Positions 1 to 64,000 of a stretch of 64,000 bases of DNA are shown piece by piece. Position numbers and translations under genes: made by a program. The notes beneath the pieces were generated by a model. The model searched no databases and was not told the origin of the DNA. It was given only the letters and a program-made list of their open reading frames with translations. Every line of letters begins with the position of its first letter. The first letter of the stretch is position 1. The stretch is from Neckera pumila. Lineage: Eukaryota; Streptophyta; Bryopsida; Hypnales; Neckeraceae. Location of the stretch: assembly GCA_963969595.1 (NCBI GenBank), contig OZ018412.1:2854501-2918500 (forward strand), written 5' to 3'.

Positions 1-365
1 AATCACAATTTATATGTTTTCTTGAAATTTATTATTCATTTATAAATCTCTCATGATCTTTTCTGTTTTCAACTTTCAGTTTCCTTTTTATCTAAGGTTA
101 TGCAAAATAAGTGGATACTTTTGGGATTTTTGGGTTTGTTGCAGCTTGAGCTGCTGCAAAATGTAGAAATTGTTGAGAATCTAGACAATTGCATAGTTAA
201 AAATATTGCCTACTTCATTGTTGCTCCTATTTTGTGCTTATGCAAGTCAATATGGGTCAAAATTTGGGCCACTACATGTGACCCATTTCATGATTGAATC
301 TTGTTCTTACTGCATAGAGACTTTATATTATCAAATTATCTTAACTAAGTTTTTGCAATTGCAAG
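1..365. other. AT-rich flank, no supported gene
   Basis: No coding exon can be supported here. If the proteasome beta-3 remnant that follows was ever complete, its N-terminal exons would have to lie here or left of the window. I looked for the expected N-terminal beta-subunit segment and did not find it. The short open frames present are AT-rich and carry no recognisable motif. Confidence 0.5.
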
Positions 366-1528
366 CATCAAGGACTGCAATTCCATCACAAGTTGTATCA
401 ATTGCGAGAAGAGCGCGACAAGCAGCTGGAATCCTTTGGTAGCCTTGTTTCAGCCATTTTCTACAAGAAAAGGTATGGCAAATTAACCCTGAAGTGCCCA
501 AGCTGAAAATCAAAAAAGTTAGTTTGGAAGCTATTTGTTGATGATTTTAGCAACTTTGAAACATGTTTCTTTTTATTAATTATGTAGGGTATGATTTCTT
601 CTTAGATTATTGACAATTTGTTACCTTCTTTTTTACCTTAATGACTTAATTGAACTCCTAAAGATTTAAAATTAGCCATTTGGACATATAAAATTCCAGG
701 GACAACCTAGCAAACAAGTCTAGTGATTAGTGTAGATCTCTTTGGTGTGTTTAAAGTTGTGTTATTTTTCATTCCTTTTTTTTTTGTTGGCATAATTACT
801 GCAGATTTGGACATTACTTTTGTGAGCCCATCATTGCTGAGTTTGGAGAAGATGAAATTCTTTTCATCTGCACTATTGATTTGATCGGTGTCAAGTAATG
901 CCCTAACCTTTGCTTTATTCTTCCATGTTTCTGTTCTTTTTAGGTTTGCATAAGCTTCATACTATATAAGGTAGTTGTATGTGATCTGATTTTAGAGTGG
1001 TACTTAATTAGAGAAGCCATGATTTGTCACTAAACATTTCTGATTGTGGTTTGTCTTACATGCAGGTGGCAAAGGACTTCGTGGTTTCTAGAATTTCTTT
1101 GGAGCTGTTGTATGGTGCTTGTGAGTCTATGTACAAACTTGATTTGGTATGCGGAAGATTCATGCTTTATATTCCTTTGATTTCAATGTGAAAGGTTCAA
1201 GTTTTGCTAGTCCTTGTGCTATTTCTGACAAAATGATATTTTGAAGTAGGTTTGGTAATCCTATGCTTGAAAACCTTATTATTCTATGAAAGAAGCTTCA
1301 TGTCTTGGAGTACATTGATTACCAATTGGAGGGGACTGGGTTTTATTAGTCTTTGTGTTGGTTTTGTCGGAATGATATTTTGAAGTCAAATTTTAATAGT
1401 CTTAAGTGCATTATGCTATCAGGGTGCAGAAGATAGCAAAGACAATTTGCTCCAAGGAGCAAATTGTGGAGTTGGAATAGAGTTTATGTCGAAGACTTCC
1501 AGTAAAGATCAAGCTTGATGTTGTAAAG
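366..1528 (+). pseudogene. 20S proteasome subunit beta-3 (PBC/PSMB3) pseudogene, introns retained
   Basis: The beta-3 subunit is a non-catalytic member of the outer beta ring of the 20S proteasome. Exon-like blocks are 366-472 (reads HHKLYQLREERD, then FGSLVSAIFYKK), 805-894 (RFGHYFCEPIIAEFG, then ILFICTIDLIGV), 1066-1146 (AKDFVVS, then LYGACESMYKLDL) and a degraded block at about 1423-1528. Order and wording follow plant beta-3 (YQLREERD, FASLVSA, KRFGPYFCQPVIAG, AKDFVV, LYGACESMYKPD). GT donors stand at 473, 895, 1147 and 1529, with AG acceptors before 805, 1066 and 1423, so this is a decayed genomic copy, not a retrocopy. The first two exons join in frame. The third is read only in another frame, and the last is scrambled and holds stops. 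The N-terminal half is missing. A functional copy presumably exists elsewhere (inference). Confidence 0.85.
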
Positions 1529-2072
1529 GTGCGTGGGAATTTTAGATAGTTCAATACTATTTTTTGCAAAGCATTTTAAATTCATTATATTTGTTGTAAG
1601 TAAATTATAATTGTAAATTATAATTTCAAAGTAGCCCTTGGAATCAGATTTGAACAGAAGTCTTCTTAAGCTTCCATATAATTGTTTATGGTTCTTGTTT
1701 GTTGTAAGAACAAAATTACATCAAATTCTTGAGTGATATCCCATTAACCACAAATCTTTTAAGATTGTTGGAGTAGTATTTGAATTGGAGCCAAAGAGAA
1801 AGAACATGCTATGAGCTAACTCCCAAATTTTCAGCTAAATAAGGTACAATGGCCTTCCTAATTAATTGCTTTAGTGACAATTTAAAACTACTTTCAACTA
1901 TTGTCTTTTGCAATTGTATGTTATCCCCTAAAGCACTAAGGAATCATGGTTTTAAAATGAAAATTTAGTTACTTGTGTTGTCAAAAGAAACCTTATATGA
2001 AAGGGTTTTTTGTGCCATGTATTAAGATTTTGTTTTGTTTTGTTGCATTTGCACTTGACAGGATTATTTGCA
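1529..2072. other. AT-rich spacer
   Basis: This stretch between the proteasome remnant and the hAT transposase start is AT-rich. I see no exon or terminal inverted repeat in it. It may contain the 5' leader of the transposon. Confidence 0.4.
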
Positions 2073-4930
2073 ATGGCACCAGTAACTATTCGAGCAAAGA
2101 AGGTCACGGTACTTGATTCTTATTTCATTTCAAGTCAGAATTCAGCTGATAGGAGTGCCATTGACGTTCCACAACCTATTGTCCTTCCAACTTTGAAGAA
2201 GAAATGGCGGAGGTTTGGTGGCAATGCTTCAACAAGTGCCACAAACTTGATGGAAGGCTTGTCTATTGGAGATGAAGATTGTCATGCACCTGTACGGAGC
2301 AATGTGGCTGTTCAGCTCGTTTGCCTTGGTGGATTACCCACCCTTGTGCTTGACAATTCAGAAGTTCATGAGATTGTTGATCTTGATGAAAAGGCAGCAG
2401 ATGGCAAGAAAAAGTAGAAGAGCTATGAAGTATCCAGAAAGTGTCAAGATGCATGGGCAATTGATCATCCTTGGAGTGAGATGATTCATGGAGATCGGGA
2501 TACTACTGTTCATCGTGTGAAGTGTGTGGTGTGTTCATTTGTTAAAGGACGACCTGTCACTATGGGTCCAAAATCTGACACTTTGATGAAGCATGCTGGT
2601 AAAAGAGTTGCAAAGAAGGATCTCCCTCATATTGGAGTGAAGAAAGATGAGAGTTACATTGCTTTGGGTGCTAGGCATCTTAAAGCTCATGCAATTTATA
2701 ACTCACAGTCACTTAGTGGTCCCACCATACTTGAGAAGGTTCAGAAGGAGTTTAAGGGTGAGAAGGCATGTAAGATTGCCCAATTTGGGACTGTTTTTCA
2801 CCTCCTAAAGCATGGTAGGCCCATGGTTGAATATGAGGCCCTTAAAGATTTGTTTGCATTTCTAAAAATGCCAAATCCAAGCAAGAAACATTGGAGTGAC
2901 AATTCTGGTTGGCTCATTGCTGACTACTTGTACAAACAAGTTGTCAAGAAAAACAAGGAACTATTGGCAGAAGCAAATTATCTTGCTTTCACATGTGATG
3001 AAGTTACAACAATTGACAATCAAAGTTGGATATCTATCCATGGATATGTGGTTTTGGATTTCTATCGGGTTCTAATCTTGGTCAGTTTGGAGAGGGTAAT
3101 AGAAGGTGGATCAACTGCAAAGTTGTCAATTTGCATTGCTGATGCCATTGCCAATCATGGAGGTGTGAGCAAGGTTGATCTACTTCGGAAATTTCTCTCA
3201 TTTGGTGCAGATGGAGCTGCTGTATTTCAGGTACTATATTATATACCATGCCTTTATAATTTTAGTCATTTGACTTGATGCGTGCATGTGATTTATTTTT
3301 AGTTGCTATTTTTCATTCTATCCATTTTTGATGTTAGTATGATATTGGTTGCACAGGGCTCTAGAGCTGGAGTTACAAAGCTTCTACAAGATACAATCAG
3401 CCCCCACATGGAGGGAGTTCATTGTGTGAGTCATCGCACACAATTGGCCATCAAGGAACTAGGTGATCTACCAGTCATTGCCAAGATTGAATCTCTGATG
3501 AGCCAATTGAATGGCTACTTTGGGTCCAGCCCCAAACGGCACCTTGAGTTTACTAAGCTTGCTGCTATTTTGCATACAAAAGGCTTGAAGCTTTTGAAAC
3601 AAGTGAAAACTCGTTGGTTGAGTATGCTTTCCCCTCTGGTTCATGTGATTTCTGAGTATCGTACACTAGTTGCAAAACTAGCTGAAGATAGCAAAGACAT
3701 GGAGGCAACTAGAAAGCAACGTGCATTGGCTTCTGCACTTTTAGCTTTATTGTTGAATGTCTCCATACCTGTGGCCTTGTCATGCTTCTTACCACTACTC
3801 CAAACTATGAACTCCCTCATGAAGTTTGGACAACAAAGGGACATTTTCATCTGCGATTATTTGGGTGCTGTAAAGGTATGTCAAGGTCAGCTATATTCTC
3901 TATATAGTGATCCCAAGACAAGCTTCTCTTCTGATGCATTCATGGAGTTCAAGCAATTGTTAGATTGCAAGCATGGAAGCATGTCACTTGTTTGGATGCC
4001 TCATTGTTTGGATTTGAATGAATCTTGACTTTTAGACCAACTATCATATGTATGTGGAGAGAAGATTTATCCAGCTACATATTTGAACTCAAATGGAAGA
4101 GATGCATCAGTGACTCATGAAGTCTTCAACATCTTGGTGAAAGATATCAAGGAATTGTGCACTGGTGAGTTTTTCTTTTAATAATTTTTTAGCTTATGGA
4201 TGTCACTTTTATGCTTCATTTTTATTTGATTTTGAAGTTGTTTTGTTTGCTTTGAAGTTGTTAACCTTGCTTTAAAGTTGTTGATGCTCTTGATGTAGAA
4301 CATGTGATATAATATTTATTCAAGTACAATGATGTTGTGGGCCTTGTTGTTGCAGCTGAGTCCTTGGTCAAGGACCTTTCAAATCGGTTCCCTGCAGCTA
4401 CACTAATGGATGCATTAGGAGTTGTCTACGCTCAATATTGGCTGCAGCCAAAATGTGAAGAGTTATTTGAAGCACATTTTTCTGTTATCAAGGCTCACTA
4501 CTGTCAACAACGACATGGAGTTTCTATTGCCTCAGAGCCTATCCTCTCATAGTACAAACTCAACCATGAATGCTCTGCTTTTAAGGGTGCAATGAAGGCT
4601 AATGCAGCTGATGCAATGCAAAAACCCATCTTGGTTAATCCATTGACACGGTTGTGGAAGACATTGTCTACTTCTAACATTTTGAGGAAGCATTTTGGTG
4701 AATGGTTCAAGGTGGCTGAAATAGCTGCAGTTCAAGTCCTTGAATCTGTAGAAGATGAGCAAACATTTTCTACAGTGAGCTTCACAAAGAACAAACTTCG
4801 AAATCGATTGACTGAGCACCTGGCTCCGGTTGTGGGCATGTTTAGTCAGAATCACTTTACTCTTGAGACCTTTCCATTTGACAAGGTGTATGATGAGTGG
4901 AGAGCTGACAAAAAGCGGCAGAAAGAGTAG
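2073..4930 (+). pseudogene. hAT-superfamily transposase gene (BED-like finger, RNase H core, C-terminal dimerisation), three nonsense codons
   Basis: hAT transposases cut and paste DNA in the nucleus. Three exons (2073-3230, 3357-4164, 4356-4930) join across GT-AG introns (3231-3356, phase 0; 4165-4355, phase 1) into one 847-codon frame. A BED-like finger is at about 2520-2640 (VKCVVC, then LMKHAGK). The core shows FTCDEVTTIDN (about 2990), FGADGAAV (about 3200), GVHCVSHRTQLAIK (about 3415) and KTRWLSML (about 3605). The dimerisation region carries EDEQTFSTVSF and KNKLRNRLTEHL (about 4755-4825). Overall it resembles the KIAA1586/ZNF862-like hAT group. The frame is broken only by in-frame stops at 2415-2417 (TAG), 4026-4028 (TGA) and 4550-4552 (TAG), each one C-to-T change from Gln or Arg. 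There are no frameshifts, so inactivation is recent compared with the other remnants here. I chose the ATG at 2073 because upstream codons look non-coding. I did not find terminal repeats. Confidence 0.92.
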
Positions 4931-5570
4931 AATGTTTTTTTGGGCAAGATCAAAGCTTGTTAGAAAATCCTATAGTCCTATTGCATTATAGAAATATATA
5001 GCAAAGCAGCATTTGTGGTATTTTAGTTGATTCAGCAGCATTTTCTTTGATGTAAGGCATTTACTACTATGGACTTTTTTTTAATACTATGCAATGACCA
5101 CATGTAAGTATTTTGAAATGTGAGATTGTGGCCAAATGTTCATTTTAAAAACCATGAAATAAGCCACCTTCACTATATTTTTAATTTTGATGTAGCCACA
5201 TTTACTCATACATTTGAGAAGGCTTATAGCCAAAGTACATAAATAAAACAATAATGTTTCTTAAAAGTTAACTTTATTTTAGTAGTAATTGTAGCCAATA
5301 ATACCTCTAAGAAAATGTTATTAGAGCCACCTACTTCACACTTCAAAAACACCTGAAAAATGACTGATTGGAACCACCCAAATTCTAAAACAAAGTTTGT
5401 CTAACTTCTTCCAACTAATAACTAACTCCTAGCATCTTCCAAAGTCAACTATTCCCTTGTTTTGTCTTATCTATTTGTCTTATAAGAAAATCTAACTAAA
5501 TCTAAGGAAATTCCAAATTCTAATGGTTGGCTTACAACCCACTCAACCCACTTGAGTCACATATACTTTC
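4931..5570. other. AT-rich sequence after the hAT gene
   Basis: This is probably the transposon 3' untranslated region followed by unique AT-rich DNA; AATAAA-type hexamers occur around 5240. I see no further gene and could not identify a terminal inverted repeat closing the element. Confidence 0.4.
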
Positions 5571-8000
5571 TTCATGAAACATGTTTTTTGTTCATTTCAT
5601 TGTTGAGCTTGAGCAACTGGAGTGACAGAGAGTTTGAACTTTGAGATTCCAAGTCTGGAATTGGGCTGAGGATGAACTGCTTTGGTTTGAAAACGAACTG
5701 GGGTGCTGGACTCACAACTGCAGAGCTGGACCGAGTAGTGGGGAGGCTTGGAAGTGATGGGAGGCTGGGAGTGATGGGAGGCTGGGTCAACCCAGAGTTG
5801 ACTCCCCTCGAGATGGCCTGATCGCCTTGTGTTAAGCTTCCGTGTGCTGGACCAAACCTAGCTTGTAATCTAAATTTTTGGGAAATTTAATCTTCTCCTG
5901 AGGTTCTGACTCTTTGTTTTTCAATCACAACTTCAAAAATCAGCCCTTCTTTGGTCCCTGGTTTCTCCCTTTCTCTCAATGATTCGTAATTTTGGAATTT
6001 CTGTGAACACTAGTTGAAACTAATCAGTCAAAATACTCTATGGATCTGATCTCCCTAAGTTCAAAAATCTTCTAAAATTCCAAATGGGGCCCTTGGGGCA
6101 TCATCCCTTGTTTGGTCTATTTGATATGGATGTATGTGGGCTTAATTTCAGCTCGCTGTAATGGCTCTGACTACCGCCTGGCTAGGCTGCCTTTGCCATA
6201 TGGCCTGCCAGTGTTCTGGATCGGCCTTGCCGGGGTCCTTGGAGGCCCTGTCTGGAGCCTGGGGGGTTCAAGGCGATACTTGGCCGGTACTTGGGAAACG
6301 CTGCTGGCTGGCTCCGGCCTTTGTTAAAATGATTTTTTGGTTTTTTAACCAAAACCAAGGCGGTGGTTGCCAAAATGGGTATTCCAAATCCCAACTTGGG
6401 TCTCCGTATGGGGACCCCTTAACTTAAAAAACACAGAAAATTCGAGCTAGGTGCAAAGCTTCGCCGTCCGGGGGTTTAGGCCCAAAATTCTAGGAAGTTT
6501 GTGTAAGTTTTAGGTAATAAATGCAATAAAGGGAGGACTTTAATAGGCGATAGCTTTGCCGTATTAGAGGTTTTATCTTCAAATTCTGGAACAATTTTGC
6601 AAGAGTTTCGTTACACGTGAGACTACAAGAGTTTTGGATCCAACCCAAAATCTCTTTAAAGACTTAAAAACAATACTTTAGACCACGTATTCCTTTGGCA
6701 AGACCCTAGGGGGATTTTCTCAAACCAACGGTTGGAAATCCCACACCAAAGCTTCGTAGGAATAAAGTAGTGAACAAGGACTCTTTAAACACAATAATTC
6801 AAGCTCCAAGGTATTTGAACTAACGGCAGAGCCATGATTCGGTTCAAATATCCTTGATGTTAGTACTCAAAGTGTTCTCCAGAATAATTCAAGGGCAAGG
6901 TTAACAAGCTTTCCAAAGGGACCCCAACATCCTTTGGAATGGGCTCAACACAAGGGGTAATAGAAAAATCAAGGAGCAAAAATCACTCCAAATCACAATT
7001 TAAACAACTTTTGGCAAATTGCCAAAATTTCAACAACGTGGCCGCATTTTGGCCAGAGCTTACGAAATGAAAAAGGGTTGTGAAGTGAGGGGAGGGGGAG
7101 GCCTTATATACTCGCTCAAGGCCTCACTTTCCGACTCAATTTCCTAATTCTACTTCCTAGGTAATTTCGAATTTACTAATTAAAATTCTACACTACTGTT
7201 GTGATCATTCTAACTTTTGGAGAAATGCTCCAAACTCTAAACCAATTGCGCCATTGTCTTCAAAAGACCCAAATTAGTCCAAAGGTCCTTCTACCCCCTA
7301 TTTCTAGGTCGTTTTGCATGTAAAAACCAACATTCAGCATATCGCTTAAAAGGGTAAAAACCCAATTGTTGGAGATAATTTTATCTTTAAATTCTGATTG
7401 GCCAAGGTTGTTGAAGAGGTCCAAGATAGTAAGAAAAAAGTCCAAGTTGACTCCAATCAGAATTCGGGAGCTCTTGGTGTGTCGGTCAACATAACGAATC
7501 TTTTAAAATCTATTAAAATTCCGTTAGCGTCGCCGGTTCTGATACTTGTCAAGGTCGGAATGTGATGGAATTTGGTCGGGCACTTTATTAGCACTAAACA
7601 TTCTATCCTTATTTTTAGTGGGATTTTACCGCCATTTTGGAAATTTTCTAGGAATTTTCCAATGCGTAAAAACACGGTTGACTTCCCAGGGAGTCATTTC
7701 CGCAATTCGAAAAATTACAAAACTTTTTGGACAACTTTTAGGAAGTTTTCAAATGCCATGTGCAAACTTACAACTTCTTTTGCATTAATCTAAGACGTGT
7801 GTGATTTACAACCTTTCAGTTTAATTCCCACCCAAGGGGGAAATCATTCTCAATATAAATTAATTTCCTCTCGAGGGGGGGAATCATTCTTGATCAAGGA
7901 TCTAGCCCTCTAGCTTCCTTGTTACGCTCCTATTAGGTTTCTTGGTCAAAACCTTCGTTCTTAGCCCGCGGATCACTTGTAATTTCGGTTTATGGTTTTA
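5571..8000 (-). repeat. Large non-coding dispersed repeat, copy 1 (inverted relative to the copy at 40.1-42.2 kb)
   Basis: The reverse complement of this block matches 40140-42200 in patches. The patch around 7200-7265 (reverse complement ACAATGGCGCAATTGG) matches 40870-40930 (GCCAATGGCGCAATTTG). Others are the gccaatttg/ttttgctcc stretch (near 6990 and 41140), the cggcaaagctttg motif (near 6455 and 41660), and a match between 7680-7760 and 40380-40480. Sub-blocks at 6100-6400 are GC-richer. Open frames are short and mean nothing. The size and absence of coding suggest a degraded large non-autonomous retroelement, but I see no terminal repeat pair, so the class is open. A short 17-bp duplication lies near 5750-5785. 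Confidence 0.5.
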
Positions 8001-10195
8001 CGTGCACTGATACATGATTTCTTTTTTATCCTCTATTTTCTATCCTAAGTATTTCACATGCCCTCCCAAAGTCTATTTCTGGGTGGTTTTGAGGTTTGGC
8101 CATCAGGCATAATTCCACCTGAACCGTCAAATGTTCTCTGAATTGCTTAAATAGACTTAATATTAGCTCATAGTAGTAGTTAGAGTGGTTCTGGGTTTTT
8201 TGGTCAAATCATATCTCATTTGTAGGGATTTCCCCCAAGTATCACGTGAACATACTCATACTATCTTTTAAACCCTAATTAACCCTAAATATGAGCAAAA
8301 AGCGAAAAAAAGAAAATTTTGAGGTTCAAGTGCTAACTCGGGGGATCACACTATGCAACAAATGTAAATTTTTGTGGTTATTGGCTCCTGTATAGGGTTT
8401 TTAGGGTCTTGGTGAATTTATTGTCAAAGATTTTGAGTTGCCAGAGAATGGATTGGTGCAAATGGAGCGTGAGTTTTGTTTTGGTGGTGGTGGATAGGAT
8501 TTACTCCTATTCATGGCATGGTTCGGCTTGATTCAGTTTTGGTTTCTCTGTATTTTCTTGTGGCAGCAAGTTTACAAACAACGATCTGAATTTTGTGACA
8601 TAGTGGTGATTGTGGTCAGCTTCAAAGCTTACTGGATGGCAGTTGCGGTTGTTCGTTTGGGCTCAGAATTTGTTCCCTCTGGGTGGATTGATAATATCAA
8701 AATTGATGAGGAGGTGGTGAGATTGTGTTGTGTTTAGGAGGTTGTTGACCATTGATGACAGAGCCCGGTAAGCCTTCTGCAAACATTTTGCTTGAGTTGG
8801 TATGGGCCACTTTAGATTGTGCAGGTTGAAGCAACAAGCTTGAGATAACTAGCTTAAATTTTGTACCAACACCATGTGCAATGAGCCCGGAGATAACATA
8901 GCTTAAAATAATCCATTGCTTTTGAACCATCATCATTTGCAATTAGGGTTGAGATAACAAGGATAAAATAGGTCATTGTATTTTTGACACCGTATGATAT
9001 ATTTGAGGTTACAAGTGTTCAATTGGAGTTGCTTTCTGGTGGTAAGACTTAGATCGACAATGAATGAGAGTCAGATGAGTGGGTTGCAGATTTTGAGTTA
9101 ATAAAGTTGTTACCATGCAGTAAATATCCACATCTGAAATACGCATGTTGCTAGAGTATTCAAGCCAAAAATCTTTCAATTTGAAATGTATATTAACCTG
9201 AAAAATTTAACCTCTGTTAGATCTTTGGAAGGGCTTATATATGAGGTCCAAAATACCAAATAACATAGGAACTCCCCAAATTGGTTACTCAATTACCTGC
9301 AACAGTACCACCCAGTAGAGCACAAGTCAAATAACTATGATCTTCCCCGCCATCACTCTAGATCCGCACATTTATTTCCCTTTCAGAAGCCTAGACTTTG
9401 AAATTTGATTGCCGGTTTATCTTGTGTCGTATATGTCTTTGAAAAATGGATTGCTACTGAACTGCTCTTGCCTGTGTACAGGCCTTTAGCACATGACCAA
9501 CTTAAGATCCTAAGTAAGTCGTAGTTTCATTGGCCTTTGGTATTTCATCTGATTATGAAGGAAAATTTGAATCCTCTGGTTGTTTCTAGTAGTTGAGTCA
9601 TTCCTTTTTGGTTGGTATTACTTGACGTTCTTTATATGTCCCTCTAGAATATATTTCCACTTTTTGGTGTTGTATTTCACTTGAGACGGTATTATTCTTG
9701 ATGAAAATGTTCCCTTATATACTAACTTGGGGGTTCTCTTTGGACAGCTAACTTAGTCGAGGAGGTTAAGAAGGGCACTCATTGTTATTGGTGAGTTATT
9801 TTGGACCACCATTTCTTGGACCAAATTGGATTATTGACAACCACGATTCTTGCTGAGTTTATTAATAGTTTATTGTGCTTTCTTGGGAATGTGTTTGGGT
9901 TTAGGTTAAATGCCTTGAAGTAACCAAAAAGATTGTTCATTATGTCAATCATATTTTTAGATAATTTGGTTGGAAATTTGGCATTTATAATGGAGATACC
10001 AGCATGAATCAAAAGTCACACATATGGAAGATTGGCAAGGTACTTCTCATGCTTGCTTCATTCTCTGTTTGATTTTGATTTTGCTCATATTTGTCGCTTA
10101 GTTCTGATTGCTTAGAGCTTTACTAGTTTAAAATTCAGCCGTGTAGGGCATATAAATGCGTTTGCATCTAAGTTCACAATCTCTCTTTCCTGTAG
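8001..10195. other. No supported gene; possible unplaced exon fragments
   Basis: Two stretches look exon-like. One at about 8406-8500 is open on the plus strand and contains FIVKDFELPENG; one at about 8720-8768 ends in a donor-like site. They could be 5' exons of the helicase remnant that begins at 10196, but I cannot align them to that family. The rest is AT-rich without motifs. Confidence 0.3.
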
Positions 10196-13100
10196 AGAAT
10201 TTTGACCAATCCAGATTTGCTGCACCATGGAATTCTGCCACACCACAAGGTAAGCTCAAACATATAAATGCACATAGTTGAAGGTCTTGTAGTCGTCAGA
10301 TTTAAACTTGATAGATGATCTTGTGCCCAATGTTTAAAGAAGGTGACCTTTTATTTTTTCACTTGGGAGATTTGGTTCTTAAGGTCAAATTGTTGAAGGT
10401 GTCATGAGAATGCAGGTACCCTGCAACCTTCTTCTATATTAGATGCATTGAGATGCAACTCATTATGTAAAGATTTGTTAATTTTAGGAATCCTTTTATT
10501 GGTGTAACTTTTGTCTTAGAATCTAGTTTCCTCATTGTCGTAGTAGATAGTTTGATGCAGCTTGTATTGATACGTGGTATTGTTGCAGTTATGGGAGAAT
10601 TTTTTTCAAATCTGAAGTTCATAGTGATTGACGAGGCTCACACTTACCGAGGCATATTTGGGAGCCATGTTGTGAGAAACTGTTCTACCCCATGCTTGCC
10701 AAACTGAAGATTAGTATATTGTGCATCTTTTGAGGTCGTCTGGGTCATTTTCTTAGTCCATGTACCATAAGGATTTGGTCAATTATTAGTTGCTTGATCA
10801 CATGTGATTTTCCATGTTTTTTGAGGCAGCTTCGATTCTTGCATGATATGGCTTAAAAGCGTTTCGTGGAGGTGACTTGTTCTAACAGCATAGGTCTTCT
10901 AGGATTGTATATTGCAACATCACTTGAGAATTGCTCGCCACTATGGTTTGGAGCCCATCTTCATCTGCTATTCCGGCACAATTGCAAATCTGATGGTAAT
11001 TCTTTTAACTGGTAAAACGTCTGGATCATTAAATCTGGTTTTTTTTATTGCATCATGATAAGTTCTTGTTCCAGTCTATTGATTATTTTATTATCTTCAT
11101 TCTACCTGAAAGGCAACGGCCCCAAATATTGCTCCTAGATAACTTTCTTGTCTTTCTTGGTCTGATTTTTTTGCTTTGAGGCTAATAAGATTGAGGTGTA
11201 GATCTTCTTGCATCAGTCGATCAATTATGAATATTTTTAATATTAGAATCAAGTTGTCCAAAAAATCAAATTGACCATGAAGAAGCCTTTGGATGAGCTA
11301 TAGCGGATGTTCATACTTTCCTTAATTGGTCCAAAGACCCACAGATTCACTTGTAGAGCACTTTTTTCTTCACCATGCAGTAGCATGTGAGGAAGCTAAA
11401 AACAATTGATATGGAAGTGATACATGGGTCTGGTGTACCATCTGCCAAAAAACATGTCTTATGTTGATTGCCTCCCAAAACAAAGAATGGGATCGGCACA
11501 ATGTTTACAAAAAGCTGTTAAAACTGTGGTATGTGGTTAAATCTCTTTTGCATCCTTTAAATACATCAGGGAAGTTCAACCTTATGTTAATATTGAGGGA
11601 TTGTGTGCAATGATTAGGTGGCATTGATGACAATAAACCTTCAATTTTTGGTCTTTGTTGAAGCTCGCAAATCCTCAAAGATTGTTAGCAAGATGGTTCG
11701 CCAAAAATTTACTAAGCAGGTAATTCAATCCTATTTGCTTTGCAACCCAGTTTGGCTTTCTATTCTTGAAATTGCTTGCCGTTCTTGCTTGTAAGTTCAG
11801 AATGTTGTGATCTTGTTTCTAATGTAAACAGACATCACTCATTATTAGAATTCTGACTTTGCACACCATAATTCTGACTTCGCAGAGGTCTGTTGATCTT
11901 GTGGAGAAAGTCAACAGTTATAGCTCTGGTTACACTCAAGAAGAAAGAATAGCTTTGGAAAAGGTATGTAGTGAATTGTGTTCCGAGGTAAGTTATTCCT
12001 TTTCATTCCCATTAGTTGTAGTAGTTTGTTGACCATTTTAAATTTCAGCTCTTCGTAGCTTCACGTACTAGTATTTAACTTCACGAATTTGTTTGACTGC
12101 ATGCTGCAGCATTTGCAACATGGCCAATTACGAGCGCTTGTGACCACCTAAGCTCTGGAACTTGGCATTGATGTGAGCTACATACCCTGTCTTCTCTACA
12201 ACATTAGAGAACATGTAGACGCAATCGACTAAATCTACGTTAATTGACATAGTCTAAACCAATTTGGCTAATAGGAAGCTCAAAATTATGTAGATTTCAT
12301 TAATTTGTAGATTTCACACATTCTAGTGGTGGTCGCCTTGCAGTGAAGTCTATACTAGCAAGTTTTGTGTTTATCGTCTCAAATCTCATCGATGTATGGA
12401 TATCTATAACCTATATCAAGCAGCAAGTTGGACATTGACTTTTGCTGGTAAAAATGGAGCAATCAGAAGATCTGAATATATAGTATCTTTATGTAGGTGG
12501 GGAATCTAGATGCGACTGTGCGTGTGAGACTACCAGATACTATGTGCAGTGTGTGGCAGTAGGTTGAGACTAATCGCAATGACTTGTATTTTCTGGAATT
12601 ATTGCCCAAGGCCTACACGGTTTATGATGAATAACAATTGATTTCTTTAATTAATTAACCTTTGGCTGCTGAAGGGTTCCTAATCGACATTAATGTGGGT
12701 TCTAGTGTGGTTTCAAGTACTACAATGTACTGAAGTACTGGTTAGCACTTAGCGTATTTGCTGGTTTTGATAAATTTTGAGTCTACAATCATTGCTAGCT
12801 CGGAACGTTTTGTTGCAGTCAGGTCGTGCCAAGAGAAGGCAAGGGGCTTCCTTGGCAGTGATCTTAGGCCAAGAGAAAGAACTTGATGATTTCTATATGA
12901 AAAACTCAAAAGGTTTGTGTCCTAGTTTTTATATCTTTCAGTTAGAGAGCTGTTCTCAAATAAGCTTTCTGAGATTGGAAATTGTTGATTATTGTCTAAA
13001 AGTTCAACTTTTCACAATGTACAGAACAGAAATATAAACTTGAGATATTTTTAACCTTTACTTTTTGCGTGATAGGCAGCTCTTTAGCAGAAATGTGGAT

Positions 13101-13446
13101 CAGGCGGTTTGTAATCCTACCAATCCTCACGTACCACGCCTGCAGCTTTTTTTTGCCACCCAAGAGCTTCCATTGACTGGTATGTGTGGGATAGGGACAA
13201 ACCATCACACCAAAGTCTTAACAAATGGAATGGTGTTTGCTTTCTCATTCAGGAATTGATGTCCTTAGATATTTTTAGATATATCTAGGCATCCTTGCCA
13301 TGTGGAATTTACATTTAATAAGTTCTGTGGCTATTTTGGTTTCACATCTACCTCTTACAGTACTGGAGATTCATATTGTACGTAATTTGTTTGCAGGATG
13401 TACATGGCCAGCACTTCAAGCTCCTAGATAACTACATTGCACGCAG
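10196..13446 (+). pseudogene. MrfA/YprA-Hrq1-type DEAH-box DNA helicase pseudogene
   Basis: Helicases of this type (RecQ4-like Hrq1 in eukaryotes, MrfA/YprA in bacteria) act in DNA repair. Exon-like blocks follow the family order. 10196-10249 reads RILTNPDLLHHGILPHHK. 10589-10671 reads VIDEAHTYRGIFGSHV (Walker B DEAH). About 10915-10995 reads IARHYGLEPIFIC, then SGTIAN (motif III). About 11400-11530 holds the HVLC-stop-LPPK segment. About 11650-11719 reads LVFVEARKSSKIV. 11886-11963 reads SSGYTQEERIALEK. 12110-12172 reads LRALVTT-stop-ALELGID. 12819-12912 reads SGRAKRRQGASLAVI (motif VI). 13080-13179 reads NPTNPHVP, then ELPLT. 13397-13446 is a possible further exon. Most blocks have GT donors and AG acceptors. 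In-frame stops and phase errors show it is dead. Motif I (Walker A) and the N-terminus were not found, and the C-terminal DUF1998-like part is missing. Confidence 0.85.
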
Positions 13447-13850
13447 GTACTTAGTAGAGAGTACAAATGTTGAATATATATATGCAAGATTAGTGAGATT
13501 GATTAGAATATTTCATACATGTATAAGGAGCTGAATTTCCCACAATAGGGATTGATGGCTATGAAATGAGTGGTGTACAATATGGCGTCAAGTAAATCTA
13601 CAAACATATGCATCTTTTGTGCAAAATGGAGTTGCCAGTGTCAAATACAATTGCGGATGGAATAGTTTGACAATGTCTGAAGGTATGGAATGCCAGTAGT
13701 AGCTTGCACTTGATTACAAAATGATGCCATTGCACTGAATGTTAGTACAGGCTATTAGCATGATCAAATGAAGCTATAGAAGTAATTGTACATGGATCCA
13801 TTTGCAAACCAATCGACCCATTCATGAGCACCGTGAAGTTGTTGTGCACA
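13447..13850. other. No gene seen
   Basis: Unique-looking AT-rich DNA between the helicase remnant and a CACTA-like element end. Confidence 0.4.
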
Positions 13851-14073
13851 ATAGCTGCATCAACACTTTTTAATTGAAAATCAACACTTTCTCGTTGAAA
13901 TTAACATGAAAATGAACACTTTTTTATTTAAAATCAATAGAAAAGTGTTGATTTGGACATCCAAACCAACACTTTTTGGTAAAGCATTGTCCAAGTCAAT
14001 ATGTCCTAATTAACACAAAGAATCAACAGTTTTTCGGTAAATTTTTGTTGATTTGGACGCAGATTTTCTAGTA
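13851..14073 (-). mobile_element. CACTA-like transposon end with subterminal repeats
   Basis: The minus strand begins CACTACTAGAAAATCTGCG at about 14073 and runs leftward, which matches the usual CACTA (En/Spm) terminus CACTACaagAAAA. Next come clustered copies of a subterminal motif (aaagtgttgattt and its complement aatcaacacttt) between 13858 and 14050, in both orientations, as expected of transposase binding sites in CACTA elements. No transposase frame accompanies it and I did not find the opposite end, so it is a fragment or a deleted derivative. Confidence 0.55.
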
Positions 14074-14495
14074 GTGTGAGATTGATTTCATAACTTTTAT
14101 TAGTTCAAAGTTTTTTGGAAAAAATTAATCTACTATACCTCAATGAATTCTAAAGTATTAGTGTAACATAATTCTTGCATTTTTCATATCCCACATCGTT
14201 TGTCTTGCCTACTACTATCCCACTTCTATAAAAGGCTTGTCATTTAATCTCTTCATACTTACCTACTAAGTGGATTTGTAAGTCATGCAAGACATAAGCC
14301 AAATATGTTGTATGTTATATGATGTATTGTATATAGTGTATTGTATATGGTATATTGTGTATTGTTGTGAAACTTTGAATTAATGTACTCGTATGTGATT
14401 GTAAAATGGTTAGTCCTTATCTATACTTAGAAACAACTACGAGCGTCACTTGAAAATGATTGGACAATCTTGAAAGCACATCCTATAAATGACTA

Positions 14496-14505
14496 GACAC
14501 GTGTC
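14496..14505. promoter_or_regulatory. Perfect palindrome GACACGTGTC (G-box core)
   Basis: A 10-bp perfect palindrome around CACGTG, the plant G-box bound by bZIP and bHLH factors. It has an exact second copy 65 bp downstream. No gene start that it could serve is visible nearby, so its function is only inferred. Confidence 0.35.
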
Positions 14506-14560
14506 AAAGCATCATTCGTGCATTGAAGATAAAACTGCAACAATAACTAAAGAATGACTG

Positions 14561-14570
14561 GACACGTGTC
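14561..14570. promoter_or_regulatory. Second GACACGTGTC palindrome
   Basis: Identical to the palindrome at 14496. The pair lies in related surroundings (tgactagacacgtgtca and tgactggacacgtgtca), so the two may be a local duplication or transposon subterminal repeats, not a promoter. Confidence 0.35.
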
Positions 14571-15270
14571 AGCCTTGCATTGGTCAACACAACTCCCTCA
14601 CAACCTCAAAATGACTACAAAATGACTCACGCAAAGGTCCACATCAACAGCAATCGACCAAATTTTTCAAAAAATGGGCAATTGTCCGGCTTTTCTAAAA
14701 AAATTTGTCCCTAAACTTCATGGATGAACATCCATTTGCAAATATGGTTGGTGATATAAACCCGCCTAAGGGACTAGTCCACGATGACTGGGGCTCCTAA
14801 AAATGGACACAGTTATAGATATCCTAAATGACTGAAAATGCAGTCATTTCCATAGTCATAAATGTCCTAAAATTCTTGTAATGTTACCATACAAGATGGC
14901 AGTGGTGTTACAAACAAAGCTTACAATAACATTCACAAGAAGTTTAAAGGGGGGGGTCAAAGCCGCAAGCAAAGGACTTCATATAGGATGTTTTCCAAAG
15001 CCATATCATGTATCACTTCTGCGAAGAGAATTGAACAATTATCTACAAGATTTTGTTGGTAGTTATTACCCTGTCAATAATACTTTGGAGATTTAGCTTG
15101 GCCCAAAGTCCAAAGAAAGGAAACAATGCAAATCAAGTTAAACAAGAACAATTCATTATTTGTTGATGTGAAAACAGTCCAAAAAATGATGGTGCAATTG
15201 TACAAATTCACTCTTGTTGGTACGTATTCTTTTCTTTTTCTTTTAGTCTTTCAAACTTCGTCCCTTTAAT
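14571..15270. other. No supported gene; one small open frame
   Basis: A 71-codon plus-strand frame at 14881-15096 is the longest opening. It has no recognisable domain and no coding-like context. Repeated actgaaaa/gtcat motifs near 14780-14880 give the stretch a transposon-like look. Confidence 0.3.
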
Positions 15271-15273
15271 AAT

Positions 15274-15310
<37 letters not shown>

Positions 15311-15345
15311 ATGTGTGTGTGTGTATATATGTATGTTTATCCAAA
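15271..15345. repeat. (AT)n-(GT)n compound microsatellite
   Basis: Alternating AT then GT dinucleotides run for about 70 bp. Confidence 0.9.
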
Positions 15346-15482
15346 AATTTAACTTTATATGTCAGATGTTGATAACACAATGATGAAGGCAAAGATTTAG
15401 TTGCCTAGATTGCCACTAGTTGTGCGACAGGTTGTTCATTAGACAAGTTACTCATTGTAGTTTTCATCTAAATGCTTTTAAG

Positions 15483-15562
15483 TTAACCCCTCACCGCCCA
15501 AGGGGCCCAATTTCAGCCCCTTTCCAGTGTAATTTTTGATACCCGGGGCGGTGAGGGGTTAA
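15483..15562. mobile_element. 80-bp foldback element with 17-bp perfect inverted ends, TTAA-flanked
   Basis: Left end TTAACCCCTCACCGCCC (15483-15499) is the exact reverse complement of the right end at 15546-15562. Taking TTAA as the target duplication leaves CCCCTCACCGCCC termini, parallel to the TTAA|CCCCTAAAG elements elsewhere in this window. The 46-bp centre is non-coding. It may be a minimal MITE of the same superfamily. Confidence 0.65.
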
Positions 15563-15902
15563 AGCAACCATTTGAAGTTGCTTGGTTTACTCAGAATGTC
15601 ATAATTTTATTTTGCTAGCTACCATTTCAATGATGAGGAAAAGCATACAACAACCAAACTTGTATGTGAAATTCCTTGGGGTCATGCTAGAGCTATGGAT
15701 TTTGGCAATGGTAGCAATATTAGGCTATTAGCCCAAAATTTCCAAACCTAAATACACTACAACTCAAAAATGAGTCTGGGTGTGTTTGTAAGCGTTAAGC
15801 TCATTAGAGGGGATTTGGAGCCATTGGAGGGCCGTTTCAGGCTTGTTCCCCAATGTGTTCAAATTTTGATTTTGTGAACATTGGTACGGGCTATCAGAAT
15901 TT

Positions 15903-15976
15903 ATTTTTTTAAAAAAAAAAAAAAAAAAAAATTCTTCCCCCAAATCTCATTTTAAGCAATTTTTTTTTTTTTTTTT
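15903..15976. repeat. Poly-A run followed by poly-T run
   Basis: A roughly 24-bp A run and a roughly 17-bp T run lie about 30 bp apart and form a simple A/T foldback. Confidence 0.8.
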
Positions 15977-16128
15977 AAAATGACATGGCACCATTTCGAC
16001 ATTATCAACCAGCAATTATCCTCCGTTCCCGCAGTCTGGGAATGCAAGATAACTCGCAGTCTCCCAAAGGCCCCAAATCCCTTCTAATGGCTTTGAGATT
16101 CTCAGCAATAAGATTTGATCAAACTTTG

Positions 16129-16260
16129 TTAACCCCTAAAGGACCAAACAATGTTTTTTGGCAACATTGCGATTTTGGACAACTCACTACAAACGGAGTT
16201 TTTATTTTTTTTCTTTGAAAATTTCACAAAACATGTGCCCTAGGAGTAGCTTTAAGGACC
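16129..16260 (+). mobile_element. Solo end of a TTAA|CCCCTAAAG element
   Basis: TTAA at 16129-16132 is followed by CCCCTAAAGGACCAAA, almost identical to the element end at 63508. I could not find a matching right end downstream, so this copy is truncated. Confidence 0.45.
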
Positions 16261-16447
16261 AACAATTTCCATAACATTTGACTACACAGTTAAAAAGTTA
16301 TTGCATGATATGTAATTTTCCGCGTTTGGTGGGCAGCCCGGGCAGCTCAAAAACTCCTTCAAAAATCATTTTTTTGAAAAATGAAAAAGCTAGAAGTGGT
16401 TCTAAAGAAACATTTAAGAGTGGAAAAGTTTGAATCACTCTCTTTTG

Positions 16448-16557
16448 TTTAATGAGGTGAGAGTTATTAAGAATTCCAGTTTGTGGGTGGGTTTGGAATC
16501 TAGAGACTGTATACCTACCCACAAACTGGAATTCTTAATAGCTCTCACCTCATTTAA
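16448..16557 (+). repeat. Long near-perfect hairpin (41-bp arms, 28-nt loop)
   Basis: The arms at 16448-16488 and 16517-16557 are reverse complements at 39 of 41 positions. One mismatch lies near the base; the other would be a G-U pair in the plus-strand transcript. The centre of each arm holds GAATTC with AACTGG/CCAGTT flanks. Size and pairing suit a foldback transposon or a young small-RNA precursor; the sequence cannot decide between them. Confidence 0.7.
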
Positions 16558-16560
16558 CAA

Positions 16561-17118
16561 ACTATATGGGACATTGAAAACACTAAATTTAAATTTTGGT
16601 GGAGCAGCACACAAACGTCCAATAGGATGTTTTTTGCATGTCTCAAAGGCCGCTCTGATGACGTCTCTATAGATGTTTTACCAACTGTGACTATGTTTCT
16701 TAAAACATCTAGAAGTCTACAAAAACATACAGAAAACATCTCAACATTTTATAAGATGTCTTTAGTGACATCTCTATATCTACTTAGACATCTCCAATAC
16801 AAGTGTAGAAAACGCAAAGATGGGCTCTTTATACAAGTGGAGTGGTAGGGGGGAAGACAAACTATATGGGACATTGAAAACACTAGATTTAAATTTTGAT
16901 AGAGCAGCACACAAACGTCCAATAGGATGTTTTTTGTATGTCTCAAAGGCCGCTCTAATGATGTCTCCATAGACGTTATATTGATTGTGACTATGTTTCC
17001 TAAAACACCTAGAAGTCTACCAAAATGTCCTAAAAAACATCTAAACATTTTATAAGATGTCTCCAGTGACATCTCTACATCTACTTAGACATCTCCAAAA
17101 TAAATGTAGAAAACGCAA
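16561..17118. repeat. 300-bp tandem duplication
   Basis: Copy 1 starts at 16561 and copy 2 at 16861 (both actatatgggacattg), with few differences. Each ends in a cluster of gatgtct/agacatc motifs in both orientations, the kind of subterminal array seen in CACTA elements. It directly abuts the hairpin to the left. Confidence 0.85.
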
Positions 17119-17137
17119 AGAGACAGCCATGCTATGC

Positions 17138-17205
17138 TGACGTGGCATGCCACATTAGCATAATTTTATGCCACGTCAACTAATTTACACGTGGCATGCC
17201 ATGTC
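17138..17205. repeat. Short inverted repeats containing ACGTGGC/CACGTGGC cores
   Basis: TGACGTGGCAT (17138-17148) and its exact complement (17168-17178) form an 11-bp stem with a 19-nt loop. CACGTGGC follows at 17188-17195. These contain ABRE/G-box cores but probably belong to a transposon, because they sit between the 300-bp duplication and a CACTA-like end. Confidence 0.45.
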
Positions 17206-17559
17206 ATCTTATTTTCTCCAAAAGCTGCTTGGAGGCTGTCCAATCCCTTTTTTTTAACCTTGGTCAGACTTTTATCCAAGGAAAAATTGATTTTCAAAAA
17301 ATTACCCTCCTTGAAATTTTTCCCCCAAAGCTAACGTGGCCATCCATGTTTTTGCGGACGCCTTGTTGGACATCAATGAGTCCTTAAAAATGTAATCAAA
17401 AATCTCAATGTCCTTGGGAACACCAATTGGTTCCATTCAAATTTTCTGCAGTTATCTAGAACATCCTTGGAAATTTATCCTAAACTGCAATCCTCTTCTT
17501 TAATGTCTTGATGTCTCAGCGGACATAATACATTAGGCCTTGGACATCGCCTGTTTTTG

Positions 17560-17594
17560 GGCAGACATAAAAAAAAACACAGGTTTTTTATAGT
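17560..17594 (-). mobile_element. CACTA-like terminus (minus strand CACTATAAAAAACCTG)
   Basis: Read on the minus strand from about 17594, the sequence begins CACTATAAAAAACCTG, consistent with a CACTA terminal repeat. Together with the subterminal agacatc motifs to its left it may close the element that contains the 300-bp duplication. The left end was not found. Confidence 0.4.
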
Positions 17595-17680
17595 GGTCAT
17601 CAATTGAAGGATATTCTACAAGCTCCACAGAGTCTTCAAACGACGGAGAATAACAACAAGGCTTGGACACAGACGCACGC

Positions 17681-18016
17681 ATGTGGCCAGCTGAGCTTCT
17701 TCACTCTCACTATTTCTTCAAAAACAGACGAAGACAGAGAAGGACACAAAGGCATATAAGAAGCGGAGATCTTAAAAGCCGGAGAAATTTGGTGGGAACG
17801 GAGGAAGATAGAGGAGATTGTTGCGGCTTCTTAAGCACTCAGGAACGGTTCTTTGCATGGAGCGACACAGGTGGTTCAAATAATGTTGAAGGAAGGATGG
17901 AGTTGCTGCCACGTCCCAATAATGCAATTCCAGGAACGCGTAGTGCAACGCAGGCAGGATGGTCATACAAGCAAGCGGGGTGGCCGAGTGAGCAGGGGCC
18001 GTTGATGGGCGAATAG
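17681..18016 (+). CDS. Hypothetical small ORF in a GC-richer block (doubtful)
   Basis: This 111-codon frame starts at the ATG at 17681 and lies in a block (about 17640-18110) visibly richer in G and C than its surroundings. It is basic in its first third (NRRRQRRTQRHIRSG) and then has no recognisable domain. The minus strand is also open over much of the block, which weakens the coding case. There is no recognisable partner gene. It may be a gene fragment or part of a transposon. Confidence 0.15.
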   Translation: MWPAELLHSHYFFKNRRRQRRTQRHIRSGDLKSRRNLVGTEEDRGDCCGFLSTQERFFAWSDTGGSNNVEGRMELLPRPNNAIPGTRSATQAGWSYKQAGWPSEQGPLMGE

Positions 18017-18110
18017 GGCCCAGGGACAAGACAGCAAGGGCCTTGGGGGCAGCAAATTGGAGAGGAGGGCGGCAATTTTGAGGGAAGCTTAGGAAGGGAG
18101 CCTAGTAGGT

Positions 18111-19050
18111 GGGTCCTCTTATTTTTAGATACCAGTTTATAGGCAGTTTAGAGGCACTTGACTCTATGTAGATATGTTGCTCACTAGAATTTAGTTATTA
18201 GCCTTTTGTTGTTAGCCATACATAATAGAACATTTGGATAGGGCCTTGCAAATGTGACATAATGTAAAACTTCACATACATATAGGGGATAAATTCGGAA
18301 GTAGTATTGAATTGTCCAAAATTTGATGATGGATTTTTTGATAAAAATTTATTTACTTCACAATATTCATAAATACTTTCTAGGCTTCAAAAACAATCAA
18401 GAATTATTTCTGTCCTTGAAATAAAATGGAACTTCTGTAAAATAATTTTTTATTATGAAAATTGTAAGTCAATGTGAAAAAGAAAGGAAAGAGAACAAAA
18501 AAAGTAGGACATGATTCTTAGGGATTTAGGGGAGAAGAAAGGTAACAAATATTAAAAAATGCAAATTGGGAGTACTAACAATTATTAGTTTCTAATTTAT
18601 TTTTCTTAGCACGGTAATAAATGTACAATGACTTGCAACAATAGTAAGCCACCATAGGAATTGCTCCTATAAATTGAAAATTGAAATTGTGAAGTGGAAT
18701 TTGGACATATTGTTCTATAAAAGCAATTCCACCTATATGTATAATTTCACTTAGAATTTATTATTTTTATACCAATTATAATTTGAAATAAATTTGTATG
18801 TAGAAATAAAATTTGGATAAGAAGTTAGAATGCCTCATATTTTATTATGTAATAATGCATTTTTTCATTGAATTACATAAAGGTTGGAATTTTCCATGAA
18901 TTATTTGCATGAATGTTGGAATTTATTGATAGCAATCATTTAGATTGAAAATAGACCTTACAATTTTTGGAACCAAATTTTTGCACCATTTTATTCCAAA
19001 TGAAAAATGTTTTGGTATATGTATCTATTTCAAATAATTCTAATGAAGCA
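18111..19050. other. AT-rich, no gene seen
   Basis: Strongly AT-rich sequence without open frames of note, leading into the decamer array. Confidence 0.5.
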
Positions 19051-19054
19051 TTAC

Positions 19055-20165
19055 ACTTAGAGCAATCCAATTTTGGATTCCAATTTAGTGGTCTAATTTA
19101 GGATTCCAATTTTGGATTCCAATTACTTCAAATTAGATGAAGAGAAGATTCCAATTAGTTCAAATTAGATCAATTTAGGATTCCAATTACTTGCACATTA
19201 GTTTCATAACTTCAAATTAGTTCCAAGTAGTTCCAGTAGTTCCAACAAGTTCTAATTACATCAAGTTAGGATTCCACTTTGATCTTTTTAGGATTCATAC
19301 TAGTGGGTAATAGTTCCAATTAGATATATTTTACTTCCGGTTAGTTCCAGTTACTTAGTTACAAGTAGTTCCAATTATATCAATTTAGAATTCCAATTAC
19401 TTGCACATTAGTTTCATAACTTCAAATTAGTTCCAAGTAGTTCCAGTAGTTCCAACTACTTCTAATTACATCAAGTTAGGATTCCACTTTGATCGTTTTA
19501 GGATTCATATTAGTGGGTAATAGTTCCAATTAGATATATTTTACTTTCGGTTAGTTACATTTACTTAGTTACAAGTAGTTCCAATAATATCAATTTAGGA
19601 TTCCAATTAGATCTAATTAGTTCCAATTAGATCTAATTAGTTCCAATTAGATCTAATTAGTTCCAATTAGATCTAATTAGTTCCAATTAGATCTAATTAG
19701 TTCCAATTAGATCTAATTAGTTCCAATTAGATCTAATTAGTTCCAATTAGATCTAATTAGTTCCAATTAGTTCCAATTAGATCTAATTAGTTCCAATTAG
19801 TTCCAATTAGATCAATTTAGGATTATACTTAGATCAATTGGGGTGCAATTACATCTCCAATTAGTTCCAATTAGTTCCAATTTCAATGAATGACTTCTAA
19901 TTAGATCAATTTAGGATTCCATTTAGATCAATTTGCTATTCCAATTATATCCAATTAGTTCATATTACTTCTAATTACTTCATATTACTTTCAATTAGTT
20001 CTAATTAGTTCCAATTAGATCTATTTAGTTCCATTTAGTTCCACTTTCATCAATTTAGGATTCCAATTTGTTCCAATAAACTCCTAAATTACTTCAAAAT
20101 TCCTTCTAATTAGTTTAAATTACTTCAGATTATTTCCAATTACTTCATATTAGTTCCAAGTACAT
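19055..20165. repeat. TTCCAATTAG-like decamer satellite with nested 20-bp and 210-bp periods
   Basis: The whole block consists of variants of ttccaattag, ttcaaattag, ttctaattag and gatcaatttagga. Between 19601 and about 19820 it is a near-perfect 20-bp tandem array (ttccaattag plus atctaattag, about ten units). Two 210-bp higher-order copies precede it (19171-19380 and 19381-19590, each starting caattta gga/gaa). It lies immediately upstream of the piggyBac remnant. Confidence 0.9.
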
Positions 20166-20491
20166 CAATTTAAAATTCCACTTGAATATTTTTCTTTTCC
20201 TTTGTTTTTACAATAAGAAATTATGCTTTATGACTTGATCTTCTTTACAAAGTAGTTCCATACTATTTCTCCAATGGCATTTGATTTGAACCGTATTATA
20301 TATTAGAAGAATCTTTTTAGGTTATTTTGTACCTATTAGTCAAACGAATATCAACCGCATGGTTGCATATGCTTCTATAAATCACATTAGATAAAAATAG
20401 TTGGAGCTACTAATAGATATCCAAATATGTACCTATTTCTTTATTACTTGTATTTTTTTTTTTTAGTGGAACTTCAATCGGTGTGTTCTAA
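20166..20491. other. Spacer before the piggyBac remnant
   Basis: AT-rich. A TTTTTTTTTTAG acceptor-like tract at about 20453-20466 may precede the first readable transposase exon. No TTAA|CCC terminus was recognised here. Confidence 0.35.
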
Positions 20492-22393
20492 TTGTACAAG
20501 CGCGGTTTTATATTTGGTGCACCTCCCATACCACCGGATTGGATCAATGAGGAGTTCAACGATTTCAATGATGGTGGACCTTTGTCTCCACCTCCTCTAC
20601 ATGAAGTGGATGGTATGCCAGCTAATGAGGTACATAGAAATCTTCTAAGGGTGCCTCAAAGAGGGAGGGTGCAAGGGAAGAGGGTGGATAATTATGCTCC
20701 AATGTTGAGTAATTCATCAAAAAGTGAGGGTGCATACAAAGGGGATGAAAGTAGTGATGGAGGGGACCCCAACAATCCTTTGAGTGTGAAACATATGTTT
20801 CGAGATTCAACATGGTCGCGCTCTCATATCACCTTTTTTTCGGAACCCAAAAAGTTTATAGGGGCACAGGGGGCTATAAGAGTGTTTAGAACAATGCCAA
20901 CATTTATGCAGTTGTTTTCATTGTTTTGGCCCTATACTCTCTTGCGGAAAATCGTAGTCGAGAGTAACCGCTATACAACTACAACTGATGACCATGGGAA
21001 AAGCAAGGAGAGAAAAGGATGGGTACCTATGATAGTCACCACTTTGAACGCTTATTTGGTAGCTCGAAGTTTCATGGGCTTGAAAAAACAACTGAATATG
21101 AAGACATATTGGAGCAAAGAAGGCTCGTTTTTTTCATTGTCCACGAATTTCTAAACTTTTATCAAGGGTGAGATTTGAGGCAATTACACAATGTCTACAC
21201 ATCACAAATCCAGCACACTATGTTATGGAGAGAGATACACCCGGTTATGATAAGATGAGGCAAGTACGATGGCTTGTACATGACATTAGGGATAGCTTCA
21301 AGCGTGAGTGGTCTTTGGGGAAGTACCTAACTGTAGATGAAATGATGATAAGATACAAAGGCTCCTATTGTCCAGCTAGGCAATATATGCCAAAAAAGCC
21401 ACAAAAATGGGGCATAAAAGTTTGGTGTCTAGTGGATTCCGTATCCAAACATGTGTTCAATTTTGAGATTTATTGTGGGGCCGAACAAAATGTTGTACCT
21501 GACATACCAGTGGTAGTTAGCGGACAACCAAATGTAGCGCATAAGGTGGTGATGAGGTTGGTGAGTGGACAAGAGGGAAAAGGGCATGTAGTTGTCATGG
21601 ACAACTACTTCTCTAGCATTGGTTTGTTCATGGAATTGGCCGCAGTAGAGATATATGCTATGGACACTATGAGGTGCAATCAAGTGGGCCTACCAACAGA
21701 ATTGAAAGCAGTTCAAAATTGGACCAATGCACCTCAGGGTACATTGGAGTGGAAAATGCATGAATCGCAGGGAATTGCGTGTATAATTGTGTGGAAGGAT
21801 GAACGTCCAGTTCTTGTCCTTTCTACTCATGTTTCGCTTATAGGATTCCCATGTATGCCGGTACCTACGGTTCCCCATAGAAATAGAGCTAGAAGAGACC
21901 TAGTTCACACCTCACCAATGCATCTAGAGTATACCACCCACATAAGGGTGGTGGATGTGGTGATTCAACTTCGAGCATCATACTCCAGCCAAACTTGATC
22001 GTACAAATGGTGGCACCAAGTTTTTTACTTTTTGCTTGACACAACGGTGGTGAACATGTATATAATCTATCTAGCAAGCTTGCACCAATGTCATTGTCAA
22101 AGGAAAGCAATTACCCACCTCCAATTCAAGGCCGATTTGTGTGATGCTCTCACACAAAATTGGTGTGGTTGTGGAATTGATGTGGATGAAGCACAGGAGC
22201 ACCAAATCCCCATATGCCCACTTCTAGTCAACTCCGACGTGCATGCCTAGTATGTGGTGACCACAATTGTAGGTATTATTGTCGGACATGCAATCGAATT
22301 TTTTTGTGTCTGAATCGGGGGTGTTTTGAAGAATATCACTATGGACCCCAAATTCGCAATGGAAGAAACCATGCCCCACAGGTGATAGGGTAA
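20492..22393 (+). pseudogene. piggyBac-superfamily transposase (DDE_Tnp_1_7 type) remnant
   Basis: piggyBac transposases move elements between TTAA sites. The readable frame starts just after a stop at 20489 with no upstream ATG. The N-terminal helical domain (WSRSHITFF, FSLFWPYTLLRKIV, then GWVPMIVT, MGLKKQ) runs to about 21130. There a T run near 21128-21134 shifts the frame, and reading continues as HCPRISKLLSRVRFEAI. The catalytic aspartates are all visible: LTVDEMM (21336-21338), VVMDNYFSS (21600-21602) and VVDVVIQLRASYS (21954-21956). The MGG before the third Asp is lost. TGA at 21996-21998 interrupts RSYKWW (CGA to TGA), and reading resumes with FYFLLDTTVVNMYIIY. From 22229 another frame gives the C-terminal zinc-binding domain (C-x2-C-x4-C-x3-C-x2-C-x5-C-x4-C ending EEYH). 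Domain order is full length but the gene is dead. Confidence 0.93.
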
Positions 22394-23140
22394 ATTCACC
22401 ATCATTTTTATACCACCCTCTCTATTTTTTTCATAGCACTTGTCTATTTGTTTCATGGGGGGGTGCACTTAGTATAGCTAATCCAAACTACGTGCGACCA
22501 AAACTTTGTACCCCCTATATTATATCCTAAAATTTAAATAAATGAAAACAAAAAAAATATGAATATATTTTCCTAATTTGAAAGTTTATGTTTTGAATTA
22601 TTGATGTTTTATTTGCTAATGATAATTAGTTACAAATTTTTGAAGTAAATAGATACACTGCAGAACTGAAAAATAACTTTCACACCCCTATATTATATCC
22701 TAAAAAATTGTCTAAAAAATGAACACAAAATTCCTAAAAATAAATCTCTATTGAAAGCTCATTTTGAGTTTAATATTGATGCAACTGTCATCTAAATGTG
22801 TTCTATATAAATATTTGAGTTGAAAAATATACCATTTTAGGTTCATTTTCATTGTGGTGGTAGTAGTAGAACCAAGTGCCCTCCCCAAGATTTATTTCCA
22901 TGCCTTCACCATTTTCTCCCCAAACACCCTCTCCATTTTTTTCATAGCACTTGTCTATTTGTTTCCATGCCTTCACCATTTTATCCCCAAACACCCTCTC
23001 CATTTTTTCACTTCCCCCTATTTTCTTCCAAATATTGGGGTTTATCTCTAGAAACCTATTATAATTTTTGGGTGTACCCAGCTTATGACAAATTTCAAGA
23101 AGTGACAATGACAACCATCAATTTGGAGAAAATGTAGGAG
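22394..23140. repeat. Non-coding DNA with a repeated 40-85 bp motif
   Basis: The segment ccctctc(t/c)atttttttcatagcacttgtctatttgtttc appears at about 22409 and again at about 22927. Around it ttccatgccttcaccatttt(c/a)tccccaaacaccctctcc is tandemly repeated (about 22897 and 22961). No gene seen. Confidence 0.7.
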
Positions 23141-23395
23141 GAGCAAAGGGGAGCTATTGTGGAGCAATAGGGAGCTCACTATGGAGCACCAAGGAATTTA
23201 CGGTGGAGCAACAGGGAGTTACTGTGGAACAACAAGGAGCAAAGGGGAGCTATTGTGGAGCAATAGGGAGCTCACTGTGGAGCACCAAGGAATTTACGGT
23301 GGAGCAACAGGGAGTTACTGTGGAACAACAAGGAGCTACTGTGGAACAACAAGGAGCTACTGTGGAACAAGAAAGAGCTATTGTACCAAGCAAGG
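23141..23395 (+). repeat. Minisatellite: 96-bp unit built from 15-bp subunits
   Basis: The 96-bp unit (23141-23236 and 23237-23332) starts gagcaaaggggagctattgtgg and is followed by further 21-bp units gagctactgtggaacaacaag. Because 96 and 21 are multiples of three, one frame stays open and would encode EQQGATV-like repeats. I see no start context or splice sites and treat it as non-coding. Confidence 0.85.
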
Positions 23396-23527
23396 GAAAG
23401 CTATTGTGGACGCATTTGTAGCCCAACTAAGAGCATTCCTCCCATAGTAGAGGTGGGGCAATCACAATATAGAAGTTTCTTATGATTTTAATTTTTTAAT
23501 ATGGAAGATCAAGACTTCATGTTCTAA

Positions 23528-23528
<1 letters not shown>

Positions 23529-23617
<89 letters not shown>

Positions 23618-23625
23618 TTTTTTTT
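23529..23625. repeat. (AT)n microsatellite followed by poly-T
   Basis: About 36 AT dinucleotides are followed by about 25 T. Confidence 0.95.
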
Positions 23626-23759
23626 GTAAACATCCTAACACCTTTTAGAACCATATAAGAAATTGGTGATTTGAATGATGTGTACAACCTTTCTAAGTGT
23701 GATTCTACTATGAAAAAAGTACATGGGCTTATAATTATCTCCTAAAAAAAATTGGATTT

Positions 23760-24151
23760 TGAGACATCTTCTAATTTATGCCCTCCAAGTATGTGAGATG
23801 CTTTGGAAGTCATCCTTCACACAATGCACACACCTCATATTTGGAAAGCATGCCAAAATTCCTAAACCAAGAAGGATGAAAATGAAAATAAAAAATGAAG
23901 CCATGAGGCTTGTTCTAATTTATGGCCTCCAAGTATGTGGGGATGCTTTAGAAATCATCCTTCACACAATGCACACACCTCATACTTGGAAAGTATGCCA
24001 ACATTCCTAAACCAAGAAGGATGAAAATGAAAATAAAAAATGAAGCCATGAGGCTTGTTCTAATTTATGGCCTCCAAGTATGTGGGAACGCTTTGGAAGT
24101 CATCCTTCACACAATGCACACACCTCATACTTGGAAAGTATGCCAAAATTC
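23760..24151. repeat. 145-bp tandem repeat, three copies (last partial)
   Basis: Copies begin at about 23760, 23905 and 24050 and share ctaatttatg(c/g)cctccaagtatgtg and ccttcacacaatgcacacacctcata. The third stops after about 100 bp. Open frames through it are incidental. Confidence 0.9.
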
Positions 24152-24593
24152 TTTAAATGAATTAAAACAAAAATTTGAATTTACATTTAGTAACCTTGTA
24201 AGAGAGTACTTATATATATTTAGTGTAAGCAAATATATAGATATAAAAATATATGTAAATATAAAATGAAACTATATACATATATAGTATTTACAAAGTA
24301 AAAGATTAAATTTTATTTTTAATCTCCATGTTATTTTTGGATGTGAGGCCTAAAATTAGTTCAAAACTTATACTTAGAACAAATATTTTCAATTATTCTA
24401 CATGTGTTTTCTAAAAATTCAAAGGTATCCTAGTCTTTAGTGATTGTCAAAAAACTTTAGAGAGAACTTTGGAAATTAGTTTTATGAAATTTTTTCAAAT
24501 TTTTAAATTCAAGTAATTTGCAAAGATTTCACTCATGCTATGTATATAATTCATGTGAACTAATGTGACCCTGTGCCGTTGGCCCAATTTTCA
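24152..24593. other. AT-rich, no gene seen
   Basis: No open frame or motif of note. Confidence 0.5.
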
Positions 24594-24701
24594 TCTACTC
24601 CCGGTTCCACTCCTGGTTCTACTTCCGATTCTACTCCCGGTTCCACTCCTGGTTCTACTTCCGATTCTACTCCCAGTTCTACTCCCGGTTCCACTCCCAG
24701 T
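24594..24701. repeat. 12-bp minisatellite (ctactcccggtt-like)
   Basis: About nine imperfect 12-bp units alternate ccggttccactc, ctggttctactt and ccgattctactc. Confidence 0.85.
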
Positions 24702-24911
24702 ACCAAGAACGCCACCAAAATCAAAATAAAAGTAATTTTCTAATTTTTTAATCAATAAATATTTTGAAATTCAATAACTTTTGCACCACCGCTCCAAACG
24801 CCACGAAACCAAGCCGGTGCACCCCTCCTCGGCGAGAGCTTTCCGACGGTACCAAGCATGCGGCCGAGGGACGCACGGTCAGGAAGTTGTCCAAACTACA
24901 AACAAAATACA

Positions 24912-24953
24912 ACAGAACAAAACAAAACAAAACAAAACAAAACAAAACAAAAC
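24912..24953. repeat. (AAAAC)n microsatellite
   Basis: About eight AAAAC units, just right of a short GC-rich patch (24785-24895) of unknown origin. Confidence 0.9.
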
Positions 24954-26585
24954 TGCTTTTTTTGGAACATCCCAAGATTGGGCATTAATCTGTTCTTGTC
25001 TATTCTTGCATTAGATCAGTTCCACTTTGTTTCATGACACAGATTATACTTTGTCCATATGTGCTTTCTATATTTCTTGACAGGAAACAACTTGCACCAG
25101 CTGTAAGAAACTTTTACTTGCAATGTTCTAAACTCATGCAGTCTTTTATCAGAAAAGACTTGCTATATCACACAAAATAAAGCTCAAATCTCTTTCCACT
25201 ATAGATTTTCCTCATACATCATATGGAATATCCATCATCTTTCCTTCTAAGTATAAGCAAGTTACAGCATAAATCATGAATTAACGGATCTAGAGTTTTT
25301 GGAGAGTTTCGAAAATGCTCCTAGAGGCTGCAGACCTCACCTGTGCCCATCCCACAACATGACAAAAATGGAATGTTAGTAGGGTACACGAGGTGTCTTC
25401 AATCTGCAAGCGCTTGTTATTGCTTTCACTAGGAGAACTTAATCAAATACAACATCAAAAACATGCTACATCAAGTTGCTTGCTCGCTTAGTCTGTCAAC
25501 CTGGAAACATGCGGAGGAATGTGAAGTGTTCGCCATATTGAAGAGATTTCCCACTCTGTTTTTTACCACTCAGAAATGCTCAGCACCAAATCGTAAACGT
25601 ATACAGTAGGACTAACTTCACAAAGCAAGAATCGATCATTTGGATCTACACTGCCTCCGTAGCAGGTACCACTCTCGCAAGCAAACCCAGCAAACAACTC
25701 TGCAGTCTAGGATGTTTAGGATTGAGCCTAAGTCTGCTGTCAGAAGTTTCTTTCATCACCGTCAAAAATTCTCTCTCATCACCGGCAGTCAGTGATTGCA
25801 CAGGTGATGAAACTCATCAGCCACAGTATGTATTTGCAATCTGAAGTCATTAAAACTTAAACTTCTAAGTTTGCAACTTTGTCACAGAGCAATCATAGTA
25901 AGACTATGCATCCAGCCGATTTGATGAAAAAAATTTGGTACGCTTGTATTAGTACCAGTAACGAACACCTGCTGGCTAATAAAGTCCATTACTTTCAAAG
26001 CACAGTGGCGGCCAAAATTTTTTACTCTTGCTAATTTTCAAAATACTACACAAGGTTGAACTGTTTCATTATGCTGTGCTTTAAGCATACAACTCATACC
26101 CCCATAGTACAAACTGTTTACTGTAATACGTTGAATTAAGTTATGGTGTCTTAAGATCCCAATGGGATAAGATCTATTAGATCTTTTCAAAATTCCTCCA
26201 TTAACTTCATGGGTGGGAGGGTGGGAATTTTTATCATTCTTTTTAATGATCTCTAAATCAAAGAAATAGAGAGTTGAATAATCAAAAAACCTATATTTTC
26301 TTACTCAAAAATATATAGAGAGTATAATAGTCAAGCATTCTAACTCTTTTTGAACAAATAAATATGTAGGAAGTAGACTAATTAAGAGGTCTGTTTCTTC
26401 CTAAATCCTAAAAATATAGAGAGATTAGACTCCTCATATAGCAAAATTTATAATAGTAAATATGTCATGTCAAAGATATTTGTCTATTTTTATCACGTAA
26501 ATTTTCTTTGTTTCCAATAGGGCTATCTTAAAGTAAGTATGTCCTAAGAATGATTCTAGCCACTTGAACTTGACTAAGGAATCTT
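24954..26585. other. Gene-poor, moderately GC-richer stretch; possible orphan exon on the minus strand
   Basis: The sequence from 25000 to 26100 is less AT-rich than its surroundings and resembles untranslated or intronic DNA of an old gene. On the minus strand 25813-25646 is open, is coding-like (contains AGDEREFLTVMKE and NPKHPRLQSCLL) and ends at a TAG at 25648-25646. It could be a terminal exon, but no upstream exon was found and I do not recognise the family. Confidence 0.25.
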
Positions 26586-26586
26586 G

Positions 26587-26661
26587 GAAAACAAAACAAA
26601 ACAAAACAAAACAAACAAACAAACAAACAAACAAACAAACAAACAAACAAACAAACAAACA
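26587..26661. repeat. (AAAAC)n/(AAAC)n microsatellite
   Basis: Four AAAAC units are followed by about fourteen AAAC units. Confidence 0.95.
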
Positions 26662-27047
26662 GCTTCATTTAAGGTATTGATATTTGAAAGCAACTATACC
26701 AAATTCAATGAAAATTGTCAATCTCAATGGTGACAAAGTAAAAGAATTCTATTATAAAAGGGTTGTTTTACTTTTCAAAGGTGAAATTATTCTAATGTCA
26801 ATGGTTCCTTTCACTTTTCAATAAAATAAAAGAACTCCAATGTGAAATGTATCTTTTACATTTCAAAAATTAAAAGAACTCTAATATAAGAGGTTGTTTT
26901 ATCTTTTAAACATAAGTGTATAAAAAGAATGGCAAGAGCCATATAAAACATTATTTGCGTTTATTACATTGGATTTATTTACAATTACTAGTTGTTATCA
27001 AGTTTGAATTATAGATTTTAATTTTATAAAACAATAGAAAATCCACA

Positions 27048-28153
27048 ATGACAAAAGGGAGAGGAAAAGGCAATGTGAGCCTAAAGCACAAGGCTCATGC
27101 AAGAGCACGGTATGAGAGAACTTTGAAGAAAACATTTAAAAGAATAGGTCCACATAAAGAAAATGAATGCGTAATGATTTCACTACCTCGCAATTTGGAA
27201 GACAATGCTTTAGATGGAACAATTATAGATGAGGTTCCAAAGGACTATTTAGCGGTACACAAAAACAAAGTAGCCATCCAAGATAAGAGTACCAAAGAAA
27301 TAGTGCTAGTGATTTCTTTCACAAAATTCAAAGACATTGAATCCTCTAAAGAATATGAAGACTTCGAGAAACTAACAATGTCTCTAGCCAAATTGAGGAA
27401 GGGAGGCTCGGGCTACATAAAAAACAATAAGGCCCAAGTTAATGGAAAAATGTTTGCATTGGGATGGAGAGGTGGCATGGATAGAGGATACACCATGGGT
27501 CACTATGTCATGGGGCGTAGTATTAAAAATTCTGAAACCACTATAAATGAATGGAAAAAAGACCAAGTGGAGTTGGTCAAATGGATTGCAAAATTTTATG
27601 AATCAAGGTTTATGGAACTAGGACCATGCATATACGGAAAAAATATTGATGAGGCATTGCAAGTTGGCGTTCCATTATTAGGCCAAACAGAATTACAAAT
27701 CTGGAACAAAACTTTGTAGGATTCACAAGCACTCTCACTTACACCGTTGATGATTTTTACAATACCATCCATCGGGATCAAGATCATAATTCTTATGTGT
27801 ATGAAATTTGGGCACCTACAAATTGGGAGATTGGCTAAAGCAGATGATGGATTTTATTGTAATGGGGGCACTTTGTTATTCCAAGTTACAAACTCTATGT
27901 TGACTTTGGAAGATGTGATGGCATTGTTGAAATAATTTGGCGAGGAAAAAATGACTTCTACGCTACTTCACAATCAAGAATGATAGAAGGATTTACACGT
28001 GTTGGCACATCTACATAAATACCTAAAAGTTTGGTAGATAGAGTAAAAAGTTTGATAAAAAAGCAAAGAGATGGAAAAGATGTGAATCCCCAAGTACGTG
28101 GACTAAAAGAAATTGTTGAGCAAAAGAAGCAGAAACTACATCATAATAGATAA
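27048..28153 (+). pseudogene. Tet-like (TET/JBP-type) 2OG-Fe(II) oxygenase pseudogene
   Basis: TET/JBP enzymes oxidise 5-methylpyrimidines in DNA using Fe(II) and 2-oxoglutarate. From the ATG at 27048 a basic N-terminus (KGRGKGNVSLKHKAHARAR) leads into the domain, with GKMFALGWRGGMDRGY at about 27450. Near 27683 the frame shifts. The next frame gives FTSTLTYTVDDFYN and the metal-binding H-R-D (27770-27778), then YEIWAPTNWEIG. A second shift at 27830-27838 gives ADDGFYCNGG. A third at the G run near 27865 gives HFVIPSYKLYVDFG, then CDGIVEIIWRGKNDFYAT, and the 2OG-binding Arg in FTRVGTST (codon 27998-28000). The position where I expect the second metal His (D-x-H-x-T) is Tyr (TAC, 27959-27961). 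TAA at 28016-28018 replaces an expected Gln. A tail of about 45 residues ends at 28153. The match is to the Tet-like group expanded in basidiomycete fungi, recalled from memory. Confidence 0.82.
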
Positions 28154-28305
28154 AATACTATAGTTTCTAATAAAACATTTTAGGGACTTATAAACTTTAT
28201 AAAAATATAACGATTTACCTATTTGTTGTCTAATTTGAAACTATTGTACATTATAATGGATTGTTTTTGTTTCAACTATGTGAATCCTTCTAATTGAATC
28301 ATATT
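28154..28305. other. 3' flank of the Tet-like remnant
   Basis: AT-rich; no motif beyond ordinary AATAAA-like hexamers. Confidence 0.3.
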
Positions 28306-29245
28306 TTGTTTCGTTAGCTTCCCATTTTATTCCCTAAACCATTTGAATGGCAAATGGTTTAGCTTTCCATTTTTTCCTAAATTGCTTGAATGGCGATTTC
28401 GTTCCTTAGATTTCCATTTTTTTTCCTAAACCGTTTGAATGGCAATTTCTTTCATTAGCTTCCCATATTTTTTCCCTAAACCACTTGAAGGATAATATAT
28501 GTCCAAAAGCTTCCCATTTTTTTCCCTTAGCTTCCCAATTTATTTTTTACTTATCATCAAATTTTTTCCTTGTAGCTCTTTAAATTTTTTTTACCTTCTA
28601 CAATTTTGTACTTCCTTTCATATTTATATCCTAACCTTTGTGTTTACCTCTAAATACCTTTTACACTTTTTTGGCTTCCCTTTATAATAGTCTCATAATT
28701 TTTTTGGCCTACCTTCATAAATGTGTCATAATCTTGGGGTTTATATTCCTAAACCTTCTATAATTTGTTTGATTATCTTCACACTTGTGTCCTATTTTTT
28801 AGGGGAACCTTTCTATTTTTTGAGGGGACCTATTTTTTGGCGTGTCCTCAATTTGGGATTTATCACCCTAAATCTTGTTTTTCTTACTTGTATAATTGTG
28901 TCCAAGTTTTTTGGCCTACCTTCATTATTGTGTTCTAATTTTTTGACTTACCTTTATAAAGCTTCTATAAATTTTTAGCTAAGATTTTTAGTTTCTATGG
29001 TGGAATTTCATTTCTATCACTTCCAATTTTTTTCCATGCCATTCTATATCCATTGACATTCTTTATATTTTTGGCCCCCATGAAACCTTAGTCTAAGAGG
29101 GCTTTTAATTTTTTTCATGAATGGGGTAGTATTTTTTGTTTGTATGTTGGATCTTTATTTTCATCTTCCCCTATTTTTTTCTAAAGTTATAGTATTTTTT
29201 ATTTTTATTTCTATGGTGGATTTAGTTTCCTCAGCTCCTATCTGA
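28306..29245. repeat. T-rich imperfect repeats
   Basis: A roughly 60-bp motif (gcttcccatttt...ccctaaaccatttgaatggc) recurs three to four times from 28310 to 28500. It is followed by looser 50-90 bp repeats of tttggcctaccttca and ctaaaccttctataattt. No coding potential beyond low-complexity frames. Confidence 0.6.
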
Positions 29246-29850
29246 GGTAATTACACCTAAAATTGCACACTACAGATTCTTGCCTAAAATGTACTCCTAC
29301 TATTTATGAGAATCTATAATCGCTTTCAAAAACATCTATTTGAATCTATATTTGAATCTATAATTGCTTTCAAAAACATCTATTTAAAAAACATCTATTT
29401 TCGCACTTTGAAAATTCGTAGTTTATTCATATGATGTCTATAAAATGCATTCCAAGAGATTCTAAAATCTCCTTTTCATTACCAATAGGATTCCACAAAA
29501 AAAATATTCCAATATAATAATGGGAACCATGCTGAATTGCTTATTTGTGTGATTTTAGGTGTACCTACCTTGAACTCTAAAATCCAACCCAAATCCATTT
29601 CAGACATGACCTAAGGTATTTTTGGGGGGCTGGATGAGCGCAAGGGCACATGTTTGGGACTTTGGGCAGGTGAGGTAGTGGAGTCCAAGGGAAGGTGAGG
29701 TGGCGGGGTCCAATTGACGCTGAGGTGGCAGGATGGGGTGAGGGAGCAGAGCAAGTTGATGGGGGTGGGGGAGCATTTATGAGTGCACTGTGCTTTCCAG
29801 AAAAAAAAATAAAAAACAAAGGTGCCTTAGGGCCACTTCACACTATGGCC
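29246..29850. other. No gene seen
   Basis: A G-rich tract (29615-29775) of ggtgaggtgg-like repeats gives a spurious proline-rich minus-strand frame. I do not call it. Confidence 0.5.
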
Positions 29851-29855
29851 GTCGG

Positions 29856-30070
29856 TTGAGAGTCCGTCGGTTTCTACCAATCAAATTTCAGAAACCCCGA
29901 AGTTTGGCCTCTTGAGCCTTTACACTACGCGCCACAATCCAAAGTCCGTCGCTCTCAAAACTGCCTACATGGCAGCAAAATGCTTACATGGCAGAAAAAT
30001 TCGACGGACTCTCAAGGAGAGTTTGGATCTTGCAAAATGTAGGACCCAAACTCTCCTCGAGAGTCCGTCA
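29856..30070. repeat. GAGAGTCCGTCG inverted-repeat cluster with a 24-bp hairpin
   Basis: The motif gagagtccgtc occurs at about 29857 and 30059, and inverted at about 30003. Arms 30003-30026 and 30046-30069 pair at 23 of 24 positions around a 19-nt loop. A MITE or small-RNA precursor is possible. Confidence 0.65.
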
Positions 30071-30159
30071 AATTTTTCAGAATTTTTTTTTCATAAAAAT
30101 AAGAAACTGACAAGATCTTGGCCGCTAGATCTCTGTGGACTGTTTTTCTCGCCTCTCCC

Positions 30160-30232
30160 TTTGTTATTTGTTATTTGTTATTTGTTACGGAGTATTTTTT
30201 ATTTTTTATTTTTTATTTTTTATTTTTTATTT
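30160..30232. repeat. (TTATTTG)n and (ATTTTTT)n microsatellites
   Basis: Four ttatttg units are followed by about five attttttt units. The long hydrophobic frames over them are low-complexity artefacts. Confidence 0.85.
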
Positions 30233-30239
30233 GTCGCCG

Positions 30240-31107
30240 TTGGGGTTTGAAACCTAGTCTCCACCATGACAATGGGGAGTCTTTACATTCAATGTACCTA
30301 CTTCCTTTTGCATTCCCTTTGCATAGGATGCCCCCTTCTTATTCCAGTGCCATCCTCTTATTCCATTTATATCCTTTATATTGCTTGTTTGATGATGAGA
30401 GCATGTGTTGTGATTTTTTTTCCAAGGCCGTTTATGACCCTTTTTCCATGTTTTTTTACCTATCATTTATTGCTCATTTCTTTGGACTTTCACCAAAAGT
30501 TTGGACTCTCAATCCCATGGCCTCTCGACTTGGACAGCCATAGTGTGGTTGACATCGTCTCCTCCTCCGACTCTCCACCCTTTACCCCTCTTGCTGCGGA
30601 GGATGACCCAGCATTTGAAGGCTGCCCTCACCTTTGCTTCAGGCACATGAGGCTATGACTTCATTTTTGTTGTCAAATTTTGAGATTTTGAGATTTTTGA
30701 ATATAGATGGTTCCTCATGGTAGAATACTTGTAATTCATTGTCTCCACCATTTGGATTTTTCAGGGGAAGTGATTAGAGTTATGAATTCAACCATAGAAA
30801 AATTGCCAATGTAAACTGGATTTCTTAAACCTATGCCTACAATTTTGGCATTTTTCATGTGCTCTACACTTGCTTTTGGGCTGAATTTTTTTGACCATGT
30901 TCCTAACTTATATGAGAAGCCAAATCCAAGGAGTAACCACCAAAATGGAATTCCATTCATGTCAATTTTAGCAGTCAAATAGCAGCTGCCCGCAATTTCA
31001 GCAGTGAAAAAATAAAAAATCTCAAATCTGAACCCTTAGATCTCACTCAGTTTGAGGAATTTAACCGTGAAAATTGGTAGGTAGGTAAATAATGTAGATA
31101 AGTTCAA
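30240..31107. other. No supported gene
   Basis: Mixed sequence with frames open by chance on both strands. No domain recognised. Confidence 0.4.
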
Positions 31108-31226
31108 GATCCTACGGTTACATGTGTACAAAAATGTTGTTTTTTTTCAAAAATTGGTACTTGTACTAGAAGTGGCAGTTTTGGAGTGTTTTTGGTAAAA
31201 ACATAGTCAAAACCTTTAGGGGTTAA
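31108..31226 (-). mobile_element. Truncated end of a TTAA|CCCCTAAAG element
   Basis: gatcctacggttac...ggcagttttggag...aacctttagggg|TTAA (TTAA at 31223-31226) matches the right-hand end of the element at 61904-62825 (gatcctatggtta...cctttagg). The remaining part is not recognisable upstream. Confidence 0.6.
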
Positions 31227-33850
31227 TTGTATTTAAGATGATCCAATTTTTATATAAAAAATTGAAAAGGGCATATTTCAATAACCTATAGTTTTTTGTA
31301 AATTCATTCATGCAGTTTTTTAAGTGAGGCTATCTTACATATAAAATTTAAGTGTCCAATTTTACTTTTCCTCTACTACATATGTGTATTAGTATATACA
31401 CCATAAAACCAACAATAATCAATTGAATTCAAGTGCCATTGACCAAGTGGTAGTTTTGACCCCCCTACAGGCAAAGTGTCCACTAAACAAACAATTAGAA
31501 ATTCGAATAAGTTCTTATGAAGTCAATTTTGGTCAGATGTTCACAAAATTTTGATACAAGATGTGAACATTTCCCCCCTTCGTGGGAATATCATTTTTTT
31601 TTGCCCTAAATTTTTTTGGTAGCCCTTGCAATTTGGGCATTTTTTGGACATCTTGCAAAAACTCTCTTCAACTATTGAAATTTGGCATTTATATAACTAA
31701 TGAAATTTGGCATTTATATAACTAATGAAATGTGGCATAAAGTTATTAAAAAAAATTAGTTTTCAAATCACATTCTCAGAGGATTCAAACTTTATTAGCT
31801 ATATTGGTTGGCTTCAATAAAAAAAAACTTTTCTTCTAACCTCAAGCCCTATTATCTTGCAATATGTGAAGTCAAAGTTCTTGAAAATTTTCCCACATAT
31901 TCCAAATATTTTTCTTTAATATTTTACCAATTGGATTTAAAAATAAATAAATTTCCTCATTGCACAAGAAATTATCAAAAAATGATTAGTACATTGCCAA
32001 TGTACTTAATCTTCTTGCTTTGAAGGTTGATTTTGAGTAAGCTAGACTCTACATTTGCTTTCAAATTTTTCCATGAAGGAATCTAATATCATATATTTAC
32101 AAATAGTCAAATCTCGCCTTTGTGTAGATCAAAATCCTTACTCCAAGAAGGCTTGAATCTTGAAGTTTGCTGACTGTAGTTTGGCAAAAATGAAAGAATT
32201 TTTTTTTCTTACTTCAAATGTTATAATTTTTTAATCCACGTGGTCAAGTGGGCTAAAATTTTTCCACAAATTGCTTTAGTTATGTAATATACTTTTGTAC
32301 GGTTGGAATTAAAATCATATATATGTATAATTTTGGACAATGCATCAAAAACTGGCAATTTTGGAGTTTTCTTTTTCTAAAACATCCTTGGCCTTTAGGA
32401 TAACATAATATAACATTGAATACTTTAGAATCCCTACTAAAACTATCCCACAAACATCTCATTCAATATGAGTGTAATAGATACATATGGCTTCAAAGAT
32501 TGGATTTAAATCCCAGGGAGATCACTCCTTGTAATTTAAGGTATACACCTCAGTTAAGCCCTTGATGTGGGGCTATTTATCTGGATTATTGCATTTAAAA
32601 TGATCGTATTTTTACATAAAAAACTACAAGGGGCATTTTTTCAATCCCCTGAGGTTTTTGTAAATTCATTCATGCTGTTTTTTAAGTGGAGCTATTTAAC
32701 ATATAAAATTTAAGTGTCCAATTTTTTCCTGCCCCCAGCTTTCTTCACAAATTTTTCCTTCCTTCTACTACATATGTGTATAGGATATACATCACGAAAC
32801 CAACAACAATTAATTGAATACAAGTGACATTGACCAATTGGCAGTTTTTAATTTCTAAAGGCCAATTATGTATTGAACAAACAATTGAAAATCTAGGTAG
32901 GTTTCTATGAAGTCAATTTATATTCAAGAAATTTTGATACAAGATGTGAATATGTACCCCTTTAGTGGGAATTTCATTTTTTTTTCCATCCTCAATATTT
33001 TTGGAAAGCCTTGCAATTTGGTCATCTTTTGCAAAAACTCTCATCAACTATTAAAATTTGGCATTTATGTGAGTATTAAAATACAGCATACAATTGTCAA
33101 AAAAAATTATTTCTCAAATCACATTCCAAAAGAAATCAAGCCTTTTTAGCAATGTTGAGGCAGCCTCAAGAAAAATTCGTTCCTTCTAACCTCAAGCCCT
33201 ATTATCTTGCAATATATAAAGTCAAAGTTCTTGAAGTTTTTTCCACATATTCCAAATGTTTGTCTCTAATTTTTTTCCATTTGGATTTTAAATTAAAAAT
33301 TTCTTCATTGCACAAGAAAGCATCAAAAAATGATTAGTATATTGTCAATGTACTTAATTTCCTTGCATGGCAAACTAATATAGATTAAGTTAGATTCCAT
33401 ATTTGCTTTTGAAATTTTTCATGAGTGAACCTAACATCATATACTTATGAATATCTAAAATCTTCATTGTTGTGTAGACCAAAAAGTTTAGTCCAAGAAG
33501 GTTGGAAGTCTACTAAACCCTAGTTTGCAAGAATGAACATAGTTTTTTCCTCACTTCAAACATTATAATCTTTCAATCCAAGTAGTCAAATAGGCTAAAA
33601 TATTTTTCGCACATTATCTTAAGTATAAAATAAACTTTTTCATGTTTGAAATTCAAAAAAAACAAAAATGTATTTTAGACAATACATCAAATATTGGCAA
33701 TTTTGGATTGTTCCTCTTTCAAAACACCCTTTTATCTTTAGGGATTAATAACATTGAATACTTTAGAATCTTTATTGAAAATATCTTGTAAACACGTATA
33801 GTTTCAAAGATTAACGCATATAGTTTCAAAGATTGGAATTAAATAATGGA
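31227..33850. repeat. Tandem duplication, unit about 1.36 kb, each copy ending like a TTAA|CCCCTAAAG element
   Basis: Copy 1 (from about 31219) and copy 2 (from about 32587) share long segments: cattcatgc(a/t)gttttttaagtg, taacctcaagccctattatcttgcaatat, and gcaattttgga...ctttagg ends at about 32345-32397 and 33700-33744. Divergence is moderate, so the duplication is not recent. No coding frame is conserved between copies. Confidence 0.75.
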
Positions 33851-34185
33851 CAATAAATTATATCCTTAAGTTGTACACTTTTCAATTTGTTGAATCCATT
33901 AACTCAAGGTAAACCTCCCTATCTTTGCAATGGGACAATTTTTGCCACTTTTGGGTAATGTCTTACATTTACACTTAATTTTCTTGATAGATACATCGCT
34001 AATATAATGACACAATTTTAGTCAACCACCCTTCATTGTAGATTATCTTGACTATGTCTATTGTATCATTCATATGAAATTGTCTGTCCACATCAATACT
34101 CATTATACTGTTAAAAATTTGCACAACCCCTTAGAGGATGCAGTCCTTGAAAAAAATAAGGATATAGGTGCAAACACTAGGTATT
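33851..34185. repeat. Dispersed repeat, first copy (partner at 35720-35990)
   Basis: ggtaaacctcccta, atttgccacttttg, tacatttacacttaattt and cattatact/atatta blocks recur in the same order at 35720-35990. Confidence 0.7.
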
Positions 34186-34226
34186 TTATGTGTGTGTGTG
34201 TGTGTGTGTGTGTGGGGGGGGGGGTG
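34186..34226. repeat. (GT)n-(G)n microsatellite
   Basis: About a dozen TG units are followed by a G run. Confidence 0.95.
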
Positions 34227-35507
34227 GGGTATTTTTTGTCTACTATTTATTTTGCACCCTACCATTATGTAATTTTCTAATATGGTTCATTAAAGGAGGG
34301 GCATACGTTAATTGTAATTCTCAATTGCAATGAATATGCTATATTTATTCAATTTTTTTACACTACTTACAATCACAAAATTGGATGTAGGGTTTAGAGT
34401 TAACAATTAGGGGGCTTCTTAACCCCTTAGTGCTTTGACGTCTAGAAATTCATATTTAATTCCACAAAGCTCCCAAAAATATGAAACAACTTGAGTTAGA
34501 TGCCAATTCCATTTGTCATTCAAGAAAAATTATTGAAAAATATTTGAAGAATTTTTTCATCACCGATCTTGGCAGTTTCATAAACCTAATAAATTTTGAG
34601 ATATATTTGCTCAAATATATAGATCAATTATCATATTGGATGCGAAATTATGCTTTTGTCCCTGTATCAAGTCTGTTGACTTTGACAAAATTTTCTTGTC
34701 ATCACCACAAACAACATACATTCCAAACCTATAACCTTAGTTCTTAAGCATTTTCATTTATAGATTTTTATTTTAATTTTAAAACAAATGAAACAGGATT
34801 TCATTACAGTAGGAAGAAAATAAAACCACCAAGGCGCCAACCACAAGTGGCCTAACCGCATTTACAGATTTTTAGTAGCAGAATTGGTATTTATGTAAAA
34901 TGTAGATATTTGTAGCTTCAAAAATCAGAATCCAATTTCATTTCATTTGTAAAAAAAATCAAAAATCAAAATTGTAGGCTTTGCAATTAGCTGGGTTGTA
35001 AACTCATTTAGTCAATCTTTTCTTTTGAAGTTACTGGTTTTGGAGAAATGCATTTCTGAATGCACTTTCGTATTCGTATGTTCAAAATTTGTTACCTAAG
35101 CACATGGAAATATAACCACAGACTGCATGTTAATTCTATATTCAACTGCAATCCCATTTAATTCTCAGACTAAGACTGCTATGTAAATTAGATCTTCTGA
35201 ATTTAAAGAATCTAGAACAAAAGGATAATGTAGTGTAAATATGGGGTTAAATGCTAGTCCTAAAACCATAATTAAGACTTTTGTCCCATTGAATTAATAA
35301 AAGGGGGGGGGGGAGGTATCCTAATGCACCCCATTATTCTACACCCTATAGTATTTACACTACACCCAATGACATTTTACATACACTATAGTATAACCAA
35401 TCATATTATACTTATTATCTCTAATGTTCTTTTGGCACCCTATCATTTGTTTTCACGTATATTGCTCCTTCTACCACTTACTGCATCCTACGAGCCCGGC
35501 TTCTTCT
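34227..35507. other. No gene; possible element ends
   Basis: TTAA at 34419 is followed by CCCCTTAGTGC, resembling the TTAA|CCCCT element ends. At 34795-34865 a GC-richer segment (accaccaaggcgccaacc) read on the minus strand resembles a plant LINE 3' end; this is weak. A G run lies at about 35303-35312. No coding sequence recognised. Confidence 0.35.
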
Positions 35508-36185
35508 ATCAAGGCTAACTTATCAATAAAAATTCCTACCACATGATGTTTCTACATAGCCTAATTTATATATAATAGAATATGTAGCATTTCATGAATC
35601 TTAATATTATATAAATTTTTTCTACTTTGAATTAGATGGACCCTATCTTTTAACTCATGTAGTTTTCCAAAAATTGATAGTGATCTCCCCAAGACTTAAA
35701 TGGACTATATGAATTCTATCCTAATGTTGTACACTTGTACAATTTGTAGTTTTTTGAACCCACTAAGGTAAACCTCCCTATTCATGCAATGTGATAATAT
35801 TTGCCACTTTTGTTAATGTTACATTTACACTTAATTTTTTTGATATATACACTACTAGTATTGTAGCAAACTTTTAGTCAACCACCTTTCACTGTATATT
35901 TTATTGATTATGTTCAATTTATCATCCATAAGAAACTATCAATCTACATCTATACTCATTATATTATGAAAATTTTGCACGGTCCTAATCTATCAAGGCT
36001 AATTTATTAATAAAACTTCCTACTCCACAATGTTTTTACATGGTGTAATTTATATACAATAGAGTATGTAACATTTCATAGACCCTATAGTAGCTCCACA
36101 TATTATATAGATTTGTTTTCTTTTGAATTAAATGGACCCTATCTTATAACTCATGTAGTTTTCTAAAAATTGATAGTGATCTTTC
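35508..36185. repeat. Direct duplication, about 485-bp spacing, plus second copy of the 33.9-kb repeat
   Basis: tatcaaggctaa(c/t)tta and the following 190 bp at 35508-35700 recur at 35993-36183. The sequence between (35720-35990) is the second copy of the repeat at 33851-34185. Confidence 0.75.
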
Positions 36186-38701
36186 CAGAGATAAAATGTT
36201 GATTCACTCTGAAAATCAGAGGGGAAGGGCAGGTGCTTGGAAAAATTGGTACAGAGACAATTTTCAAAAATGTAGATTGATCTACCTTCAACATGTGCTG
36301 TAATTGCACATCCTTTGCACCAGTGCATTCAACATTATTTTTTTAATTTCCAAATTTGAAAAGTACACTTAAATATCACATTTGGATTCTTGAACATTAA
36401 TTTTTATTTATTTTTATTTCCCTTCATCCCAGAATTTGTAGAATTTATACATTAAATTTTGTTGTTTTTGCATGTTTATTTTTTTTTCCGTCACTTTTAC
36501 TGATACATTTTTGTACATGTATGTTGTGAAATACAATTGAAAATTATTTTGTATCCGTATTTAATTAAATTTTTCTAATCAATTTACTACAAGTCCTTGT
36601 ACCCCATGCAATAGGGTGATTCTAAACCACTTAAGCTAGTGTTCATTTGAACAATTTCTTACAATTATATGAATTCAATAAAACCTAATATGCAAAGGAA
36701 TTATGCATTTATGCCTTCCACATTTATAGAGGTAGTAGTTTCCCCTTCACATTCTATTCTGTCCTACTATTTTGTTCTCAAGTCTTCTGTTTATTGACAT
36801 TAAACTATAGTGTGCTGTCATACAGTTTACAATTTGTAAAACAAAAAGTTTGTTCTCAATGATGGAATTCATTGTGCTTCCTATACTAACAATGGGTGAG
36901 CAACGCGTTTGTATTGTTCTTGTACTTGCTATATGTCATTCACAAAGTACAAATTTGTACAGAAGTTTGGATTTTGTCTTGCACAAATTATAATGTTGCA
37001 TTACTTGAATTTCCAATTTTACTACTCTGGCATTTTTCCTGTACAAATTCTTGCAACTTACTTGTAAAATTGAATTTTCAATAACAAAATATTTTCTTTG
37101 AAACCTAAAGTTGCAAGACCTTCTTTCTATGAAATACCATTGAAATTGCCACGCCAATTGCAAACTATAAAAAATTTAAAATTTGATTTTTGGGCATATC
37201 TAGCTGTAGGGGTTGATTGCATCTGTCCTATTTTGCATCACATCCTATATTTTTTTATATTTTGGACATAACTTTAGGTTCTAGCTGTAAATGATTCAAG
37301 GTTTAAAAATAAGGTACAAATAAAAGTCATTGCATGAAAGACCGTTCAAAAAGTCTAGCGTTTTGCACATGATTCATTTTTTCTTTCAAGAGTACTTTAA
37401 AATTAGAAAAACAATTTTAAAAAAATGCAAAAAAGTATATTTAGTGTATAGACCTTTAAGAAGAAGGTACACTAGGAAGGAGAAGCAGAGAAAATCTTCT
37501 AAGTAGGAGAACTAGAAAAATGCAAAGTTCGTCAAAAATAGAAACTTGCACTGTAATTTTACATTTTAATTTGTACAAAATAAGAAAAATGATTTAAAAA
37601 TAAAATAAAATTGGCCATTTGGGATTTGGGAAGAGTTCATAGTAATGAGATTTTACCAAAACATTGATCTTAGAACCATCTTCATTGTTCAGAAACTGTG
37701 TGCAATGGAAGTGCTGTTTGCACCCATGTGGAGGACACAAATTAATATATTTTTAAACTCCATTTGGTAAAAGTATGCTTTCCTACTATGCAAATAGACC
37801 ATAAAAATTTCAGCTCTAGATCATTAAATTTGGGTAATTCTAGCGTAGTAAAAACCCCTAAACCACAACGTGTAACAAATTAATAAAAATGATTTTGAAA
37901 TATAATTTTTTTGTTAATTTCTAAAAAATAAGGGATCTAATTAGTAATTACCATAAAATCTGACATCTCTAATAAAAATTTCAAATTCAGTGGTCTTTTG
38001 CTTCAAAAGTTATAGTAGATGATAAAAAGGGTATCCTCAATGTGACAAGAAATAGGACCGGTCTTTCTTGCAATCACCTATGACTATTATACAGCTTGAT
38101 TCTTTTTTTTGAAATTTTCAAAAATATGTTATTGTCTAAAAATAGTACCCACTTCTATCTTGACTCATTTTTTTTATATCCATGTTGGCGCGGCTCATGT
38201 TCAAATAGATGTACCTAGCATGTTAGGGGCCTGTAAAAAAACCCGTGAGTTTCTTCTAATGTGTTCAAGACAAAAGTTGAAGCGTGGAGCCAAGCCTACA
38301 TTAAAGCATTCGGAGAACATCATGTGATACATTATATTGTGAATTGAATCCTTCTGCTTGTCATTTGATGATTGCTATTATTGTCAAGGAATCCTTAAAG
38401 TCATGTTTATACTATAATATTGTTCATCTTTTAATATCCTAGATCTAGTATCCATGTGTCCTTCTATTCCATTTTGCCTTTAATTTAGTGAATTAGAATG
38501 CTTTTGAGTAGATTAAATCTTAGCTTATATTATGTTACATTTTCAAAACTGAACTATAACAAATTTTTCTTTATTGAATTTCACCCTATTGTTTAAAGAA
38601 CGTGAGAGAGAGAGTGAGATTGAGAACTTAAATTTTGGTTCCACAAAAACGAGACAACATACTAGAGGGTCGGTTCAGTTTTGTTACTCGGACTATTACT
38701 T
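36186..38701. other. AT-rich, no supported gene
   Basis: An open stretch at about 38165-38327 (plus strand; contains HVQIDVPSMLGACKKTR) is the most coding-like piece, but it has no recognisable family or flanking exons. Confidence 0.4.
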
Positions 38702-38705
38702 TTAA

Positions 38706-39632
38706 CCCCTAAAATCCCAAGACCATCTTTCTGCCAAAAACCGCTCAAAACTGCCATTTTTGCTGCGTTCATCCAAGAACACAAAAAGAATCATTTTTTT
38801 AGAATCTAACCATAGGGTCTTGTACTTCACTTGTTAAAGATCATGTGGTAAAAATTTCATGAAGTTTGACCGTATGGATTGAAAGATATTAGCATTTGAA
38901 GTTGGAAAAAGAAGCTTTTCTGAACTGTGGCCTGTAATTTCAGATGACTTTGACCGCCATTTGTGGAAATTTTTTTGCATTATAGACTTTTAATTAAAAA
39001 AATTTTGTGTTGAATATGTGAGTTGAGAGTCTAGGAAAAAAATTTCAAAGAAAAAACACTTGATCTTCATTCTTTAAAAAATTGTTAAGTAGACGTAGGT
39101 CCAAGATTGAAAAAAAAACTAAATCGTTAATAGCTCTTAGATGGGATTGAAATACAATAATCCCAACGGTGAGATTGTTTTAGCAAGCAAACACAACATT
39201 CTCAAAAAAAAAATTGTGAAAAATTGTGAAAATTGCATTCAAAAATGAATCCTAAAAGTTATTTTTTTCTTAGGAAGATGCTCTAAGTGTCCGAAAACTA
39301 AGATTGTCCATAACTTTCTCATAACAAATCCAAATGGAATGAGTCAAAGCTTCAGATTTAGACAAATATATATTCTTTCAAAGGAAAAAAAAAAAAAAAA
39401 AAAATTGACTTTTTGCAAAAAAAATTTTGCTGCCCGCTGAGTTTGGTTTGAGGTTTTTTGTGGTATAACTTTTGCTCCCGGGCACCAATTGGAAAAAAAA
39501 TTATATTCCCACAAAGCTTAGCAGTTTTTCTATCTTTATAAAAAGTTTCAAAAAATCACGACAAAAATTCAGCCTGTAGGTACCTGCCTAAAATTTGATT
39601 TGTCCCCTGAGGGGACAATGGGACTTTAGGGG
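38706..39632. mobile_element. 927-bp TTAA-flanked terminal-inverted-repeat element (copy A, intact ends)
   Basis: TTAA at 38702-38705 and 39633-39636 flank an element beginning CCCCTAAAATCCCA and ending, on the other strand, CCCCTAAAGTCCCA (13 of 14 matching). TTAA duplication with CCC-starting ends is the hallmark of the piggyBac superfamily. There is no open frame of length, so it is non-autonomous. The right half contains gtgcccgggagcaaaagtta-like sequence (inverted), conserved in copies B and D. Confidence 0.75.
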
Positions 39633-39636
39633 TTAA

Positions 39637-40139
39637 ATATTTTCTTGTCTTCCTTATCTAGGGTTTGTTCATAGTTCAAGTTTGAGCGTCATCCGAGATC
39701 GCCATTTGATTTGAACTCTTGTAGTCTAATAACGGAAGCCTAGTTTTGTTATTGTAAAACAATAGATTAGTTTTCACTAAGCAGCTAGGAAGTTGGTGTG
39801 AGCTCCCAGTTTGTCATTTGGGATTCACAAAGGGTTTTTTCTTTTGTTTTTCACAAGTTTGAGTGTCGTTTTATATACAAAAATTCCTAAACAAAAATGT
39901 AAGATCAAAATAGGTATGACACATGCCATATAGCATTTGGTCCTTTATAGAATGTTTTTCTCAAAATAAACCTGATTTCCATTTGTAAATAGGTAGAAAC
40001 CCGAAATTCATGTAAATAGTGGATTTTGAGCAAATGTTGCCTAAATCTACAGTGTATGTGACGAATTGTGGCTAAAGTTGTCCGAGAGAATTTATGGAAG
40101 AACCCTAAGATGATTTTCAAAAAGAGATTTCAATTCCTA
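39637..40139. other. No gene seen
   Basis: AT-rich sequence between the copy A element and the second large dispersed repeat. Confidence 0.4.
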
Positions 40140-42200
40140 GTTCATTTTGTGAAATAGTAGAATTCCCAATTGTTAGCCTACAAAAGTCACAACCTCAAGA
40201 CGAACTCAGAGGGGGAATTTATATATGGAGTACAGAGTTCTAGAATTAAAATTACATTTGGGATTCAACGGCAAAATTGGTTTGCCAAGATTCCCCTCCA
40301 TGTGAAAGATTATCTAATTACCGAAATCTAAAGGAGATGACAGAATTTGACTCTCGTTTGACCATTGTGCAAAGTAAAAATATGAGCTTGCACACCCTTT
40401 GTGTAATTTTACGAGAGGTTCCACAAAAAGTTCCAAAAATTTCTAACTTGCAGAAGATGTTCTTCCGGACGGTCAATTGCCAAAACTTATAATGAAAATC
40501 CTTAGAAATTACCTAGAGTGCGGCAAAATTGTACTGAACATTAAAGTAGATTCTTTTATATTAATAGGATGCTCCAATAAATTTCAAGACATTCCAATAG
40601 CAAGAAGTACCCAAACCGGCAAGATTCCCTGATTTTCAACAAATTTAAAGATTACAATGGGTTTGACTAGCGTATTGGGAGCATACAAAATCAAAATGGG
40701 GTCAAATTTAGGTCTTTTCTTACTCCCTCATACCTACTAAAGAGCCTAGGCTAGTTACTTTTCACACTCTAGGAATTGGATTTTTACCCGTTTTTGGTAT
40801 TCAGTTAGCGCAAAGTTTTAATGAATTTTTTGAGATAAAAAAAAAGAGGAGGTTCTAATAGTATAAAAATGGCCTTCTGAAGCCAATGGCGCAATTTGTT
40901 TGTGATTTGAAATTAATCTCCAAAAATTAGAATTTTGGTCCAACATAAAAAGTCAAAAATTGATAATTAGGATGAAAATCTTAATTGATAAGCTTACTAC
41001 TAGGAATAAAAGGGAAGGTGAGTGCCCTTGGAAGAATATACAACGGCACTTGTTTTCCTTTCAAAACACCCCTTGTAGCCATATTTTGTCTCATTTTACA
41101 CTATTGAATCCATGTAGTTGGATTTTGGCCGTTTTAGGCCAAGTTGCCAATTTGGTGTGTTTTTAGAGCATTTTAAGCTCCACTTTTGGTGTTTTTTAAG
41201 CTTTCTTTGAAGGACATTGGAATCCCTTCAAAATTTGCTCTCACTTACATTGTTGATGGTTTTTATTATCTTGCACTAATCTTAAAGAACGCCCTCTCCG
41301 TATCTTGGAGATGCCGCTTAGGGGGCCCTCTAGTGCTTGTTGTTAGTTTGCATAATCTCAAGTGGGAATTCCTTAAGTGAGGATTCTCCTAAAGTTGTAT
41401 AGATGTTGTTTATGACTTGATTTATGTGTTAACTTGACGATTGACGTGGTATGTTCTGGCTAACTTGGTCCCTTAGTTTGGTCAATTCTCCTATGATGGC
41501 AAAACTCTAGCTTTCCTAGGAACAAAATTCTCGTATTTTAGAATTGACATCAAAGCTTTGGCTTTGTGTATACTTGAGTGAAGAGAATTTTGCGTATTTC
41601 AAAAAAGACGGCAAAACTTTGACTTTGTATGTCGTGAAGTTGAGAGAATTTTCAAAAATACGGCAAAGCTTTGAACTATAGGGTCTTAGAAAATTCCCAA
41701 AAAATAGTGGTTGTTACCACCTCTCCAAGTCTAGTTTCCAAAACATTAGTTTTGAAAATCCAAATTTAGCATCCAAAATTGAGTGTCAAAAATTCCTTGC
41801 TTAATTCTAAAAATAAATGATACTCAGAATACCCTCTTAGAAGTGACTCTTGGTGTTCTAAAAGTCTAGAATATAGAAGAATTCTTGTTGGGAAAGATTT
41901 TCCAACACGTGGAGAAAAAAAGTCAAAAATTCTCCAAAATGGCCAAGGACAGTTGGCCTAGAATCACTTGCAAGGTCAGAGATGCCAAAGCAAGACACTA
42001 GTTCACGGCAAAAGGAGACCAACTCATGTAAAAGGGGACCAGCTCATGGGCAAAGGGGTCCCGGCCAACCAGACTCTACCACATAGTGGCCTATGGGAGC
42101 GGCCAAGCCAACAGCCAAAACTTGGGCGATTGAACTGGGTGACCAAATTGATGTGACTAAATTTGGTGGCTGAATTGGGTAATTGCCTGGCTGCAAGCTG
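40140..42200 (+). repeat. Large non-coding dispersed repeat, copy 2
   Basis: Related to the reverse complement of 5571-8000 over most of its length, in matching order, but strongly diverged with indels. No coding frame is shared between the copies. See copy 1 for matching patches. Confidence 0.5.
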
Positions 42201-45200
42201 GGTTGGTTGATTGGTTCAGGTCCTTCCTTTTTTTTAATGTTGTTGTTGCAAAAAACTCTTAAAAAACTTTGACAAAAACTATTAGCATATAGAAATTTTC
42301 TTTTAGAAACTAGGAATTAGATAAAAGGGAGGAGGAGAGTAGGAATCATTAGAGGAAGTAGAATAGAATAGTCATCAAACAACATCTTTTTATTGCCAAA
42401 AAACACAATTTAGAAAAAATAGGAACTTCAAGCAAGAAGGGAAACTTAAAATATTTCTCACAACTCTATAATAGAACCTCAAAACTCAATTTGAAAATGG
42501 GAGAGATGAAGAGGCAAATTAGAATTTGAAAGGAAAATTGGGGAGTTGATAAGATTTAGGAGGAAACGTTAAAGAAGAGATTTGAACCATTAGATTGAGG
42601 ATTAGATAATAATTGACCAAGATAGAAGATAGGAGTTCAAAGATCAATTATTATTTTGAAATTCGAAATCAATTATTTTATTTTGAATCAAGTCAATTGT
42701 TGTAAATCACTAAATTACAATATATCACCATGTACAAAAAGCCACAAATAAAAATTCCACCCTACATCAAGGATTCTATTTCTATATAATTTATCATGAA
42801 AGTTTCATTGTGGAAAACTCATCAAAGGTTAGGTGACAATAAAGTAGAACAGATTATAAAGAATCAAGTAAGGACCTACTAGAGCCGAATCAACATTAAA
42901 CGAAGTAATATAGTTGTTCTTCATGACCTAATATGCATTTGCCATTTTTTTTGCCATTTTTTTAGCCATTATTTTAATGTATACAAGTTCAAGATGTTTG
43001 AACTTGTTTGAGATGTCAAAACATTCACATAAAACAACAAACAAATATTCTATGTGCGGCTCTATGCTTGTACAATTGGCTTGGTTTTAAAATAAGGTCC
43101 CATTCAAACTACCTCACTTGTATCTTTTGTCAAGGCTAAGTCTTCTTCCTTTCAATCCAAAGCCAACAAACTACAATTCAACTACCAATGTCATACATGT
43201 CTTCTATTATGTTTACATTTCATTGTAATTATTGTACTCATAATTAGTTAAGAATTAAGACCACTGACAAAACTCTAGCATTAATAGGACTTTGTCATGT
43301 TTGTCATTCACAATTTGCTCCAACAACAAATCCTATCTCTATTCATAACATATAATATTATTCAACTTCCACCCCTCCTAGATACTTTTCCTTAAATATA
43401 TGCAATTTTCTTTGGTCATAATCTTGGATGACATTAGACCCAACCTCCTTGAAACAAGGAAAACCAAGTGCTTCAGTCCTACCACCATCAATCTTTGTAG
43501 TGATTCATTTAAAAAGTATCTAAATACAAAAAATAAATGAGACTTATTCTAGTAAACACTATAATTATATTGTTTGATAGTGTAAGAAATGACCTCCATA
43601 AGAAGTGCAATTCAGAAAACCTTTAGTGGTCTAGCTATTAAGTCCATTCCAATTTTTTTGAATGAAAAGTAAGAAATTAATGCATGGTTCCATCAGTCAA
43701 AGCATTCTCTTGGTATGGGAAAAATTGCAATTTTGTTGTTGTTTTGCAACTCTGCCAAATGCCGTTGGATGATTGCATAAAATACTTGTACTATTTTCTA
43801 TCACACGTTGCGTGCTGATTAATTTTCTAGCCCCAAATTTTTTCTATAGGATCCAGATGACTCAAGATTCATAGAGAAGGTACTTATGAATATTATACAC
43901 CTTGTGAAATTTTACGATTTAAAACTAGCCCCCGATTTTATGTCACACTTGCCACTTTAGGATTTTTACTTTTTAGTACTATTTAGTATCCAAAAAAACA
44001 AATTTTGAGCTGAAATTTTGAAAAGATTTTCCTTTAGTAGTCTTGTAGCTATTGACCAAAGGAATTCTAAAAATAATTAATTGTATGAGGTGTAGAAGTC
44101 CACAAAGTGAGCTTCTTTTTGCTTGCATTTTGAAACACATAAAATATTATTTGGTGGTTTTTTTGGTGAATGACCATCTTCATTGAGTTGCTACAAATGG
44201 ACAATTTTTTATTTTCTTTTTTAACTATTTTACTATTTTCTATTAATTAAAACATCAAAGTATCTATTTTCTTGAGATTTGTCATTTTTCTAGTTCCCCT
44301 ATTTAGATAATTTTTTAATGAATTTCCTTCTTCTTAAAGGTGCATACATAGGCTATATTTTTTATTTAAAAAAATGATTTTCCTAATTTTAAAGTACTCT
44401 AGAAAAATTCATGAATATTGTTGCAAAACACAACAAATAGTATAGGTGTTTCATGCAATACCCTGCTACTATTCATCTTTGCATACTAGATGACTTGCTA
44501 TTGGTTGACGATAGGCTCAAAGTTGGGAGGTTCATGGGTTCAGAGTTCACGCGCTTAATATGATATGATCTTGAATGAATGAATGTTTTTCTGCCTTGTT
44601 GCTGAAGCTTATTGCTTCAAGAAGTGTAGTTGCTTGATTAGGCAATCACCACAAATCAAATTATCCTTCATAGTGCAATGTCCTATGTTGTACAATTCAC
44701 CAATTGGAGCTTGGGTTTAGTGTGAGACTCATATAAGTAAATTTGCTCCCAAAAGAGGCAAGACTTTTTGAAGATTTAAGTAAAGAGTGGATTATGCACA
44801 CAACTGCAGAACTGCTCAATTTAGACAATTTGTCAGCCTTGGAACCTATGTCACCATTGACAAGATTAAAAAGGCTATTAGTAAAATGAAGATGTTTTGT
44901 AGACTATTTAGACAAATACCATAAAGAAAGCATATAGAGAACCTTTTTCATGATACATGGTTTTTATAGAATGCAGACGTTACACTATTGACTACTAACC
45001 CCTTCTTCACTCTAGTTGCATTCACTCTTGAAGGACACTACAGCCAAAAAGTAGAAGGCATATTACTTCATTATTCAATATAGAAACAAATAATGCACCT
45101 ATTGGTCCAATAATCGGAGCAGTTTTGGTGACTACCTTGATCATGGGGTTGAAGTCGTTGAAGGGTTGAAGTTGGAAAAGTCTACACTACTCTACATTAG

Positions 45201-45496
45201 TTAGTTGAATACCAACCCTGTCGTTTACTACCAATGAAGGATTGTTGTTTTCAACACTTTTCTTGGCAACTTTATGACATATAAGAGTCAAAAAAATGTT
45301 GTCAAAAATGTTGTTATTCAACACTTTAATCTTTGGCCTCCAAAAAGATATCAAAATCAAGAGTTTTGGGATGTATTGTTAGCATCAACTTTCACAAATG
45401 TTGTGGACTAGACATTCCAAATGAGGTAACATAGAGCTGAAAAGACTTTGTGATAAGAAGAGGGACGTTTTTCATATCATTTGCGCAACAACTAAT
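42201..45496. other. AT-rich, no supported gene
   Basis: Unique-looking sequence with only short open frames. It includes the 3' flank of the giant minus-strand gene. No transposon domain recognised. Confidence 0.45.
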
Positions 45497-45502
45497 TTTA
45501 TT
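45497..45502 (-). terminator. Candidate poly(A) signal of the giant gene
   Basis: AATAAA on the minus strand about 240 bp beyond the stop codon at 45744-45746. Position is plausible; the motif is common in AT-rich DNA. Confidence 0.35.
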
Positions 45503-45743
45503 CAATGTTCAGAAGCTGCATCAGACCCTCACAAAGACAAACTTCTAATCACTATAGTAGAAAATTATGATTGGCATGAAGGCATTCAAGACTTAACCTT
45601 TTGATACAAGCAAATACCTAGACCATACATCCACATTGCCAAAATTTTCTTCTACAAGAATATTATACACGGTCCCCTGCAGGAGAGTACACAACTACAC
45701 ATCCCAGGTGATGAACACAAAGTGATGGACAAGGCCTTGAGGT

Positions 45744-48700
45744 TTATGGTTCCTTGTTAATACTGAATGCATGCCGGAGTCGCTCACGCAAATGCTTGAA
45801 AGGTTGCTTGTGCTTTTCTTCAGCTCGTGGCGAATGCCTGAAAAGTCGCCTGTGCTTTTCTTCAGCATGTGGCGAGTATTTGCTATCTTTTTCTTCTGCT
45901 CTCAATGAGCTTCTCCTTTCCATTTCTCCCGATCCCAATAAGAGCCTTTTCTCTTTCTCTTCCGCATTTGCATCTGGTTTCTTCTCTTTCTTCTCTTTTT
46001 TCTTCTTCTCCTTGATCTTAGAGGGCTTGGGCTCCAGTACATAGGGATTTGAAGCTTGGGATTGAAGAGAAGGCTTGGGATTTGTTTCAAATTTCTGCAA
46101 ACATCAAGAATCATACTAGTCATAATTGTCTCAAAGGGCCACTTTAGATTACATTAGTCCAAGCAACATCAAGCTTAGCCCCTACATGTCTCTGGGGCAC
46201 CAAATGTGTATATATAGTCCATTAAAATACACAAAATCACGTACTAAAAAAATTGTACTCATCTACAATATATATTGTACTTAAATCTGATAACTTAGTC
46301 AAATATGATAGAATCAATATACAAAATGCAGATTTACAAGAGAAAATATGTGACTCAAAAGATCCTTTAGATTGTTTAGGGGTTAAATCATTTAGATTAC
46401 ATAAGGAGAAGCAATAACAAGAAACATCACACCTTTATCGGTGCTTATATGAGATTTTGCCCTGTTTTGTATATTGTCAACGTGAGTGTAATTATCAAGA
46501 ATTACTATAAGAGGTTATGCTCATATGTAGTACGCTAAAAGTATTTCAGATAATTAACAAGATAGCATTCAACACTTGTTACGTCAAATGTGTCATAAAT
46601 GCAACAGGTTGTTTTAAGCTTGTTATCTTGTCTCTAGTTTCATTAAATGTTTGGTTCAAAATTTATGAAAAAGCTTGTTATCATGAAAGATTTTCAGGAG
46701 CACGTAGAGTAAACTTACCATCACAGAACTTCTGACATCCTCCACCAATTTGAATTCCGACTCCTTCTGTGGATGCTTGCCTTCCCCAAGAATTTTGAAC
46801 GGCAAGCATTGCGTGTCACCAAAATCCTCTTGATCATGCTCTTCACTTAGTTTTGAGGTACTTGGAATAGCAGTCACCAAAGACTCTTTGGCCAACACTT
46901 TTTGATGCTCTTCCAATTTATATGCAAATTGTGGCTCCGAAGAAGAACGAGCAAAACCTCTCCATCTAGAATGACTCTTTGGTACCGACTTTGCACTTGA
47001 CAATGGCCCCTTTGCAAGCGGTTTTTGGGGCTCCTCTACTGTGGATGTCTTTAAAGAGTCTGTATGCACAGGACCCCTCTTTCTAGAATTATTCTCCTCC
47101 TCAAAAAGTTCTAATAACTTCGCAGATGGCAAAGGCTCCTTTGCTAGTGCATTTTTGGAGTCTATTGACTTAGTCCCAAATGCTAGAAAGCTCCCTTGGC
47201 TTTGAAGCTTTGTAGTGTCCTTGGCTGCCTTAGAATTCAACTCAACATGAGTCAAATCACTTTGAGTCCTTGGAATTACCTCCTCAATGGGCTGAAAAAG
47301 TACACAACAAATAAATATTGTAAGTCAAACCAGAATCATCAACAATACTAGAGACAAAGATTATTTTCTTTTAGGATTAGAGTGCACAGAAGACTCCAAT
47401 TGAAGACTCTATTACACTTTTAAGGGATTCTCAAGGTCACTTCAGATTACACAAGTCAAATCAATAAGGTTATAATTTGAACCAACATCACATGCAACTA
47501 GCAAGTTTAAAATAATGCTCAGCATTTAGGACATAGGTTCAAAGTTTTCAAGCCACATTGGTACCTTGAAAATTTGTCTCAATTGTTTTTTAGCATACCA
47601 GTAGGAGCCACATAAGTGTCACCTCTTCTTGTTCCTTAGACTAGTATTAAGTCAACATTAATATAACCAAAAAAAACAAAACAATAATAGATTACTAACC
47701 ATCAAATGTAGGATTTCTTACCACTGCTTCAACTAGTGCAATCTAAAGTAGCCCTCAATTTGGTACATTGTAACAAACTTATAGTGATTGACATCAATAT
47801 GTTCAACCATTAACTTTGAAAGCAATCTTACCTCAGCAATAAATTTGACATGCTTGCCCTCCGTTCTAGAATTCTCGCTGCCATTCTGAGGCTCCTCTGT
47901 GGTGGATGTTAGAGGTGACTCTTCATGTTCCTGTACAATCTCGGTAATTGGTGTAGTTGTCGAAGGCTCTCTCTCAAGTGCCTCCTTTGGTGAAGAACTA
48001 GTGTTTGGTGTATCCAAAGATTTATGTTTGAGATTTTCCAAAAGTTTAGGGTTGCCACTTTGTTGAAACGAGGCACTTGACAGACTCTTCTCTGGGGACA
48101 CAACAGTGTCATTCTGGGGCTCCTCCGATGTGGATGTCAATAATAAGTCATGGATACCACTCTCGTTAGCGGCATTTGCTTGAGGAGGTTCTTCAAATTT
48201 GATGCTTGGTATAGCTGCCAAAGACTCCTCAGCAAGCAATTCTTGAGATTCCCCAGATTTAGATGTTACTTGCAGCTCCAAAGGTGGAAGTACCATGGCA
48301 CTATTTCTAGTGAGATCCTCTTGCTCTGGCCCTTGCACAGGTTGTTGTTCAAATTGTTGTTCAGGTTCTTGTTCACGCTCATGTGTGAGCTTTTGTCCAA
48401 GTTCTTGTTCAGTTGCTTGTTCAAGTTCTTCTCTAGTCTCTTGTCCATGTTCTTGTGTAGGCCTTCGTTTAGGTTCTTGATCACGATGTTGTTCATGTTC
48501 TTGTGCAAGTTGTTGTCCATATACATGTTGCTCTTGCTCTTGTGTAGGCTGTTGTGTGTGTTCTTGTGCATGTGCTTGTTTATTGCTTTCATGATCTTGT
48601 TCACGTTCTCGAGCAGGTGCTTGATCAAGTTGTTGTTCAAGCTCTTGTACAAGTGTTTGTTCACGTTCTCGAGTAGGTGCTTGATCAAGTTGTTGTTCAA

Positions 48701-51700
48701 GCTCTTGTACAAGTGTTTGTTCAGGTTCTCGTGCAAGTTCTCTTATAGGTGCTTGTTCAAGTTCTTGTGTAGGTTCCACGCTTGATGCAGGTACTAGAGT
48801 CTCCTTTTGAGCTACAAGATTGATTCCCATGGCTTCACCAGGTTCATCAGGGCCTACACCAAACTCTTTGAAAGATTTTGGTTCATTAGATTCCCAAGAC
48901 TCTAAGTTGCCACTGTCATACTCTGCGTCGAAAAACTCCTCACTTGATTGATCACTCTCGAGACGATCATCATTGTCTTTTGTAGACAAACTCTCGTCGG
49001 AACCAACATGAGCCAAATTGCTTTGACTCCATGGAAATTCCTTCCCAATTCCTTCGATGCGCTGAAAAAGTACAAAAAAAAGCAAAAAAAATCATTTCAA
49101 AAGAGTGTTACTAGTAATACTTGAGATAGAAATTTTTGTCTTTCTGGATTTGAGATGGGTAATGGCATGTGAAGGAGAAGACTTCTTGTGACCCAGCATC
49201 AATACATTAACCTACTGCAATTACTCTAGTAGAAATCTTACCTCATGATGAACCTTGAAGTCCTCCGCTAATTTGTACTTAGACTCCATTGTTGCGTGCT
49301 TGTCCTCATCCATTGTTGATGTCAATGTTGAATCTGCACCAGGAAGCACGATCCCACTTTTCTCTTCTGCACGTTCTTTAGGTTGAATACTTGTTCTCAA
49401 AGGCTCCTTCAAAGATGCTCCCTGAGGTATTCCAAAAAAAGATGCTGTTGGAGTTTCTGAAGATGCAAAAGCAATACGACTCTTTCCAGATACATCTTCT
49501 TTTGGAGGTTCTAAGACTTTTGTATTGGCTTCCGCTGCCAAAGACTCCTTAGTATACTCTTCTTTGCGTGCTTCCAATGAAGCAACTAAAGGTGACTCTA
49601 CAATTGCATTTATGGGACTACTCCTGTCAAATTCTTCTTGGGCATCCTCAAATGAAGAAGCCAATGGTGAATCTGCACCAGCACTCATGGTATCACTCTT
49701 GATAGCATCCTTGTCATGAGCACGCTCTCTAAACTTGGTACTCAATATAGTTGACGATGGCTCCTCCATAAACATAGATGCCACTTGTGGTTTAGAAGAT
49801 GCAAGCCCCCTATCACTGGTTGCATTCAAATCGTCTTGTGATGAAGGCTCATGAATTGGTCCACTACTAGGTGCGCTTGCCAAAGAATCCTCCTCAAAGT
49901 CTTCGTGAAAACCATCATGTGAAGTTGGCAATGGTGAATCTGCAAATGCAGTCATTGTAGCACCCTTACCACAATCCTCACGTGTAGGTTCCTCAAATCC
50001 GGCACGCACTTGCGATTCAGAAGATGCAAGTGCCTTATCAGCCGTTGCACCCGAATCCACTTGTGATGAAGGTTGATTAATTGGTCCCCTACTAGATGAA
50101 TCTGCCAAAGACTCCTCCTCAAGGTCTTCATGAGGACCATCATGTGAAGTTGGCAATGGTGACTCTACACGTGGAGTCATGGTAGCACCCTTATCAGCAT
50201 CCTCATGTGCAAGCTCCTTAAAGCCGGCACTCACTTGCGGTCCAGAAGATGCAACCGCCCTATCACTGGTTGCATTCGAATTGTCTTGCAATGAAGGCTC
50301 ATGGATTGGCCCACTACTAGGTACACCTGCCAAAGGCTCCTCCTCAAAGTCTTCATGAGGACCATCATGTGAAATTGGCAATGGTGACCCTGCAGGTGCA
50401 GTCTTCGAGGCATCCTTACCAACATCTTCACGTGTAGATTCCTCAAAGTCAGCAGTCACTTCCGGTCCAAAGGATGCAAGTGCCTTATCACTCGTTGCAC
50501 CCAGATCCTCTTGTGATGATCGCTCATGAATTGGTCCACTACTAGGTGTGCTTGCCAAATACTCCTGCTCAAGGTCTTTGTGAGGACCATCATGTGAAGT
50601 TGGCAATGGTGACTCTGTAGGTGCAGTCTTCGTGACATCCTTACCAACATCCTCACGTGTAGATTCCTCAAAGTCGGCAGTCACTTGCGGTGCAGAAGAT
50701 GCAACTGCCCTATCACTCGTTGCATCTGAATCCTCTTGCAATGAAGGCTCATGAATTGGTCCTTTACTAGGTGCACCTGCCAAAGACTCGTCCTCAAAGT
50801 CTTCATGAGGACCATCATGTGAAGTTGGCAATGGTGACTCTGCAGGTGCAGTCATGGTAGCACCCTTATCAGCATCCTCATGTGCAAGCTCCTCAAAGCC
50901 GGCACTCACTTGAGGTCCAGAAGATGTAAGGGCCTTATCACTAGTTGCGCCCGAATCCTCTTGCAATGATCGCCCATGAATTGGTCCACTACTAGGTGCG
51001 CTTGCCAAATACTCCTGTTCAAGGTCTTCATAAGAACCATCACGTGAAGTTGGCAATGGTGACTCTGCAGGTGCAGTCTTCGTGGCATCCTTACCAACAT
51101 CTTCACGTGTAGATTCCTCAATGTCGGCAGTCACTTGCGGTACAGAAGATGAAACCGCCCTATCACTCGTTGCATCCGAATCCTCTTGCAATGAACGCTC
51201 ATGAATTGGTCCACTACGAGGTGCGCTTGCCAAAGACTCCTGCTCAAAGTCTTCATGAGGACCATCATGTGAAGTTGGCAATGGTGACTCTGCAGGTGCA
51301 GTCATGGTAGCACCCTTATCAGCATCCTCATGTGCAAGCTCCTCAAAGCCGGCACTCACTTGAGGTCCAGAACATGCAAGGGCCTTATCACTCATTGGGC
51401 CCGAATCCTCTTGCAATGAACACTCATGAATTGGTCCACTAGTAGGTACGCTTGCCAAAGACTCCTGCTCAAAGCCTTCATGAGGACCATCATGTGAAGT
51501 TGGCAATGGTGACTCTGCAGGTGCAGTCTTCGTGGCATCCTTACCAACATCCTCATGTGTAGATTCCTCAAAGTCAGCAGTCACTTGCGGTGCAGAAGAT
51601 GCAACCGCCCTATCACTCATTGCACCCGAATCCTCTTGCAATGAACGCTCATGAATTGGTCCACTAGTAGGTACGCTTGCCAAAGACTCCTGCTCAAAGC

Positions 51701-54700
51701 CTTCATGAGGACCATCATGTGAAGTTGGCAATGGTGACTCTGTAGGTGCAGTCATGGTAGCACCCTTATCAGCATCCTCATGTGCAGGCTCCTCAAAGCC
51801 GGCACTCACTTGTGGTCCAGAAGATGCAAGGGCCTTATCACTAGTTGCGCCCGAATCCTCTTGCAATGATCGCTCATGAATTGGTCCACTACGAGGTGCG
51901 CTTGCCAAAGACTCCTCCTCAAAGTCTTCATGAGGACCATCATGTGAAGTTGGCAATGGTGACTCTGCAGGTGCAGTCCTCGTGACATCCTTACCAACAT
52001 CCTCACGTGTAGATTCCTCAAAGTCAGCAGTCACTTGCGGTGCAGAAGATGCAACTGCCCTATCACTCGTTGCATCCGAATCCTCTTGCAATGAACGCTC
52101 ATGAATTGGTCCACTACTAGGTGCGCTTGCCAAATACTCCTGCTCAAAGTCTTCGTGAGGACCATCATGTGAAGTTGGCAATGGTGACTCTGCAGGTGCA
52201 GTCATAGTAGCACCGTTATCAGCATCCTCATGTGCAAGCTCCTCAAAGCCGGCACTCACTTGAGGTCCAGAAGATGCAAGGGCCTTATCACTCATTGGGC
52301 CCGAATCCTCTTGCAATGAACGCTCATGAATTGGTCCACTAGTAGGTGCGCTTGCCAAAGACTCCTGCTCAAGGTCTTCATAAGAACCATCACGTGAAGT
52401 TGGCAATGGTGACTTTGCAGGTGCAGTCTTCGTGGCATCCTTACCAACATCCTCACGTGTAGATTCCTCAATGTCGGCAGTCACTTGCGCTGCAGAAGAT
52501 GAAACCGCCCTATCACTCGTTGCATCCGAATCCTCTTGCAATGAACGCTCATGAATTGGTCCACTACTAGGTGCGCTTGCCAAAGACTCCTGCCCAAAGC
52601 CTTCATGAAGACCATCATGTGAAGTTGGCAATGGTGACTCTGCAGGTGCAGTCTTCGTGGCATCCTTACCAACATCCTCACGTGTAGATTCCTCAATGTC
52701 GGCAGTCACTTGCGGTGCAGAAGATGAAACCGCCCTATCACTCGTTGCATCCGAATCCTCTTGCAATGAACGCTCATGAATTGGTCCACTACTAGGTGCG
52801 CTTGCCAAATACTCCTGCTCAAAGTCTTCATGAGGACCATCATGTGAAGTTGGCAATGGTGACTCTGCAGGTGCAGTCATGGTAGCACCCTTATCAGCAT
52901 CCTCATGTGCAAGCTCCTCAAAGCCGGCACTCACTTGAGGTCCAGAAGATGCAAGGGCCTTATCACTCATTGGGCCCGAATCCTGTTGCAATGAACGCTT
53001 ATGAATTGGTCTCGTTGCACCCGAATCCTCTTGCAATGAACGCTCATGAATTGGTCCACTGCTAGGTGCGCTTGCCAAAGACTCCTGCTCAAAGCCTTCA
53101 TGAGGACCATCATGTGAAGTTGGCAATGGTAACTCTGTAGGTGCAGTCTTCGTGACATCCTCACCAACATCCTCATGTGCAGGCTCCTCAAAGCCGGCAC
53201 TCACTTGCGGTGTAGAAGATGCAAGGGCCTTATCACTCATTGGGCCGGAATCCTCTTGCAATGATCGCTCATGAATTGGTCCACTACTAGGTGCGCTTGC
53301 CAAAGACTCCTGCTCAAGGTCTTCATAAGGACCATCATGTGAAGTTGGCAATGGAAACTCTACAGGTGTAGTCTTCGTGACATCCTTACCAACATCCTCA
53401 CGTGTAGATTCCTCAAAGTCGGCAGTCACTTGTGGTGCAGAAGATGCAACTGCCCTATCACTCATTGCACCCGAATCCTCTTGCAATGAACGCTCATGAA
53501 TTGGACTCGTTGCACCCGAATCCTCTTGCAATGAACGCTCATGAATTGGTCCACTGCTAGGTGCACTTGCCAAAGACTCCTGCTCAAAGCCTTCATGAGG
53601 ACCATCATGTGAAGTTGGCAATGGTGACTCTGCAGGTGCAGTCATGGTAGCACCCTTATCAGCATCCTCATGTGCAGGCTCCTCAAAGCCGGCACTCACC
53701 TGTGGTCCAGAAGATGCAAGGGCCTTATCACTAGTTGCGCCCGACTCCTCTTGCAATGATCGCTCATGAATTGGTCCACTACTAGGTGCGCTTGCCAAAG
53801 ACTCTTGCTCAAGGTCTTCATAAGAACCATCATGTGAAGTTGGCAATGGTGACTCTGTAGGTGCAGTCTTCGTGACATCGTTACCAGCATCTTCACGTGT
53901 AGATTCCTCAAAGTCAGCAGTCACTTGCGGTGCAGAAGATGCAACTGCCCTATCACTTGTTGCACCCGAATCCTCTTGCAATGAACGCTCATGAATTGGT
54001 CCACTACTAGGTGCGCTTGCCAAATACTCCTGCTCAAAGTCTTCATGAGGACCATCATGTGAAGTTGGCAATGGTGACTCTGCAGGTGCAGTCATGGTAG
54101 CACCCTTATCAGCATCCTCATGTGCAGGCTCCTCAAAGCCGGCACTCACTTGTGGTTCAGAAGATGCAAGGGCCTTATCACTCATTGGGCCCGAATCCTC
54201 TTGCAATGATCGCTCATGAATTGGTCCACCACTAGGTGCGCTTGCCAAAGACTCCTGCTCAAGGTCTTCATGAGAACCATCATCTGAAGTCGGCAATGGT
54301 GACTCTGCAGGTGCAGTCTTCGTGGCATCCTTACCAACGTCCTCACGTGTAGGCTCTTCAAGGTCGGTACTCACTTGCGGCCCAGAAGATGCAAGTGCCC
54401 TATCACTAGTTGCATTCAAATTTTCTTGTGACGGAGGCTCATGAAATGGTCCACTGCTAGGTGCGCTTGCTAGAGAATCCTCCTCAAAGTCATCATGAGA
54501 ACTATCATGTGAAGTTGGCAATGGTGACTCTGCAGGTGCAGTCTTCATTGCAATCTTACCAACATCCTCACGTGTAGATTCCTCAAAGTCGACAGTCACT
54601 TGCGGTGCAGAAGATGCAAACACCCTATCAACTGTTGCACCCGAATCCTCTTGTGATGAAGGCTCATGAATTGGTCCTTTACTAGGTGCACCTGCCAAAG

Positions 54701-57700
54701 ACTCGTCCTCAAAGTCTTCATGAGGACCATCATGTGAAGTTGGCAATGATGACTCTGCAGGTGCAGTCATGGTAGCATCCTTACCAACATCCTCTTGTAG
54801 AGGCTCCTCAGAGTCAGCACTCACTTGCGGTCCAGAAGATACAAGGGCCTTATCACTCATTGCGCACGAATCCTCTTGCAATGAACGCTCATGAATTGGT
54901 CCACTACTAGGTGCGCTTGCCAAAGACTCTTGCTCAAGGTCTTCATGAGAACCATCATGTGAAGTCAGCAATGGTGACTCTGCAGGTGCAGTCTTCGAGG
55001 CATCCTTACCAACATCCTCACGTGTAGGTTCCTCAAAGCCGGCACTCAATTGGGGTTCAGAAGATGCAACCGCCCTATCACTTGTTGCACCGGAATCCTC
55101 CTGCAATGAACGCTCATGAATTGATCCATTGCTAGCTGTGGTTGCCAAAGACTCCTCCTCAAAGTCTTCATGAGAACCATCATGTGAAGTTGGCAATGGT
55201 GACTCTGCAGGTGCAGTCTTCGAGGCATCCTTACCAACATCTTCACGTGTAGATTCCTCAAAGTCAGCAGTCACTTCCGGTCCAAAGGATGCAAGTGCCT
55301 TATCACTCGTTGCACCCGGATCCTCTTGTGATGATCGCTCATGAATTGGTCCACTACTAGGTGTGCTTGCCAAATACTCCTGCTCAAGGTCTTCGTGAGG
55401 ACCATCATGTGAAGTTGGCAATGGTGACTCTGTAGGTGCAGTCTTCGTGACATCCTCACCAACATCCTCACGTGTAGATTCCTCAATGTCGGCAGTCACT
55501 TGCAGTGCAGAAGATGCAACCGCCCTATCACTTGTTGCATCCGAATCCTCTTGCAATGAACGCTCATGAATTGGTCCACTACGAGGTGCGCTTGCCAAAG
55601 ACTCCTCCTCAAAGTCTTCATGAGGACCATCATGTGAAGTTGGCAATGGTGACTCTGCAGGTGCAGTCCTCGTGACATCCTTACCAACATCCTCACGTGT
55701 AGATTCCTCAAAGTCGGCAGTCACTTGCGGTGCAGAAGATGCAACTGCCCTATCACTCGTTGCATCTGAATCCTCTTGCAATGAACGCTCATGAATTGGT
55801 CCACTGCTAGGTGCGCTTTCCAAAGACTCCTCCTCAAAGCCTTCATGAGGACCATCATGTGAAGTTGGCAATGGTGACTCTGCAGGTGCAGTCATGGTAG
55901 CACCCTTATCAGCATCCTCATGTGCAGGCTCCTCAAAGCCGGCACTCACTTGCGGTCCAGAAGATGCAAGGGCCTTATCACTAATTGCGCCCGAATCCTC
56001 TTGCAATGATCGCTCATGAATTGGTCCACTACTAGGTGCGCTTGCCAAAAACTCCTCCTCATATTCTTCATGAAAACTATCATGTGAAGTTGGCAATGGT
56101 GACTCTGCAGGTGTAGTCATGGTAGCATCCTTTCCAACATCCTTACCAACTGGTGGCTCAGAAGATGTAAGTGCGATTACAACAACTCCTTCTATTGCCA
56201 ATTCTTGTGCAAGCTTGGCATTTGTTACAGTTGCCAAAGGATCCTTCATGAAGGTTTTCTTGGTTGCATCAAATGTTGGAGGCAATGGCGACTCCTGAGC
56301 TGCAATAGTGGTGCCACTCTTGTTAATAGCATCTTCTTGTGCATATTCTTCAAACTTGGCAACTGGAATAGTAGCTGATGGCTCCCCTGGGAAGGCTTCC
56401 CGAGGCTCTTCCAATACAGATTCAGATTGAAGCTTCGAAGGTGTATGTGCAAGGTTACTCTTTTTAGAAGTAACTGCTCGTGCAATTTCCAAAAATTTTG
56501 AACTTGCTGCAGCTGCTGAAGACTCCGTAACAAAGGATCCATGGAGTTCCTGCAATGTTCCTCCAATGTTCCTCCATGGAGTTCCTCCAGTCGCCAATTG
56601 CTGATCCGAAGATTCAGGCAAATTATTAGCATCAATTCTATGAACAGATTCTGCAGACTCACTACTTGGTGTAGTGGATTTCATTGGTAGTGTCAAAAAT
56701 GCTTCCTTAGAGTACACCGGAGTAGATACTACTTGGGGCTCCAAAAAACCATCATTCTTCACATGTGATTTCTCAAGTATAGGACTACCTTTAGTGGCTT
56801 CACCATGTACACCATGCGCTCCAACAAAATTCTGTTCAGCGGCTTCCAGAGCTTCAAAATTGTCACTCTGTTGCTCGGCATCATAATACTGAGGCTCACC
56901 TGAAACACTTTCTTGACATTCGAACCCAGACACACTCTCATGCATACTAAACTCAACATGATCCAATCGGGATTGGATACTTGACAGTGCCTTTTCAAAT
57001 CCTTCCATGCGCTGCACAAGCATAAACAAAGAATATTGAGTACTAGAATCATCATCATCATCCTTCCTCAGCCATTTATAATCATCACTACAATGGGACT
57101 GGAACTTGTCAATGAGGGGCATCTAAGTAAAGTAGTACCTCATTTACACAATCCTCAGGTATTTGAACATGCTTCTCTAACATCCTCTCTGTCTCCATTC
57201 CCTGCAACAGAAACTTCGCAATCTAAGGCTTCTCCTTGTGCAAACTCTTTGATAGGTCTAACTCCATCGCATAGTCATTGAACTAAACTTCTCTTCTAAA
57301 CTCTTCATTAAAAACAATTCTAACCAAACCCTTACAACTTCAGATAATCAACTACAACCAGGATACTCAAACCATGATCTTCTCTCTTATTGACTAACCA
57401 TTGTCACCAATAGCAACTCATCTCTTCCAATCAACACTTAGTCAGTCTTCAATTAGCAACCGTAGGATGTATGTATATACGCATGCCTTCTCAAAGTGTC
57501 CACGGCCACTAATCTTTAAATGAAAATTAGGGTTATTTAGTCTCTCTTCAATAATAATCTACAACCTCACACTTTGAAAAATTGCACAAGAAGTTCATGC
57601 ATTGAGAGAGAAAAAAATTGATAGACTCTAGAAATGCCCAAAGTGATTACTTCAATGGATTCTTTTGAGTAATCTCCCAATGAAAGCACACTCTTATATT

Positions 57701-58285
57701 GGTAAAATGCTTTCAATAGTATCCTCTACCTAATCAAAACCCACATGGCCATGAATAGGAAATTGTGACAAGAAAATAAGGGCAAAAGAATTACCTGAAT
57801 TTCAAGATGATGGACACGTTCTTCAAGGGAACTTTTGGGAGGGGCAGTAGGAGTTACTACTCGTGGTGAAGCAAGGCCTCCCACTTTTGCCATTAAAACC
57901 TAGCAATAAGAACAGACGCACAATTAGCTTCAAAAACAAATATACAAAACCGTGTCATCGTCATCATAAAAAATTCAAAGAATTCACAAGAAAACGTACC
58001 ACAGGCGACTTCACGACCCCTCCAACAGCTGTAGAAATGCGATGCAATGTTTCCGCCGTCATACCCCCAATAGACTCTAGCCCTTTTCCAATTCTTGACC
58101 TCGGGGAATCGACTCCATTGACAATTAACATAGGCAAATCGGATGCCTTAGTTCTCACCATTGGTACTTGTTGGTTGTCAAGAACTTGTCTTGCGCTTTC
58201 GATTTCCCCCTCCAACTCCTTCGTTTCTTGATTTGACATTGTGGCATCAAGATCCTGCACAATTTCCAATGCTTTCTTTAAAAGA
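45744..58285 (-). CDS. Giant repeat protein, at least seven exons, >3,440 residues, family not recognised
   Basis: Exons in transcript order are 58285-58000, 57899-57795, 57201-57139, 57011-49242, 49061-47832, 47291-46719 and 46094-45744. Every boundary is GT-AG and phase 0, and all stay in one frame, which supports the model strongly. The first ATG in the window is 58239, but the exon stays open to its acceptor (LLKKALEIVQDLDA), so an upstream exon is likely. The N-terminus is helical (ETKELEGEIESARQVL; LEERVHHLE). The 7.77-kb exon starts with a coiled-coil-like RMEGFEKALSSIQSRLDHVE and then carries 28 copies of an acidic 75-residue repeat. The next exon is Glu/Gln-rich. The last is basic (KIKEKKKKEKKEKK, ending SINKEP) and could bind nucleic acid or acidic membrane. 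There is no signal peptide or membrane segment. Most of the protein should be disordered. A structural or scaffold role is a guess. Whether it is expressed is unknown. Confidence 0.7.
48599..48778 (-). repeat. Three 60-bp tandem repeats in the Glu/Gln-rich exon
   Basis: Near-identical 60-bp units encode about 20 residues each (LVQELEQQLDQAP plus REREQ). They sit inside a longer Q-E-H-E-Q-type stretch (48310-48790) with about 5-6 residue periodicity. The unit keeps the reading frame. Confidence 0.9.
49775..56150 (-). repeat. 225-bp in-frame tandem array, 28 copies (75-residue repeat)
   Basis: The anchor motif (plus strand atgaattggtcc, coding GPIHE) recurs every 225 bp from 49851 to 56016. 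That is 27 steps of 225 plus two extra 45-bp insertions (at 53001-53045 and 53496-53540). Each unit reads roughly SGPIHERSLQEDSGA, then ALASSGPQVSA, FEEP, EDVGKDAT, TAPAESPLPTSHDG, PHEDFEEESL. Two main variants (AVASSAPQVTADFEEST and ALASSGPQVSAGFEEPA) alternate over the middle of the array, giving a partial 450-bp higher-order period. No stop or frameshift occurs in over 6 kb, which argues for selection or recent expansion. Confidence 0.95.
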
Positions 58286-58613
58286 CTGAAAAGAAAAATG
58301 ATGAAAAGGTAACATTAAAAAATTCAAAATTTTTAATTTTGATGGTAAGAGCCTAATTCCTAATGGATCGTTTATTTACTTAATATTTATATTTTTTATA
58401 TATAATTTATAATAAATTATTATTTTATTATTATTTTATTATTATTTAATACTCAAATTTTATTATAATTTTTTTTTTAGTTTTGATTTGAATTTTTAAC
58501 TTTTGATAATATTTACTTTCTTTAGATGATTTTTTCTTTTTGATATAATAATTCAGTTATCCAAAATAAAATAAAATAAAAAATTATTATTAAAATATAC
58601 TTCTATAAATAAA
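58286..58613. other. AT-rich DNA upstream of the first visible exon
   Basis: Extremely AT-rich (58370-58600). By its position behind an AG acceptor at 58286-58288 (minus strand) this is probably an intron of the giant gene. Confidence 0.45.
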
Positions 58614-58660
58614 GCCTGCTTAGCTCAGAGGTCCGAAATTATTTGCACTGGGCTGACTCC
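58614..58660 (+). other. tRNA-like / SINE-like fragment
   Basis: GCCTGCTTAGCTCAGAGGT resembles the 5' part of a plant tRNA, including an A box (TAGCTCAGAGG). A degraded B-box-like gggctgactcc follows at about 58650. The anticodon arm and acceptor complement are absent, so this is not a working tRNA. A tRNA-derived SINE head is the likeliest explanation. Confidence 0.35.
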
Positions 58661-58954
58661 AAAAATTCAGTTGAGGTTTTCTATTCTGGCAAATTTCGAA
58701 AAATTCAGGTAGCTAAAAAAGAATTACTTCTCTTCTCCTCAGGCGATCTACAACAAATTTTCAGCAAAATTGCTACAAAATCTGGCTGAATAATCACAGT
58801 TTCCGAAACAGTTGAGGCGAGACCATAGTGTTCGTAGAAATCTGAGCCCACAAAGGAGTGGAAGCTTGCCTAGACTTTTCGGTAGGCCTGTAGCAAGACT
58901 ACAGGATTTGTACAAATCCGGCGATAATTATCCCACAAAAGAATGAGGGCTTCC

Positions 58955-60863
58955 TGCGCAAACCGGCGATGGTGTCGACAACAGCAAGACGCTTGCAAGC
59001 AATTCAGCACCGATTCAATTCAACCCAAAGAAAAGAAATAAAAAACGATCAAAGAAAGAAAAGAAAAAAATTGTCTCTCGAGTGCTGCTCCTCACAATCT
59101 CTCCGATCTCGCAATAATCGTAACCTAAATCGTGAGCTTGTGCGCCTGCCAGACAGGTGAACACACCTCGCGACCCTCTCCCAAACTTTCACAGGAATAA
59201 CGTGGAATAACGTCGATCTTATTATTAACCCTGCGGACCACTCTAGCACCCGGTAGGGCACTGTACAGTAGGGGTGGAGGGAAGCGAATGGAAGCTGCGG
59301 GTGCGCCCCGGTTGGATGTACCCTCCCGACACAGCATGAACCTCCATCACGGCACCATCTCCCCTGAAAACAAAAAAAATCCAATCTGCAACGAGAGGAA
59401 GAAGAACAAAGGTTGGTATTTGCTAAGTACCTCTAGTCGGTAGTAAGGCCTGCGCACACCGGCGATGGTGTCGACAACAGCAAGACGCTTGCAAGCAATT
59501 CAGCCCCGATTCAATTCAACCCATAGAAAGGAATAAAAAAATAACAAAGAAAAGAAAAGAAAAAATTATCTCTCGAGTGCTGCTCCTCACAATCTCTCCG
59601 ATCTCGCAGTAATAACCTAAATCTTGAGCTTGTGCGCCTGCCAGGCAGGTGAACAAACCTCGCGACCCTCTCCTAAATTTTCACAGAGAGTAACGCGGAA
59701 TAACGTCGACCTTGTTTATTATCCCTGCGAACCACTCTAGCACCCAGTCTAGCGGCCAATCTCTGAAAGGCCCTTGTTTGTGATTCCTGCAAGTTGAAAT
59801 GATAACCTCAAATGTCAGCGACTCGCTCCAAAACACACCGGCCTAGCTTCTATTGCAGTGTTGGCATACTTTGGACAAAGTTGCTCTGATAAGAGACTTT
59901 GGAACCAGTACAGATTCGGTTGCAAGAAAATCCTGAAATTCTCATTCACACGATGTTAAGGCTTCAAGTCTGCCATGAAGGGTAGTGATACAAAAATAGC
60001 TTCATGCACTATACTAGAAATTCAACTGGCAACTTGTGAACCTTCTTAAACCATTCGGACCAAGAAGCCCTAATTAAGCCTCATGTACTTACAGCAGGTT
60101 TAAGTAGGTCAAAAGGATTCTTCCATTGTTGGCTCTAATCCTAGGGTGACGAGGCTTTGCATTGAGAAAAGCTACAACGAATGAGAGAAAGTTTGAATCC
60201 CGGCACCATCTCCCCTGAAAACAAAAAAAATCCAATCTGCAACGAGAGGAAGAAGAACAAAGGTTGGAATTTGCTAAGTACCTCTAGTCAGTAGTAAGGC
60301 CTATGCACACCCGGCGATGGTGTCGACAACAGCAAGACGCTTGCAAGCAATTCAACACTGATTCAATTCAACCCAAAGAAAGGAAAAAAAAAAAAGAACA
60401 AAGAAAAGAAAGAAAAAAAGATTGTCTCCCGAGTGCTGCTCCTCACAATCTCTCCGATCGCGCAAGAATCGTAACCTAAAATCGTGAGCTTGTGCGCTTG
60501 CCAGAGAGGTGAACACACCTCGCGACCCTCCCCCAAATTTTCACACAGAATAACGTCGAATAACGTCGACCTTATTGTTATCACTGGTAAGACGTCCATT
60601 GTGCGAATACCACCGCAAAGATCGGTGCCGCACACCCTGTACAACACCAGAGGCGACTACGAGAAAGCCCGCCACGCCCACTGTCGCTTTGACAATACTA
60701 GAACCAGTACACCTGGACCACTCTAGCACCCACCCTCCCGACACAGCATGAACCTCCATCACGGCACCATCTCCCCTGAAAACAAAACAAAAAACCCAAT
60801 CTGCAACGAGAGGAAGAAGAGCAAAGTTTGGTATTTGCTAAGTACCTCTAGTCAGTCGTAAGG
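58955..60863 (-). repeat. GC-richer upstream block in three copies
   Basis: Copies start at 58963, 59459 and 60311, each with ccggcgatggtgtcgac after a gcgcaaa/gcacac lead. They share ctcgagtgctgctcctcacaatctctcc-type sequence, gcgaccctc, gaccactctagcaccc and ctctagtc(g/a)gta. Copy 2 carries an unrelated roughly 450-bp segment (59745-60195). Copy 3 carries a shorter replacement near 60590-60715. Base composition contrasts with the AT-rich surroundings. Lying upstream of the giant gene, on its strand these could be repeated promoter or untranslated first-exon units; the alternative is a transposon cluster. Open frames across them differ between copies, so I call no CDS. Confidence 0.7.
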
Positions 60864-61615
60864 CGTTGAGTTGCCACCAGCAAGAGAGCAAAATTCTACG
60901 CACAGAATCGGTTCCCAATCTTCTGGTAGAGATGCTGCGACATAAGTTCCTCGTGGGGCAAAGTTCCAAGCACGAAGGCTGCAAAAACACTGTGCGAAGA
61001 CACCAAATTCTGAAGAAAACGTGAACTTGGCATTTTTGGGATGCGGAGCTTGGGACGTGGGGGCCACTGACTTGCTTATTCTAGAAAGCGATTCGCTGGA
61101 AGCAAGTGGCAAGTCGCACCCGTGCGTTTCTCGTGGCCTGCAGTCTGCACAACAGTGGGAAATCAAGGCTTCCCGCAGTATCTTCGCTTGCTTGCCTTTG
61201 GATAAGGAGGCGCTTCTTACATTACTATTCTATGCCTGTCGATGCTAAGCTCAGTAGTGGAGATCGATAGCAGGAAGAGTCAGTTACGATTGCGTAAGTG
61301 TTGAAAGTTTTGAGATATGGAGAAATTCTACACTTTGGTGCAAAAGTCGGCTTCTGATTCCTTGGTTTGTAAAATGTCGGCTGTGTACAGTGTACTAGCG
61401 CAAAGGAGAGGTCGGTGTTCCAGCAGCGCATTGGAGGTGGTTCCAGTAACAGTGACACATGGATGTACACATGGATGTACACATGGATGTAGGCCACCTT
61501 TGGTGCTTCCTAGAGAGTCTACAATATAGACCAGGCCAGCAAGAATGAGGATGAAGTGATATTATAAGAAATTGTACAGTCACTTGGTCATCAAGGCTCA
61601 GAAACTGCCTATTGT
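60864..61615. other. GC-richer unique sequence, no recognised gene
   Basis: Frames of 60-100 codons are open on both strands and none shows a domain. A 70-codon plus-strand frame (61317-61529) runs through the 12-bp repeat and is not supported. It could be regulatory DNA or a degraded exon cluster belonging with the tripled block. Confidence 0.3.
61457..61493. repeat. 12-bp tandem repeat (acatggatgtac) x3
   Basis: Three exact units of acatggatgtac. Confidence 0.9.
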
Positions 61616-61899
61616 ATAACCCCTAAATGCCCAAGGCCTGTTTCAGGCTTCCTGGAATTTGCTCTAAATTGAACAAAATGCCAACATTTTGATAAGTTGT
61701 ATCAATTTGTTTTGAATTGTAACCGTACAAATTCAAACCGGACATGTTAGAGATCTCATAGGAAAAGAAAACACAACAATATCATTTATGGAGTGAAACA
61801 TTATAATGTTTAACCATGAGGGTGCTAAAACTACAAAAATCTTTCAATCTTCTTTACACAAGTCAAATCTAAAAAGTTGGTGACCAAAAAAATATAAGG
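61616..61899 (+). mobile_element. Fragment with a CCCCTAAATGCCCAAGGCC element end
   Basis: ATAA at 61616-61619 (a degraded TTAA) is followed by an end resembling copy C (CCCCTAAAGTCCCAAGGCC). The rest is not clearly homologous. Confidence 0.4.
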
Positions 61900-61903
61900 T
61901 TCA

Positions 61904-62825
61904 CCCCTAAAGGCCCATTGTCCCCTCGATGGACAAAATGGATTTCAGGCAATCTCCTACGGTCTCAATATTTGTCGTAATTTTCTAAATTTTTTGTGAA
62001 GATAGAAAATCACATTAGCTTCCCAAAAATGTTATTTTTATTTCAATCAATGCCCGGTAGCAAAAGTTATGGCAGAAAAAACTCAAATTTTAGTTCAGCG
62101 GGCAGAAAAAAAAAAACTCACAAAAAATTTTAATTAAAAATTTTAAAAATTTGTTTCATATAGGTTTTGTTTTCATCTACAGAAGAAGCTTTGATTCATT
62201 CCATTTGGATTTGTTATGCAAAAGTTGTGGACAATCTTATTTTTCAGGCAAATAAAGCATCTTTTTGAAAAAATAACCTGTAGGATTCATTTCTGAATTC
62301 AATTTTGACAATTTAAAAAAAATAAAAGTTTTACAAGGTTAAGATTTCTTGCTAGAACAATCTCACCATTGAGATTAGTATATTTCAACGCTATCTTCAA
62401 GCTATTAATGATTTAGTTTTTCCTTCAATCTTGAACCTACTTCTATTTAACAATTTTTTAATGAATGAAAACTAAGTGTTTCTTTTTAAAAAAAAATTCC
62501 TAGATTCTCAACTCAATTCTTCATCATATGAAATTAGAAATTCAAAATCATTAGAGCAAAAAATTTAAGTTAAGAAGGTTCAAAGCCAAAAAATGTAGTT
62601 GAGCAAGGTGCAAAAAATATTGATTCCTTCACTTTAAATGCAAATATCTTGCAATCTACGTGGTCAAAGTTTCTAAACTTTCTTCCACACAATCTTACAC
62701 TAGTGTAGTACAAGATCCTATGGTTAAATATGCAAAAAACACATTTAAAATTTTTTTTGCTCTTTGCTAAAGAAATGACAATTTTCAATGATTTTTAATG
62801 GAAAAAGGGCCTTGGGCCTTTAGGA
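61904..62825. mobile_element. 922-bp TTAA-type element, copy B (reverse orientation to copy A)
   Basis: It starts CCCCTAAAGGCCCATTGTCCCC after TTCA (61900-61903) and ends ...gggcctttagg followed by ATTAA with TTAA at 62826-62829. Internal landmarks shared with copy A are tttgtcgtaattttct, atgcccggtagcaaaagttat, ttcagcgggcag, atccaaatggaatg (as complement) and acaagatcctatggtta. Non-coding. Confidence 0.72.
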
Positions 62826-62829
62826 TTAA

Positions 62830-63133
62830 AGGGCCTAACTTATATAACCGTGATCAATTTATGGCTTCTTAAAATCTACTTCTAAAATTTTTTCAAATGA
62901 ATTTTGAATGTAATTTTTTCTCCAAGATCTAGTGTATTTGAGGCTCATTTCCAAGAGCTCTCAACACTATGGGAAGTGAAGATTGCAATGGGTCTCCTTG
63001 TACAAAAACTTGAATAGAAAAATCACTATCATAATTTATTTTTAAGATCGGATTTTTGGTTCTAAAATTAGACTTTAAGAAGAACTTTAAAAAAATATAA
63101 ACTACTTAAAATAGCAGATTGGTTAGGTTTTAT
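62830..63133. other. No gene seen
   Basis: AT-rich spacer between two TTAA elements. Confidence 0.4.
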
Positions 63134-63137
63134 TTAA

Positions 63138-63507
63138 CCCCTAAAGTCCCAAGGCCATTTTTCTGTCAAAAACCACTTAAAACTGCCATTTTGGCTGCGT
63201 TCACCAAAGAACACAAAAAAAAACATTTATTTAGAATCTAACCGCAGGATCTTGTATTTCACTTGTCAAAGATCATGTGGTAAAAATTTCACGAAGTTTG
63301 ACTATATAGATTGGAAGATATTAGCATTCAAAGTTGAAAAAGAAAGTTTTTTTGAACATTGACTTGCAATTTCAGATGACTTTGACCGCCATTTGTGGAA
63401 TTTATTTGCAATATAGACTTTGAATTTAAAAAAATTTATATTGAAGATGTAAGTTGAAAGTCTACAAAAAAAATTCAAAAAAAACACACTTGATCTTCAT
63501 TCTGTAA
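63138..63507. mobile_element. TTAA-type element, copy C, interrupted by copy D
   Basis: TTAA at 63134-63137, then CCCCTAAAGTCCCAAGGCC. It follows copy A closely for about 365 bp (caaaaacc(g/a)ct, ctgccatttt, gctgcgttca, tgacttt gaccgccatttgtgg, acttgatcttcattct). It breaks off at 63507, where another element begins. The remainder should lie beyond the window. Confidence 0.75.
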
Positions 63508-64000
63508 CCCCTAAAGGACCAAAGTCCCCTTGGAGGACACTTGGGTTTTTGGGCAGGCTCGTGTGACCTGAAATTTTGGCTTGATTTATTGAAACTTTTT
63601 TTGAAAGTAGGAATCACATTAGCTTTCTAAAAGTATAATTTTTTTTTCGATCAGTGCCCGGGAGCAAAAGTTATGCCATCCGGAGTCTTAAAAGCAGTTC
63701 GTCGAGCAGAAAAAAAAAACTTCAAAAAATTGAATTTTTTTTTTTGATTTTTTTTCCTCAAAGATCATGTTTTTGTCTACATTTGAAGCTTTGATCCATT
63801 CTATTTGGATCTAGAACAAAAAAGTTATGGACAATCTTGTTTTTTGGGCAATCTAAGCATCTTCTTCAAAAATCAACTTATAGAATTCATTTTTGAATGC
63901 AATTTTCAATTTTTTTCAAATTCTTTTTTTTGACAAGGTTAAGTTTGTTTGCAAGAACAATCCCACCGTTGGGATTATGGTGTTTTAATTCCACCTAAGA
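63508..64000. mobile_element. TTAA-type element, copy D, nested in copy C, cut by the window end
   Basis: CCCCTAAAGGACCAAAGTCC follows GTAA (63504-63507). In copy A the homologous position is tctTTAAaaaa (39071-39080), so D inserted at a TTAA that has since lost one T to G. The internal sequence (cagtgcccgggagcaaaagtta, ttcgtcgagcag) places it in the same orientation as copy B. Confidence 0.75.

Follow-up and report, generated by a model that had tools for sequence, protein, structure and literature searches.

The window analysed here is a DNA stretch of 64,000 nucleotides whose forward strand carries, at 27048..28153, a Tet-like 2OG-Fe(II) oxygenase pseudogene (PF20515) identified with Pfam and with profiles built from relatives. 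PF20515 was found in three co-linear pieces, each above the curated cut-off of 27 bits and with no read-through used: profile positions 25-113 at 27048-27719 (E 1.9e-10, 41.5 bits), 117-154 at 27653-27838 (E 4.4e-8, 33.8 bits) and 175-211 at 27863-28018 (E 2.3e-10, 41.2 bits). A frame-joined read-through of the gene matched the same profile with E 1.4e-38 and 133 bits. Two control profiles, made solely from relatives of other sources (four N-terminal and three C-terminal sequences), found only the Tet-like stretch in the window (4 rows; best 333.6 and 92.6 bits) and gave 0 matches at E<=0.01 in 30 dinucleotide-shuffled windows. These profiles do not span the HxD piece, which is supported by Pfam and by the relative P0005. 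The relative P0002 agrees with a gene start at 27048, and the C-termini of the relative P0006 and of the genomic copy L009 fit a stop codon that ends at 28153. By profile evidence, then, 27048-28153 is a Tet-like 2OG-Fe(II) oxygenase (PF20515). A sequence-only reading of the stretch had reached the same family call and proposed a profile search as its check; the searches uphold it, and the five motifs it listed occur in the order given, with GWRGG in frame 3, LTYT...FYN and HRD in frame 2, and CDGIVEIIWRGK and FTRVGTS in frame 2 again.

PF12851, which we take to be the Pfam TET/JBP model, was absent at E<=10 for both the window read-through and L009, in searches whose HMMER filters lose most matches above ~0.1. 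No sequence match to any solved TET chain was obtained; searches of solved structures gave no hit, only antibody chains (E 0.54-1.3) or the one chain SC_2L4HC2_23 (E 2.7). As to the double-stranded beta-helix fold of TET/JBP oxygenases, structure models of the N-terminal part (A1) and of P0005 (A3) were of low confidence, with a mean pLDDT of 35.9 each.

Frame breaks in the window copy

The N-terminal part of the gene (27048..27692, forward strand) is intact; it carries the GWRGG motif, and its first 40 residues are basic (13 K+R, 3 D+E). It is followed on the same strand by a frame 2 piece at 27695..27832 that holds LTYT..FYN and the HxD iron motif (HRD), as seen with Pfam and in the alignment, by a short frame 3 piece at 27831..27881 (14.6 bits, E 0.003) between both frame 2 pieces, and by a frame 2 C-terminal piece at 27881..28150 with IIWRGK, a Tyr at the second iron-ligand position, FTRVGTS, a basic tail and one in-frame stop. 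Frame 3 is open from 27030 to a stop at 27719; frame 2 supplies 27653-27838, 27863-28018 and, beyond a single stop, 28019-28153. The window copy has three frame breaks and one stop. The joints between the frame pieces are too tight for introns, which makes each frame change either a lesion or an error of the assembly. Barring assembly faults at three places, the window gene is a pseudogene as read from the sequence. HRD is kept and the second iron-binding His is replaced by Tyr, which leaves the iron triad incomplete.

The breaks cluster in the protein: the relatives P0001 and P0004 end after NLE, P0003 ends eight residues later, and the frame of the window copy is broken at 27690-27698, within ~10 nt of the P0001/P0004 end point. 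Candidate readings of this cluster include contig ends, a hotspot and an old intron, and the shared NLE ends may mark a splice site. A CpG depletion peculiar to the Tet-like gene was considered and rejected, the observed/expected ratio being 0.42 in gene and whole window alike.

Relatives in other sequence collections

Seven proteins from JGI, ENA and Logan contigs share 61-87% identity with the window gene over the aligned part (the search's own figures), and all seven cover the gene partially. P0002 is broken at a different place from the window copy and, taken alone, scores 26.4 bits against PF20515, just below the cut-off of 27. P0005, which represents 18 member sequences, keeps both HRD and the second His. 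P0006, a 1161-bp contig, joins a weak BED zinc finger (PF02892, E 0.014, below the cut-off) in frame to the final third of the Tet-like domain, as a neighbour from a transposon or a chimaera of short reads might do. With the full-length read-through as query, none of 1415 candidates in a word-search protein database reached E<=0.001, which counts against any intact relative of full length there, as far as a word search reaches. No relative of the window gene was found in IMG/VR, GTDB genomes or phage records, nor in PHROGs, where the two matches had E 0.11 and 0.32. Rfam at the gathering threshold found nothing in the window; four weak miRNA matches, seen with an E-value threshold instead, lay below gathering scores on simple or palindromic repeats and were discarded.

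The proposed surrounding piggyBac-type element

Upstream of the Tet-like gene, on the same strand, lies a piggyBac transposase pseudogene (PF13843) at 20492..22247, in at least two frames, recognised with Pfam and by DNA homology. PF13843 matched 21102-21998 with E 1.2e-47 and 20492-21154 with E 1.3e-4 (21.9 bits, just below the cut-off of 22.4); the piece at 21999-22247 has no Pfam match and was included by DNA homology only (homology to 22374). A 145-bp minisatellite of 2.6 copies at 23769..24151 separates the two genes, and related sequence occurs upstream of the Tet-like copies in L009, L010, L011, L012 and L017. The right end of the element was placed at 31105..31226 (reverse strand) by homology with other copies, and sequence taken from this terminal stretch is also present at L009, L010, L017 and L018. 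We propose a whole piggyBac-type element of 15.1 kb at 16129..31226 (forward strand), corresponding to C5:2870629-2885726, with TTAACCCCTAAAGG at both ends (a 14-nt perfect inverted match including TTAA) and a left terminal inverted repeat with its TTAA target site at 16129..16142 (forward strand).

A copy at 8.12 Mb on C5 repeats the order transposase, minisatellite, Tet-like gene, right end. Its main segments are 73-93% identical to the window over ~10 kb with gaps, one segment being 68% identical; the transposases are 71% identical over 293 aa, and the Tet-like gene of C5 is split into two halves separated by 4.2 kb, which agree with the window gene at 90% and 83-88%. The sequence-only reading had offered mobile-element cargo as one option, and the evidence favours it: a transposase and the Tet-like gene occupy one piggyBac-type element, an arrangement that this second locus repeats.

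The 14-nt end, read inward, stands at window position 31226, at C5:8119846 and at L010:7839. Over the last 700 nt inside it, the window agrees with the C5 copy at 547/652 positions and with L010 at 614/671, and the C5 copy agrees with L010 at 570/675, so that the three copies are 84-92% alike inside. Outside the right end, no match at E<=1e-3 was found over ~1.7 kb in any of the three pairwise tests; homology between copies ends exactly at TTAA. An exact stop at TTAA together with unrelated flanks indicates insertion at TTAA rather than segmental duplication. A segmental duplication on C5 could have copied a region that held a piggyBac transposase and a Tet-like gene by chance, and both loci with the two genes in order do lie on C5, ~5.2 Mb apart. 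Against this, the homology stops at TTAA, followed inward by CCCCTAAAGG, none was found past 31226 over ~1.7 kb, and the end recurs next to unrelated flanks in a third copy, located on C2. We regard such a duplication as very improbable.

The left limit at 16129 is a proposal. Among perfect 14-nt pairs anchored on TTAAC and spaced by 4-25 kb, the window has the left/right pair alone, and 200 mononucleotide shuffles gave one such pair. No match to the left end was found in the expected place and orientation in the C5 copy, where a related end points outward. An element end found upstream of L009 is similar to window 16186-16403, so the proposed left end may be that of a short relative of the element. 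TTAA followed by CCC, as at the ends of piggyBac transposons, was found at the right end in three copies and at the left end in the window only. The element resembles piggyBac DNA transposons (PF13843) in transposase family and, at its right end, in the TTAA target site and the CCC that follows it. It differs from them in a length of ~15 kb, provided that the left end is correct, and in carrying an oxygenase gene as cargo. Typical piggyBac elements are much shorter than this.

Generic TIR/TSD pairs near the Tet-like gene were dropped as chance-like. Position 3456 of L009 was likewise dropped as an end of the Tet-like element, since it suits a short repeat of 0.9 kb that L017 and L018 also hold. 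This repeat (L009:3456-4377, L017:2167-3107, L018:8243-9177) has a terminal stretch that matches the window right end and is likely, from this match, to be a non-autonomous piggyBac relative.

The Tet-like family in the genome

In the genome to which the window belongs (339.5 Mb, 18 contigs), at least 55 PF20515 matches were found, all over the cut-off (73/73 candidates scored), which correspond to about 41 places by our own grouping of the listed coordinates. The N-terminal part of the window gene was found in at least 63 stretches (80/80 candidates scored). PF20515 exceeded its cut-off in 0 of 14 control genomes (identity of controls not given). Twenty genomic places of 10 kb each were read together with the window, giving 21 loci.

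The L009 match (C7:19091254-19091823) is without a stop and lies within a 370-aa frame. Of the 55 matches scored, it is the one that covers PF20515 positions 25-211 (of 211) unbroken (E 4.3e-45, 154.7 bits), and its iron triad is intact. The first reading had spoken of a remnant and had suggested searching the genome for intact copies. The decay of the window copy stands, but for a family with this many PF20515 matches the word remnant says too little, and the suggested search yielded this one unbroken copy.

Of the 17 rows aligned to L009 that have a letter at the HxD positions, all keep Asp and 16 keep His. At the second iron-binding position, 8 of 12 rows with a letter have His and 4 have Tyr, the window among the latter. 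At the putative position of the 2-oxoglutarate-binding Arg, downstream of the second His, 12 rows show R (5), C (5), Q (1) and L (1), with Arg in the window; L009 has His. L009 may therefore lack activity despite its unbroken frame and triad, to judge from this residue.

Nei-Gojobori dN/dS against L009 was 0.15-0.50 in all rows that gave a value, 37 out of 39, the rows being aligned pieces of at least 60 codons from 20 sequences, with saturated dS in distant rows, some overlapping pieces and frame slips that raise some dN. These ratios indicate that the Tet-like family behaved as a coding gene through most of its history.

Several further features were seen at the loci read. At L011:4485-5837 and L013:4110-5688, pieces of the Tet-like gene form near-perfect palindromes, with a self-complementarity of 97.3% and 95.4%, respectively. 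The two belong to separate parts of the Tet-like family tree; as a lead, both could be sources of hairpin RNA. A 307-nt insertion relative to the window copy lies within the Tet-like gene at L010:4427-4733, and a Harbinger-type DDE_Tnp_4 transposase piece (L018:226-768, E 5.9e-21) lies ~4 kb from a Tet-like copy.

Strength of the transposase link

Mapping of the neighbours for transposases, as the first reading had suggested, showed PF13843 over its cut-off no farther than ~5 kb from the Tet-like gene in four of the 21 loci (the window, L012, L014 and L017). The L012 transposase matched with E 1.8e-50, and L014 and L017 hold divergent piggyBac pieces near divergent Tet-like copies. PF13843 is abundant in this genome, with 872 first-look candidates, of which 116 were scored and listed, all of them over the cut-off; many of these 116 lie in open frames of 500-1000 aa. 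If all 872 candidates are real, 0.59 loci with PF13843 nearby would be expected (P 0.003), and 1.02 at 1500 copies (P 0.02). With piggyBac so abundant, a neighbour alone means little, and what carries the cargo case is the common gene order and the common right end, not the count of 4 in 21.

No piggyBac piece was found within ~5 kb at 17 of the 21 loci (tblastn with the window transposase; Pfam on chosen frames), and tblastn gave no window-transposase match in the 11 kb upstream or the 4 kb downstream of L009. These loci leave room for a reading in which the Tet-like genes are a much-duplicated family of host genes, or else a separate mobile family of greater age, near which piggyBac inserted, one chimeric unit being mobilised once. 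The abundance of piggyBac candidates suits this account, as does L009, which is unbroken and has no other frame of at least 110 aa in its 10 kb. It has to reckon with two loci that have transposase and Tet-like gene in the same order, with three that share the TTAA right end, and with the divergent piggyBac pieces beside divergent Tet-like copies at L014 and L017. We consider it unlikely without being negligible.

Host traits and other features of the window

On the reverse strand, 49224-57122 is a 2633-aa open frame with ~225-bp tandem repeats that seems to belong to a gene interrupted by several introns; its 241-aa start has no Pfam match. Several frames at 2001-4927 (forward strand) have by eye the look of a hAT-type transposase, with no Pfam match over the cut-off. 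L020 contains a sub-threshold aminotransferase piece (Pfam), which to us looks like a plastid cysteine desulfurase. The T-rich introns of the 46-58 kb gene, the size and repeat content of the genome, the CpG depletion and this aminotransferase piece point to a plant host; we consider a land plant highly probable and a moss somewhat more likely than not. The window could instead be fungal (e.g. a low-GC rust) and hold the known fungal association, given that Tet-like genes are chiefly known from fungal transposons and that GC is 0.29-0.42 in most 2-kb steps. The introns of ~100-780 nt with T-rich 3' ends (boundaries by eye) speak against a fungal origin, as does the paper on fungal TET+ lineages, the main text of which contains the word piggyBac 0 times (PMC12730594). 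We hold a fungal window to be improbable.

Discussion

Taken together, we think it fairly probable that the stretch represents the oxygenase gene, now decayed, of a large DNA transposon of piggyBac type, an anti-silencing role included. This would be a transposon-borne anti-silencing oxygenase as in fungi, in an unlisted carrier superfamily and probably in a land-plant host. It is hypothesized that the transposon encodes a nuclear Fe(II)/2-oxoglutarate oxygenase, a nuclear placing that the basic first 40 residues would fit, and that this enzyme would oxidise 5-methylcytosine, or another methylated base, on the transposon's own DNA. Such oxidation would undo or dilute methylation silencing and allow the transposase to be expressed. 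Copies would later die through mutation and silencing, as the window copy may have done, and the two palindromic Tet-like loci might give rise to hairpin RNA that silences the family. The fuller picture, in which a moss-sized land-plant genome harbours piggyBac elements with their own Tet-like 5mC oxygenase, some of them intact, and answers with host hairpins, is tentative and in our estimate somewhat doubtful.

Iyer et al. 2014 reportedly described a KDZ association of TET/JBP genes, as well as a few lateral transfers of such genes to Viridiplantae; that work might already contain part of the present finding. According to a recent paper (Kojima 2025, PMC12730594), fungal DNA transposons carry TET/JBP genes, an anti-silencing role being proposed, not proven, and the TET+ transposons comprise 11 carrier lineages with hosts in three fungal groups. 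The present element is like these in having an HxD...H Tet-like gene inside a DNA transposon, often with many copies per genome, and unlike them in that the carrier is piggyBac-type and the host probably a plant. Of the types in that paper, PE is defined by HxE, AG is close to CcTET, the structure of which is reported, and PU is the rust-fungus type (PMC12730594); the window gene, with HxD and no match to any solved TET chain, falls in neither AG nor PE. The characterised enzymes named there, CcTET, NgTET and CMD1, have the same HxD...H arrangement of the iron triad as the Tet-like family, whereas no sequence match to a solved TET chain was found.

The plant ROS1/DME 5mC glycosylases, as described in PMC9368846, would counter DNA methylation too, by a host-encoded glycosylase route in contrast to a transposon-encoded oxygenase. 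TET genes are generally assumed to be absent from multicellular plants, and traces of plant 5hmC are disputed, according to PMC6949463. Among the best-ranked matches in the full-text literature searched, from which most subscription papers are missing, none reported a land-plant transposon or a piggyBac element with a Tet-like gene.

The 5hmC dispute gains a concrete candidate in this Tet-like family, which is multicopy, probably transposon-borne and unbroken in at least one copy, and piggyBac would be an added superfamily among the transposons that carry Tet-like enzymes. The self-erasure of a methylation mark by a transposon becomes a testable idea. If the proposed mechanism is true, land plants would have TET-type base oxidation after all, in a parasite-encoded form.
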